Translations under genes and position numbers: made by a program
Notes under the pieces: model-generated
Databases searched by the model: none
What the model saw: the letters and a program-made list of their open reading frames with translations, nothing else
Told to the model about the DNA's origin: nothing
Shown: piece after piece, positions 1-64,000 of the stretch
How the letters are laid out: the number at the start of each line of letters is the position of its first letter
Numbering within the stretch: the first letter of the stretch is position 1
DNA from: Thiohalophilus thiocyanatoxydans
GTDB lineage: Bacteria > Pseudomonadota > Gammaproteobacteria > UBA6429 > Thiohalophilaceae
DNA: 64,000 nt
Direction: 5' to 3'
Assembly: GCF_004366735.1 (NCBI RefSeq)
Contig: NZ_SOQX01000001.1
Location: forward strand, 124,001 to 188,000

Positions 1-668
1 AACAGTCGCTGGCCAGCCTGATGCATCTGCAATCGCTGGCGCCGCACCATCCGCATGTGTTGTATCTGCTCATGCAGCTGTACGAACAACTGCACAGCTG
101 GAGTGATCTGCAGGCGCTGTTACCCCAGCTGGACAAGTACAAGGTGCTCGAGGAGACCGAGCATAATCAGCTCAGCAAAAAGGTTTATCTGAACCTGCTG
201 CAGATGAACCGGCACAGGGCCGAAACGCTCAACAAGATCTGGCAACAGTTGCCGCGCGATCTGCGCCAGGATCAGGCGTTGATCGAGGAGTACGCCCGAG
301 ACCTGATCGATCTGGCGCAACACGATGCGGCCGAAACCGTGCTGCGCGAGGCGATCAAACGTGACTATAACAACGAGCTGGTGCGCCTCTACGGACTGGC
401 AAGCTCCACCACGCCGGAGCGTCAACTGCAACAGGCGGAACACTGGCTCAAGGGCCGGGAGAACAACGCCAATCTGTTGCTGGCGCTGGGACGCCTCGCA
501 CGACGTTGTGACCTCTGGGGCAAGGCACGCAGTTATCTGGAAGCCAGCCTGGGCAACCACGAACTGGCGGAAACCTATCGCGAGCTGGGACAGTTACTGG
601 ATAAACTCAATGAACGGGAACAGGCCGCCGACTGTTACCGCAAGGGATTATTACTTCTGAGTGTCTGA
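1..668 (+). CDS. hemY: HemY-like protein, 3' part only
   Basis: The reading frame is open from the left edge, so the gene starts outside the window; about 222 C-terminal residues are visible. It is an all-helical, TPR-like sequence (HPHVLYLLMQLYEQL, then repeated helix pairs ending in a canonical TPR at AETYRELGQLLDKLNEREQAADCYRKGL). This matches the C-terminal TPR domain of HemY, the inner-membrane haem biosynthesis-associated protein of about 400 residues whose biochemical role is poorly defined. In gammaproteobacteria hemY normally ends the hemC-hemD-hemX-hemY run, which would lie left of the window. The assignment rests on family resemblance of the C-terminal half. The stop codon overlaps the convergent small gene at 651-917 by 18 bp. 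Confidence 0.8.
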   Translation, partial: QSLASLMHLQSLAPHHPHVLYLLMQLYEQLHSWSDLQALLPQLDKYKVLEETEHNQLSKKVYLNLLQMNRHRAETLNKIWQQLPRDLRQDQALIEEYARDLIDLAQHDAAETVLREAIKRDYNNELVRLYGLASSTTPERQLQQAEHWLKGRENNANLLLALGRLARRCDLWGKARSYLEASLGNHELAETYRELGQLLDKLNEREQAADCYRKGLLLLSV

Positions 669-917
669 GGGATTACCGCTGTCCTGCTCGCCGGAGTCCA
701 TCTCCTCAACTTCATTGGCCACGTCATCAAACAGGCTGTTACATACCACCCGCAGATCATGTAACTGGGCGCCGATTTCGCTGATCCTGTCGTAACTCTT
801 GCCGTGCAGCTCCATTTGCATGCGATGCGCCGTGGAATGGGCCATACGCAACATATCGCATAGATGGGCCGCCTCATCCAGCAAGCGGCTGCCTTTTTCT
901 CCAACTGAATCCGTCAC
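651..917 (-). CDS. small acidic helical protein, unknown function
   Basis: This is an 88-residue ORF with a GTG start (MTDSVGEKGSRLLDEAAHLC...). The preceding GGGA lies about 9 bases upstream of the GTG. The composition looks like real protein: amphipathic helices with heptad-like spacing, two Cys (one in AHLCDML, one in VVCNSL) and a polar acidic tail (EVEEMDSGEQDSG). It has no signal peptide or membrane segment. It is convergent with hemY, overlapping its last 18 bp, and faces away from the reductase at 998-2026. I do not recognise a family. The alternative is a shadow ORF in the hemY-reductase gap, but there is no better ORF across 669-997, so I favour a real gene. Confidence 0.5.
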   Translation of the reverse strand: MTDSVGEKGSRLLDEAAHLCDMLRMAHSTAHRMQMELHGKSYDRISEIGAQLHDLRVVCNSLFDDVANEVEEMDSGEQDSGNPSDTQK

Positions 918-997
918 TACGTTTTATCCCGTCATGCAGCCAGCGGCTGTACTGAGAATAAACTTAGCAGATCGGCGGGAGTTTGCGAAGCACCGCA

Positions 998-2026
998 TCA
1001 GTCCCTGTTGTATTCAAACGCATCGGAGTAATAGTGGTCCAGATCCAGCCCGTGAGCGGGAAACATTGCCTGCCCGGCATAGACCATCGGTGGCGGCCCG
1101 GAGGCATAGATATCATAGCCACCCAGTTCGGGATAATCCTGGACAATCGCCTCATGCACATACCCGGTGCGACCCTGCCAGTTATCTTCGTCCATGGGCT
1201 CAGACAATACGGGGGTATACCGGAAGTTGGCGTGCGCCTTGAGCCACTGTTCGGGGAGCGACGCCATGTAGAGATCCCGGGCCGCCCGCGCGCCCCAGTA
1301 GAGATGCATCGGCCGCTCGCTGCCCAGGGCAAAGGCGTGCTCGATCATCCCCTTGATGGGAGCAAACCCGGTGCCCCCGGCCATGAAGATGATCGGCCGA
1401 TCCGACTCCTCGCGCAGATAAAAACCGCCGAACGGCCCTTCGATACGCAGGATATCCTTGACCTGCATCTTGTCGAACACTTCGCCGGTAAAACGGCCGC
1501 CTTCCACATGGCGGATATGCAAGACCAGAAACGCGTCGTCGTGCGGCGCGTTGGCCAGGGAAAAGCTGCGTCGACGCCCGTCCTTGAGCACAAAGTCCAC
1601 ATACTGGCCGGCCAGAAACTGCAGCCGCTCACTGGCAGGCAGCTTGAGTTTCAGCAGCATGACATCATGATTGAGTCGCGACATCTCGGCGATGCGGGTG
1701 GGCAGTTTTTTAATCGGGATATCCTGGCCTTCGGCCACTTCGCGGGTTTCAATGATCAGGTCCCCGCGGGCCCGGGCCTGACAAAACAGTGCCATACCGG
1801 CGATCGCCTGTTCTTCCGTCAACGCCGGCGGCAATTCACCGTCGGGGTAGGCGATCTTGCCCTCGACCACCTTGCCCATGCAGGATCCGCAAGCCCCGTT
1901 ACGGCAACCGTAAGGCAGCGTCAAACCGTGGCGCAGGGCGGCATCCAGCACCGGCTCATCGGCTTCGACAGGAAAAGTGTGGCCACTGGGCTCGACTTTA
2001 ACGGAAAAACTCATAAAATTGCTCAA
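998..2026 (-). CDS. 2Fe-2S ferredoxin / FAD-NAD(P)H reductase fusion (AscD/CDP-glucoseen reductase-like)
   Basis: This is a 342-residue soluble electron-transfer protein. Residues 1-95 form a plant-type ferredoxin domain with the cluster ligands Cys41, Cys46 and Cys49 (CRNGACGSC) and Cys82 (LFCQAR). About residues 105-210 are an FAD-binding barrel with the RxxS-type motif RRRSFSLANAP. From about 220 there is an NAD(P)-binding domain starting at MAGGTGFAPIKG. This order is that of oxygenase reductases and of the enzymes annotated as CDP-6-deoxy-delta-3,4-glucoseen reductase. In gammaproteobacteria such genes often sit near ubiquinone genes, as here near ubiB, and probably feed electrons to an unidentified acceptor. 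The true deoxysugar role is doubtful because no partner dehydrase is present. A start at Met5 (2014) is equally possible. It is divergent from the epimerase with only 32 bp between the two starts. Confidence 0.85.
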   Translation of the reverse strand: MSNFMSFSVKVEPSGHTFPVEADEPVLDAALRHGLTLPYGCRNGACGSCMGKVVEGKIAYPDGELPPALTEEQAIAGMALFCQARARGDLIIETREVAEGQDIPIKKLPTRIAEMSRLNHDVMLLKLKLPASERLQFLAGQYVDFVLKDGRRRSFSLANAPHDDAFLVLHIRHVEGGRFTGEVFDKMQVKDILRIEGPFGGFYLREESDRPIIFMAGGTGFAPIKGMIEHAFALGSERPMHLYWGARAARDLYMASLPEQWLKAHANFRYTPVLSEPMDEDNWQGRTGYVHEAIVQDYPELGGYDIYASGPPPMVYAGQAMFPAHGLDLDHYYSDAFEYNRD

Positions 2027-2058
2027 CTTCTCATCACAAAGCGCGGAATTATCTCCTA

Positions 2059-2985
2059 ATGAACCCGGCAGTAAAACCCCCTGAACAGGTATTGATCGTC
2101 GGCTGTGGCGATATCGGTCGGCGTGTTGCCCGGCTGTGGCAGGCGCAGGACATTCCGGTCACCGGACTGGCACGCCATGTGGAACCCCTGGACGAGGCGG
2201 GGATTCCGGCCCGGGTGGCCGATCTCGACGACCCCGCCAGCCTCAGCGCCCTGCCGGCCGACGGGGCGCTGATCTGTTACTTTGCGCCGCCACCCCCGCG
2301 CGGGGATCAGGATCCGCGCATGCAGCATTTCCTGCAGGCACTGGATCAACAGGGCGCACGCCCGCAGCGGATGGTCTATATCAGCACCTCCGGGGTCTAC
2401 GGCGATCAGCAGGGCGGTATCGTGAGCGAAGCCACCCCGGCCAATCCCCAGGTGGATCGCGCCCGGCGGCGCTATCATGCCGAGCAGACCCTGCGCCAGT
2501 GGGGCCGCGAGCGGCATGTCCCTGTCATCATCCTGCGGGTCGGCGGTATCTATGGCCCCGGCCGCCTGCCCGTCAGGCGGATCCGGAAACAGGTCCCGAT
2601 GGTCCACGAGGCGCTGGCGCCGCTGACCAACCGCATTCACGCCGCCGATCTGGCTGCCATCTGCGTGGCCGCCGCCCGGCGCGGACGCGCCGATACTATT
2701 TATAATGTCAGCGACGGCGATGAGAGCAACATGACCGCCTATTTCAATAGCGTCGCCGACTTTCTCGGCCTGCCACGCCCGCCTTTAATCGAGATGGATG
2801 AAGCCCGACAGACCCTGAGCGAGGGCATGCTCTCCTACCTGGGCGAATCGCGGCGCATGGATACCTCGCGACTGCATGAGGAACTGGGCATCGAATTGCA
2901 GTATCCGACCCTGCAGATCGGTCTGGAAGCCACCTGCCAAAACGATAGGGACGAGGTACGAGGTACGAGGGACGAGGGAGGTTGA
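2059..2985 (+). CDS. NAD(P)-dependent epimerase/dehydratase-like SDR (YeeZ-like)
   Basis: The protein has 308 residues. The N-terminal Rossmann motif is VLIVGCGDIGRRVARLW (GxGxxG), followed by an SDR core with the catalytic Tyr region ISTSGVYGDQQGG and RYHAEQTLR in place of the usual YxxxK, and the late motif LRVGGIYGPGRL. The domain plan is that of the small atypical/extended SDRs annotated as YeeZ-like NAD-dependent epimerases; the substrate is unknown. It is divergent from the reductase, and ubiB follows 71 bp downstream. Oddity: the last codons (NDRDEVRGTRDEGG) are encoded by a run of ACGAGG-containing heptamers (2950-2981), so the C-terminus appears to have been extended or replaced by a tandem repeat. 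Confidence 0.8.
   Translation: MNPAVKPPEQVLIVGCGDIGRRVARLWQAQDIPVTGLARHVEPLDEAGIPARVADLDDPASLSALPADGALICYFAPPPPRGDQDPRMQHFLQALDQQGARPQRMVYISTSGVYGDQQGGIVSEATPANPQVDRARRRYHAEQTLRQWGRERHVPVIILRVGGIYGPGRLPVRRIRKQVPMVHEALAPLTNRIHAADLAAICVAAARRGRADTIYNVSDGDESNMTAYFNSVADFLGLPRPPLIEMDEARQTLSEGMLSYLGESRRMDTSRLHEELGIELQYPTLQIGLEATCQNDRDEVRGTRDEGG
2950..2981 (+). repeat. tandem heptamer (T/G)ACGAGG, four units plus a partial
   Basis: Four consecutive copies of [GT]ACGAGG are followed by GAGG, lying in the last codons of the epimerase gene and encoding DEVRGTRDEGG. A period-7 repeat inside a reading frame shifts the encoded phase at each unit, so copy-number change would alter the C-terminus and stop position of the protein. 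Confidence 0.8.
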
Positions 2986-3056
2986 TCCTTGTTGCTGGTT
3001 TCGGGCTGGCACACGCCGTACAATGCGGCTTGATTTGATTTTTGTTCGGTCTGCGC

Positions 3057-4715
3057 ATGAAACCCATTAGTCAGTTCTTTCGCCTGTTTTACATCAGCTT
3101 TGTGCTGATGCGTCACGGGCTGGACGGGCTGGTGCTGAATACGCCGTTGTTTCGGCCGTTTCGGGTTCTCAAGATTTTTATGCCCTGGTTGTGGTGGTCG
3201 CGCAAACAGCCGCGCGGCGAACGCATTCGCCTGGCGCTGGAGGATCTGGGGCCCATCTTTATCAAGTTCGGGCAGATCCTCTCCACCCGCCGCGATCTGC
3301 TGCCCGATGACATTGCCGAGGAGCTAACCCGGCTGCAGGATCAGGTTCCGCCATTCTCCGATCAGCTGGCGCGCACGATTATCGAGCGCGAGCTGGGCGA
3401 ATCGATCGATGCCGTTTTCGCCAACTTCGAGGCGACCCCGTTTGCCTCCGCCTCCATCGCCCAGGTCCACGGCGCCACCCTGCACGGCGGACAGGATGTG
3501 GTGGTCAAGGTATTGCGACCCGATATCCTGCCGGTCATCAAGCGGGACATCGGCCTGATGTACCTGTTTGCCAACGCCTTCGAGCGTTACTGGGCCATCG
3601 GTCGCCAGTTGCATGCCGTCGAAGTGGTCAGTGAATTTGAAAAAACCATTCTCGATGAACTCGACCTGACCCGTGAGGCGGCCAACGCCTCGCAATTACG
3701 CCGCAACTTTATCGACTCACCACTGCTGTATGTCCCCGAGGTCTACTGGGATTACTGCCGGCGTAATGTGATGGTGATGGAACGTATCGCGGGCGTCCCC
3801 ATCGGTCATACCGAGCAGTTGCGTCAGGCCAACATCAATCTCAAGGCACTGGCCGAACACGGCGTGGAGATCTTTTTCACCCAGGTGTTTCGCGACAGCT
3901 TTTTTCACGCCGACATGCACCCCGGCAATATCTTCGTCTCCAACGAGGGGCAGTATCTGGCCGTGGACTTCGGCATCATGGGCTCGCTCAACCCCAGCGA
4001 CCAGCGCTATCTGGCGGAAAACTTTCACGCCTTTTTCAACCGCGACTACCGTCGTGTAGCGCAATTGCATATCGACTCGGGCTGGATCGATCGGGATACC
4101 CGCATCGATGAATTCGAGTCGGCCATCCGCACCGTCTGCGAGCCGATCTTCAACAAGCCCCTGAGCCAGATCTCCTTCGGCCATCTGCTGTTGCGCCTGT
4201 TTCAGACCGCGCGGCGCTTCAATATGGAAGTCCAGCCGCAACTGGTACTGCTGCAAAAAACCCTGTTGAATATCGAAGGCCTCGGCCGCCAGCTCTATCC
4301 CGAACTGGATCTGTGGCAAACCGCCAAGCCGTTTCTGGAACGCTGGATCCGCGAACAGATCGGCCCCAGGGCGTTTATCAAACATCTGCGCATCAACTTT
4401 CCCATGTGGGCCGAACGCCTCCCGCAACTGCCCAACATGGTCTACGATGTGCTGGAGCAGGCCAAGAACGGTAACCTGAATGTGGAACTGCAGGAGAGGC
4501 AGATACGCCAGCTGCGCCAGGAAATGCGCCGCAACAACCGCCGCACCTGGAGCGCGATCGTCGGCGCCAGCCTGATCCTCTCCGCCACCATCCTCGCCGC
4601 ACTCGACGGCTACGCCAAAACCATGCTGGGCAACCTGCCGCTCTACTCCTGGTTGCTCGGGGGCGCCGGCCTGGCCATTCTGCTGGCGGCCTGGCCCGAC
4701 TATCGCGACGACTAG
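3057..4715 (+). CDS. ubiB: UbiB, atypical kinase/ATPase of ubiquinone biosynthesis
   Basis: The protein has 552 residues from the ATG at 3057 (an in-frame TTG at 3042 would add MFGLR; E. coli-type UbiB starts near MTPGEVRRLY, so ATG is preferred). It carries the ABC1/ADCK/UbiB signatures: the KxGQ motif [11 protein letters not shown] at residues 69-79, the Ala-rich loop [11 protein letters not shown], the ATP-lysine strand DVVVKVLRP, the catalytic-loop region [11 protein letters not shown] and the metal motif VDFGIMG. The C-terminus has two membrane helices after [14 protein letters not shown]. The length equals the family norm (about 546). UbiB is needed for the aerobic synthesis of ubiquinone, probably by extracting or presenting lipid intermediates to the Ubi complex. 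No ubiE/ubiJ neighbours are visible, so the usual ubiE-ubiJ-ubiB operon is broken here. Confidence 0.96.
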
Positions 4716-4961
4716 TTGGCCCGGCTGTGCCGGATCCCGCCATTAACATCAGGCTTGCGAGATTAATACGCATCTTTTATAGGGTCAGCCACGCGTCAAA
4801 GAAGGCGACATGGGGTTCGCGTTGATTGAATTGTCTCTTCGCAATCCTGAATCGAAGAACGACAATGCGATATTCAACAAAAGCAACACGGCGCATTCCG
4901 GCAACGGATTTGCGCAGGGTGTAAAATGCGACGAAACATCGATCCCGGGAGTTGAGCAACA

Positions 4962-6368
4962 GTGAAAAGCACACAGACCTGGCAGATTCTGTTGGGCGTA
5001 GCGTTATTGCTATTCGGTGTGTATGTCGCAATACCCTACGGAACATTTGCCAGTGCCATCTATGTCGCGGCCAGTGTGTTTGCTGCCACCGCCGTGGTGT
5101 TCGCCGTGCGACACCGCGCGCCGTTTTATCCCGCCGCCTGGCTGCTGCTGGCGTACGGACTTGCGCTGTGCGCAATCGGGCATGCTATCTGGTACTGGCT
5201 CGATCTTTACGGCCTGGAGCCTTTTCCGTCGCTGGCCGACGCTTTTTATCTGGCGGCCTATCCGCTGTTCGCGGCATCACTCTGGTTACTCGGCGGCCAA
5301 AACACGCGGGACGACGGTGCACTGAGTGACGCCCTGATTGTCGGGATCTCGGCGACTGTACTTAGTTGGGCACTGCTGATTGCGCCCTATGTATATGATC
5401 CCGGGCTCACCTTGCTCCAGCTGCTCATCTCGGCGGCCTATCCTGTTGCGGATCTGATCCTGCTGCCGCTGGTCCTGCGGCTGGTCTTCCTGCACCGTAC
5501 GCGGCTGACCGCCCATCGCCTGCTGCTGGTCGGCTGGTTTGCCTACTTTGCCGCCGATCTCCTGTACGCTCACGGCAATTCGGTTGGCTGGTATGCCCCC
5601 GGCGGTTTAACGGACGGCTTGTGGCTGATCGCCTACGCACTGTTCATCGCGGCGGCGTGGCATCCCTCGGCCGCCGTCGAACCGGACTCGCGCGCCTCGC
5701 GCGCCGAGTTATCCGGTCGGCGCCTTCTGATTCTCGGTGCCGCCTCGGTACTTGTGCCGGCGGTGATCCTGGTCACCGCGGGCACCCAGTTCGAGATTGT
5801 CCGGGTTGCCGCGATCGCCTCGATTCTGCTGTTTTTGCTGGTGATGCACCGCATGGCCGGCCTGCTCCGCGAAACCCACCGACAGGCCGAAGTGCTTGAA
5901 GGGCTATCGCAGATCGATCCCCTCACCGGTGCCGTCAATCGCCGGCAACTGGATTATGAATTAAAACGCGAGCTATCCCGTGCCGTCCGCCGCCAGACCG
6001 ACCTGAGCATCGCCTTTATCGATCTGGATCACTTCAAGCAGTTCAATGACACCTATGGTCATCAGGCCGGGGATAGCCTGCTGAAAGAGATCGTAGCTGT
6101 CTGGCACGGGGTTCTACGTCCGACAGATGTCGTGGCCCGAATCGGCGGTGAAGAGTTTCTTGTCCTCTTCCCGGACACCAATAGCAACCAGGCGCAGATC
6201 GTTTCAGAGCGTCTGCGCAACCTCATGCCCCACGGACAGACTTTCTCCGCCGGGCTGGCGACCTTACAGCCGGACGAGAGCGCGGAGAATTTCATTGCCC
6301 GGGCCGACAACGCCATGTATCAGGCAAAAAGCCGCGGACGTAACCGCGTCGTTTTCGCCGTCCCATAA
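4962..6368 (+). CDS. membrane diguanylate cyclase (GGDEF)
   Basis: The protein has 468 residues, with a GTG start at 4962 preceded by GGGAG at 4947-4951; the in-frame surroundings support this start. Roughly the first 310 residues are a multi-pass membrane region of about nine hydrophobic helices (from WQILLGVALLLFGVYVAIPYG onward). A GGDEF domain follows: DPLTGAVNRRQLD, FIDLDHFKQFNDTYGHQAGD, and the active-site loop RIGGEEFLVLF. An RxxD inhibitory I-site (RPTD) stands five residues before GGEEF, so product inhibition by c-di-GMP is likely. It should make c-di-GMP from two GTP at the inner membrane. There is no EAL domain. c-di-GMP often controls exopolysaccharide synthesis, which is suggestive given the locus to the right, but no direct link is visible. 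Confidence 0.92.
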   Translation: MKSTQTWQILLGVALLLFGVYVAIPYGTFASAIYVAASVFAATAVVFAVRHRAPFYPAAWLLLAYGLALCAIGHAIWYWLDLYGLEPFPSLADAFYLAAYPLFAASLWLLGGQNTRDDGALSDALIVGISATVLSWALLIAPYVYDPGLTLLQLLISAAYPVADLILLPLVLRLVFLHRTRLTAHRLLLVGWFAYFAADLLYAHGNSVGWYAPGGLTDGLWLIAYALFIAAAWHPSAAVEPDSRASRAELSGRRLLILGAASVLVPAVILVTAGTQFEIVRVAAIASILLFLLVMHRMAGLLRETHRQAEVLEGLSQIDPLTGAVNRRQLDYELKRELSRAVRRQTDLSIAFIDLDHFKQFNDTYGHQAGDSLLKEIVAVWHGVLRPTDVVARIGGEEFLVLFPDTNSNQAQIVSERLRNLMPHGQTFSAGLATLQPDESAENFIARADNAMYQAKSRGRNRVVFAVP

Positions 6369-6788
6369 TAGCAGCCCCGGCCCGACTTCGAGCCTGATTG
6401 GCTCCACCATTTTCCAGCATGCCCGGCTAACTGACCACGCTCACGTTTGGTGTGTTGAACACATGCGTATAAATCATGGTTGTCGGAATATCAGCAGGCT
6501 TGAATAATTCCCGGACTATTTGGATGTCATAACCGGCCCGGCCGATGCAATGCGCATGAATAACACAAACCGCTCAGAGTCGGGTTCATTCAAGCTGAGC
6601 GCAGAATCTTTTTGATTTTACTTTGCAATATCACCATTTGTATGCCACAAATCCAGCTGCTGTCGCGGGCTCTTGAATACACTTTGTTATATTAATCATT
6701 ATCCCTGGCAATCCACCTTGACCTGCCGGCACTATTTTATTATATATTTTCATGCAAACATTGATGTTTCAAAAGGACGGCAGGGAAT
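6369..6788. other. AT-rich intergenic stretch before the sulfotransferase gene
   Basis: This is 420 bp without a convincing gene. Base composition falls sharply compared with the left flank, with runs such as TTATTATATATTTTC near the right end. The only signal I can support is the sigma-70-like promoter at 6718-6746. No tRNA, terminator with a long stem, or repeat is evident. Confidence 0.5.
6718..6746 (+). promoter_or_regulatory. sigma-70-type promoter candidate for the sulfotransferase gene
   Basis: TTGACC (6718-6723) and TATATA (6741-6746) are separated by 17 bp, which fits the TTGACA-N17-TATAAT consensus with one mismatch in the -35 and one in the -10. It lies about 43 bp before the start codon at 6789. 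A purine-rich AAAGGA sits at 6771-6776, upstream of the start. Confidence 0.5.
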
Positions 6789-7421
6789 ATGAACGTTTTC
6801 ATTCTAAATACAGGAAGATGTGGCTCTACCACGTTTATCAAAGCCTGCAATCATATTACGAACTTCTCATCTGCACACGAATCAAGAATTTCAGCGCTTG
6901 GTTCAGAGCGGCTGAATTACCCGAAAAATCATATTGAAGCGGATAACAGACTCTCCTGGTTGCTGGGCAGACTTGACAGAATCTATGGCGACAATGCCAT
7001 TTATGTCCATCTTAAAAGAAACAACAATGACACCGCCCAAAGCTTTACCAAGCGTTACTCGTATGGAATCATCAAGGCATACAGAGGAGACGGCATACTG
7101 ATGTGGTTGCCGGAAGATAGCGACCCCATGGCTGTCTCTCTGGATTACTGCGATACAGTAAACAGCAATATAGATCTATTTTTAAAAGATAAAACACACA
7201 AAATGGACATGAATCTTGAAAGCATAGAGCAGGATTTTATCGCCTTTTGGAAATTAATCGGCGCGGAAGGGGATATGAATGCCGCCCTGGCTGAATTCGG
7301 CACACGTCACAACGCCTCGAAACAACCCCAGAAAACCGAAAAAGAAAACATCTTCTTGCGTATCTTATACAAGCTAAGAAGGCTGGCCATACAATTCCCG
7401 GATTATATCAGGAACGTGTAG
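6789..7421 (+). CDS. sulfotransferase-like protein
   Basis: The protein has 210 residues. The N-terminus MNVFILNTGRCGSTTFIKAC matches the 5'-phosphosulfate-binding loop of PAPS-dependent sulfotransferases (F-x-x-x-x-GRxGSTxL-type). A later segment, NAIYVHLKRNNNDTAQSFTKRYS, resembles the 3'-phosphate-binding strand (HLxRxxxxxxxS). The length is short but within the range of small bacterial carbohydrate sulfotransferases. The likely role is sulfation of a glycan, lipid or small molecule in the cytoplasm. Codon use is clearly more AT-rich than in the flanking genes, which suggests recent acquisition. It is a single-gene unit with its own promoter candidate. It might modify the adjacent exopolysaccharide; that is inference from position. 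Confidence 0.65.
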   Translation: MNVFILNTGRCGSTTFIKACNHITNFSSAHESRISALGSERLNYPKNHIEADNRLSWLLGRLDRIYGDNAIYVHLKRNNNDTAQSFTKRYSYGIIKAYRGDGILMWLPEDSDPMAVSLDYCDTVNSNIDLFLKDKTHKMDMNLESIEQDFIAFWKLIGAEGDMNAALAEFGTRHNASKQPQKTEKENIFLRILYKLRRLAIQFPDYIRNV

Positions 7422-7765
7422 CATGCCGTTCCACAAGATATCCCGCCTCGCGGTTCAGCATGAACCAAAAACCAGGGATTCGGGGCCGGGTATTCAATTT
7501 TACCTTTAGTGATTGTCGTTGTACCTGAGATTAAAGCAGATTTTTATATAACGGCGTTCTTATTCTGTGTATTGAATTCATATAATGCTGCCGATGGAGC
7601 TCGCGACCCAATAAAAGTTCCGAATACCCGATCACTTTGTCCAAAAGAGTGCTTCGCGAAGTTTATACCCCGCAGGGGTACTCGCAATGACCGAAAATGG
7701 TCGTGTCATTGCGAGAAACAACGTGACCAAGCAATCCCTCTGGGCGGGTAGTCGGAACACGTATT
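7422..7765. other. intergenic stretch holding a mobile-element copy
   Basis: 344 bp separate the sulfotransferase stop from the stop of the convergent methyltransferase. The right 142 bp (7617-7758) are the terminal-inverted-repeat element described separately. The left part is AT-rich with no recognisable gene or terminator; the short ORF that spans 7509-7751 runs into the repeat and is not convincing. Confidence 0.6.
7617..7758 (+). mobile_element. 142-bp MITE-like element, copy 1
   Basis: Terminal inverted repeats GTTCCGAATACCCG (7617-7630) and CGGGTAGTCGGAAC (7745-7758) match with one mismatch. Inside is a second palindrome, CTCGCAATGAC (7681-7691) facing GTCATTGCGAG, so the transcript would fold into a cruciform. 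A second copy of the same length lies at 34185-34326 in the opposite orientation and is clearly homologous along its length, including the CTTCGCGAAGTTTAT and CCCCGCAGGGGTA blocks. It has no coding capacity. It sits directly next to the stop codon of the methyltransferase at 7766. Confidence 0.85.
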
Positions 7766-8527
7766 TTAGCCCTTGCGCCGCAACACCCAGATCTCCAGCA
7801 GTGCCCACTCCTCACCGGGGTAATTTTCCTGCTCCAGCGGCGACAGGCGACGATGCCGCGAGGCCATGCTGCCGACGAACTCGAGTCGCTCCAGCAGCAT
7901 GCGCTTGGTCTCGTCGGCTTTTTCCAGGGCAAACGGATTGAGAAAGTTCACCAGCATGTAACCTTCACCCGCTCCTTTGTCAAAGGCGTCCAGCAGGCGT
8001 GCGATCGCTTCGGGTTCGAGATAGACGAGTGAGGCAGTTGATATGACGACATCGGCGTTTTGCATAGCTGCCTCGACCTGGTCCTGCACGTCGGCCGGCG
8101 CGGCATTGAGATCGGCTTCGATGGTTTCATCATACAGGCCGGCCGCGTGGCCATAAGCGAGCGCGTTGGCGGAAATATCGATGCCAGTGGTGGTCGCGGG
8201 GAAACGCCGCTGGCCGTCGATCTGTTTGCAGGCCTCACTGTCGCGCCAGTTATTGCGAATCGCCTCGTAATCCATGCCGTACAGGGTCGCCATGGTGGTA
8301 TTGCCGAAGCAGCCTGCCAGGTCCACGAACTTCAACGGCTTTTCGGCGCTGGCGTTTTGTTGCGCCCAGGGCAGGATCAATCGATCGAAAGTCTGACGAT
8401 TAAAATTGTCGGAAACGTATTCCAGCTGATCCAGGATCCGCTCCTTGAACGGCACCGGATTCTCGGCTACGTAAATATCATCGAAATGCTGTTTTTTCTC
8501 GTCCGTGCGAACGTCCGGCTTGGTCAT
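7766..8527 (-). CDS. class I SAM-dependent methyltransferase
   Basis: The protein has 253 residues. The SAM-binding motif I reads LKFVDLAGCFGNTTMATL, a variant of the D/E-x-x-x-G-x-G loop. An acidic strand end follows at TTGIDISANALAYG (motif II), then DVVISTASLVYLEPEAI (post-motif, VxSxxSLxYL). No methyl-acceptor domain is recognisable, so the substrate is unknown. A single ATG start is preceded by AAAGGAGCATTTCC, a strong ribosome site. It stands alone on the reverse strand, convergent with the sulfotransferase, with a mobile element abutting its stop codon. Confidence 0.75.
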   Translation of the reverse strand: MTKPDVRTDEKKQHFDDIYVAENPVPFKERILDQLEYVSDNFNRQTFDRLILPWAQQNASAEKPLKFVDLAGCFGNTTMATLYGMDYEAIRNNWRDSEACKQIDGQRRFPATTTGIDISANALAYGHAAGLYDETIEADLNAAPADVQDQVEAAMQNADVVISTASLVYLEPEAIARLLDAFDKGAGEGYMLVNFLNPFALEKADETKRMLLERLEFVGSMASRHRRLSPLEQENYPGEEWALLEIWVLRRKG

Positions 8528-8847
8528 GGAAATGCTCCTTTTGCTCTGAGCCTTTAAAGTTAGAGAGTCATAACCGCAATTATACCGGTTCGATCACGCT
8601 TTCTACAGGGCTATTGCGTTATTGCTGCGTGCGTACGGAAGGAGAATTCGCCGGTTTTTGATGTTAGACTCAAAGCCAGAGACAAATCGGACGCCTGATT
8701 ACATTGCACAGGACTGCGCACCAGTATCGCGAAGCGATTCTCCCCATATCTGGTAATGTTTAGCCGCACCCTGTTACCTCTTCACTCAAGCGCCACACAG
8801 GACAAGTCAGTACCAGACATGCGTCTGACGTTTTATCCTACAATCCG
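8528..8847. other. intergenic stretch between divergent methyltransferase genes
   Basis: 320 bp (up to about 380 bp if the next gene starts at 8908). It must carry the promoters of both divergent genes. I see no tRNA, repeat or clear -35/-10 pair on either strand. Confidence 0.4.
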
Positions 8848-8907
8848 ATGAAGGGACTTTTGTCAGGATTCTGGTTAACACCTGCGGACTGGATAGACGG
8901 ATCACCT

Positions 8908-9645
8908 ATGCCTCGACCTACTTTTGAAGAAATCTGGCGCAAGCGCTTTACCGAACGCGGCCGGGTATACGATGACGACGCCGCTATCGCCGGGTGGACC
9001 GAGTCCGGCCTGGAAGTCCGCTTGCGCCATTTTCAGCGGGTCTGGCCGGGTGATACGGCGGGCGCTCGCTGGCTGGATGTCGGCTGTGGCGCGGGCAGTT
9101 ATACCCGCTATCTCGCCAGCCAGGGTGTGGCGCCTCTGGGGGTCGATTACTCGCTGCCCTCGTTACAAAAAGCGCGCAGCCGCAGCGATGCCTCGATTCC
9201 CTGGCTGGTGGGCGATGCCACCCAGCTGCCTCTGCGCCCGGCCAGCGTGGACGGGGTGATGTGCTTCGGGGTGATGCAGGCCCTGTCCGGCCCGGACCGG
9301 GCTGTTCATGAGCTGCTGGCCCTGACCCGGCCCGGCGGACAAATCTGGATCGATGCCCTGAACCGGCACGCCCTGACCACCGTACTGAACCGGTTGCGGG
9401 CACGTCTGCGCCGCCGCCCGCTGGGACTGCGCTACGACAGTCCCGCGCAACTGATCCGCCTGCTGCGCGCCGCCGGCGCCACCGAGATCCGGTTGTACTG
9501 GGTGCCGATTCTGCCGGGATCCCTGCGCCGCTTTCAGCCCTGGCTCGAATCCCGGCCCGTGCGCGGGTTACTGGCACACCTCCCCTGGCTGGCCTCACCT
9601 CTGAGCCACGCATTTTTGATCGCCGCCCGCAAAGCCGACCACTGA
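8908..9645 (+). CDS. class I SAM-dependent methyltransferase
   Basis: The protein has 245 residues from ATG 8908 (MPRPTFEEIWRKRF...); an upstream in-frame ATG at 8848 would add 20 poorly fitting residues. A GGA 9 bp before 8908 favours the downstream start. Motif I is WLDVGCGAGSYTRYLA (DVGCGxG), motif II is PLGVDYSLPSLQKA, and motif III is VDGVMCFGVMQALSGPDRAVHELLALTRPGG. This is the Methyltransf_11/25 plan. The substrate is unknown; the next gene, a GNAT protein 12 bp downstream, forms a two-gene unit with it, and the context suggests modification of a sugar or aglycone of the neighbouring polysaccharide system. Confidence 0.8.
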   Translation: MPRPTFEEIWRKRFTERGRVYDDDAAIAGWTESGLEVRLRHFQRVWPGDTAGARWLDVGCGAGSYTRYLASQGVAPLGVDYSLPSLQKARSRSDASIPWLVGDATQLPLRPASVDGVMCFGVMQALSGPDRAVHELLALTRPGGQIWIDALNRHALTTVLNRLRARLRRRPLGLRYDSPAQLIRLLRAAGATEIRLYWVPILPGSLRRFQPWLESRPVRGLLAHLPWLASPLSHAFLIAARKADH

Positions 9646-9657
9646 TATCCCCTGGCG

Positions 9658-10386
9658 ATGCTACGGACCCTGCGCACAAATATTCAGACACTGGGGTGGT
9701 GGAACGGCATGCTGTACCTGCTGGGTACGGCACTGTCGCGGCTCAGCGCCGAACGACTGCGCATCGTGAAATACGAACTGGTCAGCCAGCCGATCACCAC
9801 GGTCCCCCTGTTACCCGCACATCGCGGCAAAACGATCCAGGTGCGTGAAGCCAGAGCGGATGATCCCCTGCTGCGGTCCGTGCCGGATCGCCGTGAAGGG
9901 GTGTTCGCCGAGCGTTTTGCCCAGGGCGCGCGCTGTCTGGTGGCCGAACTCAACGGAGAGCTGGCCGGGTTTTTATGGTTCGTGAAAGGGGACTATCCCG
10001 AAGATGAAGTACGCTGCCTGTTCCGCCCCTTGCCCGCAGGGCAAAGTGTCTGGGACTACGATGTGTATGTCGCCAAAAAACACCGCCTCTCGCCGGTATT
10101 CCTGAAACTGTGGCAAGCCGCCAACGAACGTCTTTATGCCGAGGGCATTCAGCACTCCGCCAGCCGGATCTCGGCCTTCAATGCCGCCTCGCGGGGTTCT
10201 CACGAACGTCTCGGGGCACGCAAGGCAGGCTGGGCGCTGTTTGTCTGCGTGGGTTCCTGGCAGGTCATGCTCGCCAGTCGCCAGCCTTTTGTGCATCTGT
10301 CATTCAGCCGGCAGAGCCGGCCCGTATTACAGGTCGGCCCCGTCGCCGCTTCTGCGGACGATGACGCCCTGTCGCAGTCCGATTAG
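9658..10386 (+). CDS. GNAT-like N-acetyltransferase
   Basis: The protein has 242 residues. The central block GARCLVAELNGELAGFLWFVKGDYPEDEVRC (strands beta2-beta4 of a GNAT fold), VWDYDVYVAKKHRLSPVFLKLWQAANERLYAEGI (beta4-alpha3 region) and SRISAFNAASRGSHERLGARKAGWALFV (alpha4/beta6) follow a GNAT layout. The acetyl-CoA pyrophosphate loop is not the classic QxxGxG/A. The first 25 residues (LGWWNGMLYLLGTALSRL) are amphipathic and could touch the membrane. It sits 12 bp after the methyltransferase and convergent with the PLP decarboxylase. Comparable GNAT genes occur in exosortase A loci. The acyl acceptor is unknown. Confidence 0.6.
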   Translation: MLRTLRTNIQTLGWWNGMLYLLGTALSRLSAERLRIVKYELVSQPITTVPLLPAHRGKTIQVREARADDPLLRSVPDRREGVFAERFAQGARCLVAELNGELAGFLWFVKGDYPEDEVRCLFRPLPAGQSVWDYDVYVAKKHRLSPVFLKLWQAANERLYAEGIQHSASRISAFNAASRGSHERLGARKAGWALFVCVGSWQVMLASRQPFVHLSFSRQSRPVLQVGPVAASADDDALSQSD

Positions 10387-10424
10387 TCGCCGGGATTCAC
10401 GGGCGCCTGTCTGACCGGGGCAGG

Positions 10425-11672
10425 TTAAACCAGAATCTCCACCGGCTCGGGGTGGCTCAAAAACCGCGTCGGGCTGGCCGTATAACCGTAGGCGCCGGAC
10501 TGGAACACCACGATCAGATCCCCAACCTCGGCGCGGGCCAGTTCCATCTGTTGCGCCAGGACATCCAGCGGCGTACACAGCGGTCCCACCACGTTGACCA
10601 GCTCGCGCTCGTCGCCCTGCATCCGGTTGCCCACCACCACCGGGTAGTTCTTGCGAATCACCTGGCCGAAGTTGCCCGAAGCCGCCAGATGATGGTGCAG
10701 TCCGCCGTTGGTGATCAAAAAGATCTGGCCGCGGGATTCCTTGCGATCGATCACCTCGGCCACGTAGATGCCCGCCTCACCGACCAGGTAGCGCCCCAGC
10801 TCCAGGATGATCTCCGCCCGGGGCAGTTGCTCGCGCACCGCCGGCAGACGACTTTCCAGATGCGCGGTAATCGGCGCCAGATCCAGCGGTGTCTCGCCGG
10901 GAAAATAGGGGATGCCGAAACCGCCCCCCATGTTGAGCATCTCCACCGGCCCGGGCGCCGATTCGGCCAGGCGCAGGGCCAGGTCGAAGGTCTGCCCCTG
11001 GGCCTCGATCAGCGCTTCGGAGCGCAGGTTCTGGGAGCCGGAGAAGATATGAAAACCCCGAAAATGCAGTCCCAGTTCCCCGATGCGTTTGAGCAGGGCG
11101 GGGACCCGTTCGGCATCCACGCCGAAGGCCTTGGGGCCCCCGCTCATTTTCATCCCGGAGGTCTTGAGTTCAAAATCGGGATTGACCCTGACCGCCACAT
11201 GGGCCATCTCGCCAGTCTGCGCCGAGATTTCCGCGACCCGTTCCAGCTCGGTCTCGGACTCGATATTCAGCGTAATACCGGCGCCCACGGCCATCGCCAG
11301 CTCATTCAGTGACTTGCCCGGACCGGCGAAGCTGATCTCCCCCGCAGGTATCCCGGCGTCCAGGGCCACGCGCAACTCCCGCCCCGAAGCCACATCCAGC
11401 CCATCCACCAGCCCGGCCATGTGCTGCACCACCGCCGGCATCGGGTTGGCCTTGACCGCGTAATGGACGCTGATCCCTTCGGGCAAGGCGGTACGCAGCG
11501 CGGCGACCCGCTCGGTCATCGCCTGCCGATCATAGGCATAAAACGGTGTCTGGCCGACGCGCTGCGCCAGCTGTGACAGGGCAACGCCGCCGATCTGCAG
11601 GCAGTCATCCACCACCGGAAACACGTTGCTGGGAGCGTGGATGGGGGCGTGGCTGGGGCGGCTGTCACTCAT
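10425..11672 (-). CDS. PLP-dependent decarboxylase, exosortase A system-associated
   Basis: The protein has 415 residues from ATG 11672, which has GGAG 11 bases upstream; a longer frame to 11765 overlaps the next gene and is less likely. It is a fold III (alanine racemase/diaminopimelate decarboxylase) enzyme: the PLP lysine lies in VHYAVKANP, the glycine-rich phosphate loop is LNMGGGFGIPY, and the late active-site block GPLCTPLD carries the Cys and Asp that cross from the partner subunit of the dimer. Members of this subfamily travel with the acyl-CoA ligase and ACP of XrtA loci, and their substrate is unknown. The ligase gene ends 7 bp upstream, so the two are co-transcribed and probably act in one pathway. 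Confidence 0.85.
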   Translation of the reverse strand: MSDSRPSHAPIHAPSNVFPVVDDCLQIGGVALSQLAQRVGQTPFYAYDRQAMTERVAALRTALPEGISVHYAVKANPMPAVVQHMAGLVDGLDVASGRELRVALDAGIPAGEISFAGPGKSLNELAMAVGAGITLNIESETELERVAEISAQTGEMAHVAVRVNPDFELKTSGMKMSGGPKAFGVDAERVPALLKRIGELGLHFRGFHIFSGSQNLRSEALIEAQGQTFDLALRLAESAPGPVEMLNMGGGFGIPYFPGETPLDLAPITAHLESRLPAVREQLPRAEIILELGRYLVGEAGIYVAEVIDRKESRGQIFLITNGGLHHHLAASGNFGQVIRKNYPVVVGNRMQGDERELVNVVGPLCTPLDVLAQQMELARAEVGDLIVVFQSGAYGYTASPTRFLSHPEPVEILV

Positions 11673-11679
11673 GGGGGTA

Positions 11680-13260
11680 TCAGTCTCCGGAAAAGAAGTC
11701 GGTGAAACGCGTGGCCAGCTGCTTGCGATCGATCTTGCCGTTGGCATTGCGCGGCAGCGGCTCATGCTGAATTGCGATATGCCCCGGCAGCATGAAGGCA
11801 GGCAGGTGGGGACGCAAGGCGTCCAGCAAACCCTCCATTGTCAGGCCATCCTCCCTGGGCAAGACCACCAGTACAATACCGTGACCCAGGGTCGGGTGCG
11901 GCACACCCAGTGCCGCGGCTTCGGCAACCCGTCCCGAGGCATAGGCGACTTCTTCCACCTCGTTGGGACTCACCCGGTAACCGGAGGTTTTGATCATCTC
12001 ATCCCGGCGCCCGATAAAATAGAGAAAACCGTCCTCGTCGGTGCGCACCGTATCGCCCGACCAGACGGCGAGCTCGGGCACCGGGATAGCACTCGCCTGC
12101 CCGGGGGCCGGACGAAAACGCTCGGCGGTGCGTTCCGGATCATTCCAGTAACCGAGCGAGACCAGCGCGCCGCGGTGAACCAGCTCACCCGGTTCACCTG
12201 CTGCACAGGGGGTGCCGTCTTCACGCACCACCATGACCTCCGCGTTGGGAATCGCCTTGCCCATGGAATCGGGGCGCCGATCCAGCTCCCCGGGCGGCAG
12301 ATAGGTGGAGCGAAAGGCCTCGGTGAGCCCGTACATCAGATAAAAGCGGGTCGAAGGTAATTGCTGGCGCAAGGCATCGAGCACCTTGCGCGGCATCGCG
12401 CCGCCCGAGTTGGTGACATAACGCAGGGTTTCGCGCGTTTGCCCGGGCCACTCCAGCTGTGCCAGCTGGTTCCACAGCGGCGGGACCGCGGCCAGCCCGG
12501 TGATGCCTTCTTTCGCCACCGCCTTGATCACATCCCGGGGCAGCAGATAATTCAGCAATGCCACACTGGCACCGACACTGAACGCGGTGGTCAGCTGGCT
12601 CAGGCCATAATCGAAACTGAGAGGCAGTACCGCAAGCAGGCGATCCGCCGCCCGGTTCTCCAGGTAGCTGGCCACGCTTTCGGCGCCGGCCACCATGTTG
12701 CGATGTGACAGCACCACCCCCTTGGGCCGGCCCGTGCTGCCCGAGGTATAGAGAATGGCCGCCATATCCGTGTCGATGGTGCGATGCAAACCCGGAGACT
12801 CGACGTCCTGGATTTCATGCCAGCCGACTTGCTGATAGTGGTCGGGGGATTCCCCCGCTTCGGCCTCGCCCACCACCAGCACGGTATGCAGATCCGGACA
12901 GTGCGCCAGGCTCTCCTGCAACGCCGCGAGGCGCTCCGGGGACGTCACCAGGATCCGGACGTTGCAGTCCTGCAGGATATACGCGACCTGCTCGGCCTTG
13001 AGCAACGGGTTCACCGGTACAAACACCCCGCCGGCCAGCGAGGCACCGAACAGGGCATGAATGGTTTCCGGTCGCTTGTCCAGGTAGACCGCCACCCGCT
13101 CCTGACGCAATAAACCCGCTTGCAGCAAACCGGCGGCGGCGTTCTGCACGGCCTCGGCCAGCTGAACATAATTCTGGTATTCACCACGATAACCCAGCGC
13201 GGGCGCGTCAGGCGACTGATTAGCCCGGATAATGATGGGGTCGTGCAAGAGAGTGGGCAT
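11680..13260 (-). CDS. acyl-CoA ligase (AMP-forming), exosortase A system-associated
   Basis: The protein has 526 residues and an ANL-superfamily adenylating plan. The P-loop motif is AAILYTSGSTGRPKGVVLSHRN (A3), then YLMYGLTEAFRSTYLPPGE (A5), ELAVWSGDTVRTDEDGFLYFIGRRDEMIKTSGYRVSPNEVE (A7/A8), and the C-terminal lysine PLPRNANGKIDRKQLA (A10). It activates a carboxylic acid as an acyl-AMP and passes it to CoA or to a carrier. The lone ACP at 22635-22886 is an obvious candidate acceptor. It starts the operon with the PLP decarboxylase, which lies 7 bp downstream. Confidence 0.88.
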   Translation of the reverse strand: MPTLLHDPIIIRANQSPDAPALGYRGEYQNYVQLAEAVQNAAAGLLQAGLLRQERVAVYLDKRPETIHALFGASLAGGVFVPVNPLLKAEQVAYILQDCNVRILVTSPERLAALQESLAHCPDLHTVLVVGEAEAGESPDHYQQVGWHEIQDVESPGLHRTIDTDMAAILYTSGSTGRPKGVVLSHRNMVAGAESVASYLENRAADRLLAVLPLSFDYGLSQLTTAFSVGASVALLNYLLPRDVIKAVAKEGITGLAAVPPLWNQLAQLEWPGQTRETLRYVTNSGGAMPRKVLDALRQQLPSTRFYLMYGLTEAFRSTYLPPGELDRRPDSMGKAIPNAEVMVVREDGTPCAAGEPGELVHRGALVSLGYWNDPERTAERFRPAPGQASAIPVPELAVWSGDTVRTDEDGFLYFIGRRDEMIKTSGYRVSPNEVEEVAYASGRVAEAAALGVPHPTLGHGIVLVVLPREDGLTMEGLLDALRPHLPAFMLPGHIAIQHEPLPRNANGKIDRKQLATRFTDFFSGD

Positions 13261-13292
13261 GAATATTATCGTGGGATGGGTAGCGTGATTGA

Positions 13293-13298
13293 ATTATA
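13293..13298 (-). promoter_or_regulatory. TATAAT -10 box upstream of the ligase operon
   Basis: On the reverse strand TATAAT stands about 33 bp before the ligase start. The spacer-matched -35 position (TATCAT) is poor. The 16-bp palindrome at 13306-13321 overlaps that -35 region, as an operator would. Confidence 0.4.
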
Positions 13299-13305
13299 CC
13301 GCAAC

Positions 13306-13321
13306 TATCATGGCGATGATA
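13306..13321. promoter_or_regulatory. TATCAT-GGCG-ATGATA palindrome, operator candidate
   Basis: A perfect 6-4-6 inverted repeat lies in the divergent gap between the ligase operon (reverse) and the TPR gene (forward). It covers the expected -35 of the reverse promoter, so a repressor bound here would block ligase/decarboxylase transcription. The regulator is not identified. Confidence 0.4.
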
Positions 13322-13438
13322 ACATGATACGCTATCCTTAACAGACATGCTGCGGTCCAGACATCGACCGCCATGATGAACAGAAGTATCAGGCCAGCAA
13401 TCTTCCCACCCGATCAAAAAAGTGTCGAGGTTTTTTAC

Positions 13439-14131
13439 ATGTCCAACCACAATAATGTATCTGGGGGTATTTACGCTGCCTGGTCTGCATTCTCCCGAAT
13501 CAGAAACCGGATACCGACACTCACCATCATACTAACCCTGATGGTTATGCCGTTCTCTTTGCAGGCAGAAACAGTTTGTGGCAAACACACACATCCTACC
13601 GGACCGTTTGATTACACCAATCGCGCGCATACCGACAAGTACCTTAATGTTGTCGAGAAACATCATTTCACCGAAGACGTGCGTACCCTGCGTCAGGGCG
13701 CCACAACACACCTGGTGGGCGACCTTGAATATGTACTGAACTGGTTTCCCAATCACCATCAGGCACTGGATGCGCTGACCCGACTCGCCGCCCGCGAGGG
13801 AACAACCCGACCAACTCGCTCACACGTGGACATTGAATGCCGTTTTCAGTGGGCACACGATATCGCACCCGATGATGCCATGGTCTATGTCATCAAGGGT
13901 TTGTACTACGCCCGAACCGATCGAGATAAAGAGGCCCGTTCGGTCTTGCAACAGGCTGTCGACATGACCCCCGACCATCCGGAGATTCATTACAACCTGG
14001 GGCTGGTTCTTTTCAAGCTCAAAGACTATGAAGCGGCCCGTGTTCATGCCAAAAAGGCCTACGAGCTGGGTTACCCGTTACCGGGATTAAAAAATATGCT
14101 CAAAGAAGCCGGTTACAGCCTGTCGGATTAG
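13439..14131 (+). CDS. secreted TPR protein
   Basis: The protein has 230 residues from ATG 13439 (GAGG about 9 bases upstream); an upstream ATG at 13373 would add 22 residues. A hydrophobic segment (IPTLTIILTLMVMPFSLQAET) ends at an AxA-like site, so it is probably a signal peptide placed after an unusually long N-terminus of about 25 residues. The mature part has two TPR motifs near the C-terminus (AMVYVIKGLYYARTDRDKEA and PEIHYNLGLVLFKLKDYEAARVHAKKAYELG). It lies 9 bp upstream of the O-ligase and is probably a periplasmic partner of it or of the EPS machinery. The exact function is unknown. Confidence 0.7.
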   Translation: MSNHNNVSGGIYAAWSAFSRIRNRIPTLTIILTLMVMPFSLQAETVCGKHTHPTGPFDYTNRAHTDKYLNVVEKHHFTEDVRTLRQGATTHLVGDLEYVLNWFPNHHQALDALTRLAAREGTTRPTRSHVDIECRFQWAHDIAPDDAMVYVIKGLYYARTDRDKEARSVLQQAVDMTPDHPEIHYNLGLVLFKLKDYEAARVHAKKAYELGYPLPGLKNMLKEAGYSLSD

Positions 14132-14140
14132 GTCAGCAGC

Positions 14141-15544
14141 GTGCGTGATTATCTCCTCTTCGCCATCATCATTGGCATTGTGCCGTTTATACTCAAACGG
14201 CCCTGGATCGGTATCGCGGCCTGGTTCTGGATCGGTCTGATGGTACCCCAGGGTCACACCTGGGGCTTTATGCGCACCTTCCCCCTGGCCATGGTCATTG
14301 GTCTGGTTACCCTGGCTGCGCTGCTCATGAATCGTGACCGGCGCCCCATCCCCTGGAGCCGGGAGATGATCCTGCTGGCTGTCTGGGTGGGGTATGTCAC
14401 CCTGACCAGCGTCTTTGCCGTGAATCCCGCCGGGGCCTGGGACTTCTGGGTCAAGTTCATGAAGATTCTGCTAATTACCTTCATTACCCCGATGCTGGTC
14501 TACGGGGAAAAGCGCATCATCACGATTCTGCTGGTCATCACCGCCTCCCTGGCGTTCTACGGTTTCAAGGGAGGGTTGTTTGCAATCTCCACCGGGGGCA
14601 ATCACTCGGTACTCGGACCGCCGGGTTCCTACCTTTCCGGCAATACCTATATTGGCCTGGCCATGCTCATGGCGCTGCCACTGATACTGGTCAGCGCCCG
14701 CCTGTTTTATCGCCAGTGGGTCGACTTCGGCATTCCGATCGTAAAACGCTTTTCCCGTCCTCTTGGATTGGGACTGTATGCTGTCTTCTGGTTAACGGTT
14801 ATTTCCGTTCTTGCCACCTACTCCCGGGGTGCGCTGCTGGCACTGCTGGTCATTACACCTTTCTTGCTCTGGCGCATGAAACATAAATGGCTCATAGCCT
14901 CCCTGGCGATACTGGCTGTGGGCGTTATCGGGATTACCGCACCCGAACGCCTCACGGAACGCTGGCAAACCATCGAGACTTATGAAGAAGACACCTCCGC
15001 CATGCAGCGTATCCAGTCCTGGGGCATCAGCCTCAACATGGCCAAAGAGAACCCGGTTACCGGCATGGGCTTTGGTTATACCAATATGGGTTATGACTGG
15101 TGGAGCTCCTACGCCAATTTTGAAGGGTCCTGGCGACATGTCCTGTCACCGCACAGCATATATTTCGGGGTAATGGCACAACATGGCTTCGGCGGTCTGG
15201 CAATCTTTCTGCTGCTTCTGGCTGCAACATTTTTAACTTTGAACAAGATCCGTCGAACGGCGATACAACATACCGGACAAATCTGGCTGGCCGAGTATGC
15301 CTGGGCCTTGCAAATCAGTCTGATTGGCTACGCAGCAGGCGGCGCATTTCTGGATGTGGCCTATTTCGATCTCTACTACGCCTTCATTGCGCTGGTCGTG
15401 ATCATGTGGCGTGAACTGCAAGAGGCGCCATCCCCCGGCGAAGCGGCGACACAAAATACAAAAGACAATACGGCCTCACCCGCCTCCCCCCGATTCCCCG
15501 ACTTTGTTGCGACCCGCACAACCGATCAAAACGAATCAAAATAA
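14141..15544 (+). CDS. putative O-glycosylation/O-antigen ligase, exosortase A system-associated
   Basis: The protein has 467 residues from GTG 14141, 9 bp after the TPR gene. It has about ten to eleven membrane helices and the Wzy_C/WaaL-type periplasmic loop with conserved Arg/His (STYSRGALLALLV; later WRHVLSPHSIYFGVMAQHGFGG). The length and the SRG and PHSxYF signatures match the O-ligase family that accompanies XrtA. It would transfer or polymerise lipid-linked glycans on the periplasmic face, possibly onto protein. The C-terminal about 40 residues are a polar, Pro/Thr-rich tail (SPGEAATQNTKDNTAS). It is in an operon with the unknown 593-aa protein, which starts 17 bp downstream. Confidence 0.85.
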   Translation: MRDYLLFAIIIGIVPFILKRPWIGIAAWFWIGLMVPQGHTWGFMRTFPLAMVIGLVTLAALLMNRDRRPIPWSREMILLAVWVGYVTLTSVFAVNPAGAWDFWVKFMKILLITFITPMLVYGEKRIITILLVITASLAFYGFKGGLFAISTGGNHSVLGPPGSYLSGNTYIGLAMLMALPLILVSARLFYRQWVDFGIPIVKRFSRPLGLGLYAVFWLTVISVLATYSRGALLALLVITPFLLWRMKHKWLIASLAILAVGVIGITAPERLTERWQTIETYEEDTSAMQRIQSWGISLNMAKENPVTGMGFGYTNMGYDWWSSYANFEGSWRHVLSPHSIYFGVMAQHGFGGLAIFLLLLAATFLTLNKIRRTAIQHTGQIWLAEYAWALQISLIGYAAGGAFLDVAYFDLYYAFIALVVIMWRELQEAPSPGEAATQNTKDNTASPASPRFPDFVATRTTDQNESK

Positions 15545-15560
15545 TGATGAGCGTGTCTGC

Positions 15561-17342
15561 GTGAACCCGCCGCGTGATACCCGGATCGACAGCCGGCTTG
15601 ACGAGCGGCTCGCAAGTCTGACAGGCGCATTGCAACAGCAGATCAAACCGGATGGGACACTTTGGGATCCGCAACAGGGTAAATCGAGCCCCGTGGATCA
15701 TTATGCACAGATCAGCACGGCACTTGCCCTGTATCTTCGCCAGCCCGCCGACCCGCTTGTTCGGCGGCTGATTGAACACTGGCTTGCCCAGACATCCGAT
15801 CAACGCGGCCATGCCCCCTTCAATCGTTTTCTGCTGTTATTGCTTCGCGAGACATGGCATAACCATGACGAAGCACGCAGCGCGATCGATGCGTCACTGA
15901 TCACCGAGTCCCTCTCCCGCTGTCCACTGGCACGCCGCTACCCCTCGAATAACTGGACCTTGCTGGCACAGCTTTGCCGCATCATGGAAGCGACTTCAAA
16001 AAAACAGCGCGCACAGGCCACAGGCGAACTGGGACGCATGCTGGATCGCTGGACCATGCCGGCAGGCGGTTTTGTGGATTTTCCCGGTCATGCTGCAAGC
16101 CCGGGCAGCGCCACACCCATGGCGTACCACCATAAAGCCCTGTTCGTCACGACCATGGCCCTGCACTATACGCGCTCATCCAGACTGATGGGCCACCTGC
16201 AACGCCTGCACGAGTGGGTTTTACTCTGCTGGGACGGCCAAACCCATGTCGGCGGCTTTGGTCGCAGCACCCATTCGCTATTCGGAGATGCCTGTCTGCT
16301 GGCCAGCCTGATTCTGTCGGGCTGTGATAAACAACAGCCATCGCAGTCAACCGGGTCACAAATGATTACCGGCATACTCAAACGCTGGTCAGGGCAGTGT
16401 CGTGACGACGACTTGCTGGCACTCAACCCGGCGGGCCAACAGGGTTGGGACAGCTATATGTACCTGTCGGTCTATAACGCATGGACCGCGGCCATTGTCG
16501 GCTGGGCCCGGCATGTCGCGACGAGCGATGCCCAGCCTGTTATCAACACGCAGGCGCTTGAGGCGACACCGGCATTCAGGCAGGACGCGGATGCGGGGTT
16601 GCTGCGCATCGGCACCGACGCGGGACTGGTCGCCCTGCTATCCACCCGGGGACAACGCCCCCAGGGCTTCAGTCGCGACGCGGTTGAATTGCGCTATGCC
16701 GGCGGCGTGCCATTTCATGTTGCCCGGCGTGATCAGCTGTTGTGTCCGGCCTCTACACGGATCAAGGCAACGCGCCTGCTCGCACAACCCGCACTGGCCG
16801 GCTGGACACCCGTGTTTCTGATCGACGGGATACTGTGCGGACTCACCGAATACACCCACGTTCAGATCGAAGAGACGGATGCGGCGTACCGGATCACGCT
16901 GGCAGGCTCGCCGTTGCCCCTCTTGCGGCCAGCGGATTCAACCGCCTGGCAACGCCTGAAAGCGGCCATCGACTGGCGGTTTCTCGACGGTGCGCTTGGT
17001 CGTCGGGCCGTGTTGCAACGCAGGCCGGCGCGCCAGGTACAGGCCCGGCTGGTCATATCTTTGAGCCGACATAAGCCCGAATTGATCCATGAGTTGACGC
17101 TGGAGCCGATAGCCACGGGACGGGTTCGTTATCTCAATCCCGCCGGCCATGCGCTGATAGCCAACGCGTTGCCCCGGACAAGAGAACTGGAAAGCAGCTC
17201 CCGCGATAAAACCCGAACAACCGACGCGGCGTTTCACGACACGACACTGGATTCGGCGATACCCGGCGCCAGCGGTTATTGTCTGGCGGAACAAACGATC
17301 GGCGAAGAAGGTTATCGCCATCGGCTGGTCTTGCAATGGTGA
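15561..17342 (+). CDS. unknown 593-aa protein beside the O-ligase
   Basis: The start is set at GTG 15561 (MNPPRDTRIDSRLDERL...), 16 bp after the ligase stop; the frame stays open further upstream but inside the ligase gene. It has no signal peptide or membrane helix. Residues 1-330 are helical with repeated W/G/H-rich turns (GFVDFPGHAASPGSATPMAYHHKALF; WDGQTHVGGFGRSTHSLFGD), like an alpha/alpha-toroid. Residues 350-593 are strand-rich (LLRIGTDAGLVALLSTRGQ; DAAYRITLAGSPLPLL). This two-part plan recalls heparinase II/III-type lyases and other polysaccharide-acting enzymes, but I see no diagnostic active-site motif. Its job is unknown; operon position suggests it acts on the glycan or its precursor. 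Confidence 0.55.
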   Translation: MNPPRDTRIDSRLDERLASLTGALQQQIKPDGTLWDPQQGKSSPVDHYAQISTALALYLRQPADPLVRRLIEHWLAQTSDQRGHAPFNRFLLLLLRETWHNHDEARSAIDASLITESLSRCPLARRYPSNNWTLLAQLCRIMEATSKKQRAQATGELGRMLDRWTMPAGGFVDFPGHAASPGSATPMAYHHKALFVTTMALHYTRSSRLMGHLQRLHEWVLLCWDGQTHVGGFGRSTHSLFGDACLLASLILSGCDKQQPSQSTGSQMITGILKRWSGQCRDDDLLALNPAGQQGWDSYMYLSVYNAWTAAIVGWARHVATSDAQPVINTQALEATPAFRQDADAGLLRIGTDAGLVALLSTRGQRPQGFSRDAVELRYAGGVPFHVARRDQLLCPASTRIKATRLLAQPALAGWTPVFLIDGILCGLTEYTHVQIEETDAAYRITLAGSPLPLLRPADSTAWQRLKAAIDWRFLDGALGRRAVLQRRPARQVQARLVISLSRHKPELIHELTLEPIATGRVRYLNPAGHALIANALPRTRELESSSRDKTRTTDAAFHDTTLDSAIPGASGYCLAEQTIGEEGYRHRLVLQW

Positions 17343-17403
17343 TCGCCTGAAACCTTTTCTGAGTTGTACTTTATTCCAGGTGCAAGCCGGACGATACGTG
17401 TCT

Positions 17404-18945
17404 TCAGCGGTTTAACGCCTGCTCCAGTTGCAGCGTGTAAAGCGCGGGCCGCAGATACCATGAATAGTCACACTGCCGTTTGCTCATATCCCGCAGCAGC
17501 ATCAACATCACCCGTTCGCTCTTGATAAGACCGGACCCCATGCGGGCGGGATGTTTGATGAAATAGCCCGCAAACTCCCGCACCGCGCGACGATAGTAGC
17601 GACTCATCATTCGCCCTGACGTTCCCCTGGCATCCTTTTTCTCAAATGGCAGGTGTGCATAGTCGGGATAGGCGCGGCGTATGGTTTCATCATGCAGTGC
17701 ATTGTTCACGGAATATGACGCATCCAGGTTAATCAGAAAATCCAGTACGTCATGGTCCAGATAGGGACAGTACACGTTGGGAATATCCGCCAGAATGGCG
17801 AAAGGGATCAGGCCCACACCACGTCGCGTTCGGTTCCAGAAGATATAGGAGACCAGCGGGTGCCTGGCATGCTGATGCCGCGCCAGCTCCTCGGATAACT
17901 TCTGGACTGCCAGCGACTCGTCCAGTTCGCCACTGAAATGCGAACGCAGGGTACTGGACAGAAACGGTCCGAGTCCCGTCTCCCTGAGTAACAAGGTTGC
18001 CAGTTCGGTCAGCTTGCCCGCACGGAATAAGGCCAGTTTCTGCTCATTGACCTGAAAGCCCCCGGAGATCACGCTGCCGGCCAGGCCGTCATACAGGGTC
18101 GAGGTACGCCCCTTGAGATAACTGGCGACCGGCAACAACCAGGTGTGCCCACTGCCACAGAAATTGGTCAATTCAATGTCTTTGAGATTGGCCTGGAAAA
18201 AGGAGTCAGGATTCTCGATTTCCGTATGCGGCAGTTGCAGCTCCGCCGCCAGCATGCGGGCAATACGCAGATCCTCGTTAGCCGAAGGCGGACGCATTTT
18301 CACCGTGATCGTGTTCGAGGGCCGGTAGCCTTGCTTAAGCAGCGCGAGCAAAATATGCCGGGAGTCCCGCCCACCACTGATGGGCAAGGTGAACTCGTCC
18401 GCCGCCGGCGGACGACGGGCGATGGCCTGTTCGAACAGGGAAGCATACTGTCCCACCGCCTCGTCAAAAGAGCGGGCTTCACTGGCCGGCGCGGGGGTCT
18501 CGATACTGCCGCGCTCCAGATGCAGCCGACCCTGTTGCCAGATCAGGCGACTGCCGGGTGGCAGGATCCGGATCTGTTCGAACGGGGTGTCCTCCGCGAT
18601 GAAAAACCCCAGCCGGTAAAATACCGCCAGTGCGGCCGTATCCAGCGTCTTCGGAAAATCCCCTTGCAGCACATGATGAATGGACGGCGAAATATGAATC
18701 GCATTACCGTGGCAGGCGTAATAGAGCGGATAGATCCCGTAACGATCATTGCTCACGACCAGCCGCTGGCCGTCCCACTGCCACTGCACAAAGATCCCAT
18801 CAGCGACGGATCTGTTTCCCGGGCTCAGCCGGTGTCCCAAAAAACAGTGCGGTGTGCCCCCGGTCACGATCCCGTCAGGCGTCACCCGTGCCGAGAAGAA
18901 CGGCCTGTCGAAAGACGATAAAACATCAAGCGGGGAGTGTTGCAT
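17404..18945 (-). CDS. asparagine-synthetase-like protein without the Cys nucleophile
   Basis: The protein has 513 residues. The N-terminal about 170 residues resemble a class II glutaminase fold (FVQWQWDGQRLVVSNDRYGIYPLYYACHGNAIHISPSIHHVL), but the N-terminal Cys needed for glutamine hydrolysis is absent; the protein starts MQHSPLDV. The C-terminal ATP-pyrophosphatase domain keeps the PP-loop FTLPISGGRDSRHILLALL (SGGxDS). So it probably adenylates a carboxylate and uses another amine or nucleophile. There is a late YCPYLDHDVLDFLINLD motif, as in AsnB synthetase domains. It stands alone on the reverse strand, with GT2 and methyltransferase genes upstream of it in the same direction. The substrate is unknown. 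Confidence 0.7.
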   Translation of the reverse strand: MQHSPLDVLSSFDRPFFSARVTPDGIVTGGTPHCFLGHRLSPGNRSVADGIFVQWQWDGQRLVVSNDRYGIYPLYYACHGNAIHISPSIHHVLQGDFPKTLDTAALAVFYRLGFFIAEDTPFEQIRILPPGSRLIWQQGRLHLERGSIETPAPASEARSFDEAVGQYASLFEQAIARRPPAADEFTLPISGGRDSRHILLALLKQGYRPSNTITVKMRPPSANEDLRIARMLAAELQLPHTEIENPDSFFQANLKDIELTNFCGSGHTWLLPVASYLKGRTSTLYDGLAGSVISGGFQVNEQKLALFRAGKLTELATLLLRETGLGPFLSSTLRSHFSGELDESLAVQKLSEELARHQHARHPLVSYIFWNRTRRGVGLIPFAILADIPNVYCPYLDHDVLDFLINLDASYSVNNALHDETIRRAYPDYAHLPFEKKDARGTSGRMMSRYYRRAVREFAGYFIKHPARMGSGLIKSERVMLMLLRDMSKRQCDYSWYLRPALYTLQLEQALNR

Positions 18946-19038
18946 CAGATCAGTATCCAGCCGGGTGCGGCCAGCCCGGTAAGTTTGAATTCATACACCG
19001 CGCACCTGTCGCACCCAAACACCCGGACCCGACAGGCA

Positions 19039-20037
19039 TCAATGCCGTTTTGCCAGAAAGCCTCTGGCCAGATTGGGCAGAAACAACATGGCGCAGAGCG
19101 GATCTTCCCGAAAAGTCGCCATGACACGTCGCCAGTCTATGCTGACACCCTTTTTTAAAAGATGCGGGATGCTTAGTGCAAATGAACGGCGCGAGTCGGC
19201 CAGTTGATGGCGAACGTAAGCCCGTTGTTCCGGGTTCAGGCGGATCGTCGCAAGTATCCGCCGGGACAGGCGGATATAACTGGACAACAGGCGAATCGAT
19301 CCGGCGGTACCCCATTGTGATTTATCGAAGATGTTGATGCCTTCCCCTTCATACGCATAGAGCTTCGGCGAGAAAGCCACGCGTTGAAAATCCTGACCCA
19401 GGGTCAGTTTAAACAACCGATCCTGGCCGTTATAGATAGTCGGATCAAAACGCACCGCCGCGAAGCGATCGAAACGATAGGCCATGGTGGTCGGCCCGAT
19501 AATATTGCTGCGCCGGATCAACAGATCAAAAAAATCACCCTGATATTCATAAAGCGCCCGCTCAGGATCAATGGTTTTGTGATCCGCCGGATGAATGTTC
19601 AGGACGGGATTTTTATCCCATTCAAAGCGGCTGGTCTCACTGCCAACGCGGGTGCTGTTACCCATAAACAGATCGTACCCCTGTTCCAGGGCAGCAACGG
19701 CATCGCTCAGAAAGGGGCCGGTCCATTGATCATCCGAATCGAGAAAAGTGACATACGGGGTACCGGGTGGCACGTTATCCAGACCGGTATTGCGTGCCGC
19801 GCCGGGACCGGCATTTGGCTGGTGAATGATTCTCAGGCGATCACCGGCATCGGGCAGAAACCGGGCAAGCTCCTGATCCGCCGGGATCGGGGATTCATCA
19901 TCGACCACAATGATCTGACAGTCCACGCCACCCGGCTGTTCCAGAATGGACCGCACGCACTGGGTCAACAATCCGGTTTCCCGCTGATAGAACGGAATGA
20001 TCACCGCAATCTCGGGTGTCGACGAGTTACTCATCAT
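19039..20037 (-). CDS. family 2 glycosyltransferase
   Basis: The protein has 332 residues from ATG 20037 (adjacent ATG 20034 is equivalent; an ORF start at 20061 would add eight hydrophobic residues). The GT-A signature is present: IAVIIPFYQRETGLLTQCVRSIL, then IIVVDDESP, NAGPGAARNTGL and the metal-binding TFLDSDDQW. It transfers a sugar from a nucleotide donor to an EPS acceptor or lipid-linked intermediate. The C-terminal third (FRLKLTLGQDF-like region to the end) lacks membrane helices. It lies 3-28 bp from the membrane-anchored methyltransferase, in the same direction. The donor sugar cannot be read from the sequence. Confidence 0.85.
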   Translation of the reverse strand: MMSNSSTPEIAVIIPFYQRETGLLTQCVRSILEQPGGVDCQIIVVDDESPIPADQELARFLPDAGDRLRIIHQPNAGPGAARNTGLDNVPPGTPYVTFLDSDDQWTGPFLSDAVAALEQGYDLFMGNSTRVGSETSRFEWDKNPVLNIHPADHKTIDPERALYEYQGDFFDLLIRRSNIIGPTTMAYRFDRFAAVRFDPTIYNGQDRLFKLTLGQDFQRVAFSPKLYAYEGEGINIFDKSQWGTAGSIRLLSSYIRLSRRILATIRLNPEQRAYVRHQLADSRRSFALSIPHLLKKGVSIDWRRVMATFREDPLCAMLFLPNLARGFLAKRH

Positions 20038-20064
20038 GAGAAAAAGTACCACATAAAACAAGCG

Positions 20065-20805
20065 TTAACCTTTGGTCAGCACAGCCGCACCCTTGTCAAA
20101 CGGCAGCAGTGCCTCGGTGTAGTGGGGCAACTCTTGCTGCCAGCGTGCCAGGATCTGCTTTTCCTCGCCACGCGCGGCATCGTCCAGAAAAACACGGGCA
20201 CCCGGATTAAGCAATCGATCCAGTTGTGGCAGTGCCGGATACCGGGCATGTTTCGAGGTGGTCGCCGGGGGTCCGTCGATAACCAGCATATCGAAGCCCC
20301 CCTCCGGCGCCTGCAGGCGAGTCAAATCGTACCAGGGTTGACCGGCATCCCCGGTGGGAATCAGCGGGGCATGGATGACGCTGGCCCACTCTTCCAGCCC
20401 CTGCTCGACGAGGCCTTCGCGGGTCTGCTCGGCGAAGTGTTCATCATGTTCCAGGCTATAGACGTGACCCACGCCGTTCAATTGACAACAACGCGCCAGT
20501 ACCATGGTGGAAGAGCCGGAACTGCACTCCAGAATCGACACCGGTTTATGTTTTATCGTGTGTTTGGCAAGCGTAAACAGCAGATCCGGCGAAGCGGCCC
20601 AGCCGCGCAACAGCGGCAAAGGCGCAACCGGGCGGATAAGACGCATCAGGCCATCGTAAGCCTGCAGTTGCTGATATAGCGCACCGGATTCTTGCGCCGC
20701 TCCCAACAGCCGGTAGGACGCCAGATGAATCTTGCGTACCTTGTAAAACAACAGCGCCTGGGAGGCCAGTACGACCAGCAGCAGGAACAGTAGCAGGTAG
20801 TCCAT
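20065..20805 (-). CDS. membrane-anchored class I SAM methyltransferase
   Basis: The protein has 246 residues. The first 22 residues are one membrane helix (MDYLLLFLLLVVLASQALLFY) followed by KVRK, so the catalytic domain faces the cytoplasm. Motif I is VSILECSSGSSTMVLARCC (an ExxSGxST variant), motif II is HVYSLEHDEHFAEQTREGL, and the motif IV region is GFDMLVIDGPPATTSKHARYP. This pattern fits the Methyltransf_24 type. It sits directly upstream of the GT2 gene and probably acts with it on a lipid-linked glycan. The substrate is not known. Confidence 0.7.
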   Translation of the reverse strand: MDYLLLFLLLVVLASQALLFYKVRKIHLASYRLLGAAQESGALYQQLQAYDGLMRLIRPVAPLPLLRGWAASPDLLFTLAKHTIKHKPVSILECSSGSSTMVLARCCQLNGVGHVYSLEHDEHFAEQTREGLVEQGLEEWASVIHAPLIPTGDAGQPWYDLTRLQAPEGGFDMLVIDGPPATTSKHARYPALPQLDRLLNPGARVFLDDAARGEEKQILARWQQELPHYTEALLPFDKGAAVLTKG

Positions 20806-20960
20806 GTCATAAGTCCCTTTGTTAGTGAAACGTCCTTACTTTCCGGCCATGTATCCATTCAGCGCAGACCGATAGCCAGAACCGGCTGCGTCCGACAACC
20901 CCCAGTGTAGCTCACTTTACGCAATGACAACCTGATTACCCGGGGCGGGTTCTCAGCGGG

Positions 20961-21821
20961 TCACTCTTCGCCTGATCGAACCCACTCCAGCGTCCATTGT
21001 GCCACCTGATCCCGCCACGCCTGGCGAGAGAACGTATGGTTGGCTTGCGGCAATTCCCGCAGCGTGACCCGCGACTGTTTCAGCAACCCGGCCCAGGCCG
21101 GATCGGTGGCGGCCGTATCGCGAAACTCGGCGGCGGTCAGATCGTCGCCGCTGAGTATCAGCAGAATCGGACCGCGATAGCGTCGCCAGCCCTCGGCCAT
21201 GCGTTGCGGCAGCGGCCCGGTGGGGTTGCCGGCAGACTCGCCCTGCGCCGCCGGCCCGGATGACCCGGCCAGCCGGCGCAGCAGGCTGAAGACAGAACGC
21301 AGCGAGGCGACGGGGTTGAACCTGCCGCGCAGCAGGTTCACCCAGAAATCACGGCTGAACAAACGCTTTATATAATAGGTTTTCAGATAGGCCCGGGCCA
21401 GGCTCTCCCCGGTGCGCACCCAGGGGTTGGCCAGCACCAGCCCGTGGATACGCGGTTCCTTCGGGGCGGTGATCAGGGCGATGGATGCCGCATCACACAG
21501 CCCCCAGACGATCACCTCGCGCAGGTCCGGCAGCTGGGCCTGAAAGGTGTCGATGGCCGCGCGGATGTCATCGCCAACCCGCTCGAAATCACGCTGCGCC
21601 CCCGTCGAGTCGCCCATCCCGCGATAGTCAAAGCGGAACACCGGAATACCGGCCGCGGCCAGATGGCGAGCCAGCAGCAAGAACTGACGATGGCTGCCGA
21701 CCCGGTACTGCGGACCGCCCACGACCACCAGCACCCCCCGAACCGCCTGCGGCGCTCCCGGATGCAGGATCCCCAGCAGCTCGTCATCCCCGACCGGGAA
21801 AATGATCGCCTGCTCGCTCAC
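20961..21821 (-). CDS. exosortase A system-associated hydrolase 1 (alpha/beta fold)
   Basis: The protein has 286 residues from GTG 21821, which overlaps the stop of the upstream hydrolase as GTGA; this coupling decides the start over the open frame to 21950. The alpha/beta hydrolase plan shows GVLVVVGGPQYRVGSHRQFLLLARHLAAAGIPVFRFDYRGMGDS (oxyanion and strand region), and EVIVWGLCDAASIAL with a Cys in place of the usual Ser at the nucleophile elbow (GLCDA). This fits family members that may use a Cys nucleophile. His appears in QANHTFSRQAW and an acid in LSGDDLTAAEF. Substrates are unknown. The last gene of the ACP-hydrolase 2-hydrolase 1 operon. Confidence 0.85.
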   Translation of the reverse strand: MSEQAIIFPVGDDELLGILHPGAPQAVRGVLVVVGGPQYRVGSHRQFLLLARHLAAAGIPVFRFDYRGMGDSTGAQRDFERVGDDIRAAIDTFQAQLPDLREVIVWGLCDAASIALITAPKEPRIHGLVLANPWVRTGESLARAYLKTYYIKRLFSRDFWVNLLRGRFNPVASLRSVFSLLRRLAGSSGPAAQGESAGNPTGPLPQRMAEGWRRYRGPILLILSGDDLTAAEFRDTAATDPAWAGLLKQSRVTLRELPQANHTFSRQAWRDQVAQWTLEWVRSGEE

Positions 21822-22624
21822 CGCAGCACCGCCTGCAAACCCGCCAGACTCGCGTCCAGCAAGGCCGGTACTTCGTGGATCTCCTGGGTGGTCCAGAAAG
21901 GATCGCCGCGCACGGCGCCCGTGTGGAGGGTCATTCCCTGTTGACGCCACGCGTCGATCAGGCGGGTGCTGACCGGCGGCAGTTCGGGCGGGTCGCCGTG
22001 CGCCACTTCCAGCCAGGCGAGCGGCGTGCCGGGCGAGGCGACTAGCCGCGCCCCGGCAAGCGCGTCGGCCAGCGCCGGGGCCAGAGCATAGCCGGCCACC
22101 TCCAGCGTTTCGCCTTCCTTCAGCCGGGCCCGCAACTGGCCGGTGGTTTCCTTGCCGCTGCCCATCATCCCCGCGGCCATACGCAGGCGCAGAAACTGGG
22201 CCAGATAGCGTTCGCCATCGCTCACCGGTTGCCAGTAGAGGACCGCCGCCGGCGGGATCTGGCGAACCTGCAGGAGATCGCTGATCAGCAGGCAGCCCGC
22301 GCGCAGCCCCCAGAGGATCACCGGACCGGGGTAACGCTCCTGCAGCCAGTCCAGGCCGTCGCCAAGATCGGCCAGCCAGTCCTGCCAGCGGGCATCGGCA
22401 AAATCACCGCCGCTGTCACCGCAGCCATAGAGATCGGGCATGAATACCGCATAACCCTGTTCGGCCAGCAGGCGGGCCTGGCGCGCCGCCATGCGGCGGG
22501 ACTTGTTGAGTTCTTCGGCGAAGGGGGGAACATACAGCACGCAGCCGCGTACCGGCCTGCCCGCCGGTTCATGCAGGATATAAAAGAGCGGGCCTTGCCC
22601 GCCTGCCAGAAACCCGGCTTTCAT
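21818..22624 (-). CDS. exosortase A system-associated hydrolase 2 (alpha/beta fold)
   Basis: The protein has 268 residues from ATG 22624 (MKAGFLAGGQGPLFYILH), 10 bp after the ACP stop; the open frame runs to 22714 inside ACP and is not preferred. It has an alpha/beta hydrolase core with GCVLYVPPFAEELNKSRRM, the YAVFMPDLYGCGDSGG strand and PVILWGLRAGCLLISDL at the nucleophile position, where the canonical GxSxG is replaced by GLRAG. So a classical Ser nucleophile is not evident and the catalytic status is uncertain. The paired hydrolase 1 overlaps its stop by 4 bp. Together they could act on a carrier-bound acyl or aminoacyl intermediate; the substrate is unknown. Confidence 0.8.
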   Translation of the reverse strand: MKAGFLAGGQGPLFYILHEPAGRPVRGCVLYVPPFAEELNKSRRMAARQARLLAEQGYAVFMPDLYGCGDSGGDFADARWQDWLADLGDGLDWLQERYPGPVILWGLRAGCLLISDLLQVRQIPPAAVLYWQPVSDGERYLAQFLRLRMAAGMMGSGKETTGQLRARLKEGETLEVAGYALAPALADALAGARLVASPGTPLAWLEVAHGDPPELPPVSTRLIDAWRQQGMTLHTGAVRGDPFWTTQEIHEVPALLDASLAGLQAVLR

Positions 22625-22634
22625 GCGAAGTGTT

Positions 22635-22886
22635 TCAAGCGGCGAGCTTGGAATCGACAAACTCGACCAGGCTGCCCAGGGTCTCGAACGTCTCGGCGCT
22701 GATCTCGTCGTCATCCACCATGATGCCGAACTGCTCCTCGATGGTCGTGATCACGGTCACCACCGCCATGGAATCCAGCTCATGGATATTGCCGAGCAGG
22801 GGCGTATCGGTATCGAATTTTTGCACGCGGCCGTTGAGCCCCAGTGTGCTGTCCAGGATAGTTTTGACTTGTTCGAGACTCGACAT
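22635..22886 (-). CDS. acyl carrier protein
   Basis: An 83-residue acidic four-helix protein: MSSLEQVKTILDSTLGL..., with the phosphopantetheine attachment Ser in ELDSMAVVTVITTIEEQFGI (DSM). A perfect AAGGAGG precedes the ATG. It is the first gene of a tightly packed operon with hydrolases 2 and 1. This is a stand-alone ACP not linked to fatty-acid genes. The likely loading enzyme is the acyl-CoA ligase at 11680-13260. The pathway would then hold an acid on the carrier while the asparagine-synthetase-like proteins, hydrolases or PLP decarboxylase act on it. The first statement is clear from sequence; the rest is inference. Confidence 0.9.
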   Translation of the reverse strand: MSSLEQVKTILDSTLGLNGRVQKFDTDTPLLGNIHELDSMAVVTVITTIEEQFGIMVDDDEISAETFETLGSLVEFVDSKLAA

Positions 22887-23011
22887 CGGGACCTCCTTCC
22901 CTTAACACAGACACAGGAATCATGTCCTGTTGGAGCAAATGCTCTATGATGTATCCCTGAGGATAATTAAACCCGTGTGATTGTATCACCAACACGGGCA
23001 AAGGGAGACAG

Positions 23012-24793
23012 ATGCGAGAGTTAGGCGGCTGGTTTACCACGGATGGCACCCCGGGACCCGACATGCCCGCGGCCGACAACAACGCAGCATCGCGTTTCAC
23101 CAGCGAGGGGGGCGCCTGCCAGGTTCGGGGCGGCTGGATCGCCCGCGACGGGGAGGGCCGGATTGCCGCGCTGATCGGCCACCCGCAATGGCAGGACCCG
23201 CCCGCCGGACAGGACCCCGCGCAGACCCTGCTGGATCGCTACCGGCGTGACGGCGAGCAGCTGTTCGCCCGCCTGAGCGGCGATTTCGCGCTGGCGATTC
23301 TGGACCCGGTCGCGCGACGCCTGCTGGTGGGCATTGACCGCCTGGGCCGCTTCCCGCTGTATATTTCCCGCATTCCCGGCGGCGTCGCCTTTGGTTCCGC
23401 CATCGACCGCCTGCCGAACGCGGCCACCCTTGATCGCACGCCTTCGCCGGACGGTCTCTATCACTACCTGTTCTTTCATATGCTGCCGGCGCCGGTGAGT
23501 CTGTTTGCCGACGTGGAAAAACTGCAAGGCGCACACTGCCTGCGGCTGGATTCGCAAAACCTGCGCATCGCGCCTTACTGGCAGCCCCGCTTCGAGGAAC
23601 CGGCACAGGCCGACATGGGCGCGCTGGGCGAGGAACTGCACCGCCTGCTCGACGCGTCGGTCGACAAACTGACCGACCCGGGAAAGACCGGCGCGTTTCT
23701 CAGCGGCGGCCTGGACAGCTCGACCGTGGCCGGCAAGCTGGCACAGTTGCACCCCGGCGAGGCGGATACGTTCAGCATCGGCTTCGATGCGCCGGGCTAC
23801 GACGAGATCGCCTATGCCCGGATCGCCGCGCAACACTTCAAAACCCGTCCGCACGAGTACTATGTTTCGCCCGACGATGTGGTCGACGCGATACCGCTGA
23901 TCGCCGCCAGCTACGATGAGCCGTTTGGCAACTCCTCGGCGCTGCCGGCCTATTTTTGTGCCCGCCTCGCCGCCGACAGCGGGACCACCCGCCTGCTGGG
24001 CGGCGACGGCGGGGACGAGCTGTTCGCGGGCAACGCGCGCTATGCCAAGCAGGGCGTGTTCGAGCTCTGGTCCCGGCAACCGGCGCTCGCCCGCCGCCTG
24101 CTGGAGCCTCTGTTCACCCATCTGCCGCGCGCATCTTTACTGGGCAAGGCCCGCAGCTATGTGGAGCAGGCCCGGATTCCGCTACCGGATCGCCTGCAAA
24201 CCTATAATTATCTCCATCGCCTGTCGCTGACGGCGATGTTCGAGCCCGGGTTCCTGGCCCAGGTACACACCGAAGGCCCCTGGGATCTGATGCGGGATAT
24301 CTACCGGCGTCCCGAAGCGGCCTCGTCGCTCAATCGCATGATGTATCTGGACTGGCAGCAGACCCTGGCCGACAACGATCTGCGCAAGGTGAGCCGCATG
24401 TGTGAACTGGCCGGCGTCGATGTCGCCTATCCCATGCTGGATGATGCCCTGGTGGACTTTTCCTGCCGCATCCCCTCGGCCATGAAACTGCACAAGGGAC
24501 GGCTGCGCCATTTTTACAAAAACGCCATGAGCGGCTTTTTGCCCGAAGCGATCCTCGACAAGAAAAAACACGGCTTCGGACTGCCCTTTGGCGTCTGGAT
24601 GCGCGAACACACCCCCCTGCGGGAACTGGCCTACGACGGCCTGCTGCGCTTCAAGTCCCGGGGGATCCTGCAACCGGCGTTCATCGACCGGCTGATCACC
24701 CTGCACCGCGAAGGCCATGCCGCGTATTACGGGGAACTGGTGTGGGTGCTGATGATGCTCGACCTGTGGCTGGAAACACATAAGCCCCGCTAA
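23012..24793 (+). CDS. asparagine-synthetase-family protein lacking N-terminal Cys
   Basis: The protein has 593 residues. The N-terminal glutaminase-like half (RLSGDFALAILDPVARRLLVGIDRLGRFPLYIS, ending KLQGAHCLRL) lacks the Cys2 nucleophile; the protein begins MRELGGWFTTDG. The synthetase half is complete: PP-loop TGAFLSGGLDSSTVAGKLA, FSIGFDAPGYDEIAYA, SYDEPFGNSSALPAYF, GGDGGDELFAGNARY and the late VAYPMLDDALVDFSCRIP and KHGFGLPFGVW. This is the plan of the exosortase-linked AsnB-like proteins. It probably activates a carboxylate as an adenylate and condenses it with ammonia or an amine from another source. It is divergent from the ACP operon, with about 125 bp between the two starts. Confidence 0.8.
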   Translation: MRELGGWFTTDGTPGPDMPAADNNAASRFTSEGGACQVRGGWIARDGEGRIAALIGHPQWQDPPAGQDPAQTLLDRYRRDGEQLFARLSGDFALAILDPVARRLLVGIDRLGRFPLYISRIPGGVAFGSAIDRLPNAATLDRTPSPDGLYHYLFFHMLPAPVSLFADVEKLQGAHCLRLDSQNLRIAPYWQPRFEEPAQADMGALGEELHRLLDASVDKLTDPGKTGAFLSGGLDSSTVAGKLAQLHPGEADTFSIGFDAPGYDEIAYARIAAQHFKTRPHEYYVSPDDVVDAIPLIAASYDEPFGNSSALPAYFCARLAADSGTTRLLGGDGGDELFAGNARYAKQGVFELWSRQPALARRLLEPLFTHLPRASLLGKARSYVEQARIPLPDRLQTYNYLHRLSLTAMFEPGFLAQVHTEGPWDLMRDIYRRPEAASSLNRMMYLDWQQTLADNDLRKVSRMCELAGVDVAYPMLDDALVDFSCRIPSAMKLHKGRLRHFYKNAMSGFLPEAILDKKKHGFGLPFGVWMREHTPLRELAYDGLLRFKSRGILQPAFIDRLITLHREGHAAYYGELVWVLMMLDLWLETHKPR

Positions 24794-24804
24794 TCACCGC
24801 GCTA

Positions 24805-24822
24805 TGTTCGCTATGTAACATA
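24805..24822 (+). promoter_or_regulatory. 18-bp motif TGTTCGCTATGTAACATA (copy 1)
   Basis: It lies in the 80-bp gap before the AlgD-like gene. It matches TGTACGCTATGTAACATA at 62864-62881 at 17 of 18 positions. Its core TATGTAACATA is a near palindrome, and here the half-element GCTATGT is also repeated directly just upstream (24801-24807). Possible binding site of a regulator shared by EPS genes. Confidence 0.5.
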
Positions 24823-24873
24823 GGAGACGCCAAAAACACGTTATAAAGGACGATCCAAACAGAAGGACGCTGA

Positions 24874-26190
24874 ATGAATATTTCCATTTTTGGCATGGGT
24901 TACGTGGGCGCCGTCTCCGCCGCCTGCCTGGCCCGGGACGGGCATAACGTGATCGGCGTGGATGTGGATCCGACCAAACTGGAACTGCTGCGTCAGGGCC
25001 AGTCCCCGATCGTGGAAGAGGGCATCCAGGAACTGACCCGCGAGGTCGTGGAACAGGGACGCCTGACGGTCACCGACAACGCGGACGAATCGATCGGCGG
25101 CAGCACACTCTCCTTTGTTTGCGTGGGCACCCCCTCGCAACCCAACGGCAGTCAGGATCTCAAAGCCATCGAACATGTAGCCGCCCAGATCGGCGCGGCC
25201 CTGGCCGGCCACGATCACTATCACGTGGTGGTGATCCGCTCCACGGTGCGCCCCGGCACGGTCATGAGCCGGGTACGCCCGGTGCTGGAGGCGCATTCCG
25301 GCAAAAAACTGGGTGAAGGCTTTGGACTGGCTTTTCAGCCCGAGTTCCTGCGTGAAGGCACCTCGATCAGGGATTATGACAACCCGCCGTTCACCGTTGT
25401 CGGCGGCGATTGCAACCGCACGCTGGACTGCATCAAACCGCTGTTCGAACACCTGCCCTGCGAATTTATCGGCACCGACATCAGTACCGCCGAGATGCTC
25501 AAGTACGCCTGCAACGCCTTTCATGCAGTGAAGATTGTGTTTGCCAATGAGATCGGCCGTGTATCCCAGACCCTCGGCGTCGACTCCCGCGAGGTGATGC
25601 GCCTGGTCACCCAGGACCGGCAGCTCAACATCTCGCCGGCCTATCTGCGCCCCGGCTTTGCCTTCGGCGGCTCCTGCCTGCCCAAGGATCTGCGCGCCCT
25701 GCTGTATATCGCCAAGGAGCAGGATGCCGAGGTGCCGATGCTGACCGGAGTCATTCCCAGTAACCAGCAGCAGATCGACCATGCGCTGCAGTTCATTCTG
25801 CGCAGCGAAAAACGCCGCGTGGGAATGATCGGCCTGAGTTTCAAGAGCGGCACCGACGATCTGCGTGAAAGTCCGCTGGTGACCCTGGCCGAGCAGTTGA
25901 TCGGCAAAGGCATCGATCTGCGCATCCACGATCCGAATGTGCAACTGTCGCGGCTGATCGGCGCCAACCGCCGTTATATCGAAGAAAAGCTGCCGCATAT
26001 CGGACGGCTGTTAATCGACGACTGTGCCGAACTGATCCGGGAGTCCGACATCGTCATGGTCGGACTCAGCGATGCGCATCTGGTGGAACAGGTCATCGCC
26101 GAAGCCGGTGAAGCGCAGGTGGTGCTGGATCTGGTCGGCATGCCCGGGCGGGATCGACTCAAGGCGGCGTATCGGGGCATTTGCTGGTGA
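24874..26190 (+). CDS. GDP-mannose/UDP-glucose 6-dehydrogenase family enzyme, AlgD-like
   Basis: The protein has 438 residues. It matches AlgD closely along its length: the NAD motif ISIFGMGYVGAVSAACLA, the SFVCVGTPSQPNG strand, ANEIGRVSQTLGVD, and the active-site block GFAFGGSCLPKDLRAL with Cys268, which is the position of the AlgD nucleophile. The C-terminus ends GICW, as in AlgD. It oxidises a sugar nucleotide at C6 in two steps (four electrons) to a uronate, consuming 2 NAD+. GDP-mannose is the most likely substrate by similarity; UDP-glucose cannot be excluded. So the polymer probably contains a uronic acid. The GT4 gene overlaps its stop codon as GTGA. Confidence 0.9.
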   Translation: MNISIFGMGYVGAVSAACLARDGHNVIGVDVDPTKLELLRQGQSPIVEEGIQELTREVVEQGRLTVTDNADESIGGSTLSFVCVGTPSQPNGSQDLKAIEHVAAQIGAALAGHDHYHVVVIRSTVRPGTVMSRVRPVLEAHSGKKLGEGFGLAFQPEFLREGTSIRDYDNPPFTVVGGDCNRTLDCIKPLFEHLPCEFIGTDISTAEMLKYACNAFHAVKIVFANEIGRVSQTLGVDSREVMRLVTQDRQLNISPAYLRPGFAFGGSCLPKDLRALLYIAKEQDAEVPMLTGVIPSNQQQIDHALQFILRSEKRRVGMIGLSFKSGTDDLRESPLVTLAEQLIGKGIDLRIHDPNVQLSRLIGANRRYIEEKLPHIGRLLIDDCAELIRESDIVMVGLSDAHLVEQVIAEAGEAQVVLDLVGMPGRDRLKAAYRGICW

Positions 26191-27419
26191 CACCCCGACC
26201 TCGCCTGCTGTTCGTCTCGCCGCGCTTTTTATTTCCCGCGGATCAGGGCGGGAAGATTCGCACCACCCAGATCCTGCGTGGCATGAAGGGCGGACGCTTC
26301 GAGATCGTGCTGGCCTCCCCGGCAAGCAGTAAGGCGGTGAACCGCTATCGGGATGAACTGGCAGGCATTTGTGATCGCTTCATCGACTGGCCCGAGATAG
26401 CACAGGGCCCCCTGAAAGATCTGACCCGTTTTCGTCACCTGTTCTCACTGCTGCCGATCCCGGTAATCAGCGATTATTCACCGGCCGGGGCACATACCGT
26501 ACAACAGGCTCTCGCCAACGAGGCGGATGTGGTGGTGTTCGACTTCCTGCATGCCAGGGTCCTGGCGCCCGAAAAACTGGATCGCCCGTCAATCCTGTTC
26601 ACCCACAACGTGGAGGCGGAGATCTTTCGCCGCCATGCCGAGGTGGCCAGCAACCCGATCAAACGGGCCATCTGGCAACAACAGTTTCGCAAGATGCAGC
26701 ACTATGAAGCCGCCAGCGTGCGCCGTTTCGACACGGTGGTCGCAGTCTCCGAGCGCGACGCAGAGAATTTTTCGGCGATCCCGGGTAACCACCAGGTACG
26801 GACCATTCCCACCGGCGTGGATCTGGATTACTTTCCCTACGCCGCCCCCGGCGACGAGGAGCATCTCGTGTTTACCGGCGCCATGGACTGGCAGGCCAAC
26901 ATCGACGGCATCGAGTTTTTTATGGAACAGGTCTGGCCGCAGGTCGTCGCGCGCCGACCGCATGCCCGGGTCACCATCGTCGGGCGCAACCCGGCGCCCT
27001 CGCTGGTGGAACGTGCCCGTCGCCGGAACCTGCCGTTTGAATTCACCGGCTTCGTGGATGACATTCGCCAGCCTGTGCAGGGCGCCGCCGCCTACATCAT
27101 TCCGCTGCGGGTCGGCGGCGGCACCCGCATCAAGGCCTTCGAGGCGATGGCCATGGGACTGCCCGTGGTCTCCACCGGACTCGGCGTGGAAGGCCTGCCA
27201 CTCACCCCCGAGGAACATTACCTGCTGGCCGACAGCGCCGCCGACTTTGCCAAAGCACTGGTGCGCCTGCTCGAGGACCACTCACTGCGCAACCGACTCT
27301 CGCGTCAGGCGCGGGACTACGTGGAAGCGCATTTCTCTTCGCAGGCGGTGGCGGACTGTTTCGAGGGTATCTGCCGGGATACGCTTGATGGTAATAAGCA
27401 TAGTCGTACTCGGTGTTGA
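26187..27419 (+). CDS. family 4 glycosyltransferase with an altered C-terminus
   Basis: The protein has 410 residues from GTG 26187, overlapping the dehydrogenase stop by 4 bp (a TTG at 26181 is less likely). GT-B/GT4 features are the N-terminal RLLFVSPRFLFPADQGGKIRTTQIL (like the TIGR03087-type enzyme at 37023), the acceptor-side FTHNVEAEIFRRHAEVA, and the donor-site HLVFTGAMDWQANID, GRNPAPSLVERAR, FVDDIRQPV and IIPLRVGGGTRIKAFEAMAMGLPVVST with the conserved Glu. After about residue 395 the sequence (KHSRTRC) is read antisense to another, broken ORF (27372-27531), so the natural tail was probably replaced by an insertion or deletion. The catalytic domain is complete. Confidence 0.8.
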   Translation: MTPRPRLLFVSPRFLFPADQGGKIRTTQILRGMKGGRFEIVLASPASSKAVNRYRDELAGICDRFIDWPEIAQGPLKDLTRFRHLFSLLPIPVISDYSPAGAHTVQQALANEADVVVFDFLHARVLAPEKLDRPSILFTHNVEAEIFRRHAEVASNPIKRAIWQQQFRKMQHYEAASVRRFDTVVAVSERDAENFSAIPGNHQVRTIPTGVDLDYFPYAAPGDEEHLVFTGAMDWQANIDGIEFFMEQVWPQVVARRPHARVTIVGRNPAPSLVERARRRNLPFEFTGFVDDIRQPVQGAAAYIIPLRVGGGTRIKAFEAMAMGLPVVSTGLGVEGLPLTPEEHYLLADSAADFAKALVRLLEDHSLRNRLSRQARDYVEAHFSSQAVADCFEGICRDTLDGNKHSRTRC

Positions 27420-27531
27420 TGCCGCCCTCCTCAACCACACCGACGATCAGCTCGCGCACGTCGCGGTAGCTGCGCTTGCGGTTGCCGATGGCGTCCGTGA
27501 CGGTGCTGTATTGGTGCGCCGTGGCGGGCAA
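27372..27531 (-). pseudogene. truncated unidentified ORF, 5' part only
   Basis: On the reverse strand an AAGGAG ribosome site stands 6 bases before a TTG codon at 27531. From there about 55 residues of plausible protein follow (VTDAIGNRKRSYRDVRELI then VVEEGGINTEYDYAYYHQ). The frame then runs into the antisense of the GT4 gene, where it reads as low-complexity shadow (PRNSPPPPAKR). So a gene beginning here was cut at about 27372-27400. I do not recognise its family. It marks the left junction of the foreign patch. Confidence 0.4.
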
Positions 27532-27714
27532 CGATGTCTCCTTGAGGGGGCGAAATTCCGGTCGAAAAGTCGCTATACTGTTACCGGTATTTTGGCTCCT
27601 GCCAACGACTTATTGTGGTAATCTTGGATCAATTCAATAACTTATCCTCGCCGTAAGGTCCCGGGCCACCTTGCGGGAGACAGGGCGTCAACACGGCCAC
27701 CAGGAGAAATCCGC

Positions 27715-27900
27715 ATGCAAACTATCAAGCAAATTGTTCACGATATCGCCGACCACCTCCCCGAGGAGGCTACCTTTGAAGATGCCATGCATGCTATCTA
27801 TCTGCGTCAGAAACTCGAGCGCTCGCTCCAGGCCGCGGAAGAAGGCAAGATAACCTCGCAGGAAGAGATGGAAAAGCGCTACCTGAACGATGCGCGTTGA
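27715..27900 (+). CDS. antitoxin of a ParE/RelE-type module
   Basis: A 61-residue acidic protein (MQTIKQIVHDIADHLPEEATFEDAMHAIYLRQKLERSLQAAEEG...) with AGGAG about 9 bases upstream. Its short helical length, the conserved DHLPEEATFEDAMHAIYLR segment, and the position 5' to a ParE-like toxin are those of antitoxins that often lack an obvious DNA-binding fold. The stop codon overlaps the toxin start by 11 bp, so translation is coupled. It would bind and neutralise the downstream toxin and probably autoregulate the pair. Confidence 0.8.
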   Translation: MQTIKQIVHDIADHLPEEATFEDAMHAIYLRQKLERSLQAAEEGKITSQEEMEKRYLNDAR

Positions 27901-28198
27901 ATGGTCCGATTTTGCGAGCGACGATCTTGATGATCTCGTCCGTTACATCAGTCGGGACTCGGCATATTATGCCCGGCGCTTCGCTGAAAAGGTGGTGCTG
28001 GCCACTCGACGTCTACGGGACTTTCCCGAAAGCGGCCGCCTGATTCCCGAAGCTGAGGACCCGACGTTACGGGAAGTCATCGTACAAGGTTATCGCGTCA
28101 TGTATCGACTGGAAGCCGAGCGGGTCCTCATCCTCGCCGTTATGCACGGTAGCCGTAGTGTCACCGGTCAGGAGAATCGGCCTTGGGAACAGGAGTAA
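27890..28198 (+). CDS. ParE/RelE-superfamily toxin
   Basis: A 102-residue protein starting within the antitoxin gene (ATG 27890). The pattern MRVEWSDFASDDLDDLVRYISRDSAYYARRFAEKVVLATRRL, then FPESGRLIPEAEDPTLREVIVQGYRVMYRLEAERVLILAVMHGSR, is that of the ParE/RelE fold (RVxWSxxAxxDLxxI, then RxPExxxxxxRExxxxxYRxxYRxxxxxVxIxxVxHxxR). ParE members poison DNA gyrase and RelE members cut mRNA at the ribosome; which applies cannot be told from sequence. It is part of a small foreign patch between two EPS gene groups. Confidence 0.85.
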   Translation: MRVEWSDFASDDLDDLVRYISRDSAYYARRFAEKVVLATRRLRDFPESGRLIPEAEDPTLREVIVQGYRVMYRLEAERVLILAVMHGSRSVTGQENRPWEQE

Positions 28199-28334
28199 AT
28201 ATCTCGATTATTTGCAGATCGCACATCACCTGTCCCTCCCCACAAATCACTATCAATAACAACAACACGCCCTCTCATGCTCTTCATCTATTTACTCTAC
28301 CTGGCATTGCACCCGGTCATGCATGATAAGAGGA

Positions 28335-28377
28335 TCAGGTCTTGCCTTTTGCCTTTTCGCGGTGAGAGCTTCAACCC
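28335..28377 (+). repeat. 43-bp direct repeat, copy 1
   Basis: Begins TCAGGTCTTGCCTTTTGCC. It matches copy 2 at 28551-28592 with a handful of mismatches and one 1-bp gap. The two copies lie in the same orientation about 216 bp apart and bracket AT-rich DNA, as would the ends of a decayed element. Confidence 0.75.
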
Positions 28378-28550
28378 GACCTATTTCATCACCTGAGATG
28401 AAGAGATTTTATAAATGAGTATACTGTCCCCGGAATTCCAAACATTATGTGGCTAGGTGTTGGTGTTGTAATATTTATCGTTGGAAATATGCTCATTTCA
28501 TTGATTATACAAAACACAGACTTCATTCAATGAAAGTAAAAAAATCAGTG

Positions 28551-28592
28551 TCAGGTCTTACCTTTTGCTTTTCGTGGTGAGAGGTTAATCCC
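28551..28592 (+). repeat. 43-bp direct repeat, copy 2
   Basis: Begins TCAGGTCTTACCTTTTGCT and ends at the point where the glycosyltransferase relic starts (28590). Confidence 0.75.
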
Positions 28593-28623
28593 CGATGAAC
28601 ACTACCTGCTAGCTGACAGCGCT
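28590..28623 (+). pseudogene. 34-bp relic of a GT4 gene (codons for PDEHYLLADSA)
   Basis: It matches 27206-27239 of the GT4 gene at 29 of 34 bases. All differences are at third codon positions, and only one changes an amino acid (Glu to Asp). A fragment of a diverged, once-coding paralogue therefore survives here. It touches the stop codon of the reverse-strand deacetylase and the right end of the direct repeat. Confidence 0.55.
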
Positions 28624-29621
28624 TACGCGGTTTTCGGTCGGGTCTGCGTCATATTACGTACCAGCCGCGCAGCGAAGCGTAGCGGGGTGGAGTCCCAGGG
28701 GGTGAAGCGGGCCAGTTGAAACGGATCGTGCTGGCGGGTGGAGACGCCCCAGGCTGTGGAGACTGCAGCCTTGAAACCGCCGTCGCGCACCATGGCCGTA
28801 TGGCGCGCGTCATAATCCTGATCCGGTTTGCCGTTGGGGTAGGCGAACAGGCGCACCGGCTGATTTAAAATCGCTTCCAGGGTCTCGCGACCGCCGCCGA
28901 TCTCCTCCCGGGCCTGTGCATCGGGCGTGCGGCTCAGGATCGGATGGTTCAGCGTGTGTCCGCCGATCCCCATCCCGGAATCCGCCAGTGCTCGCAATTG
29001 CGCTGTACTCAGCATCAGGTTATCCGGTAACGGCGCCTGACTCAGCGCCATCAACGCCTGAACCTTTTCATCGCGCCGGGGCATGTCCAGATGTTTGATC
29101 CGGCCAATCAACGCCATTGCCGCCGCAACGCGTTCGGCCGGGGTGGTGATGGGCCGGCGCCCCAGTCCCGGTGCCAGTCCCGTACTATCGAAGTCCAGCG
29201 CTTCTGCGGAAAGATGTCGCAGGGTTTCGATCACCCGATCGTTGAACATCATTCCCCCGTCCAGGAAGCCGGCGGCAATAAAAAACGTGGCATGCAGATC
29301 CTGCGATTGCAAAATCGGCAGGGCGACTTCCACGTTATCCGCATAGCCGTCATCGAAGGTGATACAGGCGGCTCTGGGCGGCAGTGTGCCACTGGCCAGA
29401 CGTTCCACCGCCTCGGACAACGGCAAGACATTAAAAAGTCGGGCGACGGTCTGCATTTGCCAGCGAAAGGTCGCCGCATCCGGATCGCCGGGCAACATGG
29501 GATCGGGGCGGGGCAGAACCCGGTGATAGATCAAAATCGACAACCGCGCGCGTGAGCCGGCCGGCGACAGCATGCCGGCCAGCGGGCGTAATACGCCGGT
29601 TTGCAGTGCGCGGTCGATCAT
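28623..29621 (-). CDS. polysaccharide deacetylase family protein
   Basis: The protein has 332 residues. The NodB-type core has ACITFDDGYADNVEVALPIL (catalytic Asp and metal-binding Asp) and GIGGHTLNHPILS (HxxxH metal motif), then RLFAYPNGKPDQDYD. It has no signal peptide, so it is cytoplasmic or the N-terminus is atypical. It would deacetylate N-acetylated sugars of the polymer or a lipid-linked precursor. The ATG at 29621 overlaps the stop of the upstream glycosyltransferase as ATGA. It is the last gene of the long operon that begins at 45921, and its 3' end is the junction with the foreign patch. Confidence 0.85.
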   Translation of the reverse strand: MIDRALQTGVLRPLAGMLSPAGSRARLSILIYHRVLPRPDPMLPGDPDAATFRWQMQTVARLFNVLPLSEAVERLASGTLPPRAACITFDDGYADNVEVALPILQSQDLHATFFIAAGFLDGGMMFNDRVIETLRHLSAEALDFDSTGLAPGLGRRPITTPAERVAAAMALIGRIKHLDMPRRDEKVQALMALSQAPLPDNLMLSTAQLRALADSGMGIGGHTLNHPILSRTPDAQAREEIGGGRETLEAILNQPVRLFAYPNGKPDQDYDARHTAMVRDGGFKAAVSTAWGVSTRQHDPFQLARFTPWDSTPLRFAARLVRNMTQTRPKTA

Positions 29622-30847
29622 CCTCTCTCCCGGGGTTGATTACCGGCATGGATCGTATCGAATGCCTGCAACAGTTGGCCGATGCGTTTTTCCCAGGCGT
29701 TGTCGCGGGCATGCGCGATGATCGTCCCGGTGGCCCATTGCTTTTCCAGTCCCTCCGCGATCGCGTTGCGCAGCGCCTCGCCATCCCCGTACGGGACCAG
29801 CGTCCCCACCTGCGGTACGCTGATCACCTCGGCATTGCCGCCCACCCGCGTGGCCACTGCCGGCAGGCCGCAGGCGGCGGCTTCGAGAAACACGTTGGCC
29901 CAGCCTTCGGTACGTGAGGGCATCACGTACAGATCGGCGGCGGAATAAAAATAACGCAAGCGTTCGGGCGGGTGAACGCCCATGAAGTTAACCCGATCCG
30001 CCACCCCGATCTCCCCGGCGATCCGGCGCAGACGTTGCTCATCGCCGTTGGGATGTTCCCCGCCCACAATCAGATAGATCAGATTCGGGAAGCGTTCGAG
30101 GAGCTCGGGGAGCTGTTCCATCACCCGGTGGAATCCCTTGTTTTCGGTCAGCGTGCCCACGGTCAACAGCACTTTCGCTTGCGGATCGATACCCAGTTCC
30201 TGACGACACTGCAATTTGTTTTCGGGCTGAAACAGATCCAGGTTGATACCGTTGGAGACGACCTGCACATGATCGGCACCTATGCCGAGTGAAATGGCAA
30301 GCTGGCGCAGGGAGTCCGACACGGCAAAGACCCGGGCGGCCGAGCGCATGGCGCGGATCGCCAGCCAGCGGCGCAGGCGTGTTCGGGCGATGCGCGGCAG
30401 GGCGCCGCGCAGGGTGATGGTATAGGGTACGCGCAACCACTTGCCGAGCAGCCAGGCAGCGATGCCGTCCGGATGAATGAAATGCGCATCGAGAATATCC
30501 AGCCGTCCCTTGCGCCTGAGTTTCAGCAACAGCGGCAGACTGAACAGCGCCTCGAACAGGCCGTCGGTAAATTTTAAAAATCGCGGAATGGACAGAAAAC
30601 GCGGATGATAGACATCGATACCCTGCTGAACTTCATGATAGGGCACCGCCGGTCGGTAGCCCGGGCGTAATCGTCGCAACAGACCCTGGCCGGGAAACCA
30701 CGGCACGGGCGCCACCACGGTAATCGGTCTGTCGGCACCGACCCGGAACATGCGCTCGCGTATGAACAACCCGAAGGTTTTCTGCGCCGGATTGGGAAAC
30801 ACATGGCTGAAGACAACCAGCGCGGGGCGGTTTTGTTCTTCACTCAT
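29618..30847 (-). CDS. family 4 glycosyltransferase
   Basis: The protein has 409 residues. The N-terminus ALVVFSHVFPNPAQKTFGLFIRERMF opens a GT-B fold. The donor domain has VLLTVGTLTENKGFHRVMEQLPELL, YLIVGGEHPNGDEQRLRRIAGE, VNFMGVHPPERLRYFYSAADLYVMPSRTEGWANVFLEAAACGLPAVAT with the EG(W)xNVxLEAxACG Glu pair. It adds a sugar during EPS repeat assembly on the cytoplasmic face. Its ATG (30847) overlaps the CapK-like gene stop as ATGA, and its stop overlaps the deacetylase start, so the four genes from CapK to deacetylase are translationally coupled. Confidence 0.88.
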   Translation of the reverse strand: MSEEQNRPALVVFSHVFPNPAQKTFGLFIRERMFRVGADRPITVVAPVPWFPGQGLLRRLRPGYRPAVPYHEVQQGIDVYHPRFLSIPRFLKFTDGLFEALFSLPLLLKLRRKGRLDILDAHFIHPDGIAAWLLGKWLRVPYTITLRGALPRIARTRLRRWLAIRAMRSAARVFAVSDSLRQLAISLGIGADHVQVVSNGINLDLFQPENKLQCRQELGIDPQAKVLLTVGTLTENKGFHRVMEQLPELLERFPNLIYLIVGGEHPNGDEQRLRRIAGEIGVADRVNFMGVHPPERLRYFYSAADLYVMPSRTEGWANVFLEAAACGLPAVATRVGGNAEVISVPQVGTLVPYGDGEALRNAIAEGLEKQWATGTIIAHARDNAWEKRIGQLLQAFDTIHAGNQPRERG

Positions 30848-32184
30848 GCGCGTGCCTCGCTGATCACCCAGCGGTATTTACCGGATTTCTCCGCTGCAAT
30901 GCGGTCTGTGACATGAAAACTGACCTGAATGGCTTCATCCAGCATCCCGGCCAGTCCCTGTCGAATGCGTTCACGCTCCGCTTCGGTCAGTTCCCGGGAG
31001 GGCACAAGATAAAGATCAAAACCGTGATCGGTGCGCTGACGAAGCTGGTACTGCTTCAGTGCCGGAATCTCGCGCAAAATATAATTGGCCGTGGAGCTGT
31101 GGATCAGACGACCATTGCGACCGACCAGAAAATCATTGGCCCGCCCCTGCAACTGTCGCAGGCGCGGCAACGGCAAGCCGCAGGCACAGGGTGCGGGCTC
31201 CAGTGCGCCCCGATCGCCGATACGATAACGGATGAACGGCATGCCATAACCGTCCAGGTTGGTGATCAGCAAATCGCCGATCCCGTCGGCGTCGGGCTGA
31301 TCCACTTCGACAATGACCTGTTCACCCAGAATATGCAGATGGCCCTCGGGGCATTCATAGGCGATCATGCCCCCATCACGCGCGCCGTACTCGTTACTCA
31401 CGGGGCACTGAAACGTTTCGACGATACACTCACGCATGTGGGGCAGCAGCATCTCGGAAGTGCAGACGATCAGGCGCGGGCGATAATCGCCGAGACTGCC
31501 GGGGTGCTGCACCACATAATCCGCGACCCGATAGATGACCGTGGGATAGCCGTAGATCAGCCGCGGCCGGAATTGTTTTAAAAACGCGACATAGCCGGCG
31601 ATACGCTCGTCCGTCAGATTCGAGGCGGAGAGGACCACCTGATTCAAGAGCCAGCGATCCTTGAACTTGCGCAATCGCGTCTGGCGCGACATCTCGATGG
31701 GCGAGCCCCAGAAATCCACCTGCCGATCGCCGGGATGGACGCCGAACCAGGAGCGGGCCCGCAGCTTCTGTGCATTGAGACAGGCTTCGCGATGCTTGTC
31801 GGTGTAGAACACCAGCGGTTGGCCGGTCGAACCGCCGGTGCTGTACTGAATCAGGCGATCTTTCCAGCCCCGGGCGATGAGCTCATCGCCCTGTGTCCTG
31901 AGTGTTTCACGTTCCAGCACCGGCAGGCGGGTGAGATCGGCGAAGTCGAGATCATCGAAATGGGTGTTCCCCAGCTCGCGAAAGCGCGTCTGATAATAAG
32001 GTACTGATGCCATACAGTGCGTCAGCAGGCGTTGCAGTTTGGCCAGGCGCAGCGATTCAAACGCCTGCGGATCGAGGCGATCATTGCGCCGCAGTCGACG
32101 CCATTGCGCCATGGTGCTGCGCCCGCGCAAACGTTCGTGGAGCGGTAACACCAGCTGGCGAGCCAGTTGTTCGTTAAAACTCAT
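30844..32184 (-). CDS. phenylacetate-CoA ligase family protein (CapK-like)
   Basis: The protein has 446 residues. The adenylate-forming core includes RLIQYSTGGSTGQPLVFYTDKHRE (Ser/Thr/Gly-rich loop), RLIYGYPTVIYRVADYV and SNEYGARDGGMIAYECPEGHLHI, then the PaaK-like IRYRIGDRGALEPAPCACGLPLPRLRQLQGRANDFLVGRNGRLI. CapK homologues lie in many polysaccharide loci. The reaction is probably activation of an aryl or acyl acid for transfer to the polymer; the acid is unknown. The cysteines in PCACGLPL could bind metal. It is 18 bp downstream of the amidotransferase and coupled to the following GT. Confidence 0.82.
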   Translation of the reverse strand: MSFNEQLARQLVLPLHERLRGRSTMAQWRRLRRNDRLDPQAFESLRLAKLQRLLTHCMASVPYYQTRFRELGNTHFDDLDFADLTRLPVLERETLRTQGDELIARGWKDRLIQYSTGGSTGQPLVFYTDKHREACLNAQKLRARSWFGVHPGDRQVDFWGSPIEMSRQTRLRKFKDRWLLNQVVLSASNLTDERIAGYVAFLKQFRPRLIYGYPTVIYRVADYVVQHPGSLGDYRPRLIVCTSEMLLPHMRECIVETFQCPVSNEYGARDGGMIAYECPEGHLHILGEQVIVEVDQPDADGIGDLLITNLDGYGMPFIRYRIGDRGALEPAPCACGLPLPRLRQLQGRANDFLVGRNGRLIHSSTANYILREIPALKQYQLRQRTDHGFDLYLVPSRELTEAERERIRQGLAGMLDEAIQVSFHVTDRIAAEKSGKYRWVISEARA

Positions 32185-32202
32185 CCGCGTATTGCTCTGT
32201 TG

Positions 32203-34098
32203 TCACGACTGCATACGTTGCATGAACCCATCGAACATCATCAGCGCCCACAGGGCCGGACTGTGATCCCGGGCGCCGCTTTCATGTTGTGCCACCAGCG
32301 TGGCCAGGTAATCCATATCAAACAGCCCCGTATCGGCCATGGTCTCTCCCAGCACCTGTTCACGCATGCGTTCACGCAACGGGCCCCGGAACCACTGGGC
32401 GACCGGCACGGCGAAACCGCGCTTTTTGCGATACAGCACATCCTCGGGCAGATAAGGCTCCATGGCTTTTTTGAAAATGTACTTGCCTTCGGTGCCCTGT
32501 AATTTGAGTTGCGGGGAAAGACCGGAGATCCATTCCACCAGTTTATGATCCAGGATGGGGACGCGCACTTCCAGGGAGTGCGCCATGCTGGCCCGGTCCA
32601 CCTTGGTGAGGATGTCGCCGGGCAAGTAGGTTTTCATATCCAGATACTGGACCAGCGACAGGGGGTGATCGGTCGGCGCATTTTGCGCATGGCGGCGTAA
32701 CACCTCTACCGCATCGTAGCCCTGCAACTCGCGGCGAAAATCGGGCGAGAACAGCTGCCCCCGCAACTCATCGCGTAAAATGGACACGCCCTGAAAGTAA
32801 CCCTGCACCGCGTCGCGCGCCAGCGCCTGAAACGTCGCTTTGGCGCGAAACATGCGCGGCGCCCAGTCCGCCTTCGGATACAGCCGTGCAAGCGCGCCGA
32901 ACAGGGGACGGCGCAGTCCCGACGGCAACATACCGCGCAGGCGTTCTTCGGCCAGGTGATGCCGGTAGCGGCGATAGCCGGCCAGGTTTTCGTCGCCGCC
33001 ATCACCGGACAGCGCCACCACCACCTTGCGCCGGGCCAGTTCGCAAACCCGGTAGGTCGGCAACGCCGAACTGTCGGCGTAGGGTTCATCATAGAGCTGC
33101 CCCAGCCTGTCCAGTAAATCGAAGTCATCGGGATCGACCTGTTCCATATAGTGGTCGGTGTGATAGCGCCGGGCGATCTGCGCGGCGTAATCGGACTCGT
33201 CAAAGGCCTTGTCCTCAAACCCGATGGAACAGGTCTGCACCGGATCATCGGACAGGCCGGCCATCATCGCGACCACGGCACTGGAGTCCACTCCGCCGGA
33301 GAGAAACGAGCCCAGCGGCACTTCCGCTTCCAGTCGAATCCGCACCGCCTCGCGCAAACGTTCCGTCAGCTCCTGCGCGGCATCGGCCTCACTGGGATTG
33401 CCGACCGACGCAAAGGGTACATCCCAGTACTGACGCGGCGACGGCAGCGCCGCCTGACCGCGTTTGATCGTCAGGGTGTGACCGGGGGAAAGCTTGTGTA
33501 CGGCCTTGAAAATACTGCGCGGCTCGGGCACATACCCGTAGGCAAAGTAATCTTCCACCGCATAGGGATCGATGCTGCGCGGCAGATCCGGATGCGCCAT
33601 CAGCGCCTTGAGTTCCGAAGCAAAGATCAGATGGCCGTCGGGCAATTGACCGTAATAAAGCGGCTTGATACCCAGCCGGTCGCGGGCCAGGAACAATGTC
33701 TCGCGATTGCGATCCCAGACCGCAAAGGCAAACATGCCGCGAAAGCGTTCAACACAGGCCTCGCCCCATTGTTCCCAGGCATGCACGATCACTTCGGTAT
33801 CGCAGTGTGTGCGAAAGGTATGACCGGCCTGTTTCAGTTCCCCGGTCAACTCGGGAAAGTTGTAAATCTCACCATTGTAGGTGACGACCACGGTCTCATC
33901 TTCATTGAACAACGGCTGCCGGCCACCGGAGAGATCGATAATCGACAGCCGGCGGTGCGCCAGGCCCACGCCCGGTTCCAGATGTATGCCCCCTTCATCG
34001 GGACCGCGATGAAACTGGGTCTGGTTCATCGCCTCTAACAGACCCCGATTAAACTCACGCCGTCCGTTCAGATCGAATATTCCGGTAATCCCGCACAT
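32203..34098 (-). CDS. amidotransferase, exosortase A system-associated (AsnB-like)
   Basis: The protein has 631 residues, the full AsnB plan. The N-terminal MCGITGIFDLNGR provides Cys2, the glutamine-hydrolysing nucleophile; then TQFHRGPDEGGI, RRLSIIDLSGGRQPL and TYNGEIYNFPEL. The synthetase half has PLGSFLSGGVDSSAVVAMMA (PP-loop), CSIGFEDKAFDESDYA, YDEPYADSSALPTYRV, SGDGGDENLAGYRRY and a late KKRGFAVPVAQWFRGPLRE. It transfers glutamine ammonia to an activated carboxylate, plausibly the uronic acid of the polymer. It is the only one of three homologues in the window that keeps Cys2. It is followed by the CapK gene and preceded by a 234-bp gap that contains the second mobile-element copy. Confidence 0.92.
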   Translation of the reverse strand: MCGITGIFDLNGRREFNRGLLEAMNQTQFHRGPDEGGIHLEPGVGLAHRRLSIIDLSGGRQPLFNEDETVVVTYNGEIYNFPELTGELKQAGHTFRTHCDTEVIVHAWEQWGEACVERFRGMFAFAVWDRNRETLFLARDRLGIKPLYYGQLPDGHLIFASELKALMAHPDLPRSIDPYAVEDYFAYGYVPEPRSIFKAVHKLSPGHTLTIKRGQAALPSPRQYWDVPFASVGNPSEADAAQELTERLREAVRIRLEAEVPLGSFLSGGVDSSAVVAMMAGLSDDPVQTCSIGFEDKAFDESDYAAQIARRYHTDHYMEQVDPDDFDLLDRLGQLYDEPYADSSALPTYRVCELARRKVVVALSGDGGDENLAGYRRYRHHLAEERLRGMLPSGLRRPLFGALARLYPKADWAPRMFRAKATFQALARDAVQGYFQGVSILRDELRGQLFSPDFRRELQGYDAVEVLRRHAQNAPTDHPLSLVQYLDMKTYLPGDILTKVDRASMAHSLEVRVPILDHKLVEWISGLSPQLKLQGTEGKYIFKKAMEPYLPEDVLYRKKRGFAVPVAQWFRGPLRERMREQVLGETMADTGLFDMDYLATLVAQHESGARDHSPALWALMMFDGFMQRMQS

Positions 34099-34184
34099 GT
34101 CAGTTGCAGTCCTGCTGTTTTTATTGGGTTATCGTGTGTCAGGCCACTCGGCATTCTACCTGAGCCGCGTGCGCCAAAATAAGT

Positions 34185-34326
34185 GTTTCGAATGCCAGTC
34201 CAGCGAGATTGCTTCGTCACGTTGTTCCTCGCAATGACATCTCTATTTGTGGTCATTGCGAGTACCCCTGCGGGGCATAAACTTCGCGAAGCAATCTTTT
34301 GAGCAAAGTGATCGGGCATTCGAAAC
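34185..34326 (-). mobile_element. 142-bp MITE-like element, copy 2 (inverted)
   Basis: Perfect terminal inverted repeats GTTTCGAATGCC (34185-34196) and GGCATTCGAAAC (34315-34326). Homologous along its whole length to 7617-7758 in reverse orientation, with identical length 142 bp. It lies in the gap between the amidotransferase start and the stop codon of the upstream glycosyltransferase (34333), splitting the operon. Confidence 0.85.
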
Positions 34327-34332
34327 GCTTCT

Positions 34333-35499
34333 TTAGCCCCGCTGCCTGGCCAGGACCTTTGCATAGACAGCCATATAGCCCTGCACCATAGCCGCCAGGC
34401 TGAATTGTTCTTCCGCATGGGCGCGCGCGGTACGCCCCTCGTACGCCCGTCGCGCGGTATCGTTCAGATACGCCGCCAGCGTCTCCGCCAGCACGTCCAC
34501 CTCGCCGGCCGGGACCAGGCTGCCGGTTTCACCCGGCGTTACCAGATCCGGGTTACCGCCGACATGGGTGGCAATCACCGGCAGACCCGATGCCATGGCC
34601 TCGAGTACCGTATTGCAAATTCCCTCGGCCAGCGAGGGCAGGACAAACAGATCCATGGCGCGCATCAGTGCCGGAATGTCATCCCGGGCACCGGGCAACC
34701 AGACCTGATCCGCCAATCCGGCTTCTCTGACCTGTTGCGCAACCGTCTCCAGCAAGGGGCCGTCACCCACCATCACCAGGCGCAGGCGGGCGAACTGTTC
34801 CGGCAAGCGCTGACGCAATTGGCCAAAGGCCGCTAACAGATCCAGCGGCGCCTTGACCGCCTGCATGCGCATCACCGAGCCAATGATCAGGCTGTCCGCT
34901 GATGCAAAATCATCCGGTAATGGTTGAAATTCTCCTGCCCTGCGCGGACGGAAGCAGTCGGTATCCACGCCATTGCAAACGTGGTTCAGCTGCGCGGGGG
35001 TGACGCCCACGGCCTGGTTGAGATAACCGATCTGCTGTTGCGAAAGCGCGATGTACTGGCCGACCAGCGGTCGTACCAGCCGTCGCAGCCGGCGGTTTTT
35101 GCCGGAGGAACCATCGAGGTCACCCACGTTCCAGCCATGCTCACCGTGTACGCGCGCACGCACACCCGACAGCATGGCGGTAAGCTGTGCTTCAAGCGTT
35201 GCCAGGTTGCGGGTATGCACGATGTCCGGCTGCAGTTTGCGCAGCAAGCGGTGCAGTCGAAGATGGACACCGATATCTTTGCCTTCCCGTTTATGCAGGC
35301 TATACAGCGTGACATCGTCACGCCGGAGTCGCTGGCTGAAGTCGGTATAGTCCGTCATGCAGATAATCGCATGCCGGTAGGTGTCCGCCGGCATCCGGTT
35401 AATCAGGTTCACCAGCCCGTTTTCCATCCCCCCGACATCCAGGCGATGAATCACGTGCGCCACCAACGGCGCCGCACCCCGGGTTTCCCTTTTACTCAT
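34333..35499 (-). CDS. GT4 sugar transferase, PEP-CTERM/EpsH1 system-associated
   Basis: The protein has 388 residues from ATG 35499, which overlaps the XrtA stop by 8 bp (ATGAGTAA); the frame is open to 35619 inside XrtA. N-terminal LVAHVIHRLDVGGMENGLVNLINRM is typical of the GT4 sugar transferases that accompany XrtA. The donor site shows SLIIGSVMRMQAVKAPLDLLAAFGQL, RLRLVMVGDGPLLETVAQQV, VWLPGARDDIPALMRAMDLFVLPSLAEGICNTVLEAMASGLPVIAT. Translation is coupled with XrtA, so the two are made together. It extends the lipid-linked glycan; the donor sugar is unknown. Confidence 0.88.
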   Translation of the reverse strand: MSKRETRGAAPLVAHVIHRLDVGGMENGLVNLINRMPADTYRHAIICMTDYTDFSQRLRRDDVTLYSLHKREGKDIGVHLRLHRLLRKLQPDIVHTRNLATLEAQLTAMLSGVRARVHGEHGWNVGDLDGSSGKNRRLRRLVRPLVGQYIALSQQQIGYLNQAVGVTPAQLNHVCNGVDTDCFRPRRAGEFQPLPDDFASADSLIIGSVMRMQAVKAPLDLLAAFGQLRQRLPEQFARLRLVMVGDGPLLETVAQQVREAGLADQVWLPGARDDIPALMRAMDLFVLPSLAEGICNTVLEAMASGLPVIATHVGGNPDLVTPGETGSLVPAGEVDVLAETLAAYLNDTARRAYEGRTARAHAEEQFSLAAMVQGYMAVYAKVLARQRG

Positions 35500-37036
35500 C
35501 AAGGCGGTATCCCAGTGGACGCGGCAGCGCCCGAACAAATCGCGCCATCTGACCACGCACCTGTTCCAGTGAACCGCTGTCTTCCATGCTGACCGCCACC
35601 ACAAACGCGCCGCGACCATCGCCGGCCAGTACCGCCAGCACTTCGCGCAGTTTCACCTCCACGCCCCGGATGGTTTCGTGATCGCCCGTCTGGTACCAGT
35701 GCCAGACCACGCGCCGGGTATCGCCTGGCCCGCGCAGGATCGTCTCCCACACGTTCAGGTTCACTCCCTGTGACAACCTCACCTGCCGGGTTAACTGGGC
35801 GGAACGGCGCCAGCGCTCGCCATCGTAGATCCGGTTTCGCCAGGAGACGATCTCGCTGCCCTCGCCGTGGTTCAGATACTGCAACAGGTGCAGCTCCACA
35901 CTCGTATTGGCCGCAGTATAGATACCGGCCAGTTCCGCATCGGCATCGAAATACTGCGGTTGCCAGGGCATCACAGCCTGCTGCGGACCGGACCAGCCGT
36001 GGATGTTTGCCGGTAATGCGGGGGCCTGTGCCACCACCACCTGCTGCGCCTGTTGTTGCAACCACAGCTCACCCGCCCGGGGCGCGGCCAGAACAATCCC
36101 CAGCACCAGCAGCAAGGGGACCATGTAGCGCGGAGTGAATTGCCGGGCAACCGGTAACGGATTTGTCCCGGACGCCTCGAGCGGTGTTTTCTCGCGCCAT
36201 AGCGAACCCAGCCAGAACAACAGCAGCATGACAAAACCGAAGAACACCCAGCCATAGATCAGATGATCCACGCCGACCGCATGCTGCATATCGGTCCAGT
36301 GGGCGATCATGATAATGCCGTAGGCGCGAATGCCATTGGCAAGAATTGGCAACAGGATCGCCAGTGCCACCAGCGCCAGACGCCGCCACAGGCTGCGGTA
36401 ACTGATATAGGCATAGATCAGTCCCAGGGCGATGCTGGCAATCAGATAACGGACTCCGCTGCACACTTCCGCGACGACAAAATCGCCCGCAGGAATACTG
36501 ATGTAGTAGCCTTCCTTGTAAACCGGCAGCCCCGTAAGTTTGAGCAGCAGCACGGTAAACCAGGCGGTGAAGTCCTGCAGCACGGGCACAATGAAATCGC
36601 CAAACGGCACGGCAAAAAACAGGTAGGCGAGCGGGAAGATCAGCAGGCGGGCGACCTGCCAGCCCAGCAGGGTAATCACCAGCCCCGGCAACATGGCGAC
36701 CAGGGCAAAGTGTTGTACCAGCTCGACATCCACACTGCGTGCCAGCATCCAGGCCACTCCCGCCGCCGCCAGCACCACCAGGCCCCAGGCGGTGGGCTGC
36801 GGCATCACCTGGGCCAGCGCCTCGCGACGGGTCCAGACCAGAAACAATGCCAGGGGCAGAATGATCATCCCGTGGGCATAGGTTTCGGAATTGAACCAGA
36901 TATGGCTGATGCTCTGCACCGAGGGCCAGAGCAACAACAGGCTCAATACCCAGAATATGACCAGCAAGGCCAGTGCCGTGCGCCAGCTGTATTCCAGCGC
37001 CGAAAGAAATCCCGAACGCGCTTCAGGCGGGTTCAT
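35492..37036 (-). CDS. xrtA: exosortase A fused to an EpsI domain
   Basis: The protein has 514 residues from ATG 37036 (AAGGG 7 bases upstream; an in-frame ATG at 37051 has a weaker site). About eight membrane helices in the first 290 residues carry the exosortase active site: FVVAEVCSGVRYLIASIALGL (Cys nucleophile), LLPILANGIRAYGIIMIAHW (Arg), and HAVGVDHLIYGWVFFGFVMLL (His). Residues from about 300 on form the periplasmic EpsI domain (PANIHGWSGP...; ELHLLQYLNHGEGSEIVSWRNRIYDGERWRR). It cleaves the PEP-CTERM tail of secreted proteins at the inner membrane and probably hands the new C-terminus to a further anchor. The EpsI fusion is the usual XrtA arrangement. Confidence 0.95.
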   Translation of the reverse strand: MNPPEARSGFLSALEYSWRTALALLVIFWVLSLLLLWPSVQSISHIWFNSETYAHGMIILPLALFLVWTRREALAQVMPQPTAWGLVVLAAAGVAWMLARSVDVELVQHFALVAMLPGLVITLLGWQVARLLIFPLAYLFFAVPFGDFIVPVLQDFTAWFTVLLLKLTGLPVYKEGYYISIPAGDFVVAEVCSGVRYLIASIALGLIYAYISYRSLWRRLALVALAILLPILANGIRAYGIIMIAHWTDMQHAVGVDHLIYGWVFFGFVMLLLFWLGSLWREKTPLEASGTNPLPVARQFTPRYMVPLLLVLGIVLAAPRAGELWLQQQAQQVVVAQAPALPANIHGWSGPQQAVMPWQPQYFDADAELAGIYTAANTSVELHLLQYLNHGEGSEIVSWRNRIYDGERWRRSAQLTRQVRLSQGVNLNVWETILRGPGDTRRVVWHWYQTGDHETIRGVEVKLREVLAVLAGDGRGAFVVAVSMEDSGSLEQVRGQMARFVRALPRPLGYRLDE

Positions 37037-38237
37037 TTTGAACCCTTTCATTCAGCAATCCGATCAGACGCGCCATATGCTCCGACCAACTGTAATGACT
37101 CAGCACGCAATCACGCCCACGGGCGCCCTGTCCGTCCCTGTCCTCACCCTTCAACACCGCCAGACAAAGATTCGACAAATCATCAGCCTGCTCGGCCACC
37201 CGCCAGTTCAGTTGCGGGCAGTCCCGAAGACCATCCAGTGCTTGCGGGGTCGCCACCACCGGGCAACCCATGGCCATCGCTTCCAGGACCTTATTTTGCA
37301 CACCCCGGGCAATACGCAGTGGCGCCACCGCAAGATTCGCATGCGCCAGATAGGGACGCACATCGGGGACAGCGCCGGTCACCACCACGCCATCCAGACG
37401 GGCAAGCCGGGTCACCTCCGGCGTGGGCCGGGCACCGACGATGACAAACTCGGCATCCGCCTGCGCGGCCCGCACGGCGGGAAACACCTGGTTGGCAAAC
37501 CAGACTACTGCATCGACATTGGCCCAGTAATCCATGGCCCCGACGAACACCAGTCGTGTACCTGTGGCGGGGTACGGGTTGGGATAAACCTGTTCAGGGG
37601 AAAAGTACCGGGTATCCACGCCGTTATCGATCGCATGCACCCGGGCAGCGGACTCCGGGGCCAGCTCACGAAACAGCCTGGCCTCCTGTTCGGTGACAAA
37701 TACCGCCGCATCGCTGGCCGCCGCCTGGCGGCGTTCAAAAGCCAGCAAGGTACGCGCCTCGCGCGCGTAGATCCAGTTCATGGGAAAACGATGACCTGTT
37801 GCATACTGGCGCCACTTGTCGGAATCCACATCACAAAAGTCGATCACCGTATGCAACTGTTGCAGATTGGCGGGCAGGTATTGGGTCATCGCCGCCGAGA
37901 ACACCAGCGCCCGATCCACGCCCCGCGCCAGCGTGGTATTTACCCATTGTTGCATGCGTCGGTTACGGTAATAGGGCAGGGTGAGCGGCTGCGACCCGAG
38001 CAAGCCTGTCAGGCTTTTAACCCTGGCCCGCCCCGGGTGCAGCGGCAGCAAACAGAGGCTTTCGCAATAGGCCGCGACATCCTTCTGGTATTGCCAGTCC
38101 CGCGGATCATCGACAAAGCACCCCAGATGCACCCGAAACTGTGTGGACAGATGCTTGAGCATGTTGAACGAGCGGATCTTGTCTCCCTTGTTCGGGGGAT
38201 ACGGGATCCGGTGGGCGAGAAACAGAAGGTCCTTCAT
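37023..38237 (-). CDS. family 4 glycosyltransferase, XrtA-associated (TIGR03087-type)
   Basis: The protein has 404 residues. MKDLLFLAHRIPYPPNKGDKIRSFNMLKHLS opens a GT-B fold in the style of XrtA-linked enzymes. The donor domain has RLVFVGAMDYWANVDAVVWFANQVFP, EFVIVGARPTPEVTRL, VVVTGAVPDVRPYLAHANLAVAPLRIARGVQNKVLEAMAMGCPVVAT. It is homologous to the GT4 at 26187 (ditto GAMDWQANID). Its last codons overlap the XrtA start, as the ATG of XrtA at 37036 lies before this gene's stop at 37023. It transfers a sugar to a lipid-linked or glycan acceptor at the inner face of the membrane. Confidence 0.9.
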   Translation of the reverse strand: MKDLLFLAHRIPYPPNKGDKIRSFNMLKHLSTQFRVHLGCFVDDPRDWQYQKDVAAYCESLCLLPLHPGRARVKSLTGLLGSQPLTLPYYRNRRMQQWVNTTLARGVDRALVFSAAMTQYLPANLQQLHTVIDFCDVDSDKWRQYATGHRFPMNWIYAREARTLLAFERRQAAASDAAVFVTEQEARLFRELAPESAARVHAIDNGVDTRYFSPEQVYPNPYPATGTRLVFVGAMDYWANVDAVVWFANQVFPAVRAAQADAEFVIVGARPTPEVTRLARLDGVVVTGAVPDVRPYLAHANLAVAPLRIARGVQNKVLEAMAMGCPVVATPQALDGLRDCPQLNWRVAEQADDLSNLCLAVLKGEDRDGQGARGRDCVLSHYSWSEHMARLIGLLNERVQNEPA

Positions 38238-38303
38238 AGGCGGCGTGTTACCACCCTGCCCGCGACACGTGTGACAATTGTTTTGGCTTGACAGGCACAG
38301 CTC

Positions 38304-39380
38304 TTAACCCAGTCCCCGCGATATCATCGGGCCCAACAGGTTGGCCACCGGCAGCGGCAGGTGCTTCCATGCATTGATGAACAGTCGGTACTTGGGATTC
38401 AGCGGGTTGATGTCCGGAATCCGGCTGGCGCGTACCAGGTGGTATTCATAGTACAGCGGCTCGGGGGTGAAACCCCAGTTCTTCTTGAAACTGAAAGAGC
38501 CGGTGCCCACCTTGCTGCGCCCGTAATCAAACATACGGTAGCCTTGCTCGCATGCCCGGCGCATCAGATCCCAGTATAGAAAATCAAAACCGGCCACCGA
38601 ACGCGCCTCCCGGGTTCCGCCGCCATAGTAGGGCAGCACCTCATCACGAAAATAAAAACTCATCACGCTGGAAACCGGGCGACCTTCACAGGTTACTGTC
38701 AGCACCTGGCAATTCCTGCCAAAAACCCGGTGCAAGGCTTCAAAATAGCGACGCGTAAAAACCGGCGTTCCATGCCGCCTGACACTATCCGCGTATATCG
38801 GAAAAAACCGATCCAGATTCGGATCAATTTCTCCCTGTATGTCCCGCTTCATGGCTTGTCTGACCATTCGGCGCTGTTTGCGTGGGATAGCCAGCATGTT
38901 CTGTTCCACATCCGGATCAATGGGCTTGCGAAAGGTGACATAAAGCTCATCCTTGCAGGGCCAGTCTGGATTACGCCGTGTCCGCGAGCGAAGCTCCAGA
39001 TAATCCACCTGCAACTCTTCAGCCAGCTCACGGGCCGCATCGGTCAGCAACTGTTCGATAACCTCGTCTTCGGCCGCGACACCGCCATAGACACAAAAAG
39101 GCACGGAAACAAGCGCATTGCCAAACAGCAAGGTTTTGATATGGCCCAGCGGAAGCACCCCGACGATGCGTCCCTCGCGTTCAGCATAGAGATAGTAGGC
39201 ACGATGTCCCAGCGACTCTTCCAACACCCGTCGCCAGCCGGCACGATGAAAAAACGTCGCCGCCGGATTCACGTCCACAAACGCATCCCACTCGGCGATG
39301 CGGGCATTGTTCAGCTGTTGTACTGAAATCGGCTTCGCCCGGGTTTCGACAAAGGTGCTGGCTTGCATAACGGTACTCAT
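38304..39380 (-). CDS. FemAB-family protein, XrtA/PEP-CTERM-associated
   Basis: The protein has 358 residues from ATG 39380, overlapping the deacetylase stop as ATGA (MSTVMQASTFVE...). It has two GNAT-like halves. Segments include FFHRAGWRRVLEESLGHRAYYLYAEREGRIVGVLPL, then FFPIYADSVRRHGTPVFTRRYFEALHRVFG and AGFDFLYWDLMRRACEQGYRMFDYGRSKVGTGSFSFKKNWGFTP. FemAB proteins transfer amino acids from aminoacyl-tRNA; here the acceptor is unknown and may be the polymer or a lipid-linked intermediate. It is part of the long reverse operon. Confidence 0.9.
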   Translation of the reverse strand: MSTVMQASTFVETRAKPISVQQLNNARIAEWDAFVDVNPAATFFHRAGWRRVLEESLGHRAYYLYAEREGRIVGVLPLGHIKTLLFGNALVSVPFCVYGGVAAEDEVIEQLLTDAARELAEELQVDYLELRSRTRRNPDWPCKDELYVTFRKPIDPDVEQNMLAIPRKQRRMVRQAMKRDIQGEIDPNLDRFFPIYADSVRRHGTPVFTRRYFEALHRVFGRNCQVLTVTCEGRPVSSVMSFYFRDEVLPYYGGGTREARSVAGFDFLYWDLMRRACEQGYRMFDYGRSKVGTGSFSFKKNWGFTPEPLYYEYHLVRASRIPDINPLNPKYRLFINAWKHLPLPVANLLGPMISRGLG

Positions 39381-40249
39381 TGAGGACGATCTTCCCGGGC
39401 CAGAAAAATCCGGTCCACACGATCCCAATGAAAATCCTTCAACAGGCGGGCCAGGCGCGGCTCCATACGAGACAGATTCAGGTAATGTCGCAGCCTTGTC
39501 TTAATACCGATACCCTGCTGTCGTGGCTGCCGGGGATCGATCTCCCAGGGATGGAAATAGAAAATCGCCGACTGACCGTCATGTTGATTGACCCGATTAA
39601 TCGCCCAGCGCGAAACCGCATAGGGAAGAAGCCGAAAATAACCGCCGCCTCCACAGGGGTAGTTTTTTCCCGCAATCTCCACCGTGGTCACGGGAATTTC
39701 CAGCAGGCCGGCACCATCACGATGCCGGAAAGCAAAACGCGGGGCTTCGGGCATACCATAGGAATCATGCCGGATTGGGTAGATACTGGAACTGTAAAGA
39801 TGGCCTGTCTCTTCAAGTTCATCCAGCGCCCATAGATTGTTGCGACCGATTGAATAACTTGCCGCACGATAACCGATCACCGGTGCGCCAATCGTATCTT
39901 CCAACAACATACGCGTACGTTCCACATCTTCACGGAATTCCCTGGGGGTCTGGTTAACCACACGCACATGCTCATAGCCGTGACTTGCGACCTCATGACC
40001 ATTGTCATGCAAACTGCGTATCATTGCAGGATAGCGCTCCGCCATCCAGCCCAGCACAAAAAACGTCGCCTTGATCTTGTGCCTGTCAAACAGCGCCAGG
40101 ATACGCTGCATATTACCCTCAATCCGACACGCCAGGGACTCCCAATCGGCACGGTCAATATGACGCTCGAAGGCGGAAACCTGGAAGTAATCTTCCACAT
40201 CTACCGTCATGGCATTACAGGTTACGTTATCATGACTAGATTGAAGCAT
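39377..40249 (-). CDS. polysaccharide deacetylase, XrtA-associated
   Basis: The protein has 290 residues. The NodB core starts right at the N-terminus (NAMTVDVEDYFQVSAFE, with the metal and base Asp residues), then FVLGWMAERYPAMIRSLHDNGHEVASHGYEHVRV (HxxxH-type metal motif in SHGYEH), and PVIGYRAASYSIG. An internal ATG at 40210 (MTVDVEDY) is a possible alternative start. It has no signal peptide. Likely role: removal of acetyl groups from hexosamines of the EPS or its intermediate. It is 17 bp downstream of the ATPase and coupled to the FemAB gene by a 4-bp overlap. Confidence 0.9.
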   Translation of the reverse strand: MLQSSHDNVTCNAMTVDVEDYFQVSAFERHIDRADWESLACRIEGNMQRILALFDRHKIKATFFVLGWMAERYPAMIRSLHDNGHEVASHGYEHVRVVNQTPREFREDVERTRMLLEDTIGAPVIGYRAASYSIGRNNLWALDELEETGHLYSSSIYPIRHDSYGMPEAPRFAFRHRDGAGLLEIPVTTVEIAGKNYPCGGGGYFRLLPYAVSRWAINRVNQHDGQSAIFYFHPWEIDPRQPRQQGIGIKTRLRHYLNLSRMEPRLARLLKDFHWDRVDRIFLAREDRPQ

Positions 40250-40266
40250 AGTACAGCGCCTGGCGG

Positions 40267-41298
40267 TTATGGCTTGCGTTTTATTTCGGAAAATCTTCGA
40301 TGTATATACGAATTCAGTATCTGCAATCTGCTTTCTATAGCGGTAATACGCAATTCAAGATAATCCCACTGAAACCTGGCCGGTGTATTATATTGTGATC
40401 TTGTTCCGAAATGATTGGATAACCCAAGCTGCTCTTCTGTTATAGCCATCTTCTCATCATCGATTACCTTTTTATCGTCTGTGATATTCAGCTCCTCATC
40501 AAGCTCGCTTGCAACAATACTAACAGCGTCCGGATCAATAACATGACGCTCTTCAAGATAGGCAAATAACAACAATCGGTCGGCCAGGCTGTTGATACGT
40601 CTCGGGATACCCTTTGTGTGGCGGAAAATATCTGTGAACGCTTCGTCAGTAATTGACGGGTCATTTTTCCAACCGGCGGTAACAAGACGATATTCGATAT
40701 ACTCCCGGGTTTCCGCTTCGTCCAGTGGTGTCAAATGGCAGGCCGCGATAAAGCGCTGACGCAACTGTTCAAGATCAGGATGCTGCAAAGTCCGTTTGAA
40801 CTGATTCTGACCGAGGAGAAAACTCTGGAGGAGCGGCTTGTCGCCCGTCTGGAAATTCGACAGCATGCGTAACTCTTCCAACGCCTTGTGTGACAGATTC
40901 TGGGCCTCATCCACAACCAGCAAGGCCCGTTTTCCTTCACGCGCCTGTTTGTGAAGAAAGATCTCCAGCTGTTCCAGTAATGCTGATTTAGACTCACTTT
41001 TTACCGTCAGACCGAATGCCTGGACTACCATGCGCAACAGATCATCAGCCTCCAGTTGAGTCGTCGCAATTTGTGCGGCAATGACTTCCTTGGGCGGCAG
41101 CTCACGAAACAACATACGTGCCAGGGTGGTCTTACCCGTTCCAACATCTCCGGTAATGGCAATAAACCCTTCTGCTTGCGTTAAGCCGTAGCGCAGGTAC
41201 GCCAGTGCCCGTTTGTGTATACTGCTGCCAAAAAAGAACCCCGGATCCGGACTTAACTGGAAGGGTTTACGATCGAGCTTAAAATAGTTTTCATACAT
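40267..41298 (-). CDS. AAA ATPase, XrtA/PEP-CTERM-associated (ExeA-like)
   Basis: The protein has 343 residues. N-terminal MYENYFKLDRKPFQLSPDPGFFFGS is the opening typical of ExeA/GspA-type ATPases. Walker A is FIAITGDVGTGKTTLARML, Walker B is KRALLVVDEAQNLSHKAL, and then IPRRINSLADRLLLFAYLEE completes the AAA core. It is cytoplasmic. XrtA loci almost always have one; it is proposed to power assembly or positioning of the export machinery. It is 9 bp downstream of the barrel protein gene. The C-terminal 60 residues (DDKKVIDDEKMAITEEQLG) are polar and not conserved in ExeA. Confidence 0.88.
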   Translation of the reverse strand: MYENYFKLDRKPFQLSPDPGFFFGSSIHKRALAYLRYGLTQAEGFIAITGDVGTGKTTLARMLFRELPPKEVIAAQIATTQLEADDLLRMVVQAFGLTVKSESKSALLEQLEIFLHKQAREGKRALLVVDEAQNLSHKALEELRMLSNFQTGDKPLLQSFLLGQNQFKRTLQHPDLEQLRQRFIAACHLTPLDEAETREYIEYRLVTAGWKNDPSITDEAFTDIFRHTKGIPRRINSLADRLLLFAYLEERHVIDPDAVSIVASELDEELNITDDKKVIDDEKMAITEEQLGLSNHFGTRSQYNTPARFQWDYLELRITAIESRLQILNSYIHRRFSEIKRKP

Positions 41299-41307
41299 AA
41301 AATTCAG

Positions 41308-42765
41308 TCAGAAACTTTTCCGAAAGCTGAGCGAAACACGATTTTCTTGAAATTCGTTTTCCGGTTGGTTGGAATTACGTTCTGCGTAACGATAATTGAG
41401 TGTGGCACTGGTACGCGGCCCAAGGTCACGCCGGATTCCAGTGCCGAGCACATAATAATCATCTTCCCGATCATCTTCCTGATAGGTCGAGTTTTGCGCA
41501 CTGCCATTGAGCAAAAACTGTGTATGAGCTGCGATACGCAAGGCAAAGTTGGTACCCAGACCACGAACCCGTTCGCGCTGATCGTTCACCTCGAACTCAC
41601 GCCGCTCATCAAAGCCCCGTACACTCCAGGTTAATTTATGTCTCTCTCCGGAGAGTCCGAGGCTAAACCGCCGACTGAGATACACGCCGCTCTGCAGATC
41701 CGGGTATTCCAGTTCAAGAAATAGCGGCTGTCCATTAACAATCAACGGGTTTCCTGCACTGTCAAGCACCGGAAATACCCGTCGTTCTATCTCAAAGTGG
41801 CTGACAGTAGTCAGTCCCTCGGTATATTCCATGGACAATTGACTGTTCCGGAACCGGTGGTTAAGACTGGCGCCATAGGTTTCACCAAAAAATCGCTCGC
41901 CGTAAAATACATCCATATCCGTGCGCGTACTTTGCCAGCCGGCACCCGCGCGCCAGAAGGTATCATCAGGTCGGGCACGCCGTGCGTCCTGAACAAACTC
42001 ATTATCCTCTTCGCCGCCAGCGACAAACAAATTCAGACGTCGGGTCACGAACCAGCGCAGTAAAGCTTCAGCCGTCTGAAAAGTCACACTTGAACCATCA
42101 TCGTATTCTGTTTCGCTGCGTCGATAACTCAATTCCCAGCCAACACGTGAGAACATCCTCCCGTTTTCGATTCGCGCCAGAACCTGATTTGTTTCACTGT
42201 CGAAGCTGCTCGTACTGGCATCCTGATAATCCACTCGATCATGGGTATAACGCAGCTGGCCGGTGGCAACATCCCCCATGCGCTGGATATAATTTGGACT
42301 GACATGAAATGTCAATACATCCCGGCGTTCTCCCAGATCGTTGATATTATCCTGTGTCACGTTGTCCCTGCGTGATTGAAAGCGCTGGCTATAGCTGCTC
42401 GACGCATCGATAAAAAAACGGTCCTCCAGCAATTCAACATTGCCGTTGCCGGAAAACTGATGGTAAGTACTGTTGCGGCGTGTTTCACGCCAATAGCTCA
42501 GGTTTTGCAGGTTATACGCCAGCTCTGCCGCAGCCCGACTTCCTTCCCGCTGTAGCATAAAACCCACGTCCGTCTGTGTGATGTATTCATTCTCTTCCTC
42601 ACCGGCACGACTCAGCCCGACATTATCCGTATAGATTTGGGTAACACCGATATGCGGGGTGAAATCCCATGGAATCTCTTCTTCGGCTATTGCCATATGC
42701 AACGTACTCATACCGCTGACGATCACGCCGGCCACAAGACATCCCTGTCTCACACCACTTTTCAT
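41308..42765 (-). CDS. outer-membrane beta-barrel protein, PEP-CTERM-associated (TIGR03016-type)
   Basis: The protein has 485 residues. A signal peptide covers about the first 25-28 residues (cleavage near HMAIAEEEIPWDF). The rest alternates amphipathic strands (YTHDRVDYQDASTSSFDSETNQVLARIENG; FYGERFFGETYGASLNHRFRNSQLSMEYTEGLTT) and ends in ENRVSLSFRKSF, the C-terminal Phe of outer-membrane proteins. It is likely the outer-membrane exit or stabiliser of the EPS in the XrtA locus. The ATG overlaps the stop of the kinase gene by 4 bp. The function is inferred from position and topology. Confidence 0.88.
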   Translation of the reverse strand: MKSGVRQGCLVAGVIVSGMSTLHMAIAEEEIPWDFTPHIGVTQIYTDNVGLSRAGEEENEYITQTDVGFMLQREGSRAAAELAYNLQNLSYWRETRRNSTYHQFSGNGNVELLEDRFFIDASSSYSQRFQSRRDNVTQDNINDLGERRDVLTFHVSPNYIQRMGDVATGQLRYTHDRVDYQDASTSSFDSETNQVLARIENGRMFSRVGWELSYRRSETEYDDGSSVTFQTAEALLRWFVTRRLNLFVAGGEEDNEFVQDARRARPDDTFWRAGAGWQSTRTDMDVFYGERFFGETYGASLNHRFRNSQLSMEYTEGLTTVSHFEIERRVFPVLDSAGNPLIVNGQPLFLELEYPDLQSGVYLSRRFSLGLSGERHKLTWSVRGFDERREFEVNDQRERVRGLGTNFALRIAAHTQFLLNGSAQNSTYQEDDREDDYYVLGTGIRRDLGPRTSATLNYRYAERNSNQPENEFQENRVSLSFRKSF

Positions 42766-43658
42766 GCTCCATCGTTCTCGCTATATGCATAGGAGTCATA
42801 TCCATAATAACCCACTTCTCTGTGCTGGCTTGCCTTGTTTAGCACCAGCCCAATCGGCTTGGAAGTATCGAGCAGAGATAGCGCTTCCTTGACACTACCC
42901 TGCGAGGTTTTATCCGATTCCACCACAAAGACGATTTGCCCCATGAGCCCGGCCAACACCACCGCCTCATTGGTCATGAGCAGGGGAGGGGAATCAAAGA
43001 TCACTACCCGGTCACTGTAGCGGGTAGCCAGTTCCTGTATAAGACGCAACATACCCTGACCGGCCAGTAATTCGTTAGCATGAGGGTGAAAACGTCCCAT
43101 GGGGATAATCCGCAGCTTGGGAAGACTGGTACGCAGAATCACGTCGCTCACATTCAGATTCTCATCGGTCAGCAAATCGATCAGTCCCGGACCCAGGGGT
43201 GTACCGAGTATCTTGTGTATCTGTGCGCGTCCCACATCGGCATCCACCAGCAACACCGTCTTATCCATTTCCATGGCGATGCTCATCGCCAGATTGATGG
43301 TGGTCAGCGTCTTACCCTCGCCCGCGGTGGAGCTTGTAACCATGATCATGTTGCCATGATCCACGAGATCGGAGTTTCGACCAAAAGCGTTGGCAAGCAA
43401 GGGGCGCTTGATAAAGCGGAACTCCTCGGCCAGATTGCTGCGCTCACCATCCGGCGTCACAAAGCCCTTGGCCTTGAGTAATGAGATATCGATGTTTACC
43501 GGGGCCGCATTTTCATTTCGCTGCTTTTCGGGCGCCGGCTTTTGTGCCAGTACTGGCACAGGCTCCGGTATCTCCTCGACTTTACCCTCCGGCGTCTTGT
43601 TGAGTCGCGCCGCCGCTTTCTCGATAAGACTCAAACCCTGCTTATCATCTTTACTCAT
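42762..43658 (-). CDS. XrtA-associated tyrosine autokinase (BY-kinase)
   Basis: The protein has 298 residues from ATG 43658 (an in-frame GTG-GTG pair upstream would add four residues). The BY-kinase Walker A is MVTSSTAGEGKTLTTINLAMSIA, the Walker A' is TVLLVDADVGRAQIHKILG, and the Walker B is RVVIFDSPPLLMTNEA. The C-terminal tail EVGYYGYDSYAYSENDG is the tyrosine cluster that is autophosphorylated. It is cytoplasmic and works with the chain-length protein upstream (23 bp away) to set polymer length and export. Separate kinase and PCP genes are the XrtA pattern. Confidence 0.92.
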   Translation of the reverse strand: MSKDDKQGLSLIEKAAARLNKTPEGKVEEIPEPVPVLAQKPAPEKQRNENAAPVNIDISLLKAKGFVTPDGERSNLAEEFRFIKRPLLANAFGRNSDLVDHGNMIMVTSSTAGEGKTLTTINLAMSIAMEMDKTVLLVDADVGRAQIHKILGTPLGPGLIDLLTDENLNVSDVILRTSLPKLRIIPMGRFHPHANELLAGQGMLRLIQELATRYSDRVVIFDSPPLLMTNEAVVLAGLMGQIVFVVESDKTSQGSVKEALSLLDTSKPIGLVLNKASQHREVGYYGYDSYAYSENDGA

Positions 43659-43680
43659 TCCTGCCACCACTTAATCAGCA

Positions 43681-45216
43681 TCATTTTCCTCCCACAACAA
43701 CGACTACCGCGTAAGCAATCAGCAGCAGAGCGGTGATTGAACCGAGAAACAGCATTTCAGTACGACGTCTCGACCGGGCATGCTCATCCATCATCAGGCT
43801 GACCGTCCCCAATACCGGAAATTGCGTAACGGAGTTCAACGTACGACGATCATGAAATACCGGACGTAACTGAGAAACAATAAATCCCAACGCGAGCCCA
43901 ACCCCAAGCCCTACGAACAATACACCAGTTAACAGTAACGGACGGTTGGGCTCTGCCGGGGAATCCGGTACACGCGAGGGCTCGATGACACGGAATTGCA
44001 TCTGCTGGCCTCCTTCCTCGAAGTCCTGAGACATTTCTGCCGTCTCCCGCCTCTCTAAAAGTTTTTCGTAATTCGTCCGGTTTACGTTGTAATCACGGTT
44101 CAGGCGCTTCAGTTCAGCCTCAATTTCGGGAATCGTATCCACCAACTGTCGCAATTCGTTAACCTCTTGCTCATAGCGCTGTACCCGTTCCTTCAGCGTA
44201 GATATTTCCACTTCAGCGTTGGACAGGGAAATCCGCATCTGCTGGTACACGGGATTGGTCTCCAGCTGACCATTCCCCGAAGACGGCCGATCACCATTTA
44301 ACTGAACCTGCTCCTGTTTTTGCTGTTCCAGATTCGCAATCGTACGCTTCAACGCAATCACATCCGGATGCCGTCCTGTGTAGGTAAGCAGCATTTCATC
44401 CAGGCGTTTCTCAAAATCCTGAATTCGCGTATCCAGATTCGAATTGCCGGACACAGATTCCTGGTAATTAGTAATACCAAAAGACGGTTCCTCGCCAGCC
44501 AGTTGTCTACGCACTTCTTCACGCCGGCTTTTGGCTTCACGAAGACGTAACTGTGCCTCCTCGAGTTTATTCTGGGCCTGCTGAAGTCGTTGATAATAGT
44601 CCCCACGATCACTGGGCAACATGCCAACATTTTTGCGCCGAAAATTCGCCAGGCGCTGTTCTGCCTCGGTCAGACGCTTTTCATATTCCTTGATTTGCTT
44701 TTCAATGAAACTTTGCGCCATATCACTGTCCAGTCGTGTATCACCGAGTGCACTTTCCGTGAAGATCGTCAGGATAGCCTGCACAACTGCGTGTGCCCTT
44801 TGCGGATCACGATCGTTATAGGAGAGAGTGTAAAGATTTTCCCGCTGATTGCCTTGAATGCTGATCTTGTTGCGCAAGCGTTCCACCAATGCGTGCATCT
44901 GGGCGTCGGTCTGCGCTTCCAGATGCATATCGGTCATGCGCGCAACTTTTTCCATATTAGGGCGCGTCAGCAAGGTCCGGGTCATGAGATTGACCCGCTG
45001 AGTCAGGTTGGTATCGACCGCGAGCCCTCGCAGCAGCGGACGCAGCATCGACTGGGTATCCACATGGACTCGTGCCGACGCACGATATTCGTCGGGCATA
45101 TCAAATACGAACAACCAGCCCGCCACGCAAATGACCCAGGCAACAGCCAGGGCCAGCCAGCGATATCGCCATGTTTCCCGCGCATAGGCGTAGAACTGAC
45201 CTAATAGATCATGCAT
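43681..45216 (-). CDS. polysaccharide chain-length determinant (Wzz/PCP type), XrtA-associated
   Basis: The protein has 511 residues. A first membrane helix (WLALAVAWVICVAGWLFVF) precedes a long periplasmic coiled-coil domain (KQIKEYEKRLTEAEQRLANFRRKNV, then DYNVNRTNYEKLLERRETAEM), and a second pair of membrane helices (LLLTGVLFVGLGVGLALGFIV and FLGSITALLLIAYAVVVVV). The Pro-rich PSRVPDSPAEPNRPLLL motif before the last helices is the Wzz signature. It regulates EPS chain length in the inner membrane with the tyrosine kinase. Confidence 0.92.
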   Translation of the reverse strand: MHDLLGQFYAYARETWRYRWLALAVAWVICVAGWLFVFDMPDEYRASARVHVDTQSMLRPLLRGLAVDTNLTQRVNLMTRTLLTRPNMEKVARMTDMHLEAQTDAQMHALVERLRNKISIQGNQRENLYTLSYNDRDPQRAHAVVQAILTIFTESALGDTRLDSDMAQSFIEKQIKEYEKRLTEAEQRLANFRRKNVGMLPSDRGDYYQRLQQAQNKLEEAQLRLREAKSRREEVRRQLAGEEPSFGITNYQESVSGNSNLDTRIQDFEKRLDEMLLTYTGRHPDVIALKRTIANLEQQKQEQVQLNGDRPSSGNGQLETNPVYQQMRISLSNAEVEISTLKERVQRYEQEVNELRQLVDTIPEIEAELKRLNRDYNVNRTNYEKLLERRETAEMSQDFEEGGQQMQFRVIEPSRVPDSPAEPNRPLLLTGVLFVGLGVGLALGFIVSQLRPVFHDRRTLNSVTQFPVLGTVSLMMDEHARSRRRTEMLFLGSITALLLIAYAVVVVVGGK

Positions 45217-45288
45217 ACAACAATCTCTCGCTTCATTCCCGGTTCAAATGTAGAGCCTCGTGGCCCATGTTGTGTCAAGCCGCACTTC

Positions 45289-45921
45289 CTAGAACCAGCT
45301 TTCGGGAATAATCAGTGTATCCCCGGGCCTTACCGGCACGTTGGCCTCGATATCACCTTCTTTCACCAGATCACCCAGACGCACGCCAAATTGTTGTGAC
45401 TTGCCGTTAACCCTGCGCACGATGCTGGCACGGTTTCCGGCGGCAAATTCGGTGAGGCCGCCGACGGCGATCATCACGTCCAGTACGCTCATATGCTCCC
45501 GGTAGGGAATGGCCTGGGGGTTGACCGCCTCGCCAATCACCCGAACCTGCTGGCTGTAGGGGCCGACAAAACCGGTGACAATAACGGTAACGACCGGATC
45601 GCGAATATATTTCCTGAGGACCTTTTCCATGTCCCGTGCCAGCCGGGTTGGTGTCTTGCCACTGGCTGGCAGATCTTCGATGAGGGGGGTAGTGATTTTG
45701 CCGTCAGGACGTACCGGGACTGTTGAACTCAACTCCGGTTGCCGCCAGACGAATATGTTGACGTTATCACCCGGTCCGATAATGTAGTCATGATCAGGCG
45801 TTTTGGAAGATAGCTCGGGGTAACTGCTTGTTGTTGTAGTACAACCTGTCAGTGCCAGCGATGCGCTCAGAATCAGCATTATGGTTCCAACCCGGCGGCG
45901 CGTCATATGTTTCGTTCTCAC
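45289..45921 (-). CDS. polysaccharide export lipoprotein (Wza-like)
   Basis: The protein has 210 residues from GTG 45921, which has GGAGGAG 7 bases upstream; the frame is open further to 45975 but without a better site. A lipoprotein signal peptide ends in the lipobox LALTGC (Cys27), so the mature protein is lipidated. Then DHDYIIGPGDNVNIFVWRQPELSSTVPVRPDGKITTPLIEDLPASGKTP (poly_export domain) and VRVIGEAVNPQAIPYREHMSVLDVMIAVGGLTEFAAGNRASIVR (SLBB domain). It forms the periplasm-to-outer-membrane channel for the EPS. First gene of the long reverse operon that runs to 28623. Confidence 0.93.
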   Translation of the reverse strand: MRTKHMTRRRVGTIMLILSASLALTGCTTTTSSYPELSSKTPDHDYIIGPGDNVNIFVWRQPELSSTVPVRPDGKITTPLIEDLPASGKTPTRLARDMEKVLRKYIRDPVVTVIVTGFVGPYSQQVRVIGEAVNPQAIPYREHMSVLDVMIAVGGLTEFAAGNRASIVRRVNGKSQQFGVRLGDLVKEGDIEANVPVRPGDTLIIPESWF

Positions 45922-46024
45922 TGCTGCTCCTCCATGTCTCAAGTTCATACGAACAAGTTCTGTATAATCCATCATTCGCGCAAAATTACATACTTAACAA
46001 CTCGCCTGCCAAAGCATTAAATCG

Positions 46025-46040
46025 GGCAACTACAGAGCCG
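46025..46040 (-). promoter_or_regulatory. weak sigma-54-like site upstream of the export operon
   Basis: On the reverse strand CGGCTCT-GTAG-TTGCC keeps the invariant GG and GC spaced by 10 bp and fits TGGCACG-N4-TTGCW at 8 of 12 fixed positions. It is about 105 bp before the GTG at 45921. The gap also has an imperfect TGGCAGG-N4-TTGTT at 45996-46011. The evidence is weaker than for the PEP-CTERM gene. Confidence 0.25.
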
Positions 46041-46047
46041 GCATCTG

Positions 46048-46076
46048 GCGCAGGCTGCTATAAAAAAAGCCTGCGC
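46048..46076 (-). other. 9-bp inverted repeat with an 11-base loop
   Basis: GCGCAGGCT and AGCCTGCGC are perfect inverted copies. On the reverse strand the loop contains a run of seven T, but no T tract follows the stem, so it is not a standard terminator. It lies between the RND gene end (46133) and the export operon start. Confidence 0.5.
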
Positions 46077-46132
46077 GGTAAAACACCGATGAATGCAATC
46101 TATGTCACGTTCCAAGCAGGCCTGGCTCCACG

Positions 46133-48394
46133 TCAAGCAACATCTGACTTACCTTCGCGCCAGCGAGCCAGCACGATCAGCAAGGCCGGCAGGAACAACA
46201 AATCGAACAGCAAGGCGGTCAGTAACCCCACCGCCGTCAGCAACCCGAATTCCACCGTCGGCACGAACTGGGAACTGGCCAACAGCAGGAACTGCCCGCA
46301 CAACACCAGCGTGGTAGCAGTGACCGCGCGGCCTGCCTGGCGGTAGGTGCGTGCCAGCGCCCAGCATGCAGACAAGCCTTGCTGTCGGCGACGACGATAG
46401 CCCTCGTACACATGAATCGTATCGTCCACGGCAATCCCTACCGCCACGCTGGCGATCATGGCTGTTGCCATATCAAGCCAGATCCCCAGCAATCCCATCA
46501 GGCTGAAAATCACGGCGATCGGGGCAAGATTCGGGATCATGCACACCGCCGAGGCGGAGGCGGAACGCCACAACGCCGCCATTAGTAAAAAGATCAACAC
46601 AACCGCTCCTGCCAGCCCGCGGATCTGGCCCTGGATTAATAATCTCTCCTGATCGCCGAACATCCGTCCAAAGCCGCCCACGGTCACGCTCAAATCACCG
46701 AGGTCCCGTTCCACGACCTCCTGTTCAATCTGCCCGATGACCCGATTGATCTCACGCGCGCCGCTCACCTGAAGATTCAGCATCAAGCGGGTGCGATCGA
46801 ATTCCCGGTTCACCAGTTCATGCAGCTCGATGCCATCGTAAATAAACAGATACTGTGCGATCAGTGCCGCCTCCTCAGGTAGCGTGCGATAGGCCGTTTG
46901 TTCATCATGAAATGCCCAGTGCATCTCCTCGATCAGCTCCGCCACGGAGATGCTGCGATCCACCTCGGGCAGGCTGTCCAGCCAGCGCTGAAAATCGCGA
47001 ATCCGTGCCAATCTTCGCGGGTCCTTGAGACTATCCCTGCCCGGCCCATCGAATACGACTTCCAGGGTTGTCACCCCACTCAGTTTGTCGCGAATCCGTT
47101 CGTTCGAAACGCTGATCGGATGGTCCTGTTTAAAAAAGCGGAACAGATCCGTCTCGACCTGAACCCGCGCGATTTGCGGCACTGCCAGCAACAGCAACAC
47201 TGCCGTGCCCACCAGCACCCAGACCGGTTTGCGCATGCCCAGGTGGCGCAACGCCGACACGATCTGATCCAGCCGGTGAATACCGCCACCGCGCACCGCC
47301 CAGCTGCCGTGATCCCAGCGGGCAAACAACGGTGGCAGCAAGCCCAGCACGATGACCGCCAGCAATAAGGCGCCACCGGCAGCGGCCAGCCCGAAAGCCT
47401 GAATGGGCTGAATCGGGCTCAAACCCAGTGACGCCAGTCCGGCGGCCGTGGTCAGCGCGGTAAACACCGCCGGCCGCGCGATCTCGTCCAGGGCCCGGTT
47501 CACCCGGGCCGTGCCGCGCAACCCCCGCCGGGCGGCCGCGGTCAGCGCATTGAACCAGTGAATCAGCAATGCGACCGACAGCGCCGCCATAAGTGGCGGC
47601 AAAATTGCAGTAATCAGTGTGTAGGGTCGCCCCGCCACTATCAGTGCGCTAACGCACATACTCACCACGGCCCCAATCACCGCACCGGCCGTGAGCACGG
47701 CCATCCAGCGACGGAACATCCAGCCAATCAGCAACAGCCCCAGTCCGGTGGTCAGGGGAACGAACATGAGACTGTCGCGAATCATGGCACGCAGCTGTGC
47801 TACATCCAGAGCCACCTGTCCGCCCACGGCGGTCACACGCGACTCCAGCGCGGTGCCGGCAATCGCATTCAGGGTGGCCTGCTGCAGTTCCAGACGCTGC
47901 AGGCTGTCTTCGAGCGCTTGCGGGCGCACCACCAGGGCCACCGCCTGCGCATCTTCGGAGACCAGCAGCCCGGGTGCGAAACGATCCTCGAGAACCCGGG
48001 CGCGTCGCGCTGCCTCATCCAGCGGTGCCGCCACGCTCATGTCCAGCAGCGGTTCCACCACGAAGCCATCGGCCGTGCCGCGAATATGATCCAGCGTCGG
48101 CAAGGCCAGAATCCGATCGACTCGCGGGTGGGCCTGCAACTGGCGCACCACCGCCTCCAGATCGCCCAGCAATTCATCGCCGAGCAGCTCTTCACCTTCA
48201 AACAGGACGACCAGCACCTGGTCCAGCGGAAACTCCTCGCGCAGCTCGTCTTCAAACACCACGGCGGGTGAGGAGTCGGGGAAGTAAACCTCGGGAGCGT
48301 TATTCAACTCGATGTTCAGCAACAGCCCGCCGGGCAAGATCGCCAGTGCCAGGAGTAACACCAGCGCCACGGGAGCGGGGAGGGATCTGCGCAT
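46133..48394 (-). CDS. RND/MMPL-family transporter
   Basis: The protein has 753 residues. It has about twelve membrane helices in two blocks (from about 200 and 580) with large periplasmic loops after helix 1 and helix 7, the RND plan but shorter than the Acr-type pumps. Segments include ALIVAGRPYTLITAILPPLMAALSVALLIHWFNAL and MIASVAVGIAVDDTIHVYEGYRRR, where VGIAVDDTIHVYE is the typical RND motif with the conserved Asp pair. The length fits single-component MMPL/hopanoid-type lipid exporters. It lies with a beta-barrel protein (48394) and a LolA-like protein (50457) on the reverse strand, so the three probably move a lipid or lipid-linked product to the outer membrane. Confidence 0.85.
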   Translation of the reverse strand: MRRSLPAPVALVLLLALAILPGGLLLNIELNNAPEVYFPDSSPAVVFEDELREEFPLDQVLVVLFEGEELLGDELLGDLEAVVRQLQAHPRVDRILALPTLDHIRGTADGFVVEPLLDMSVAAPLDEAARRARVLEDRFAPGLLVSEDAQAVALVVRPQALEDSLQRLELQQATLNAIAGTALESRVTAVGGQVALDVAQLRAMIRDSLMFVPLTTGLGLLLIGWMFRRWMAVLTAGAVIGAVVSMCVSALIVAGRPYTLITAILPPLMAALSVALLIHWFNALTAAARRGLRGTARVNRALDEIARPAVFTALTTAAGLASLGLSPIQPIQAFGLAAAGGALLLAVIVLGLLPPLFARWDHGSWAVRGGGIHRLDQIVSALRHLGMRKPVWVLVGTAVLLLLAVPQIARVQVETDLFRFFKQDHPISVSNERIRDKLSGVTTLEVVFDGPGRDSLKDPRRLARIRDFQRWLDSLPEVDRSISVAELIEEMHWAFHDEQTAYRTLPEEAALIAQYLFIYDGIELHELVNREFDRTRLMLNLQVSGAREINRVIGQIEQEVVERDLGDLSVTVGGFGRMFGDQERLLIQGQIRGLAGAVVLIFLLMAALWRSASASAVCMIPNLAPIAVIFSLMGLLGIWLDMATAMIASVAVGIAVDDTIHVYEGYRRRRQQGLSACWALARTYRQAGRAVTATTLVLCGQFLLLASSQFVPTVEFGLLTAVGLLTALLFDLLFLPALLIVLARWREGKSDVA

Positions 48395-50385
48395 CAGAAA
48401 CGGGCCCGCCAGCCTAACGTGAACAGATCATGGTGCCGATGGAAGCCTCCCGGCGTGTTCGGCGCACCATCGAAATAATGAAAGCCCAGATAGAGCTCAT
48501 GCGGTTCCCGGCCCTGAAACGCCAGCTCGGGATTGAGGTACACATCATGCTCGTCCAGCCCGATCGAATAACGCAACCGGACCCGCCAGCGCTCGCGCTC
48601 AAAGCTGTTTTCAATATCACCGAACAGGGTGTAAATGGTCTCCCGATCCAGCAGCTCGTCCTTCGCGTTGAGCAGATGCAGGCCTCTCAACTGGGCCGTC
48701 ATGCGCAGGTTTCGATCACCGGGAAAGAATTCCACCCCGGCGACCCAGTCCAGCGCTTCAACGGTGGTGTAACGCAGATCCTCTGTGGTGGCGGGCTGAT
48801 CACTGAGCCAGGCCGCCTCCAGCCGCCAGGTTGAACGGCCCGCCGAAAAGGCCAGATCCCCGCCCACCACCCAGGTGCGCGGATGACGGGCGGTAAAGGT
48901 ATCGGGCGCCGCGGCCAGCGCGCCTTCCACATCGCTGGAATTGGCCAGCAAGCTCGAGCGTACCGCCGGCGCCAGTTCATAGTAGGGCAGGGAATGGCGC
49001 GCATCCTGCACCGTCAACCCGTAATCCAGATTGTGTCCGGCACGGCTCAGCCGCAGCCCCCAGCCACCCCGGCCGTCGTCATCCTCGGCAAAGCGGCCCC
49101 CTGTCACCAGTGGCGCCAGCAGCGGATTCGCCGGCATCCCGATGAGGCGTCCCCGATCCCGATCCACCGGTGACCAGATGCTCTCTTCCTGCGGGCGTTC
49201 CGCCGCCCGAAATTGCGGCACATAGAGCAGATCGAGCTTGTGCGCGCCGACAAATTCTTCCCAGCGGACGGCGGGCACCGCACGACGCCGGTCTTCCAGA
49301 TCGTCAAGCACAAAGCGGCTTACATCCTGCACGCTCAGCCGATCCGTGGGCGGCAACTCATCCACCCGCCCCCAGAGCACGGTCTGTGCGCCGAGCGTCA
49401 CGGTTCGATCCGCATTCCGATAGCGCAGGTAGCTTTCAGCATAATCCAGCTCGCTTTTCTCGAAATCGGCATCCCCGCGCTGCATATACCCGTCCACCCG
49501 GCCACCCAGCCGCGCCTCCCAGTTGTCCGAGTACAACCATTCCATGGCCAGGGTGCTATGCAGATAATGACTCCCCGCCGCCCGTGCCTCATCGTCCACC
49601 AGGGCGCCGGCCTCGATCCAGATCGGATCGACCACCAGGCGGGGCATGTTGGCCGCCCCGGGGTCTTGTTCCGGCGCCTCCGGGACCGGCTCCGGCTGGG
49701 AACCGATCATGAGCCCCTTGCTGTTATCAACCGATCCGGCGAAGCGAGAGGGTGCCGCGGGGACGCTCTCCCCCTCCGCTAACCGCGTCGCATCCGGGTC
49801 ACTGGCGGCCCGCGCCAGGGGAACACTATATATAAAGGAATAACCGGGCCGGCCCGGATGCCGGATCGGGGGGTAAACAGTGCATTCTTCCCCAAATACG
49901 CCGGTACCGGGGGCAGACCCGTTTCCCGCACCGGGGGCGATTGTCAGGGTATCGATGCCGGCGCTGGACTGCCGGCTCACGTCGGCCCACCGGGGATCAC
50001 TGTCAGGCTGGACAGCGATCAACAGCTGCTGGCGTTGAAGGGGCCCCATCTCCCCGGGCGGGCGAAATGGAGGGGGGAAGTCAGCCCGCACTCGCTGGTG
50101 GCAATCAGCGCCGGGTGGATAAACCATTCCCACCTGCGGCGGCGGATTCTGAATCGAGCTCCCCGCGGTTCCCGCCAATGCCCGGTCAGGAGGCACCTCC
50201 GCCAGGACCGCACTCCCCCCACTGCTGAGCAGCACCAGCAACAAACCGGCATGCCGAAGTTTTCGCCCGCCGCGCGGAACAATCGTCAACGCACCGTTAC
50301 GCCACCCCGCATCTTGCGACATAGCTTGCTGCTTTACAGACTGCGCAGGCAGGCACGGAGTGCTGCGAGCCGGGGAGACGCTCAC
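48394..50385 (-). CDS. DUF1302-type outer-membrane beta-barrel protein
   Basis: The protein has up to 663 residues from GTG 50385 (GGGAG 9 bases upstream); ATG 50322 is the alternative. A signal-like hydrophobic segment (LRHAGLLLVLLSSGGSAVLAEV) lies after a long N-terminal stretch. Then comes a polar Pro-rich region with Cys, and from about residue 240 a barrel-like alternation (YLHSTLAMEWLYSDNWEARLGGRVDGYMQRGD; TVTLGAQTVLWGRVDELPPTDRLSVQD) ending HDLFTLGWRARF, with the final Phe of outer-membrane proteins. This resembles DUF1302 porin-like proteins that pair with RND lipid exporters. The stop overlaps the RND start by 1 bp. Confidence 0.72.
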   Translation of the reverse strand: MSVSPARSTPCLPAQSVKQQAMSQDAGWRNGALTIVPRGGRKLRHAGLLLVLLSSGGSAVLAEVPPDRALAGTAGSSIQNPPPQVGMVYPPGADCHQRVRADFPPPFRPPGEMGPLQRQQLLIAVQPDSDPRWADVSRQSSAGIDTLTIAPGAGNGSAPGTGVFGEECTVYPPIRHPGRPGYSFIYSVPLARAASDPDATRLAEGESVPAAPSRFAGSVDNSKGLMIGSQPEPVPEAPEQDPGAANMPRLVVDPIWIEAGALVDDEARAAGSHYLHSTLAMEWLYSDNWEARLGGRVDGYMQRGDADFEKSELDYAESYLRYRNADRTVTLGAQTVLWGRVDELPPTDRLSVQDVSRFVLDDLEDRRRAVPAVRWEEFVGAHKLDLLYVPQFRAAERPQEESIWSPVDRDRGRLIGMPANPLLAPLVTGGRFAEDDDGRGGWGLRLSRAGHNLDYGLTVQDARHSLPYYELAPAVRSSLLANSSDVEGALAAAPDTFTARHPRTWVVGGDLAFSAGRSTWRLEAAWLSDQPATTEDLRYTTVEALDWVAGVEFFPGDRNLRMTAQLRGLHLLNAKDELLDRETIYTLFGDIENSFERERWRVRLRYSIGLDEHDVYLNPELAFQGREPHELYLGFHYFDGAPNTPGGFHRHHDLFTLGWRARF

Positions 50386-50456
50386 CGCTTACGACTCCCG
50401 CCGCAGGTGTCGCGTCAAATCGTGAAGCAAAGAGCAGGGCGTGCGGGGTAGCACCG

Positions 50457-51287
50457 TCATGGCCGGTGAACACGTTCGCGGGCAACATCTTCCAGGCTCT
50501 GGCTGGTAAACAGCGAGGCAGGCAGTCCCCGGTCATAGCTTACTTTTTTCGCGACCACCCGGGTGCGGTGGCCACTGTCCAGGTCCGTGATCGAATTGTC
50601 CATAACCGTCCAGTATCCCTGTACCTGCTCGATGCGGTGAACTTCCATGCGTTTGATGGGCTGCGCATCACGACCCGGGGCATAAAAATCGATGCGCAGG
50701 GGCAACAGGCTCGGTGTATGGATCCAGCTGATCCGCTTGCCATAGGTCGAATTGCCGGGCTCCACCGGGACGCTCTCGAGTACCTGTGTCGGCATCTCGA
50801 ACAACTGTTCCTCCCTTAGCAACCGGTGACGGTCCATGTTCACCTTGCGATCCTGCAGATCTTCGAAAAAGATATCCGAACCCACAAACCGTCCGCCTTT
50901 GCGTTCTGTCGAGATACGGCGGGAACGATCCAGTGCCGGCAGATAAACCCACTGATCCGAACTGCCATCCGGGTGATCCAGCGTGAGCAGGCCCGTGCCT
51001 CGAATATCCGCCGGAGCGGTAAAACGGATCAAAGAGTGTACTTCTCCCCGCTCGCCGTCCAGGCGATAGGTAAACATTTCCCGAACCCGCGGCTCGCCCT
51101 CTTTTTCTTTCAGAACCATGGTACTGCGGGTACTCATGTCCTTCCCATCGGGACGCTCATAAACACGCTGGGCCAAATCCCGCCCGGGCGCTGTGTCGGC
51201 AAAAACCGGCGACGCAATAAGAGCAGTAAGAACGGACAGGACAAGTCCGTCGAGAATCCATCGAAGCGGGACAACTAGCTGGTGCAT
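50457..51287 (-). CDS. LolA-like outer-membrane lipoprotein-sorting protein
   Basis: The protein has 276 residues. A signal peptide ends near IASPVFADTAPG. The body has the LolA/LppX-like beta-sheet layout of COG2834 proteins (STMVLKEKEGEPRVREMFTYRLDGERGEVHSLIRF; GTGLLTLDHPDGSSDQWVYLPALDRSRRISTERKGGRFVGSDIFFEDL). It is likely a periplasmic carrier for a hydrophobic substrate handed between the RND transporter and the beta-barrel protein. First gene of the three-gene unit, with the acyltransferase divergent at 51610. Confidence 0.82.
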   Translation of the reverse strand: MHQLVVPLRWILDGLVLSVLTALIASPVFADTAPGRDLAQRVYERPDGKDMSTRSTMVLKEKEGEPRVREMFTYRLDGERGEVHSLIRFTAPADIRGTGLLTLDHPDGSSDQWVYLPALDRSRRISTERKGGRFVGSDIFFEDLQDRKVNMDRHRLLREEQLFEMPTQVLESVPVEPGNSTYGKRISWIHTPSLLPLRIDFYAPGRDAQPIKRMEVHRIEQVQGYWTVMDNSITDLDSGHRTRVVAKKVSYDRGLPASLFTSQSLEDVARERVHRP

Positions 51288-51609
51288 AAGCGATCATTCC
51301 CTTGTGTCCGGGCGCGCGATTCCTGAAAGGTCATAGTCGCCCGAATGCTGACTAACATTCTTGATTCTGGACCCGATTCCCCCCTTCGTCCAGCACTGCT
51401 CACTGCCTCGAAAGCATAGTGCAAGATGGCGTATAAATGCAGGGGACATGGCATGCGCAAATGTGCCTTATTTCGAAGTGGGTCACAAAAGTTAACAAAA
51501 TACCCCGGGCGACTCTGCATAACTGTGCGATAGCGCATAGTAGTGAAAAACATATCACTCTATAAGGGGGGACCTCCCATTACCCTGTCATCGACAGAGG
51601 ATAAAAAAC
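51288..51609. other. divergent promoter region between the LolA-like and acyltransferase genes
   Basis: 322 bp. Both divergent units need promoters here, but no -35/-10 pair or -24/-12 site is convincing on either strand. The region just before the acyltransferase contains CTATAAGG and a GTCATCGACAGAGG stretch near the start codon. No gene, tRNA or repeat is seen. Confidence 0.4.
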
Positions 51610-52401
51610 ATGATTCAAACCGAGCGCCACGTTGAACCGGTGTTATCGGAACAGTTCCATCGTCTTTTCGAGGTGGTTCTGGCGGATACGCCGGAACTCA
51701 AAAAAACCGTCTACCAAATCCGCTATGAAGTGTACTGTCTGGAGGCAGGCTTTGAGGCGCCCGAGAATTTCCCCGATAACCTGGAACGCGATGAATACGA
51801 CGATCAGGCACTGTATGCGCTGCTCCGCTACCGCCCCACTGGCGAATATGCCGGCTGTGTCCGGCTGATTGTCGATCAGCCCGGCGAACCGCGCACCCTG
51901 TTTCCGTTTGAACGTTTCTGCGGCCATAGCCTGCGCCGCAATATTATCGATCCCGACAAACTGCCCAGAGGATCGTTTGGCGAGATATCCCGACTCGCGG
52001 TACGCCCTCAGTTTCGTCGCCGCAACTGTGAACATCTCGACACGCGCGGTAATATGATGGACAGCGATAATGGCACACATGATCCGACCCATCGCCGTAT
52101 TTTTCCACACATCGCGCTGGGCCTGTATCTGGCCGGCGCCGCGCTGGTGATCACCCATCGGCGTTCCGGCGCATTCGTGATGATGGAACCGCGCCTGGCC
52201 CGACACATGCGCCGCTACGGGATTATTTTCCGCCCTGCCGGCGAAGTGGTGGAATACCATGGTATGCGTGGCCCCTTTTATCTCAGCGTCCAGAATCTGT
52301 ACAAATACATCAAACCCGAAATTCGCGAGCTGTTGGACACCATTATCACCGACCTCGACAGCACCCACTGGGGACACAGCAGCGACCACTTTTCCTGCTG
52401 A
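51610..52401 (+). CDS. PEP-CTERM/exosortase system-associated acyltransferase
   Basis: The protein has 263 residues. The N-terminal half reads like LuxI/GNAT-type autoinducer synthases (VLADTPELKKTVYQIRYEVYCLEAGFEAPENFPDNLERDEYDDQALYALLRYRPTGEYAGCVRLIVDQ), with RYEVYC-x-E at the active-site edge. Then GEISRLAVRPQFRRR marks the acyl-CoA/SAM-binding region. This is the TIGR03694-type acyltransferase that travels with exosortases; its product is unknown, and it need not be a homoserine lactone. The ThiF-like gene begins 22 bp downstream. It is divergent from the RND/LolA group. Confidence 0.9.
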   Translation: MIQTERHVEPVLSEQFHRLFEVVLADTPELKKTVYQIRYEVYCLEAGFEAPENFPDNLERDEYDDQALYALLRYRPTGEYAGCVRLIVDQPGEPRTLFPFERFCGHSLRRNIIDPDKLPRGSFGEISRLAVRPQFRRRNCEHLDTRGNMMDSDNGTHDPTHRRIFPHIALGLYLAGAALVITHRRSGAFVMMEPRLARHMRRYGIIFRPAGEVVEYHGMRGPFYLSVQNLYKYIKPEIRELLDTIITDLDSTHWGHSSDHFSC

Positions 52402-52423
52402 TGACTGCCTGGCCTGCACAGGG

Positions 52424-53287
52424 ATGAGTCCGCCATTCGATTACTTCACCGCCTTCTCCCGCAACATCGGCTGGGTCACGCGGGAAGAGCAGGCCGCTTT
52501 GCGCGACAAACGCGTCGCGGTTGCCGGCATGGGCGGCGTGGGCGGCAGTCATCTGATCACTCTGGCCCGGCTGGGTGTCGGCCACTTTAACATCGCCGAT
52601 CTCGACGACTTCGATCTGCCCAACTTCAACCGTCAGTACGGCGCCGGCATGTCCACCCTTGGCCAGCCTAAACTCGATGTCATGGCCCGGACTGTCCAGG
52701 ATATCAATCCGGAGATCGGGATTCGGCATTTCGACCGCGGGGTCGACGAAGCCAATCTGGAAGACTTTCTCACCGGTGTGGATCTGTACATGGACAGTCT
52801 GGATATCTTCGCCCTGGATATACGCCGACAAGTCTTCCAGCGTTGTTACGAACTGGGTATCCCGACGCTCACCGCCGCACCCATGGGCATGGGCACGGCC
52901 ATGTTGATCTTTGTGCCGGGCAAGATGAGTTTCGAGGAATATTTTTGCCTGGATGATGTGCCGGTTTTCGAAGACAAGATCATCAAGTTTGTCATCGGTG
53001 TATCGCCGTCAGTGCAGCAACGCCACTACCTGGTGGACCGCAGTTCGGTGAATTTTCTTCAACAGAAGGTCCCCTCCACGGCAATGGGTATTGAGCTTGC
53101 CGCCGGGGTAGCCGGCAGCAACGCCCTGAAACTGTTACTCCATCGTGGCCCGGTGATTCATGCGCCCCACGGCCTGCACTTCGATGCCTACCGTAACCGC
53201 CTGATCAGAACCTGGCGCCCCTTTGGCAACCGACACCCCCTGCAACGCCTGATGTTCTGGTACGTCAAACGCCTGTTACGGCAATAG
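52424..53287 (+). CDS. ThiF/MoeB-family E1-like adenylyltransferase
   Basis: The protein has 287 residues from ATG 52424 (the frame is open to 52259 inside the acyltransferase). The adenylate-binding motif is VAVAGMGGVGGSHLITLARLGVGHFNIADLDDFDLPNFNRQYGAG, the ThiF/E1 signature with GxGGxG and the DxDxxxxxNxxRQ Asp/Arg. No CxxC zinc pair is obvious. Such proteins adenylate the C-terminal Gly of a ubiquitin-like sulfur carrier or a related C-terminus. No such carrier is visible nearby. It follows the acyltransferase by 22 bp, so the two form one operon. Pairing of these two genes is the notable point. Confidence 0.88.
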   Translation: MSPPFDYFTAFSRNIGWVTREEQAALRDKRVAVAGMGGVGGSHLITLARLGVGHFNIADLDDFDLPNFNRQYGAGMSTLGQPKLDVMARTVQDINPEIGIRHFDRGVDEANLEDFLTGVDLYMDSLDIFALDIRRQVFQRCYELGIPTLTAAPMGMGTAMLIFVPGKMSFEEYFCLDDVPVFEDKIIKFVIGVSPSVQQRHYLVDRSSVNFLQQKVPSTAMGIELAAGVAGSNALKLLLHRGPVIHAPHGLHFDAYRNRLIRTWRPFGNRHPLQRLMFWYVKRLLRQ

Positions 53288-53488
53288 CACCTGACACGAC
53301 GCCTCGGTTGTTCTCTGCTACACGCTTCCCGTCCCCATCGGTAATACTTGTTTCTGCTTGTAATCGCTTGACGTGCTCTGTACGGCTTTACACAGCGTGT
53401 TCAGTGAACCCGGTAACGCACCGGCAACAGAACTGTGGTGAACAGATAAACGGCGGAAAAAAGGCGGATCAAGGCAGGAATTCAACAC

Positions 53489-53517
53489 AAAAAGAAGGGG
53501 GCTCCTGCCCCCTTCTT
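53489..53517 (-). terminator. intrinsic terminator of the PEP-CTERM gene
   Basis: A perfect 11-bp stem (AAGAAGGGGGC with GCCCCCTTCTT, 4-base loop at 53503-53506) is followed on the reverse strand by TTTTT (53489-53493). It lies 38 bp past the stop codon at 53555. In the forward direction there is no T run, so it does not clearly serve the ThiF gene. Confidence 0.9.
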
Positions 53518-53554
53518 AACGTATCTCACTGTGACTTCAATGAGGGTACAACTC

Positions 53555-54421
53555 TCAGCTCATCCGGCGACGTGCACCGAACATACCCAGCAGCACCAGA
53601 CCGCCGCCCAGCAGAGCCAGCGCGGAAGGTTCCGGGATAGTGAAGGTAGCGCTGCCGTCATGATTTGAGGTCAATGTGAACTCGCCGGTCTCCGGGTCAA
53701 AGTCAAAGTCGCTCACAAAAATGTTGGTATCGAAGCTGCTTTCAAAGCCAATCTCCAACGCATCGCCGGCACCTTCGCCACAGTTGGCCCAGATATCGTA
53801 GAACCCGTTGGAACCGTTACACTCGAATTCACCGGATTGGAACAGGTTCGCGTAGGTCAAATCGGCAATGTTGGTGAAGTCCGCATCACCGACCAGCACC
53901 GTACTCACGCCGGTCGCGTTGCCGCCTGTCACGGCCACATCCATGAAGTGATTCAGGGTAGTGCCGTCAAAGGTCAGGAACATTTCGACGGTGCCGGGAT
54001 CATAGGTGAACAGCGGTACGCCTCCACCGGTAACACCGGTGATCTCACCTTGCAGATCCTCGATTGAGAAGGTTAACAGCCAGTTATCATCGTAGCCGTT
54101 GTTGCTGTTGGCGCCGAACACTTCATTCGGTGTAAAACCGTTAACCTGGTTGCTATCCAGATCACCCACCGCCAGGCCACCGTCTGTGGACATCTGGTCA
54201 CCGGCACTGATCGTCCCGCTGGCATCACTGTCTTGAATGGTGGTGCTAGACTCGTAGGTGAACGTAAATTCGTCCTTCATGGAAGTACAGGTATCGCATA
54301 CCTTGTCGCCATCCGGGGCCGCCTGGCCATCGAAGTTTTGATCGACATTCAGGTAAAATGGTCCTGCATAGGCGCCACCGAAGGCGAATAGCAGACCGGT
54401 TGCAAGTAATAAACGTTTCAT
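53555..54421 (-). CDS. secreted PEP-CTERM sorting-domain protein
   Basis: The protein has 288 residues. A signal peptide ends near GGAYAGP. The C-terminal tail is the exosortase signal: IPEPSALALL, a hydrophobic stretch (GGGLVLLGMFG) and a basic end RRRMS. Between them is an acidic, Gly/Asn/Thr-rich domain with strand-like repeats, one Cys pair (KVCDTCTS) and another (FECNGSN and WANCGEG), and many Asp. It is the only PEP-CTERM substrate in the window and the direct XrtA substrate candidate. The function of the mature domain is unknown. It is monocistronic, with its own terminator and a sigma-54 promoter. Confidence 0.92.
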   Translation of the reverse strand: MKRLLLATGLLFAFGGAYAGPFYLNVDQNFDGQAAPDGDKVCDTCTSMKDEFTFTYESSTTIQDSDASGTISAGDQMSTDGGLAVGDLDSNQVNGFTPNEVFGANSNNGYDDNWLLTFSIEDLQGEITGVTGGGVPLFTYDPGTVEMFLTFDGTTLNHFMDVAVTGGNATGVSTVLVGDADFTNIADLTYANLFQSGEFECNGSNGFYDIWANCGEGAGDALEIGFESSFDTNIFVSDFDFDPETGEFTLTSNHDGSATFTIPEPSALALLGGGLVLLGMFGARRRMS

Positions 54422-54472
54422 TATCAGTTCCCTCTTTTCAGTTCAGCGAGATTGCTTTACATCTATATAGAA

Positions 54473-54488
54473 TGCAGGAAGCGTACCA
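54473..54488 (-). promoter_or_regulatory. sigma-54 promoter of the PEP-CTERM gene
   Basis: On the reverse strand TGGTACG-CTTC-CTGCA matches the -24/-12 consensus TGGCACG-N4-TTGCW with 2 mismatches, with the invariant GG and GC 10 bp apart. It is about 52 bp upstream of the ATG at 54421. PrsR in the same locus has a sigma-54 activator domain (GAFTGA), so it is a credible activator. Confidence 0.75.
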
Positions 54489-54620
54489 GGCTGACGAAAA
54501 CTCCCTAACTAACTTTTAACCTGTTGCTTTAAAAGCTGATTTTTTCACTGCGACTCGCCGGTCCGACCCTGGCGGCCTGTTCACCCTGGCGGCTTTGTAA
54601 AGTCTTTCGACGCCCTGACA

Positions 54621-57422
54621 TCAGCGGGCCAACGTCTGTTGCAGGCGCAGCGCGGCCTCGCGTTCGGTAAACCCGCTTTGTGAAGCCAGCGCCCGGTCCA
54701 GATGCACCTGTGCATCGGCGATATTGCCCTGTACATGCAGGGTGCGCGCCAGATGGAAGTTAACAGCGGGATCCTCCGGCGAGTCGGCAGCCAGATCCTG
54801 CAAAACCCGGGCGGAGCGGACCAGATCGCCGCTGTAAAATAGTACGACACCCAGCGTATCGTGCACTGCGGCGGATTCCGGTGCCAGTTCCCGGGCGCGT
54901 TCGATCAGCTTCAGCGCCCGATCCGTATCGCGTTCGCCCAACAGCCAGGCCAGATTGTTGAGTGAGGCGACATCGTCCGGGGCGTCATCCAGTATTTTTT
55001 CATAATGCCCAATCGCCTGCCCGGCGTTGCCCGTGGCAATTTGCTGTGTTGCCAGGGCGTGACGCGCTGCCGCGTCTCCCGGCGACTGCTCCAGCCAACG
55101 GGTCAGCACAGTCACCGCCCCGGCGTGATCTCCCAGGGTCTGCCGGGCCCGGAACAGCTCCATGACCCAGGGCCGGTGTTGCCGCTGTGCCAGGGCTTTC
55201 GCGTAGGACTCGGCGCCAGCCTCAATCTCCCCGTCGCGCAATGCAAACCAGCCGCTCAGTGCATGAACCTCGGCCCGTTCGCCATGCGACGCCTGCAAGC
55301 TGGCCAGCTGCTCCCTCGCGCTGTCCAACGCCCCGGCGCGGGCCAGCGCCATGGCCAGACTCACCCGGGAAGCGACATCGGCCGGATCCAGTTTGACGGC
55401 CTTGCGCAGGTGGGCCTGCATCGCCTCGTACTCTCCGGCCTGCTCGCGGGCACTGGCAAGTCGCCGTTGCACCTCGGCCGACTCGGGCGCCAGTGCTTCG
55501 GCCCGGGAAAGCACCTGCAATGCGTCACTGGTGCGATCCATCGCCCGCAGCAGTTCGGCCGTGGCGAAATAGGCCGGCAAGCGTTCGGCATGCTGCTCCA
55601 TCGCCCTGTTCAGGGTGCGCAGGGCTTCGGCATCCTCGCCGGAGGCCTTTTGTACCCTGGCCAGCATAATCTTGGTCGTCAGGTTATCCGGATAGGTTTC
55701 CAGTGACCCTTCAAGCCAGCGCCGCGCCGCCTGCGGCCGACCGGCCAGTGCCTCCAGTCCCGCCAACCGTTGCGCGGACAGCGGATGGCCGGGATCGTGC
55801 GCCTGTATTGACTCGAAGGCCTGCCGGGCCGCATCCCTGTGTCCAAGACGCGTCTCCAGACTCCCCAGGTTCATGGCGGCCGTGACATTATCCGGTTCCA
55901 GTTCAATTGCCTTGTTGAAGGCGGCCCGCGCCTCGTCGTTGCGGTCCAGTCCCATGAGGACGGCGCCAATAAAATTATGTGCCTCGGCACTGTCGGGCTG
56001 TTTTTCACGATAACGCTGCGCAGCGTCCAGGGCCTCGTCATATTCGCGGGCTTGCAGGTGAGCGAGCACCACGGCGGCATCGGCACGACGCGGCTGATCA
56101 TCCATGCCGGACGCCTTGCGCAAGGCCTCGAGGCCATCGTCCCGCTCGCCGCTGCGCATCAACGCGAGACCCAGGCTTTCCTGCAAACCCGTCGAATCCG
56201 GATCATCACTCAGGGCACTTTGCAAAATTTGCAGGCCGCGTTCCTGCTGGCCCTGTTGCAGATAGAGCGATGCCAGCATCTCACTGAGTACGGGTTGCGG
56301 CGAAACGGAGGCGGCCAGCCCCTCTTCCAGTACGCGGACGGCGTCACTGATACGTTGTTGTTGCATGCGAATGCGGGCCAGCAGCGCAACCGCCTGTGGC
56401 GAACCGGGGTTTTCACTTAAATAGCGTTGCAGATAACTCTCCGCCTGATTCCAGTGTCCCTGGGCGAAGTGGTTGGCACCCAGCAAATAGAGGGTGGGCT
56501 GGTGTTCGCGATGGCGATTCAACACCGCCTCAAAATCGGCCTGGGCATCGGCGTAACGCTCATTGCGCGAATGCCAGAGCCCGCTGACATAGTAAGTCAT
56601 GGGATGCTCGGCAGCCAGACGGCGCAGTTGCTTCAGATCTTCTTCGACCGCATCCAGCGGTTCGCGATCCAGGCGCAACATGGCCCGGCGAAGATGCAGT
56701 TCATACGGGTTGTGCGCATAGCGGATCGCCTTGCTGTACGCCGCGTCCGCCGCATCCAGATCGCCCCGTGCCCGGGCTATATCACCACGCACCCGCAGCG
56801 CCTTGCTATGTTCCGGCTCGCGTTCCAGCAGTTGATCGATCCAGTGATCCGCCTGATCGAGCTCACCCTCCATCTCGCTGACCCGGGCCATGCCCAGCAT
56901 CGCCTCGCTCAGTTGCGGCTCCTTTTCCAGCGCGTCCTTGAAAAAGCGGGCCGCCCTTTCGGGCTGCGCTTTGCCCAGGTACGCCAGGCCCCGGATCACC
57001 TCGGACCGGGCCAGACGTTGCGGATCGTCCGCGGCGACCGGATATTCATCCAGCATCACCAGCGCCTGATCAAAACGTCCCTGCAGAAGCTGCGCCCTGG
57101 CCAGGGCCACGGCGGTCTCCCCGGGCGCCCGGCCCAGATCCCGGGCGCGCAGGATCTCGGCCTCGGCTCTGACACCGTCATCCATAGCGAGGTAAGTCAG
57201 CCCCAGTTGCCAGCGACCTGCTTCACTGGACGGATTTTTCTGCAGGGCATTCTTCAGTTCGATCACACTGGCGCGCAGGTCACCCTGCTGGCGGTGTTCG
57301 ATACCGCGCTGCACATGCTCGGTGTCGCTCAGATCGTTTTCCCCGCAGCCGGAGAGCAGCAATAGGGCTGACACCATCACGATCAAAACCTGACGTACAC
57401 CTCTAATGTATAAATAACTCAT
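54621..57422 (-). CDS. prsT: PEP-CTERM system TPR lipoprotein PrsT
   Basis: The protein has 933 residues. The signal peptide ends in the lipobox LLLLSGCGEN (Cys26), so it is a periplasm-facing lipoprotein. The rest is a solenoid of about 20 TPR units (DLRASVIELKNALQKNPSSEAGRWQLGLTYLAMDDGVRAEAEI; later DVASLNNLAWLLGERDTDRALKLIERARELAPESAAVHDTLGVVLF). This is the PrsT family that always sits with PrsK/PrsR. It probably binds proteins at the periplasmic side of the system. It starts 15 bp after the prsR stop, so prsK-prsR-prsT are one operon. Confidence 0.95.
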   Translation of the reverse strand: MSYLYIRGVRQVLIVMVSALLLLSGCGENDLSDTEHVQRGIEHRQQGDLRASVIELKNALQKNPSSEAGRWQLGLTYLAMDDGVRAEAEILRARDLGRAPGETAVALARAQLLQGRFDQALVMLDEYPVAADDPQRLARSEVIRGLAYLGKAQPERAARFFKDALEKEPQLSEAMLGMARVSEMEGELDQADHWIDQLLEREPEHSKALRVRGDIARARGDLDAADAAYSKAIRYAHNPYELHLRRAMLRLDREPLDAVEEDLKQLRRLAAEHPMTYYVSGLWHSRNERYADAQADFEAVLNRHREHQPTLYLLGANHFAQGHWNQAESYLQRYLSENPGSPQAVALLARIRMQQQRISDAVRVLEEGLAASVSPQPVLSEMLASLYLQQGQQERGLQILQSALSDDPDSTGLQESLGLALMRSGERDDGLEALRKASGMDDQPRRADAAVVLAHLQAREYDEALDAAQRYREKQPDSAEAHNFIGAVLMGLDRNDEARAAFNKAIELEPDNVTAAMNLGSLETRLGHRDAARQAFESIQAHDPGHPLSAQRLAGLEALAGRPQAARRWLEGSLETYPDNLTTKIMLARVQKASGEDAEALRTLNRAMEQHAERLPAYFATAELLRAMDRTSDALQVLSRAEALAPESAEVQRRLASAREQAGEYEAMQAHLRKAVKLDPADVASRVSLAMALARAGALDSAREQLASLQASHGERAEVHALSGWFALRDGEIEAGAESYAKALAQRQHRPWVMELFRARQTLGDHAGAVTVLTRWLEQSPGDAAARHALATQQIATGNAGQAIGHYEKILDDAPDDVASLNNLAWLLGERDTDRALKLIERARELAPESAAVHDTLGVVLFYSGDLVRSARVLQDLAADSPEDPAVNFHLARTLHVQGNIADAQVHLDRALASQSGFTEREAALRLQQTLAR

Positions 57423-57436
57423 ATGCCGCTCCCTGA

Positions 57437-58798
57437 TTATCGATTAAGACCATGTTTTTTCAGCAGGTCGTAGAGTGTGGGCCGGCTCACGCCCAGCAAT
57501 TCCGCCGCGCGCGATATATTGCCGTCGACAATTTGCAGGGTGTGGCGAAGCGCCCGACCTTCGGCGTCGTCCCGGACCTGTCGCAAATTGAGCATCAACG
57601 GATCCTCACCGCTATCGGAAAGCTCCAGATCCTCGCTGGTAATCTGGGCCCCGTCGGCCATCACCACGGCACGCTTGACCCGGTTCTCGAGCTCACGCAC
57701 GTTGCCAGGCCAGTTATGCGCCTTGATGGCACTGAGTGCCTCGGGCGTAAAATCTTTCAGCGCCCGGCCCTGTTCCCGGGCAAAACGTTCCAGAAAGACC
57801 CGGGCCAACAGATGCGCATCATCCGTGCGTTCACGCAGCGGGGGAATAGTGATGCTCATTTCGCTGATGCGATAGAACAGATCTTCGCGGAACGTGTTTT
57901 CCGCTATCAGGCCCGGCAGTTCCTGATGAGTGGCGCAAATGACCCGCACATCGACCGGAATATCCTCACGGCCACCCACCCGTTCAATCGAGCGCTCCTG
58001 AAGGAAGCGCAGCAATTTTGCCTGCAACGACAAGGCCAGATCGCCGACTTCATCCAGGAACAGCGTGCCGCCATCGGCGTATTCAATCTTGCCCCGGCTC
58101 TGCCGGGTTGCACCGGTGAATGCGCCTTTCTCATGACCAAACAGCTCCGACTCCAGCAGATTTTCGGGTATCGCCGCGCAGTTGATCGCAACAAAACTGG
58201 CGTCACGACGATGGCTTCGACTATGAATGGCCCGGGCGACCACTTCCTTGCCGGTGCCGCTTTCACCCAGCAGCAATGTAGTGACATCCACCGGGGCGAC
58301 TTTTTCCACGGTACGACAAATCTTGAGCATTTCCGGGCTGCCGGCAATCAGCCCGGGCAGCGGGGAAGCACCCTGGTTTTGTTGCAGGCGGCGGTTCTCC
58401 TGTTCCAGTTCATAGATCCGGTGCGCCCGCTGAACGATCAACTTGAGCAGCTCGGCATCCACCGGTTTCTGGTAGAAGTCATAAGCCCCCAGCGCAACAG
58501 CGCGCACGGCGTTGTCCCGATCATCGTTACCGGTAACCACGATAACCTTGGTCTGGGGCGCCAGGGACAAAATCTGCTCCAGTGTGGCCAGGCCTTCACT
58601 GGCACCGCCCGGATCAGGTGGCAATCCCAGATCCAGCGTCACCACCGAGGGTTCGGCGCGACGTAGCTGGGTGATCGCCTCGTCCCGGTTGGTCGCTGTG
58701 ACGACCTCGAAGTCGTCGAAACACCAGCGCAACTGACTCAGCAGACCCGGATCATCCTCAACCAGCAGCAGTACCGGCATTTGCGATCGCTTTACCAT
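57437..58798 (-). CDS. prsR: PEP-CTERM-box sigma-54 response regulator PrsR
   Basis: The protein has 453 residues. The receiver domain is at 1-120 with the phospho-Asp in [13 protein letters not shown]. The sigma-54 AAA+ domain follows: Walker [22 protein letters not shown], the sigma-54 contact loop [19 protein letters not shown], and Walker [13 protein letters not shown]. The C-terminal Fis-type helix-turn-helix is [23 protein letters not shown]. So it activates sigma-54 promoters when phosphorylated by PrsK. Its start codon is directly adjacent to the PrsK stop. The PEP-CTERM gene nearby has a fitting -24/-12 site. Confidence 0.96.
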
Positions 58799-60895
58799 CT
58801 AAACGGTTTCCTCCCGTGAATCCTCAAAGGCATGCCTCTCGGGGGTATGTCGTGGCAGCAACAGGCGAAAGGTACTGCCATCGCCCGGGTCACTGCGTAC
58901 CTCGAGTTCACCGCCCAGGGCACGCAGGAACTCCCGACTTTCGTAGACACCAATGCCCATCCCCGTCAATCCCTTGGTCGAATCGAAAGGTCGGAACAAT
59001 CGTTCGCGCATAAACATCCGGTCCATGCCCTTGCCGGTATCCGTTACCTCCAGGCAGGCTTGTTCGCGATCACACCAGGTGGAAAGCGACACCTCACCCG
59101 TGGCCGGCGTGGCTTCCTGGGCATTTTGAATCAGGTGATTTAACACCGACAGTAAGCGATCGCGCTCCGCCAGCACCCAAATCGCCTCATCGGGCGGGGT
59201 AAAGCGGGGCACGGGTGATCGATCGGTCGCATTCTTCACGGCCTCCTCGGCCAGTGCCGCCAGATCCAGTAGCTGGGCACTCGCCACCCGGGTTCCATTG
59301 CGTAACTGCAGCATGAGCCGATTCATGCGATTGACGGCATTTTCCACCGTGCCGATCGCGTCCTTGAGAAAGTCCGGGTTGTCACTGTGACGACGGGCAT
59401 TGCTCACCACCAGCGAGAGCTGGGCGACCAGGTTTTTCAGATCGTGAATCACATACGCCGAAAGCCGATTGAAGGTTTCGAACTGCCGCGCTTCCGCCAG
59501 CGCCTGCAGGGTCTGCATCTGGGCCAGGTGGCTGGCGGCCTGACGCCCCGCCGTCTTGAGCAGATCGCGATCTTCCCAGTTGATACTGTGACCCGCCCGG
59601 GAATGTGCCATGAGCAGGAACCCCAGCAGGTCCTCTTCATGCATCAACGGTACGATGATCCACAGTCGTGACTCCTGTTGCATCCAGTCGGGCAATACCA
59701 GTCCCGTGTAACGCTCGGGATTCTCACGGTACTCATCCAGATCAATCACCCATTGGCTGTCGCGCAAGTACGTAACCAACTGGCTATCGTGTAGCAGGAC
59801 AGGTGGTTCCCGATCCGGCCAATTGAGGCGCGCGTCAGCCACATACTGGCGACCACCGTCTGATAACCAGAGCTGGCCGCCCGGGCTTTCCACAATGCCG
59901 CCCACCGCCCGGATCACCCGCTCAGGCAAGGGCGCGTCCGAGGCGGCCAGGGTATGAATAAAGCGCAGCCACTCTTCGCGATAATCATAACGGTAATTGA
60001 AAAAATGTTTACTGAGAAATACCTTCAGGGTGGCACGCAACTGCCCCGAGACCAGCAAGGCCACCAGTAACAAGACCGCCGCGAACAGAAACACGGCCTG
60101 TAACACCGCGCCCCATTCCCCGCCAAAACGGCGCAGATAAAAGCCGGCCGCCGCCATTAACAGCAGGTATCCGCCCGCCATCACCAATGCGGAACCATGC
60201 AGCACCACGCCACGCGAGACATACACATCGAGCGACCACTGGGGATTCCGTGCCGCTGACACCGCGATCAGGGGCACGACCAGTGCATTGACATAACCCC
60301 GTGCGTCCCAAAGAGTCTGGCTGATACCAAGGAACAACAGGGCATCGGAAAACAGAATGAAGTCATAGACAAACAGGGCACCCGTCGCCAGGCACAGGTA
60401 CTTTACCGCCCAGCGCTGGTCGGCGGTCGTCGAACGATACAGGTGTTCAATCAGCACCAGCGCACCGATGCTCAGCATGACCTTGCCGGCCAGCACCCAC
60501 TGGAAAATGTCTGACAACGGCATAACCAGCAGCAAGCCCATCTGTGCCAGCAAAACCGTCAACAGCACGATACCGGCCAGGCGTAACAGGCTCAGGTGCG
60601 AGGTTCCCGCGGTCGTGTGGCCCATCCACAGCACCAGCCATAGAAAGGCCAACCAGGCGAAATCACGCAACAAATCGGTGAGCAGAACCACCATCGGCCA
60701 GAGGGTGATCGCAGTGGAGGCACCGAGGGCCATGAGAGCAGCCCACGACATGGAGACCACGGACGCGGTCAACAAGGCCATTCCCTGAACGCCACCCCGC
60801 CAACCGATGGCCAGCACGACCGTCAGCGCCAGAAAAGCCAGACAGGCAACGCCATAACCGATCAGCCCAATAGTAAGGTAGCTTGCTTCAATCAA
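58799..60895 (-). CDS. prsK: PEP-CTERM histidine kinase PrsK
   Basis: The protein has 698 residues. The N-terminal about 300 residues make nine to ten membrane helices (from TIGLIGYGVACLAFLALTVVLAIGW). A GAF-like sensor segment lies at about 330-470, then the H-box YVIHDLKNLVAQLSLVVSNARRH with the phospho-His, the N-box NHLIQNAQEATPATGEVSL, the G1 box VTDTGKGMDRMF and the G2 box GLTGMGIGVYES. It phosphorylates PrsR; the stimulus is unknown. The coding regions of prsK and prsR touch without overlap. Confidence 0.95.
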   Translation of the reverse strand: MIEASYLTIGLIGYGVACLAFLALTVVLAIGWRGGVQGMALLTASVVSMSWAALMALGASTAITLWPMVVLLTDLLRDFAWLAFLWLVLWMGHTTAGTSHLSLLRLAGIVLLTVLLAQMGLLLVMPLSDIFQWVLAGKVMLSIGALVLIEHLYRSTTADQRWAVKYLCLATGALFVYDFILFSDALLFLGISQTLWDARGYVNALVVPLIAVSAARNPQWSLDVYVSRGVVLHGSALVMAGGYLLLMAAAGFYLRRFGGEWGAVLQAVFLFAAVLLLVALLVSGQLRATLKVFLSKHFFNYRYDYREEWLRFIHTLAASDAPLPERVIRAVGGIVESPGGQLWLSDGGRQYVADARLNWPDREPPVLLHDSQLVTYLRDSQWVIDLDEYRENPERYTGLVLPDWMQQESRLWIIVPLMHEEDLLGFLLMAHSRAGHSINWEDRDLLKTAGRQAASHLAQMQTLQALAEARQFETFNRLSAYVIHDLKNLVAQLSLVVSNARRHSDNPDFLKDAIGTVENAVNRMNRLMLQLRNGTRVASAQLLDLAALAEEAVKNATDRSPVPRFTPPDEAIWVLAERDRLLSVLNHLIQNAQEATPATGEVSLSTWCDREQACLEVTDTGKGMDRMFMRERLFRPFDSTKGLTGMGIGVYESREFLRALGGELEVRSDPGDGSTFRLLLPRHTPERHAFEDSREETV

Positions 60896-61174
60896 TTCAA
60901 ACGACCGCAGGTAAATTGGGATTGTGCACCGGACAAGAGAAAAACAGGCCCGGGTTCACGGCTATCAGGCGCACTTTTGTCATCCGGCTCTTTATAATGC
61001 TATGCCAATACACACATTGCTCACAGCACCTGGTACTTTTATTACACGAAGAACATCCCCGCGTGCCAGCGTGGTCAAAAAACAAAAGCAGAAGCGAAAG
61101 CCCTGTAAACGATTTTTCCGAAGGTCGATCACGACTTCCTTTTGCCACACCAGGTCCGGCCAGGTTCCCGGGTA

Positions 61175-62758
61175 TTACTGCGCACCCCGGCCCCACAACA
61201 CCACTTCCACGGTCTGGGCAATGATCATCAGATCCAGTGCGATCCCCTGATTCTTGACATAATAGAGATCGTACTGAAGCTTTTTGAAAGCATCCTCTTC
61301 CGAGGCGCCATAAGGATAGTTAATCTGTGCCCAGCCGGTCAGTCCCGGCTTCACCCAGTGTCGATCACGATAGTAGGGAAGCCTGGCGCTCAAATCGCCC
61401 ACGAATTCGGGACGCTCCGGACGGGGTCCGACAAAACTCATATCGCCTCGCACGACATTAAATAATTGCGGTAACTCATCCAGGCGTGTCTTGCGGATAA
61501 AACTGCCAAAACGGGTTACACGCGGGTCCTGTTTCTGGGCCCAACGCGCAACACCATCACTTTCGGCCTCCATGATCATGCTGCGGAACTTGTAGAGCGT
61601 AAAAGCCTCGCCATTTTGTCCAATGCGTTGTTGTCGAAACAGCACCGATCCCTGTCCCCGACTTTCAATGAAAATACCCAGCGCCGTAATCAGCATGAAT
61701 GGCCAGGCCACCAGTAACAAACCGAGGCTTACCATGACATCCATGGCGCGTTTGGTGAAATCACGATACAGGGATTGCCGGAAACCCCGGCTGAAAATCA
61801 TGGCGCTGGGGCGCAAGGTATCGAGCTTGAGAAAACCGCATTCCCGTTCAAAAAAATCAGATGTTTCCAGTACGTTAATCCCGCTCATCTTGCAGGCAAT
61901 CAGCTCTGCGATCGGCAGGCCACCCCGGTGATCATCCATGGCGATAACAATATCATCGATGTGATGGAGTCGGGCATACTCATCCAGCCGCCGATCCAGC
62001 CTTACCAGAACAGCCGGATCCATCACGCTGGTGTCATTACCCTGCGCGGCGAAATTAACCAGCTCGAAGTTCTGTTCATTACTGCGTTCGCAAATCTGCT
62101 TGAACATTGACGCCGTCTTGCCCGTGCCGAGTACCAGCACATGACGCTTCAGGGAATTCAAACCCAGCAACTGACCTACCAGCAAGCGGGTTGCAATCAC
62201 GCCCACAAACGCCAGGATACCGGCCAGAACCAGCACGCCACGACCAAAAAACAGCGAGGGTATAACATAGAACAGGGCTGCCAGCAGCACCGCACCCAGC
62301 ATGAAGGCGCCCATAACCCTGACCATTGTATCCGCCAGGCTTCCTGAAAGCCCGCGCCGGTACAGACCCATGCAAAGCATCGCCATCAGATTCACCGCCA
62401 CAAACAGTCCCAACTTGACATTGAGCACCTCGTAAAACCCGGGCACCGCTCCCTCGGGGAAACGTAGCTCCACGGCAAACCAAAACGCGGCCATCAATAC
62501 CATGGCTTCGGTTAAGGCCAGCGTAACCAGGGATATCGGGACGTCCCGACCCAGCAACTGGACATGACCGTGACATAGACGCCCTTTACGACGACTATCG
62601 TTGGCCGATAACCTGATTACCGTTGCGCCGGCATTCCCCGACTTAACATCCTCTGTCGCGATCGCCGCCTCAGGCAGTCTTCCATGCGAACCTTTTTTTC
62701 CTGCCGCAGTTACTTTGGCAGACGCCGCAGATAGTGCGTGTTCTAGCGGATTATCCAT
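61175..62758 (-). CDS. initiating sugar-phosphate transferase, XrtA/PEP-CTERM-associated (EpsB/WcaJ-type)
   Basis: The protein has 527 residues from ATG 62758 (CAGGA close upstream; the frame is open to 62836). About 75 extra polar N-terminal residues precede the membrane helices ([24 protein letters not shown] and others, plus a Rossmann-like [17 protein letters not shown]). The catalytic C-terminal domain is the polyprenyl-phosphate glycosylphosphotransferase: [76 protein letters not shown] and [20 protein letters not shown]. It loads the first sugar-phosphate on undecaprenyl phosphate, starting EPS synthesis. It is the gene nearest prsK. Confidence 0.93.
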
Positions 62759-63244
62759 GTCCTGGTGTCCGTTAAGCTTGAGTTCTTCTGGTCGCCGACT
62801 TTTCCCTGACCAAACTGTAAGGTACTTCACAATCAAGCCTAACTTTATTTGTTTTGCTCGCTCTGTACGCTATGTAACATAAGTATGCCGCTTTATTTAT
62901 TCCGGAACCCCGCTAAAATATCAGGGTAAACCCCTGGTGCTGATCAGACAGTCTGATATCCAACCAACGCGCATGCTTCATGGTCCACCGCCCGACCAAA
63001 CCGATACACGAAACGGGGAACACGATTCGCTTATTGCAGTATTTTGAGGTGGGCCGTACCATTGAAGCGGCAGGCGTCACCGCCAAACCACACCATCCGT
63101 GCTGTTAGCCACTTTATTTTGTGGTTTTATCGAAATCGATCCGCGATTATCTGTCGGGACAATCATCCGGCATACAATCACATCAGCAGGCGATTCATTC
63201 GCTTTTCAACCGGGCAGGAAAAACCTTGAGGTCTTTGATCCGAT
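62759..63244. other. divergent intergenic region between the sugar transferase and galE
   Basis: 486 bp with no gene. It holds the second copy of the 18-bp motif (62864-62881), a CAGGG-TAAAC-CCCTG inverted repeat at about 62922-62936 and AT-rich DNA before the transferase. No clear -24/-12 or -35/-10 pair was found for galE. Confidence 0.5.
62864..62881 (+). promoter_or_regulatory. 18-bp motif TGTACGCTATGTAACATA (copy 2)
   Basis: Matches copy 1 at 24805-24822 at 17 of 18 positions. It is about 105 bp upstream of the reverse-strand initiating transferase and about 365 bp upstream of galE. Its TATGTAACATA core is nearly palindromic, so it can serve either direction. Confidence 0.5.
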
Positions 63245-64000
63245 ATGTCAGATAACGCGATCCTGGTAACCGGCGGTGCTGGTTATATTGGCAGCCATGT
63301 GGCATTAATGCTTGCGGAGGCCGGGGAACGCGTGGTGGTGCTGGATAATCTGTCCACCGGATTTCGCGATGCCGTGATCAAGGGGGAGTTCGTACCGGGC
63401 GATACGGGTGACCGCGAACTGGTTACCCGGCTGATCAAATCACATGCGATCGATACAGTTATGCACTTTGCCGCCCATACCATCGTGCCGGAATCGATCA
63501 CCGACCCCCTCACTTATTATCAAAATAACACCTGCGCCACCCGTAATCTGCTGGAGTGCTGTCGCGACAACAACGTGAAGCACTTTGTCTTCTCCTCCAC
63601 CGCGGCGGTGTACGGTATTCCGGCAGACGGCATGGCGGATGAAAACACTCCCACGGTGCCCATCAATCCCTACGGCACCTCGAAACTGATGAGCGAGTGG
63701 ATACTGCGCGATCTCTGTGCCGCGTCCGATCTGCGTCATGTCGCATTGCGTTATTTCAATGTGGCCGGCTCCGATCCGCAGGGGCGGGTCGGTCAACGTA
63801 CCCACAAGGCAACCCTGCTTATCAAGGTCGCGTGCGAGGTTGCGCAGGGTAAACGTCCGGAACTGGTTCTCTTTGGCACGGACTATCCGACGGCGGACGG
63901 TACCGGGGTTCGCGATTATATTCACGTTACCGACCTGGCGGCGGCCCATATCCGCGCACTGGCGTATCTTCGTCGCGGTGGACCCTCCCGAACCCTCAAC
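63245..64000 (+). CDS. galE: UDP-glucose 4-epimerase, truncated by the window end
   Basis: 252 codons are visible and the frame runs off the right edge. The SDR motif is ILVTGGAGYIGSHVALMLAEAG (GxxGxxG), the active-site Ser/Tyr lie in FVFSSTAAVYGIPADGMADENTPTVPINPYGTSKLMSEWIL (YxxxK as YGTSK), and the family run RYFNVAGSDPQGRVGQRTHKATLLIKVACEVA follows. It interconverts UDP-glucose and UDP-galactose (or the N-acetyl forms) for EPS synthesis. GAGG sits 13 bp before the ATG, a long spacing. Confidence 0.93.
   Translation, partial: MSDNAILVTGGAGYIGSHVALMLAEAGERVVVLDNLSTGFRDAVIKGEFVPGDTGDRELVTRLIKSHAIDTVMHFAAHTIVPESITDPLTYYQNNTCATRNLLECCRDNNVKHFVFSSTAAVYGIPADGMADENTPTVPINPYGTSKLMSEWILRDLCAASDLRHVALRYFNVAGSDPQGRVGQRTHKATLLIKVACEVAQGKRPELVLFGTDYPTADGTGVRDYIHVTDLAAAHIRALAYLRRGGPSRTLN

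Follow-up and report, generated by a model that had tools for sequence, protein, structure and literature searches.

The closest described systems belong to the making of antibiotics. In vicenistatin biosynthesis, according to passages of PMC11284099, VinN charges the acyl carrier protein (ACP) VinL with 3-methylaspartate, which VinO decarboxylates in its ACP-bound form, and in the BtrI-BtrJ-BtrK system of the butirosin side chain the product goes to an aminoglycoside (PMC11405602, in part). Passages of PMC9850573 tie exopolysaccharides of the exosortase A (XrtA) type to floc formation, and the transposon hits in part of PMC3684757 include asparagine synthases. In the available portions of the open-licence PMC literature (PMC1569441, PMC4784049, PMC9850573 and PMC3684757 among it), no function is stated for the ligase, decarboxylase and ACP considered here, and nothing was found on polymer decorations made by these genes, both being absences of little weight; in the available part of PMC11631085, exosortase figures only in the reference list. 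The same carrier trick that is known from antibiotic making seems so far to be unassigned in the XrtA locus.

The window analyzed here, a stretch of 64,000 nucleotides of the Thiohalophilus thiocyanatoxydans contig NZ_SOQX01000001.1, contains an XrtA exopolysaccharide locus that holds an ACP, an AMP-forming ligase, a fold-III pyridoxal phosphate (PLP) decarboxylase and two alpha/beta hydrolases (h1 and h2). A preliminary description of this DNA had placed these genes, together with two asparagine-synthetase-like proteins, in one locus, and all of them were found. The decarboxylase, the ligase, h1 and h2 score over the curated cut-offs of the four NCBIfam families TIGR03098-03101, which are associated with the exosortase A system and are listed as "hypothetical equivalogs", that is, named yet without assigned function. 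The earlier description needs correcting in that the families themselves had already been named by NCBIfam, whose descriptions give no pathway. The region 10425-24793 also covers a TIGR03097 O-ligase-like membrane protein, a glycosyltransferase and a methyltransferase, which we count outside the module.

The decarboxylase (10425..11672, minus strand; TIGR03099, 631.6 bits, cut-off 478) probably starts at the ATG at 11672, 7 nt past the ligase stop, rather than at the listed open reading frame start at 11765, judging from spacing and sequence. Its best relative in the PDB is BtrK, annotated as "L-glutamyl-[BtrI acyl-carrier protein] decarboxylase" (268 bits, vs 171 bits for a diaminopimelate decarboxylase, DapDC), with which it shares the GG[LM]HHH, NYP and GPLCTP segments; VinO is absent among its PDB matches. 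Lys105, Cys397 and Thr398 are kept in 87/87 homologues, so that the residue after the catalytic Cys is invariably Thr, as against Glu in the LysA-like protein encoded by a separate gene of the same genome, and CTPLD stands where LysA has CETGD, the CE(S/T)GD motif being lost. With a TIGR01048 (LysA) score of 251.9 bits, under the cut-off of 297.9, with the motif lost and with the other LysA-like gene present, a role as LysA, i.e., diaminopimelate decarboxylase, was rejected. The greater proximity to BtrK than to DapDC, along with the loss of the Glu, points to an aminoacyl-ACP decarboxylase of the BtrK type.

The adjacent ligase (11680..13260, minus strand; TIGR03098, 780.8 bits, cut-off 592) is a predicted loader of an amino-dicarboxylate. 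The top PDB match of its pocket stretch is 3wv4/3wvn (55 bits), which we take to be VinN, followed by 4-chlorobenzoyl-CoA ligase (40 bits); for comparison, the pocket stretch of 3wv4/3wvn reaches 32 bits against its own next PDB relative. When the whole ligase is compared, linear gramicidin synthetase A (280 bits, in two stretches) scores higher than 3wv4/3wvn (209 bits). D217, S285 and R317 of the ligase align with D, S and R of 3wv4/3wvn, presumably substrate contacts in VinN, where the Asp would face the amine and the other two residues the second carboxylate. After four of the 83 alignment rows, those under 480 aa, had been left out beforehand, D217 and R317 were present in 79/79 homologues; position 285 is Ser in 49, Thr in 29 and Gly in 1, so the pocket Ser is a feature of the window ligase and not of every homologue. 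These residues point to a VinN-type pocket and an amino-dicarboxylate substrate and, taken with the BtrK kinship of the decarboxylase, to decarboxylation of such a substrate on the ACP.

The stand-alone ACP (22635..22886, minus strand; PF00550, 33.6 bits, cut-off 20.8) carries an ELDSM motif. Loss of the serine of the DSM motif among homologues had been named beforehand as evidence against a carrier-linked route, and the Ser of DS(M) is kept in 44/44 ACPs. No NCBIfam model scores over its cut-off for this protein. Its profile best matches PDB 2lki, a "Putative uncharacterized protein" that is an ACP (115 bits), as does the ACP of another locus (L195; 93 bits); 2lki is presumably NE2163 of Nitrosomonas europaea. 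A holo-ACP ne2163 structure is mentioned in part of PMC4249514, and no assigned function was seen.

At the level of whole genomes, the ACP (E<=1e-15, a threshold fixed before the counts) and TIGR03099 over its cut-off mark an identical set of 19 of the 299 sampled genomes (Fisher p 2e-30), a figure in which the ACP hits are partly by construction, since the ACP profile contains rows from six of these 19 core genomes, whereas the absences elsewhere are not. The ligase accompanies them in all 19, in 18 over the cut-off. In 15 of the 299 genomes a TIGR03099-like decarboxylase (E<=1e-100) that falls under the cut-off occurs without this ACP, so the pairing is valid only for the TIGR03099 family proper. 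Among 80 loci selected by decarboxylase similarity, 71 of 76 same-strand pairs of ligase and decarboxylase genes are no more than about 250 bp apart. Ordered same-strand ACP-h2-h1 triads, 30 in all, occur in 29 loci and are tight in 27 of these loci. Genes in these loci were labeled at bit thresholds of 300 for decarboxylase and ligase, 80 for h1, 60 for h2, 30 for the ACP, 50 for gnat, 150 for asn2 and amid, 100 for asn1 and 60 for the others. The ACP is present in 25/25 whole genomes, chosen from the 49 loci without h1, in which the ligase-decarboxylase locus had displayed neither ACP nor h1. The preliminary proposal of a carrier-linked route in a polysaccharide locus is supported, with an amino acid as the probable substrate; the ACP, the ligase and the decarboxylase travel together as one unit.

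The distribution of h1 is different: it tracks XrtA, and the ligase-decarboxylase-ACP core occurs also without it. Strong h1 matches were found in 17 of the 299 genomes, exactly those with the ACP and with XrtA over its cut-off, a count that excludes three weak hits (G028, G143 and G262; E 7e-22 to 7e-25) and is partly by construction, given that 14 of the 17 contributed rows to the h1 profile; the absences in the other genomes do not have this origin. Two genomes (G107 and G155) have the core and lack both strong h1 and XrtA over the cut-off, and eight of the 25 chosen genomes have the core without h1 and XrtA; thus, h1 is not needed for the product of the core. In the comparison of gene content across XrtA genomes that had originally been suggested, core and h1 accompany XrtA in 17 genomes, and the core is absent from 3/20 XrtA genomes. 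By the independent TIGR03101 model, h2 is present in nine of the 299 genomes, namely seven of the 19 core genomes and two outside.

Both hydrolase genes lie downstream of the ACP on the minus strand, and both starts were corrected from spacing and sequence: h2 (21818..22624; TIGR03101, 269.1 bits, cut-off 203; listed frame to 22714) to the ATG at 22624, 10 nt past the ACP stop, and h1 (20961..21821; TIGR03100, 340.3 bits, cut-off 168; listed frame to 21950) to the GTG at 21821, which overlaps the h2 stop. Structure modeling of the two nucleophile elbows, proposed at the outset, places the Cys of GLCDA in h1 (strand-[C]-helix, mean pLDDT 89.2) and the Arg of GLRAG in h2 (strand-[R]-helix, mean pLDDT 92.3) at the nucleophile position. 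The elbow Cys of h1 is found in 39/39 family members and in 10/10 further ones, and Cys, Asp and His, a complete nucleophile-acid-His triad, are invariant in 14/14 aligned sequences. In h2, the elbow Arg is found in 39/40 sequences, the remaining one being gapped there, and R108 in all 14 rows of a second alignment, eight of them further sequences; this alignment has no invariant His, and the Arg stands in place of a Ser, Cys or Asp nucleophile. The noted departure of both elbows from GxSxG is accordingly real and family-wide, but the two are not alike, in that h1 keeps a Cys-Asp-His triad and h2 looks dead. On these grounds, h1 is predicted to be an alpha/beta hydrolase active in acyl transfer or as a thioesterase, and h2 its inactive partner. 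The two are fused into one protein in one genome (G126, locus L017); when the fused protein was aligned with separate h1 and h2 rows, the alignment collapsed onto the h1 half.

Of the asparagine-synthetase-like proteins, the one encoded at 23012..24793 on the plus strand, divergently from the ACP operon (PF00733, 272 bits), is a possible amide-forming partner of the module. It starts with MRELGGW and lacks the MCG start, with its N-terminal catalytic Cys, of glutamine-dependent asparagine synthetases. Its homologues occur in 26 of the 80 loci, none with an MCG start by open reading frame start; 13 of the 26 contain CG[WFY], the Cys being the fifth residue in 10 of them, and because these 13 retain this motif they may still be glutamine-dependent. 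The second such protein (17404..18945, minus strand), with weak family matches (PF00733, 40 bits over 79 aa) and labeled homologues in two of the 80 loci (L022 and L098), is at best loosely tied to the module and was dropped as a core part, and a third, full-length and glutamine-dependent, lies farther off (32203-34098, minus strand; TIGR03108, 1100 bits). A GNAT-family acyltransferase (9658..10386, plus strand; PF00583, 25 bits) is an optional neighbor with homologues in 8/80 loci, plus L018, and was dropped from the core for that reason; likewise dropped was the TIGR03694 acyltransferase, which is present in 5/19 core genomes and in 17 of the 25 genomes chosen for loci without h1. In 9/80 loci, the ligase-decarboxylase pair is followed by a same-strand acyltransferase of this type, and the stretches retrieved for these nine show no ACP, h1, h2 or asn2. 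A defense role was rejected, PADLOC giving no match for h1, h2, the 17404-18945 protein or the GNAT protein.

Taken together, these observations lead us to favor, as moderately probable, a module that makes an omega-aminoacyl-ACP from an acidic amino acid, with h1 passing the acyl group on, probably to the polymer. The ligase would adenylate the side-chain carboxylate of the amino acid, most likely L-Glu and less likely L-Asp, with D217 holding the amine and R317 and S285 the alpha-carboxylate, and would transfer the activated amino acid to the phosphopantetheine of the ACP. The decarboxylase would then strip the alpha-carboxylate from the bound substrate, yielding 4-aminobutyryl-ACP (or beta-alanyl-ACP). 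More tentatively, the acyl group could then move to the Cys of h1, which, with h2 as an inactive partner, would hand it to an XrtA-type polysaccharide or its precursor, the acceptor group being an amine or a hydroxyl.

It is this last step that invites the most substantial alternative, in which the core is the same and h1 works as a proofreading thioesterase on ACP that has been loaded wrongly, the transfer being left to an enzyme of the GNAT, TIGR03694 or MBOAT type. By fold, h1 comes closest to esterases, to lipases and to the thioesterase DcsB, which makes plain hydrolysis quite possible, and both the persistence of the core in genomes without h1 and the nine loci with a TIGR03694-type enzyme fit such a scheme. 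However, h1 follows XrtA rather than the core, TIGR03694 is found in a minority of the core genomes, and a family-wide Cys instead of Ser is unusual among plain esterases; we regard editing as unlikely, albeit worth serious consideration. A different extension is that the exopolysaccharide itself is the XrtA acceptor, the GABA or beta-alanine group put on it by h1 and h2 supplying a free primary amine for the attachment of cleaved PEP-CTERM proteins. This is allowed by the coincidence of strong h1 matches with the 17 genomes that have both ACP and XrtA, but the XrtA genomes without the core and the core genomes without XrtA argue against a general role of this kind, and we consider it very doubtful.

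The core itself might be read otherwise. The NCBIfam name "acyl-CoA ligase", a PRK06187 (general acyl-CoA ligase) score of 304 bits, which is nonetheless below the cut-off of 476, and the second-ranked pocket match to 4-chlorobenzoyl-CoA ligase would suit an acyl-CoA or fatty-acyl-ACP ligase, with the PLP enzyme acting separately on a free amino acid. Against this, three 4-coumarate-CoA ligase rows carry Ile at the position of the invariant D217, the ligase and decarboxylase genes of same-strand pairs nearly always lie close together, and the decarboxylase is BtrK-like, so that this combination appears quite improbable; a fatty-acyl-CoA ligase as the main reading was rejected on the pocket (D217 and the 3wv4/3wvn match). 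About as implausible, in our estimation, is a DltA/DltC-like system in which an amino acid is loaded through its alpha-carboxyl group to esterify the polymer, while the decarboxylase serves to form a diamine with no connection to it. The distant PDB matches do include a D-alanine ligase and D-alanyl carrier proteins, and the ligase has the amine-binding Asp; yet the invariant R317 suits a second carboxylate, the presumed contact of this Arg in VinN, and decarboxylase, ligase and ACP are found together in every core genome.

What is new here is the co-occurrence in 19 genomes, the BtrK kinship, the VinN-like pocket, the opposite elbows of h1 and h2 and the tracking of XrtA by h1. Should the favored scheme of omega-aminoacyl-ACP formation and transfer be correct, a bacterial matrix polymer would be decorated by antibiotic-style carrier chemistry, four hypothetical NCBIfam families would gain a testable function, h2, which resembles a hydrolase but has a conserved Arg where the nucleophile should be, would become a defined puzzle, and exosortase chemistry would have a candidate amine source.

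With the VinN-VinL-VinO system, which provides the beta-amino acid starter of vicenistatin, the module has in common a stand-alone adenylating enzyme, a stand-alone ACP and a PLP decarboxylase acting, here by prediction, on the ACP, as well as the D/S/R pocket, although several pocket positions are smaller in the window ligase than in VinN, F316 in place of Lys being an exception. VinJ reportedly has the alpha/beta-hydrolase fold, and an alpha/beta hydrolase may be part of the vicenistatin loading logic too; passages of the review PMC11284099 term VinJ an amidohydrolase. The window module differs from the butirosin system in its AMP-forming ligase, BtrJ being an ATP-grasp ligase.

Unlike the vicenistatin genes, the module lies in a polysaccharide and exosortase locus, with no polyketide synthase seen, and h1, its predicted active hydrolase, has a Cys and is accompanied by the dead-looking partner h2.

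The module comprises five minus-strand genes in the same 64 kb window as the gene for exosortase A (XrtA; TIGR03109, 35492-37051). The ligase (TIGR03098, 11680-13260) and decarboxylase (TIGR03099, 10425-11672) genes are neighbours with 7 nt between them, and the ACP (22635-22886), hydrolase 2 (h2; TIGR03101, 21818-22624) and hydrolase 1 (h1; TIGR03100, 20961-21821) genes form a second tight set, in which the ACP stop precedes the h2 ATG by 10 nt and the h2 stop is overlapped by the h1 GTG. From the ligase start it is ~8 kb to the near end of this set and ~9 kb to the ACP. Also encoded in the window are an XrtA deacetylase, a FemAB-like protein, glycosyltransferases, PrsT, a PEP-CTERM response regulator, PrsK and an EpsB-type glycosyltransferase. 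Four of the five module genes exceed the curated cut-offs of NCBIfam 'hypothetical equivalog' models for exosortase A-associated proteins; the module genes are already known as families, and those models give no pathway.

In 299 genomes of the phylum, evenly drawn, ligase, decarboxylase and ACP co-occur as a core. An ACP profile built from 11 rows matches 19 of the 299 genomes at E<=1e-15, only six of which contributed rows (that of the window and those of loci L013-L016 and L018), and TIGR03099 is over cut-off in the same 19 (p 2e-30). The ligase model was searched in 55 genomes, namely these 19, the 15 whose decarboxylase match is weaker, and another 21. Every one of the 19 has the family, 18 of them over cut-off; none of the remaining 36 has a match that exceeds the cut-off. 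A weaker ligase match occurs in 13 of the 15 genomes with a weaker decarboxylase, in none of which was the ACP found by the profile at that threshold. Thus, a wider ligase-decarboxylase family exists, which may use other carriers. Below-cut-off relatives of the two enzymes lie side by side in G149, G028, G151, G185, G175 and G265, and within 8 kb of each other in G014, G010, G115, G130 and G197, all of them genomes that lack this ACP, as further members of this wider family.

Among the best 80 of 559 loci, picked by decarboxylase similarity, the ligase is present in 77, ACP in 36, h1 in 31 and h2 in 32 (47, 27, 22 and 23, respectively, in the 47 of these loci longer than 21 kb), and of the 76 pairs in which both enzymes are encoded on one strand, 71 have ligase and decarboxylase no more than ~250 bp apart. 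From the 49 h1-less loci, 25 genomes were searched whole, whose loci likewise showed no ACP and some of whose contigs end inside the flank: all 25 encode the ACP, and 17 encode TIGR03100. In five loci from genomes without TIGR03100 (L194-L196, L198 and L199), the ACP has no nearby relatives of the queried window proteins and adjoins a similar run of ORFs. In locus L036 a single decarboxylase is surrounded by two ACPs and two h1/h2 pairs, and the other strand has a partial match to the ligase.

The hydrolases are distributed more narrowly. XrtA is over cut-off in 20 of the 299 genomes; 17 of these belong to the 19 core genomes, and the 17 strong matches of the h1 profile (E<=1e-49; three weak ones besides) are exactly the genomes with both XrtA and the core. 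Because 14 of these 17 contributed rows to the profile, its absences are the informative part of this distribution: the two core genomes in which XrtA does not reach its cut-off, G107 (no exosortase match) and G155 (an exosortase match of 128 bits), give no h1 match. Three XrtA genomes (G007, G015 and G267) yielded neither core nor ligase. The independent TIGR03101 model (E<=1e-20) finds h2 in nine of the 299 genomes, seven core genomes plus G213 and G246, and misses divergent h2s, which were detected instead as the ORF beside h1. Moreover, in the 25 genomes searched whole, several of which are MAGs, XrtA is over cut-off in none of the eight without TIGR03100 versus 14 of the 17 with it (p 1.5e-4). 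From these distributions, h1, along with h2, accompanies XrtA-type genomes; the core of ligase, decarboxylase and ACP has a wider distribution. G213 (L020) and G246 (L019) carry h1/h2-like gene pairs with TIGR03101 matches below cut-off and no core; in G305 (C16:19081-19849) an XrtA match is spread over two frames.

The nucleophile elbow of h1 holds Cys in 39 of 39 homologues and 10 of 10 distant ones, and Asp and His are invariant across a 14-row alignment. In the h1 model (pLDDT 89.2) the Cys sits between strand and helix, and the closest folds are esterases and lipases (TM ~0.6). The h2 elbow holds Arg in 39 of 40 homologues, the remaining one being gapped, and in 14 of 14 rows of a set reaching down to 21% identity, in which no His is invariant; its model (pLDDT 92.3) is likewise esterase-like. 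Given that h2 and h1 are fused in a single ORF in G126 (L017:9405-11246), and that an ordered ACP-h2-h1 triad occurs in 29 of the best 80 of 559 loci (gaps <300 bp in 27), the two likely operate as a pair.

With respect to the decarboxylase, the best PDB relative is BtrK (268 bits), followed by a diaminopimelate decarboxylase (171 bits); a separate LysA-like gene is present in the same genome (L002). All 87 homologues keep the PLP Lys and the catalytic Cys. In LysA, the Glu after this Cys contacts the distal end of diaminopimelate; in all 87 it is replaced by Thr (CTPLD), and the LysA segment round NDLMRPALYN by a conserved GG[LM]HHHLAASGNFGQ...RKNYP stretch, with GG-HHH, NYP and CTP-D common to BtrK. 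The ACP serine is retained in 44 of 44 sequences; in the PDB, 2lki scores highest (115 bits, E 9e-33; the next has 38 bits), and distant matches include 5czd, presumably VinL (31 bits), and 2n57, presumably BtrI (29 bits).

The ligase resembles NRPS enzymes (TIGR01733, 276 bits against a cut-off of 317). When the full-length protein is compared with the PDB, gramicidin synthetase A scores highest, over two stretches (280 bits), followed by 3wvn (209 bits); 3wvn and 3wv4 are both annotated 'Non-ribosomal peptide synthetase', and we take them to be VinN. The pocket stretch alone has 3wv4 as top PDB match (55 bits) and 4-chlorobenzoyl-CoA ligase second (40 bits); the 3wv4 stretch as query against the PDB retrieves only itself above 32 bits. 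Ligase D217, S285 and R317 align with 3wv4 chain positions 246, 315 and 347, which a uniform 16-residue offset turns into D230, S299 and R331, the presumed substrate contacts of VinN. D217 and R317 are kept in 79 of 79 homologues, position 285 being Ser in 49, Thr in 29 and Gly in one; three 4-coumarate-CoA ligase rows have Ile, Gly and Pro at the three places. Where VinN has the bulky pocket residues Y, I and I, the ligases have S/N, mostly A, and S/A, respectively, so the pocket may, judging from these residues, exceed VinN's in size. Since it may be larger, and since BtrK has a glutamyl substrate, we favour Glu over Asp as the candidate substrate.

The simplest reading of the combined evidence is that an acidic amino acid would be loaded onto the ACP and decarboxylated there, yielding omega-aminoacyl-ACP. 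We would guess, from its triad, its gene position and its tie to XrtA, that h1 moves the omega-aminoacyl group to the polymer. A nucleotide-sugar dehydrogenase (24874-26190) and polysaccharide deacetylases encoded near the module could furnish the polymer with carboxylates and free amines.

Several other genes deserve mention. The window encodes a TIGR03694 exosortase-associated N-acyltransferase (51610-52401(+), 253 bits). In nine loci (L038, L040, L046, L047, L052, L063, L064, L069 and L080) a relative follows the ligase-decarboxylase pair on its strand, 283-870 bp downstream; none of these loci showed ACP, h1, h2 or the asparagine-synthetase-like protein that adjoins the module in the window (23012-24793(+)). 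The latter has GGW where CG[WFY] stands in 13 of 26 homologues; in 10 of those 13 the Cys is residue 5 rather than residue 2. A RelE/StbE-like ORF (27890-28198(+), 25 bits) falls slightly below the family cut-off of 27.9.

Compared with known systems, the parts of the module are named families and the proposed chemistry has precedents: aminoacyl-ACP loading and decarboxylation are described for vicenistatin (PMC11284099), and the same chemistry is known for butirosin from the PDB name of BtrK. Among open-licence articles, we found no statement of such chemistry in an exopolysaccharide/exosortase system. What is new in our proposal is the placement of antibiotic-type aminoacyl-ACP chemistry in such a system.
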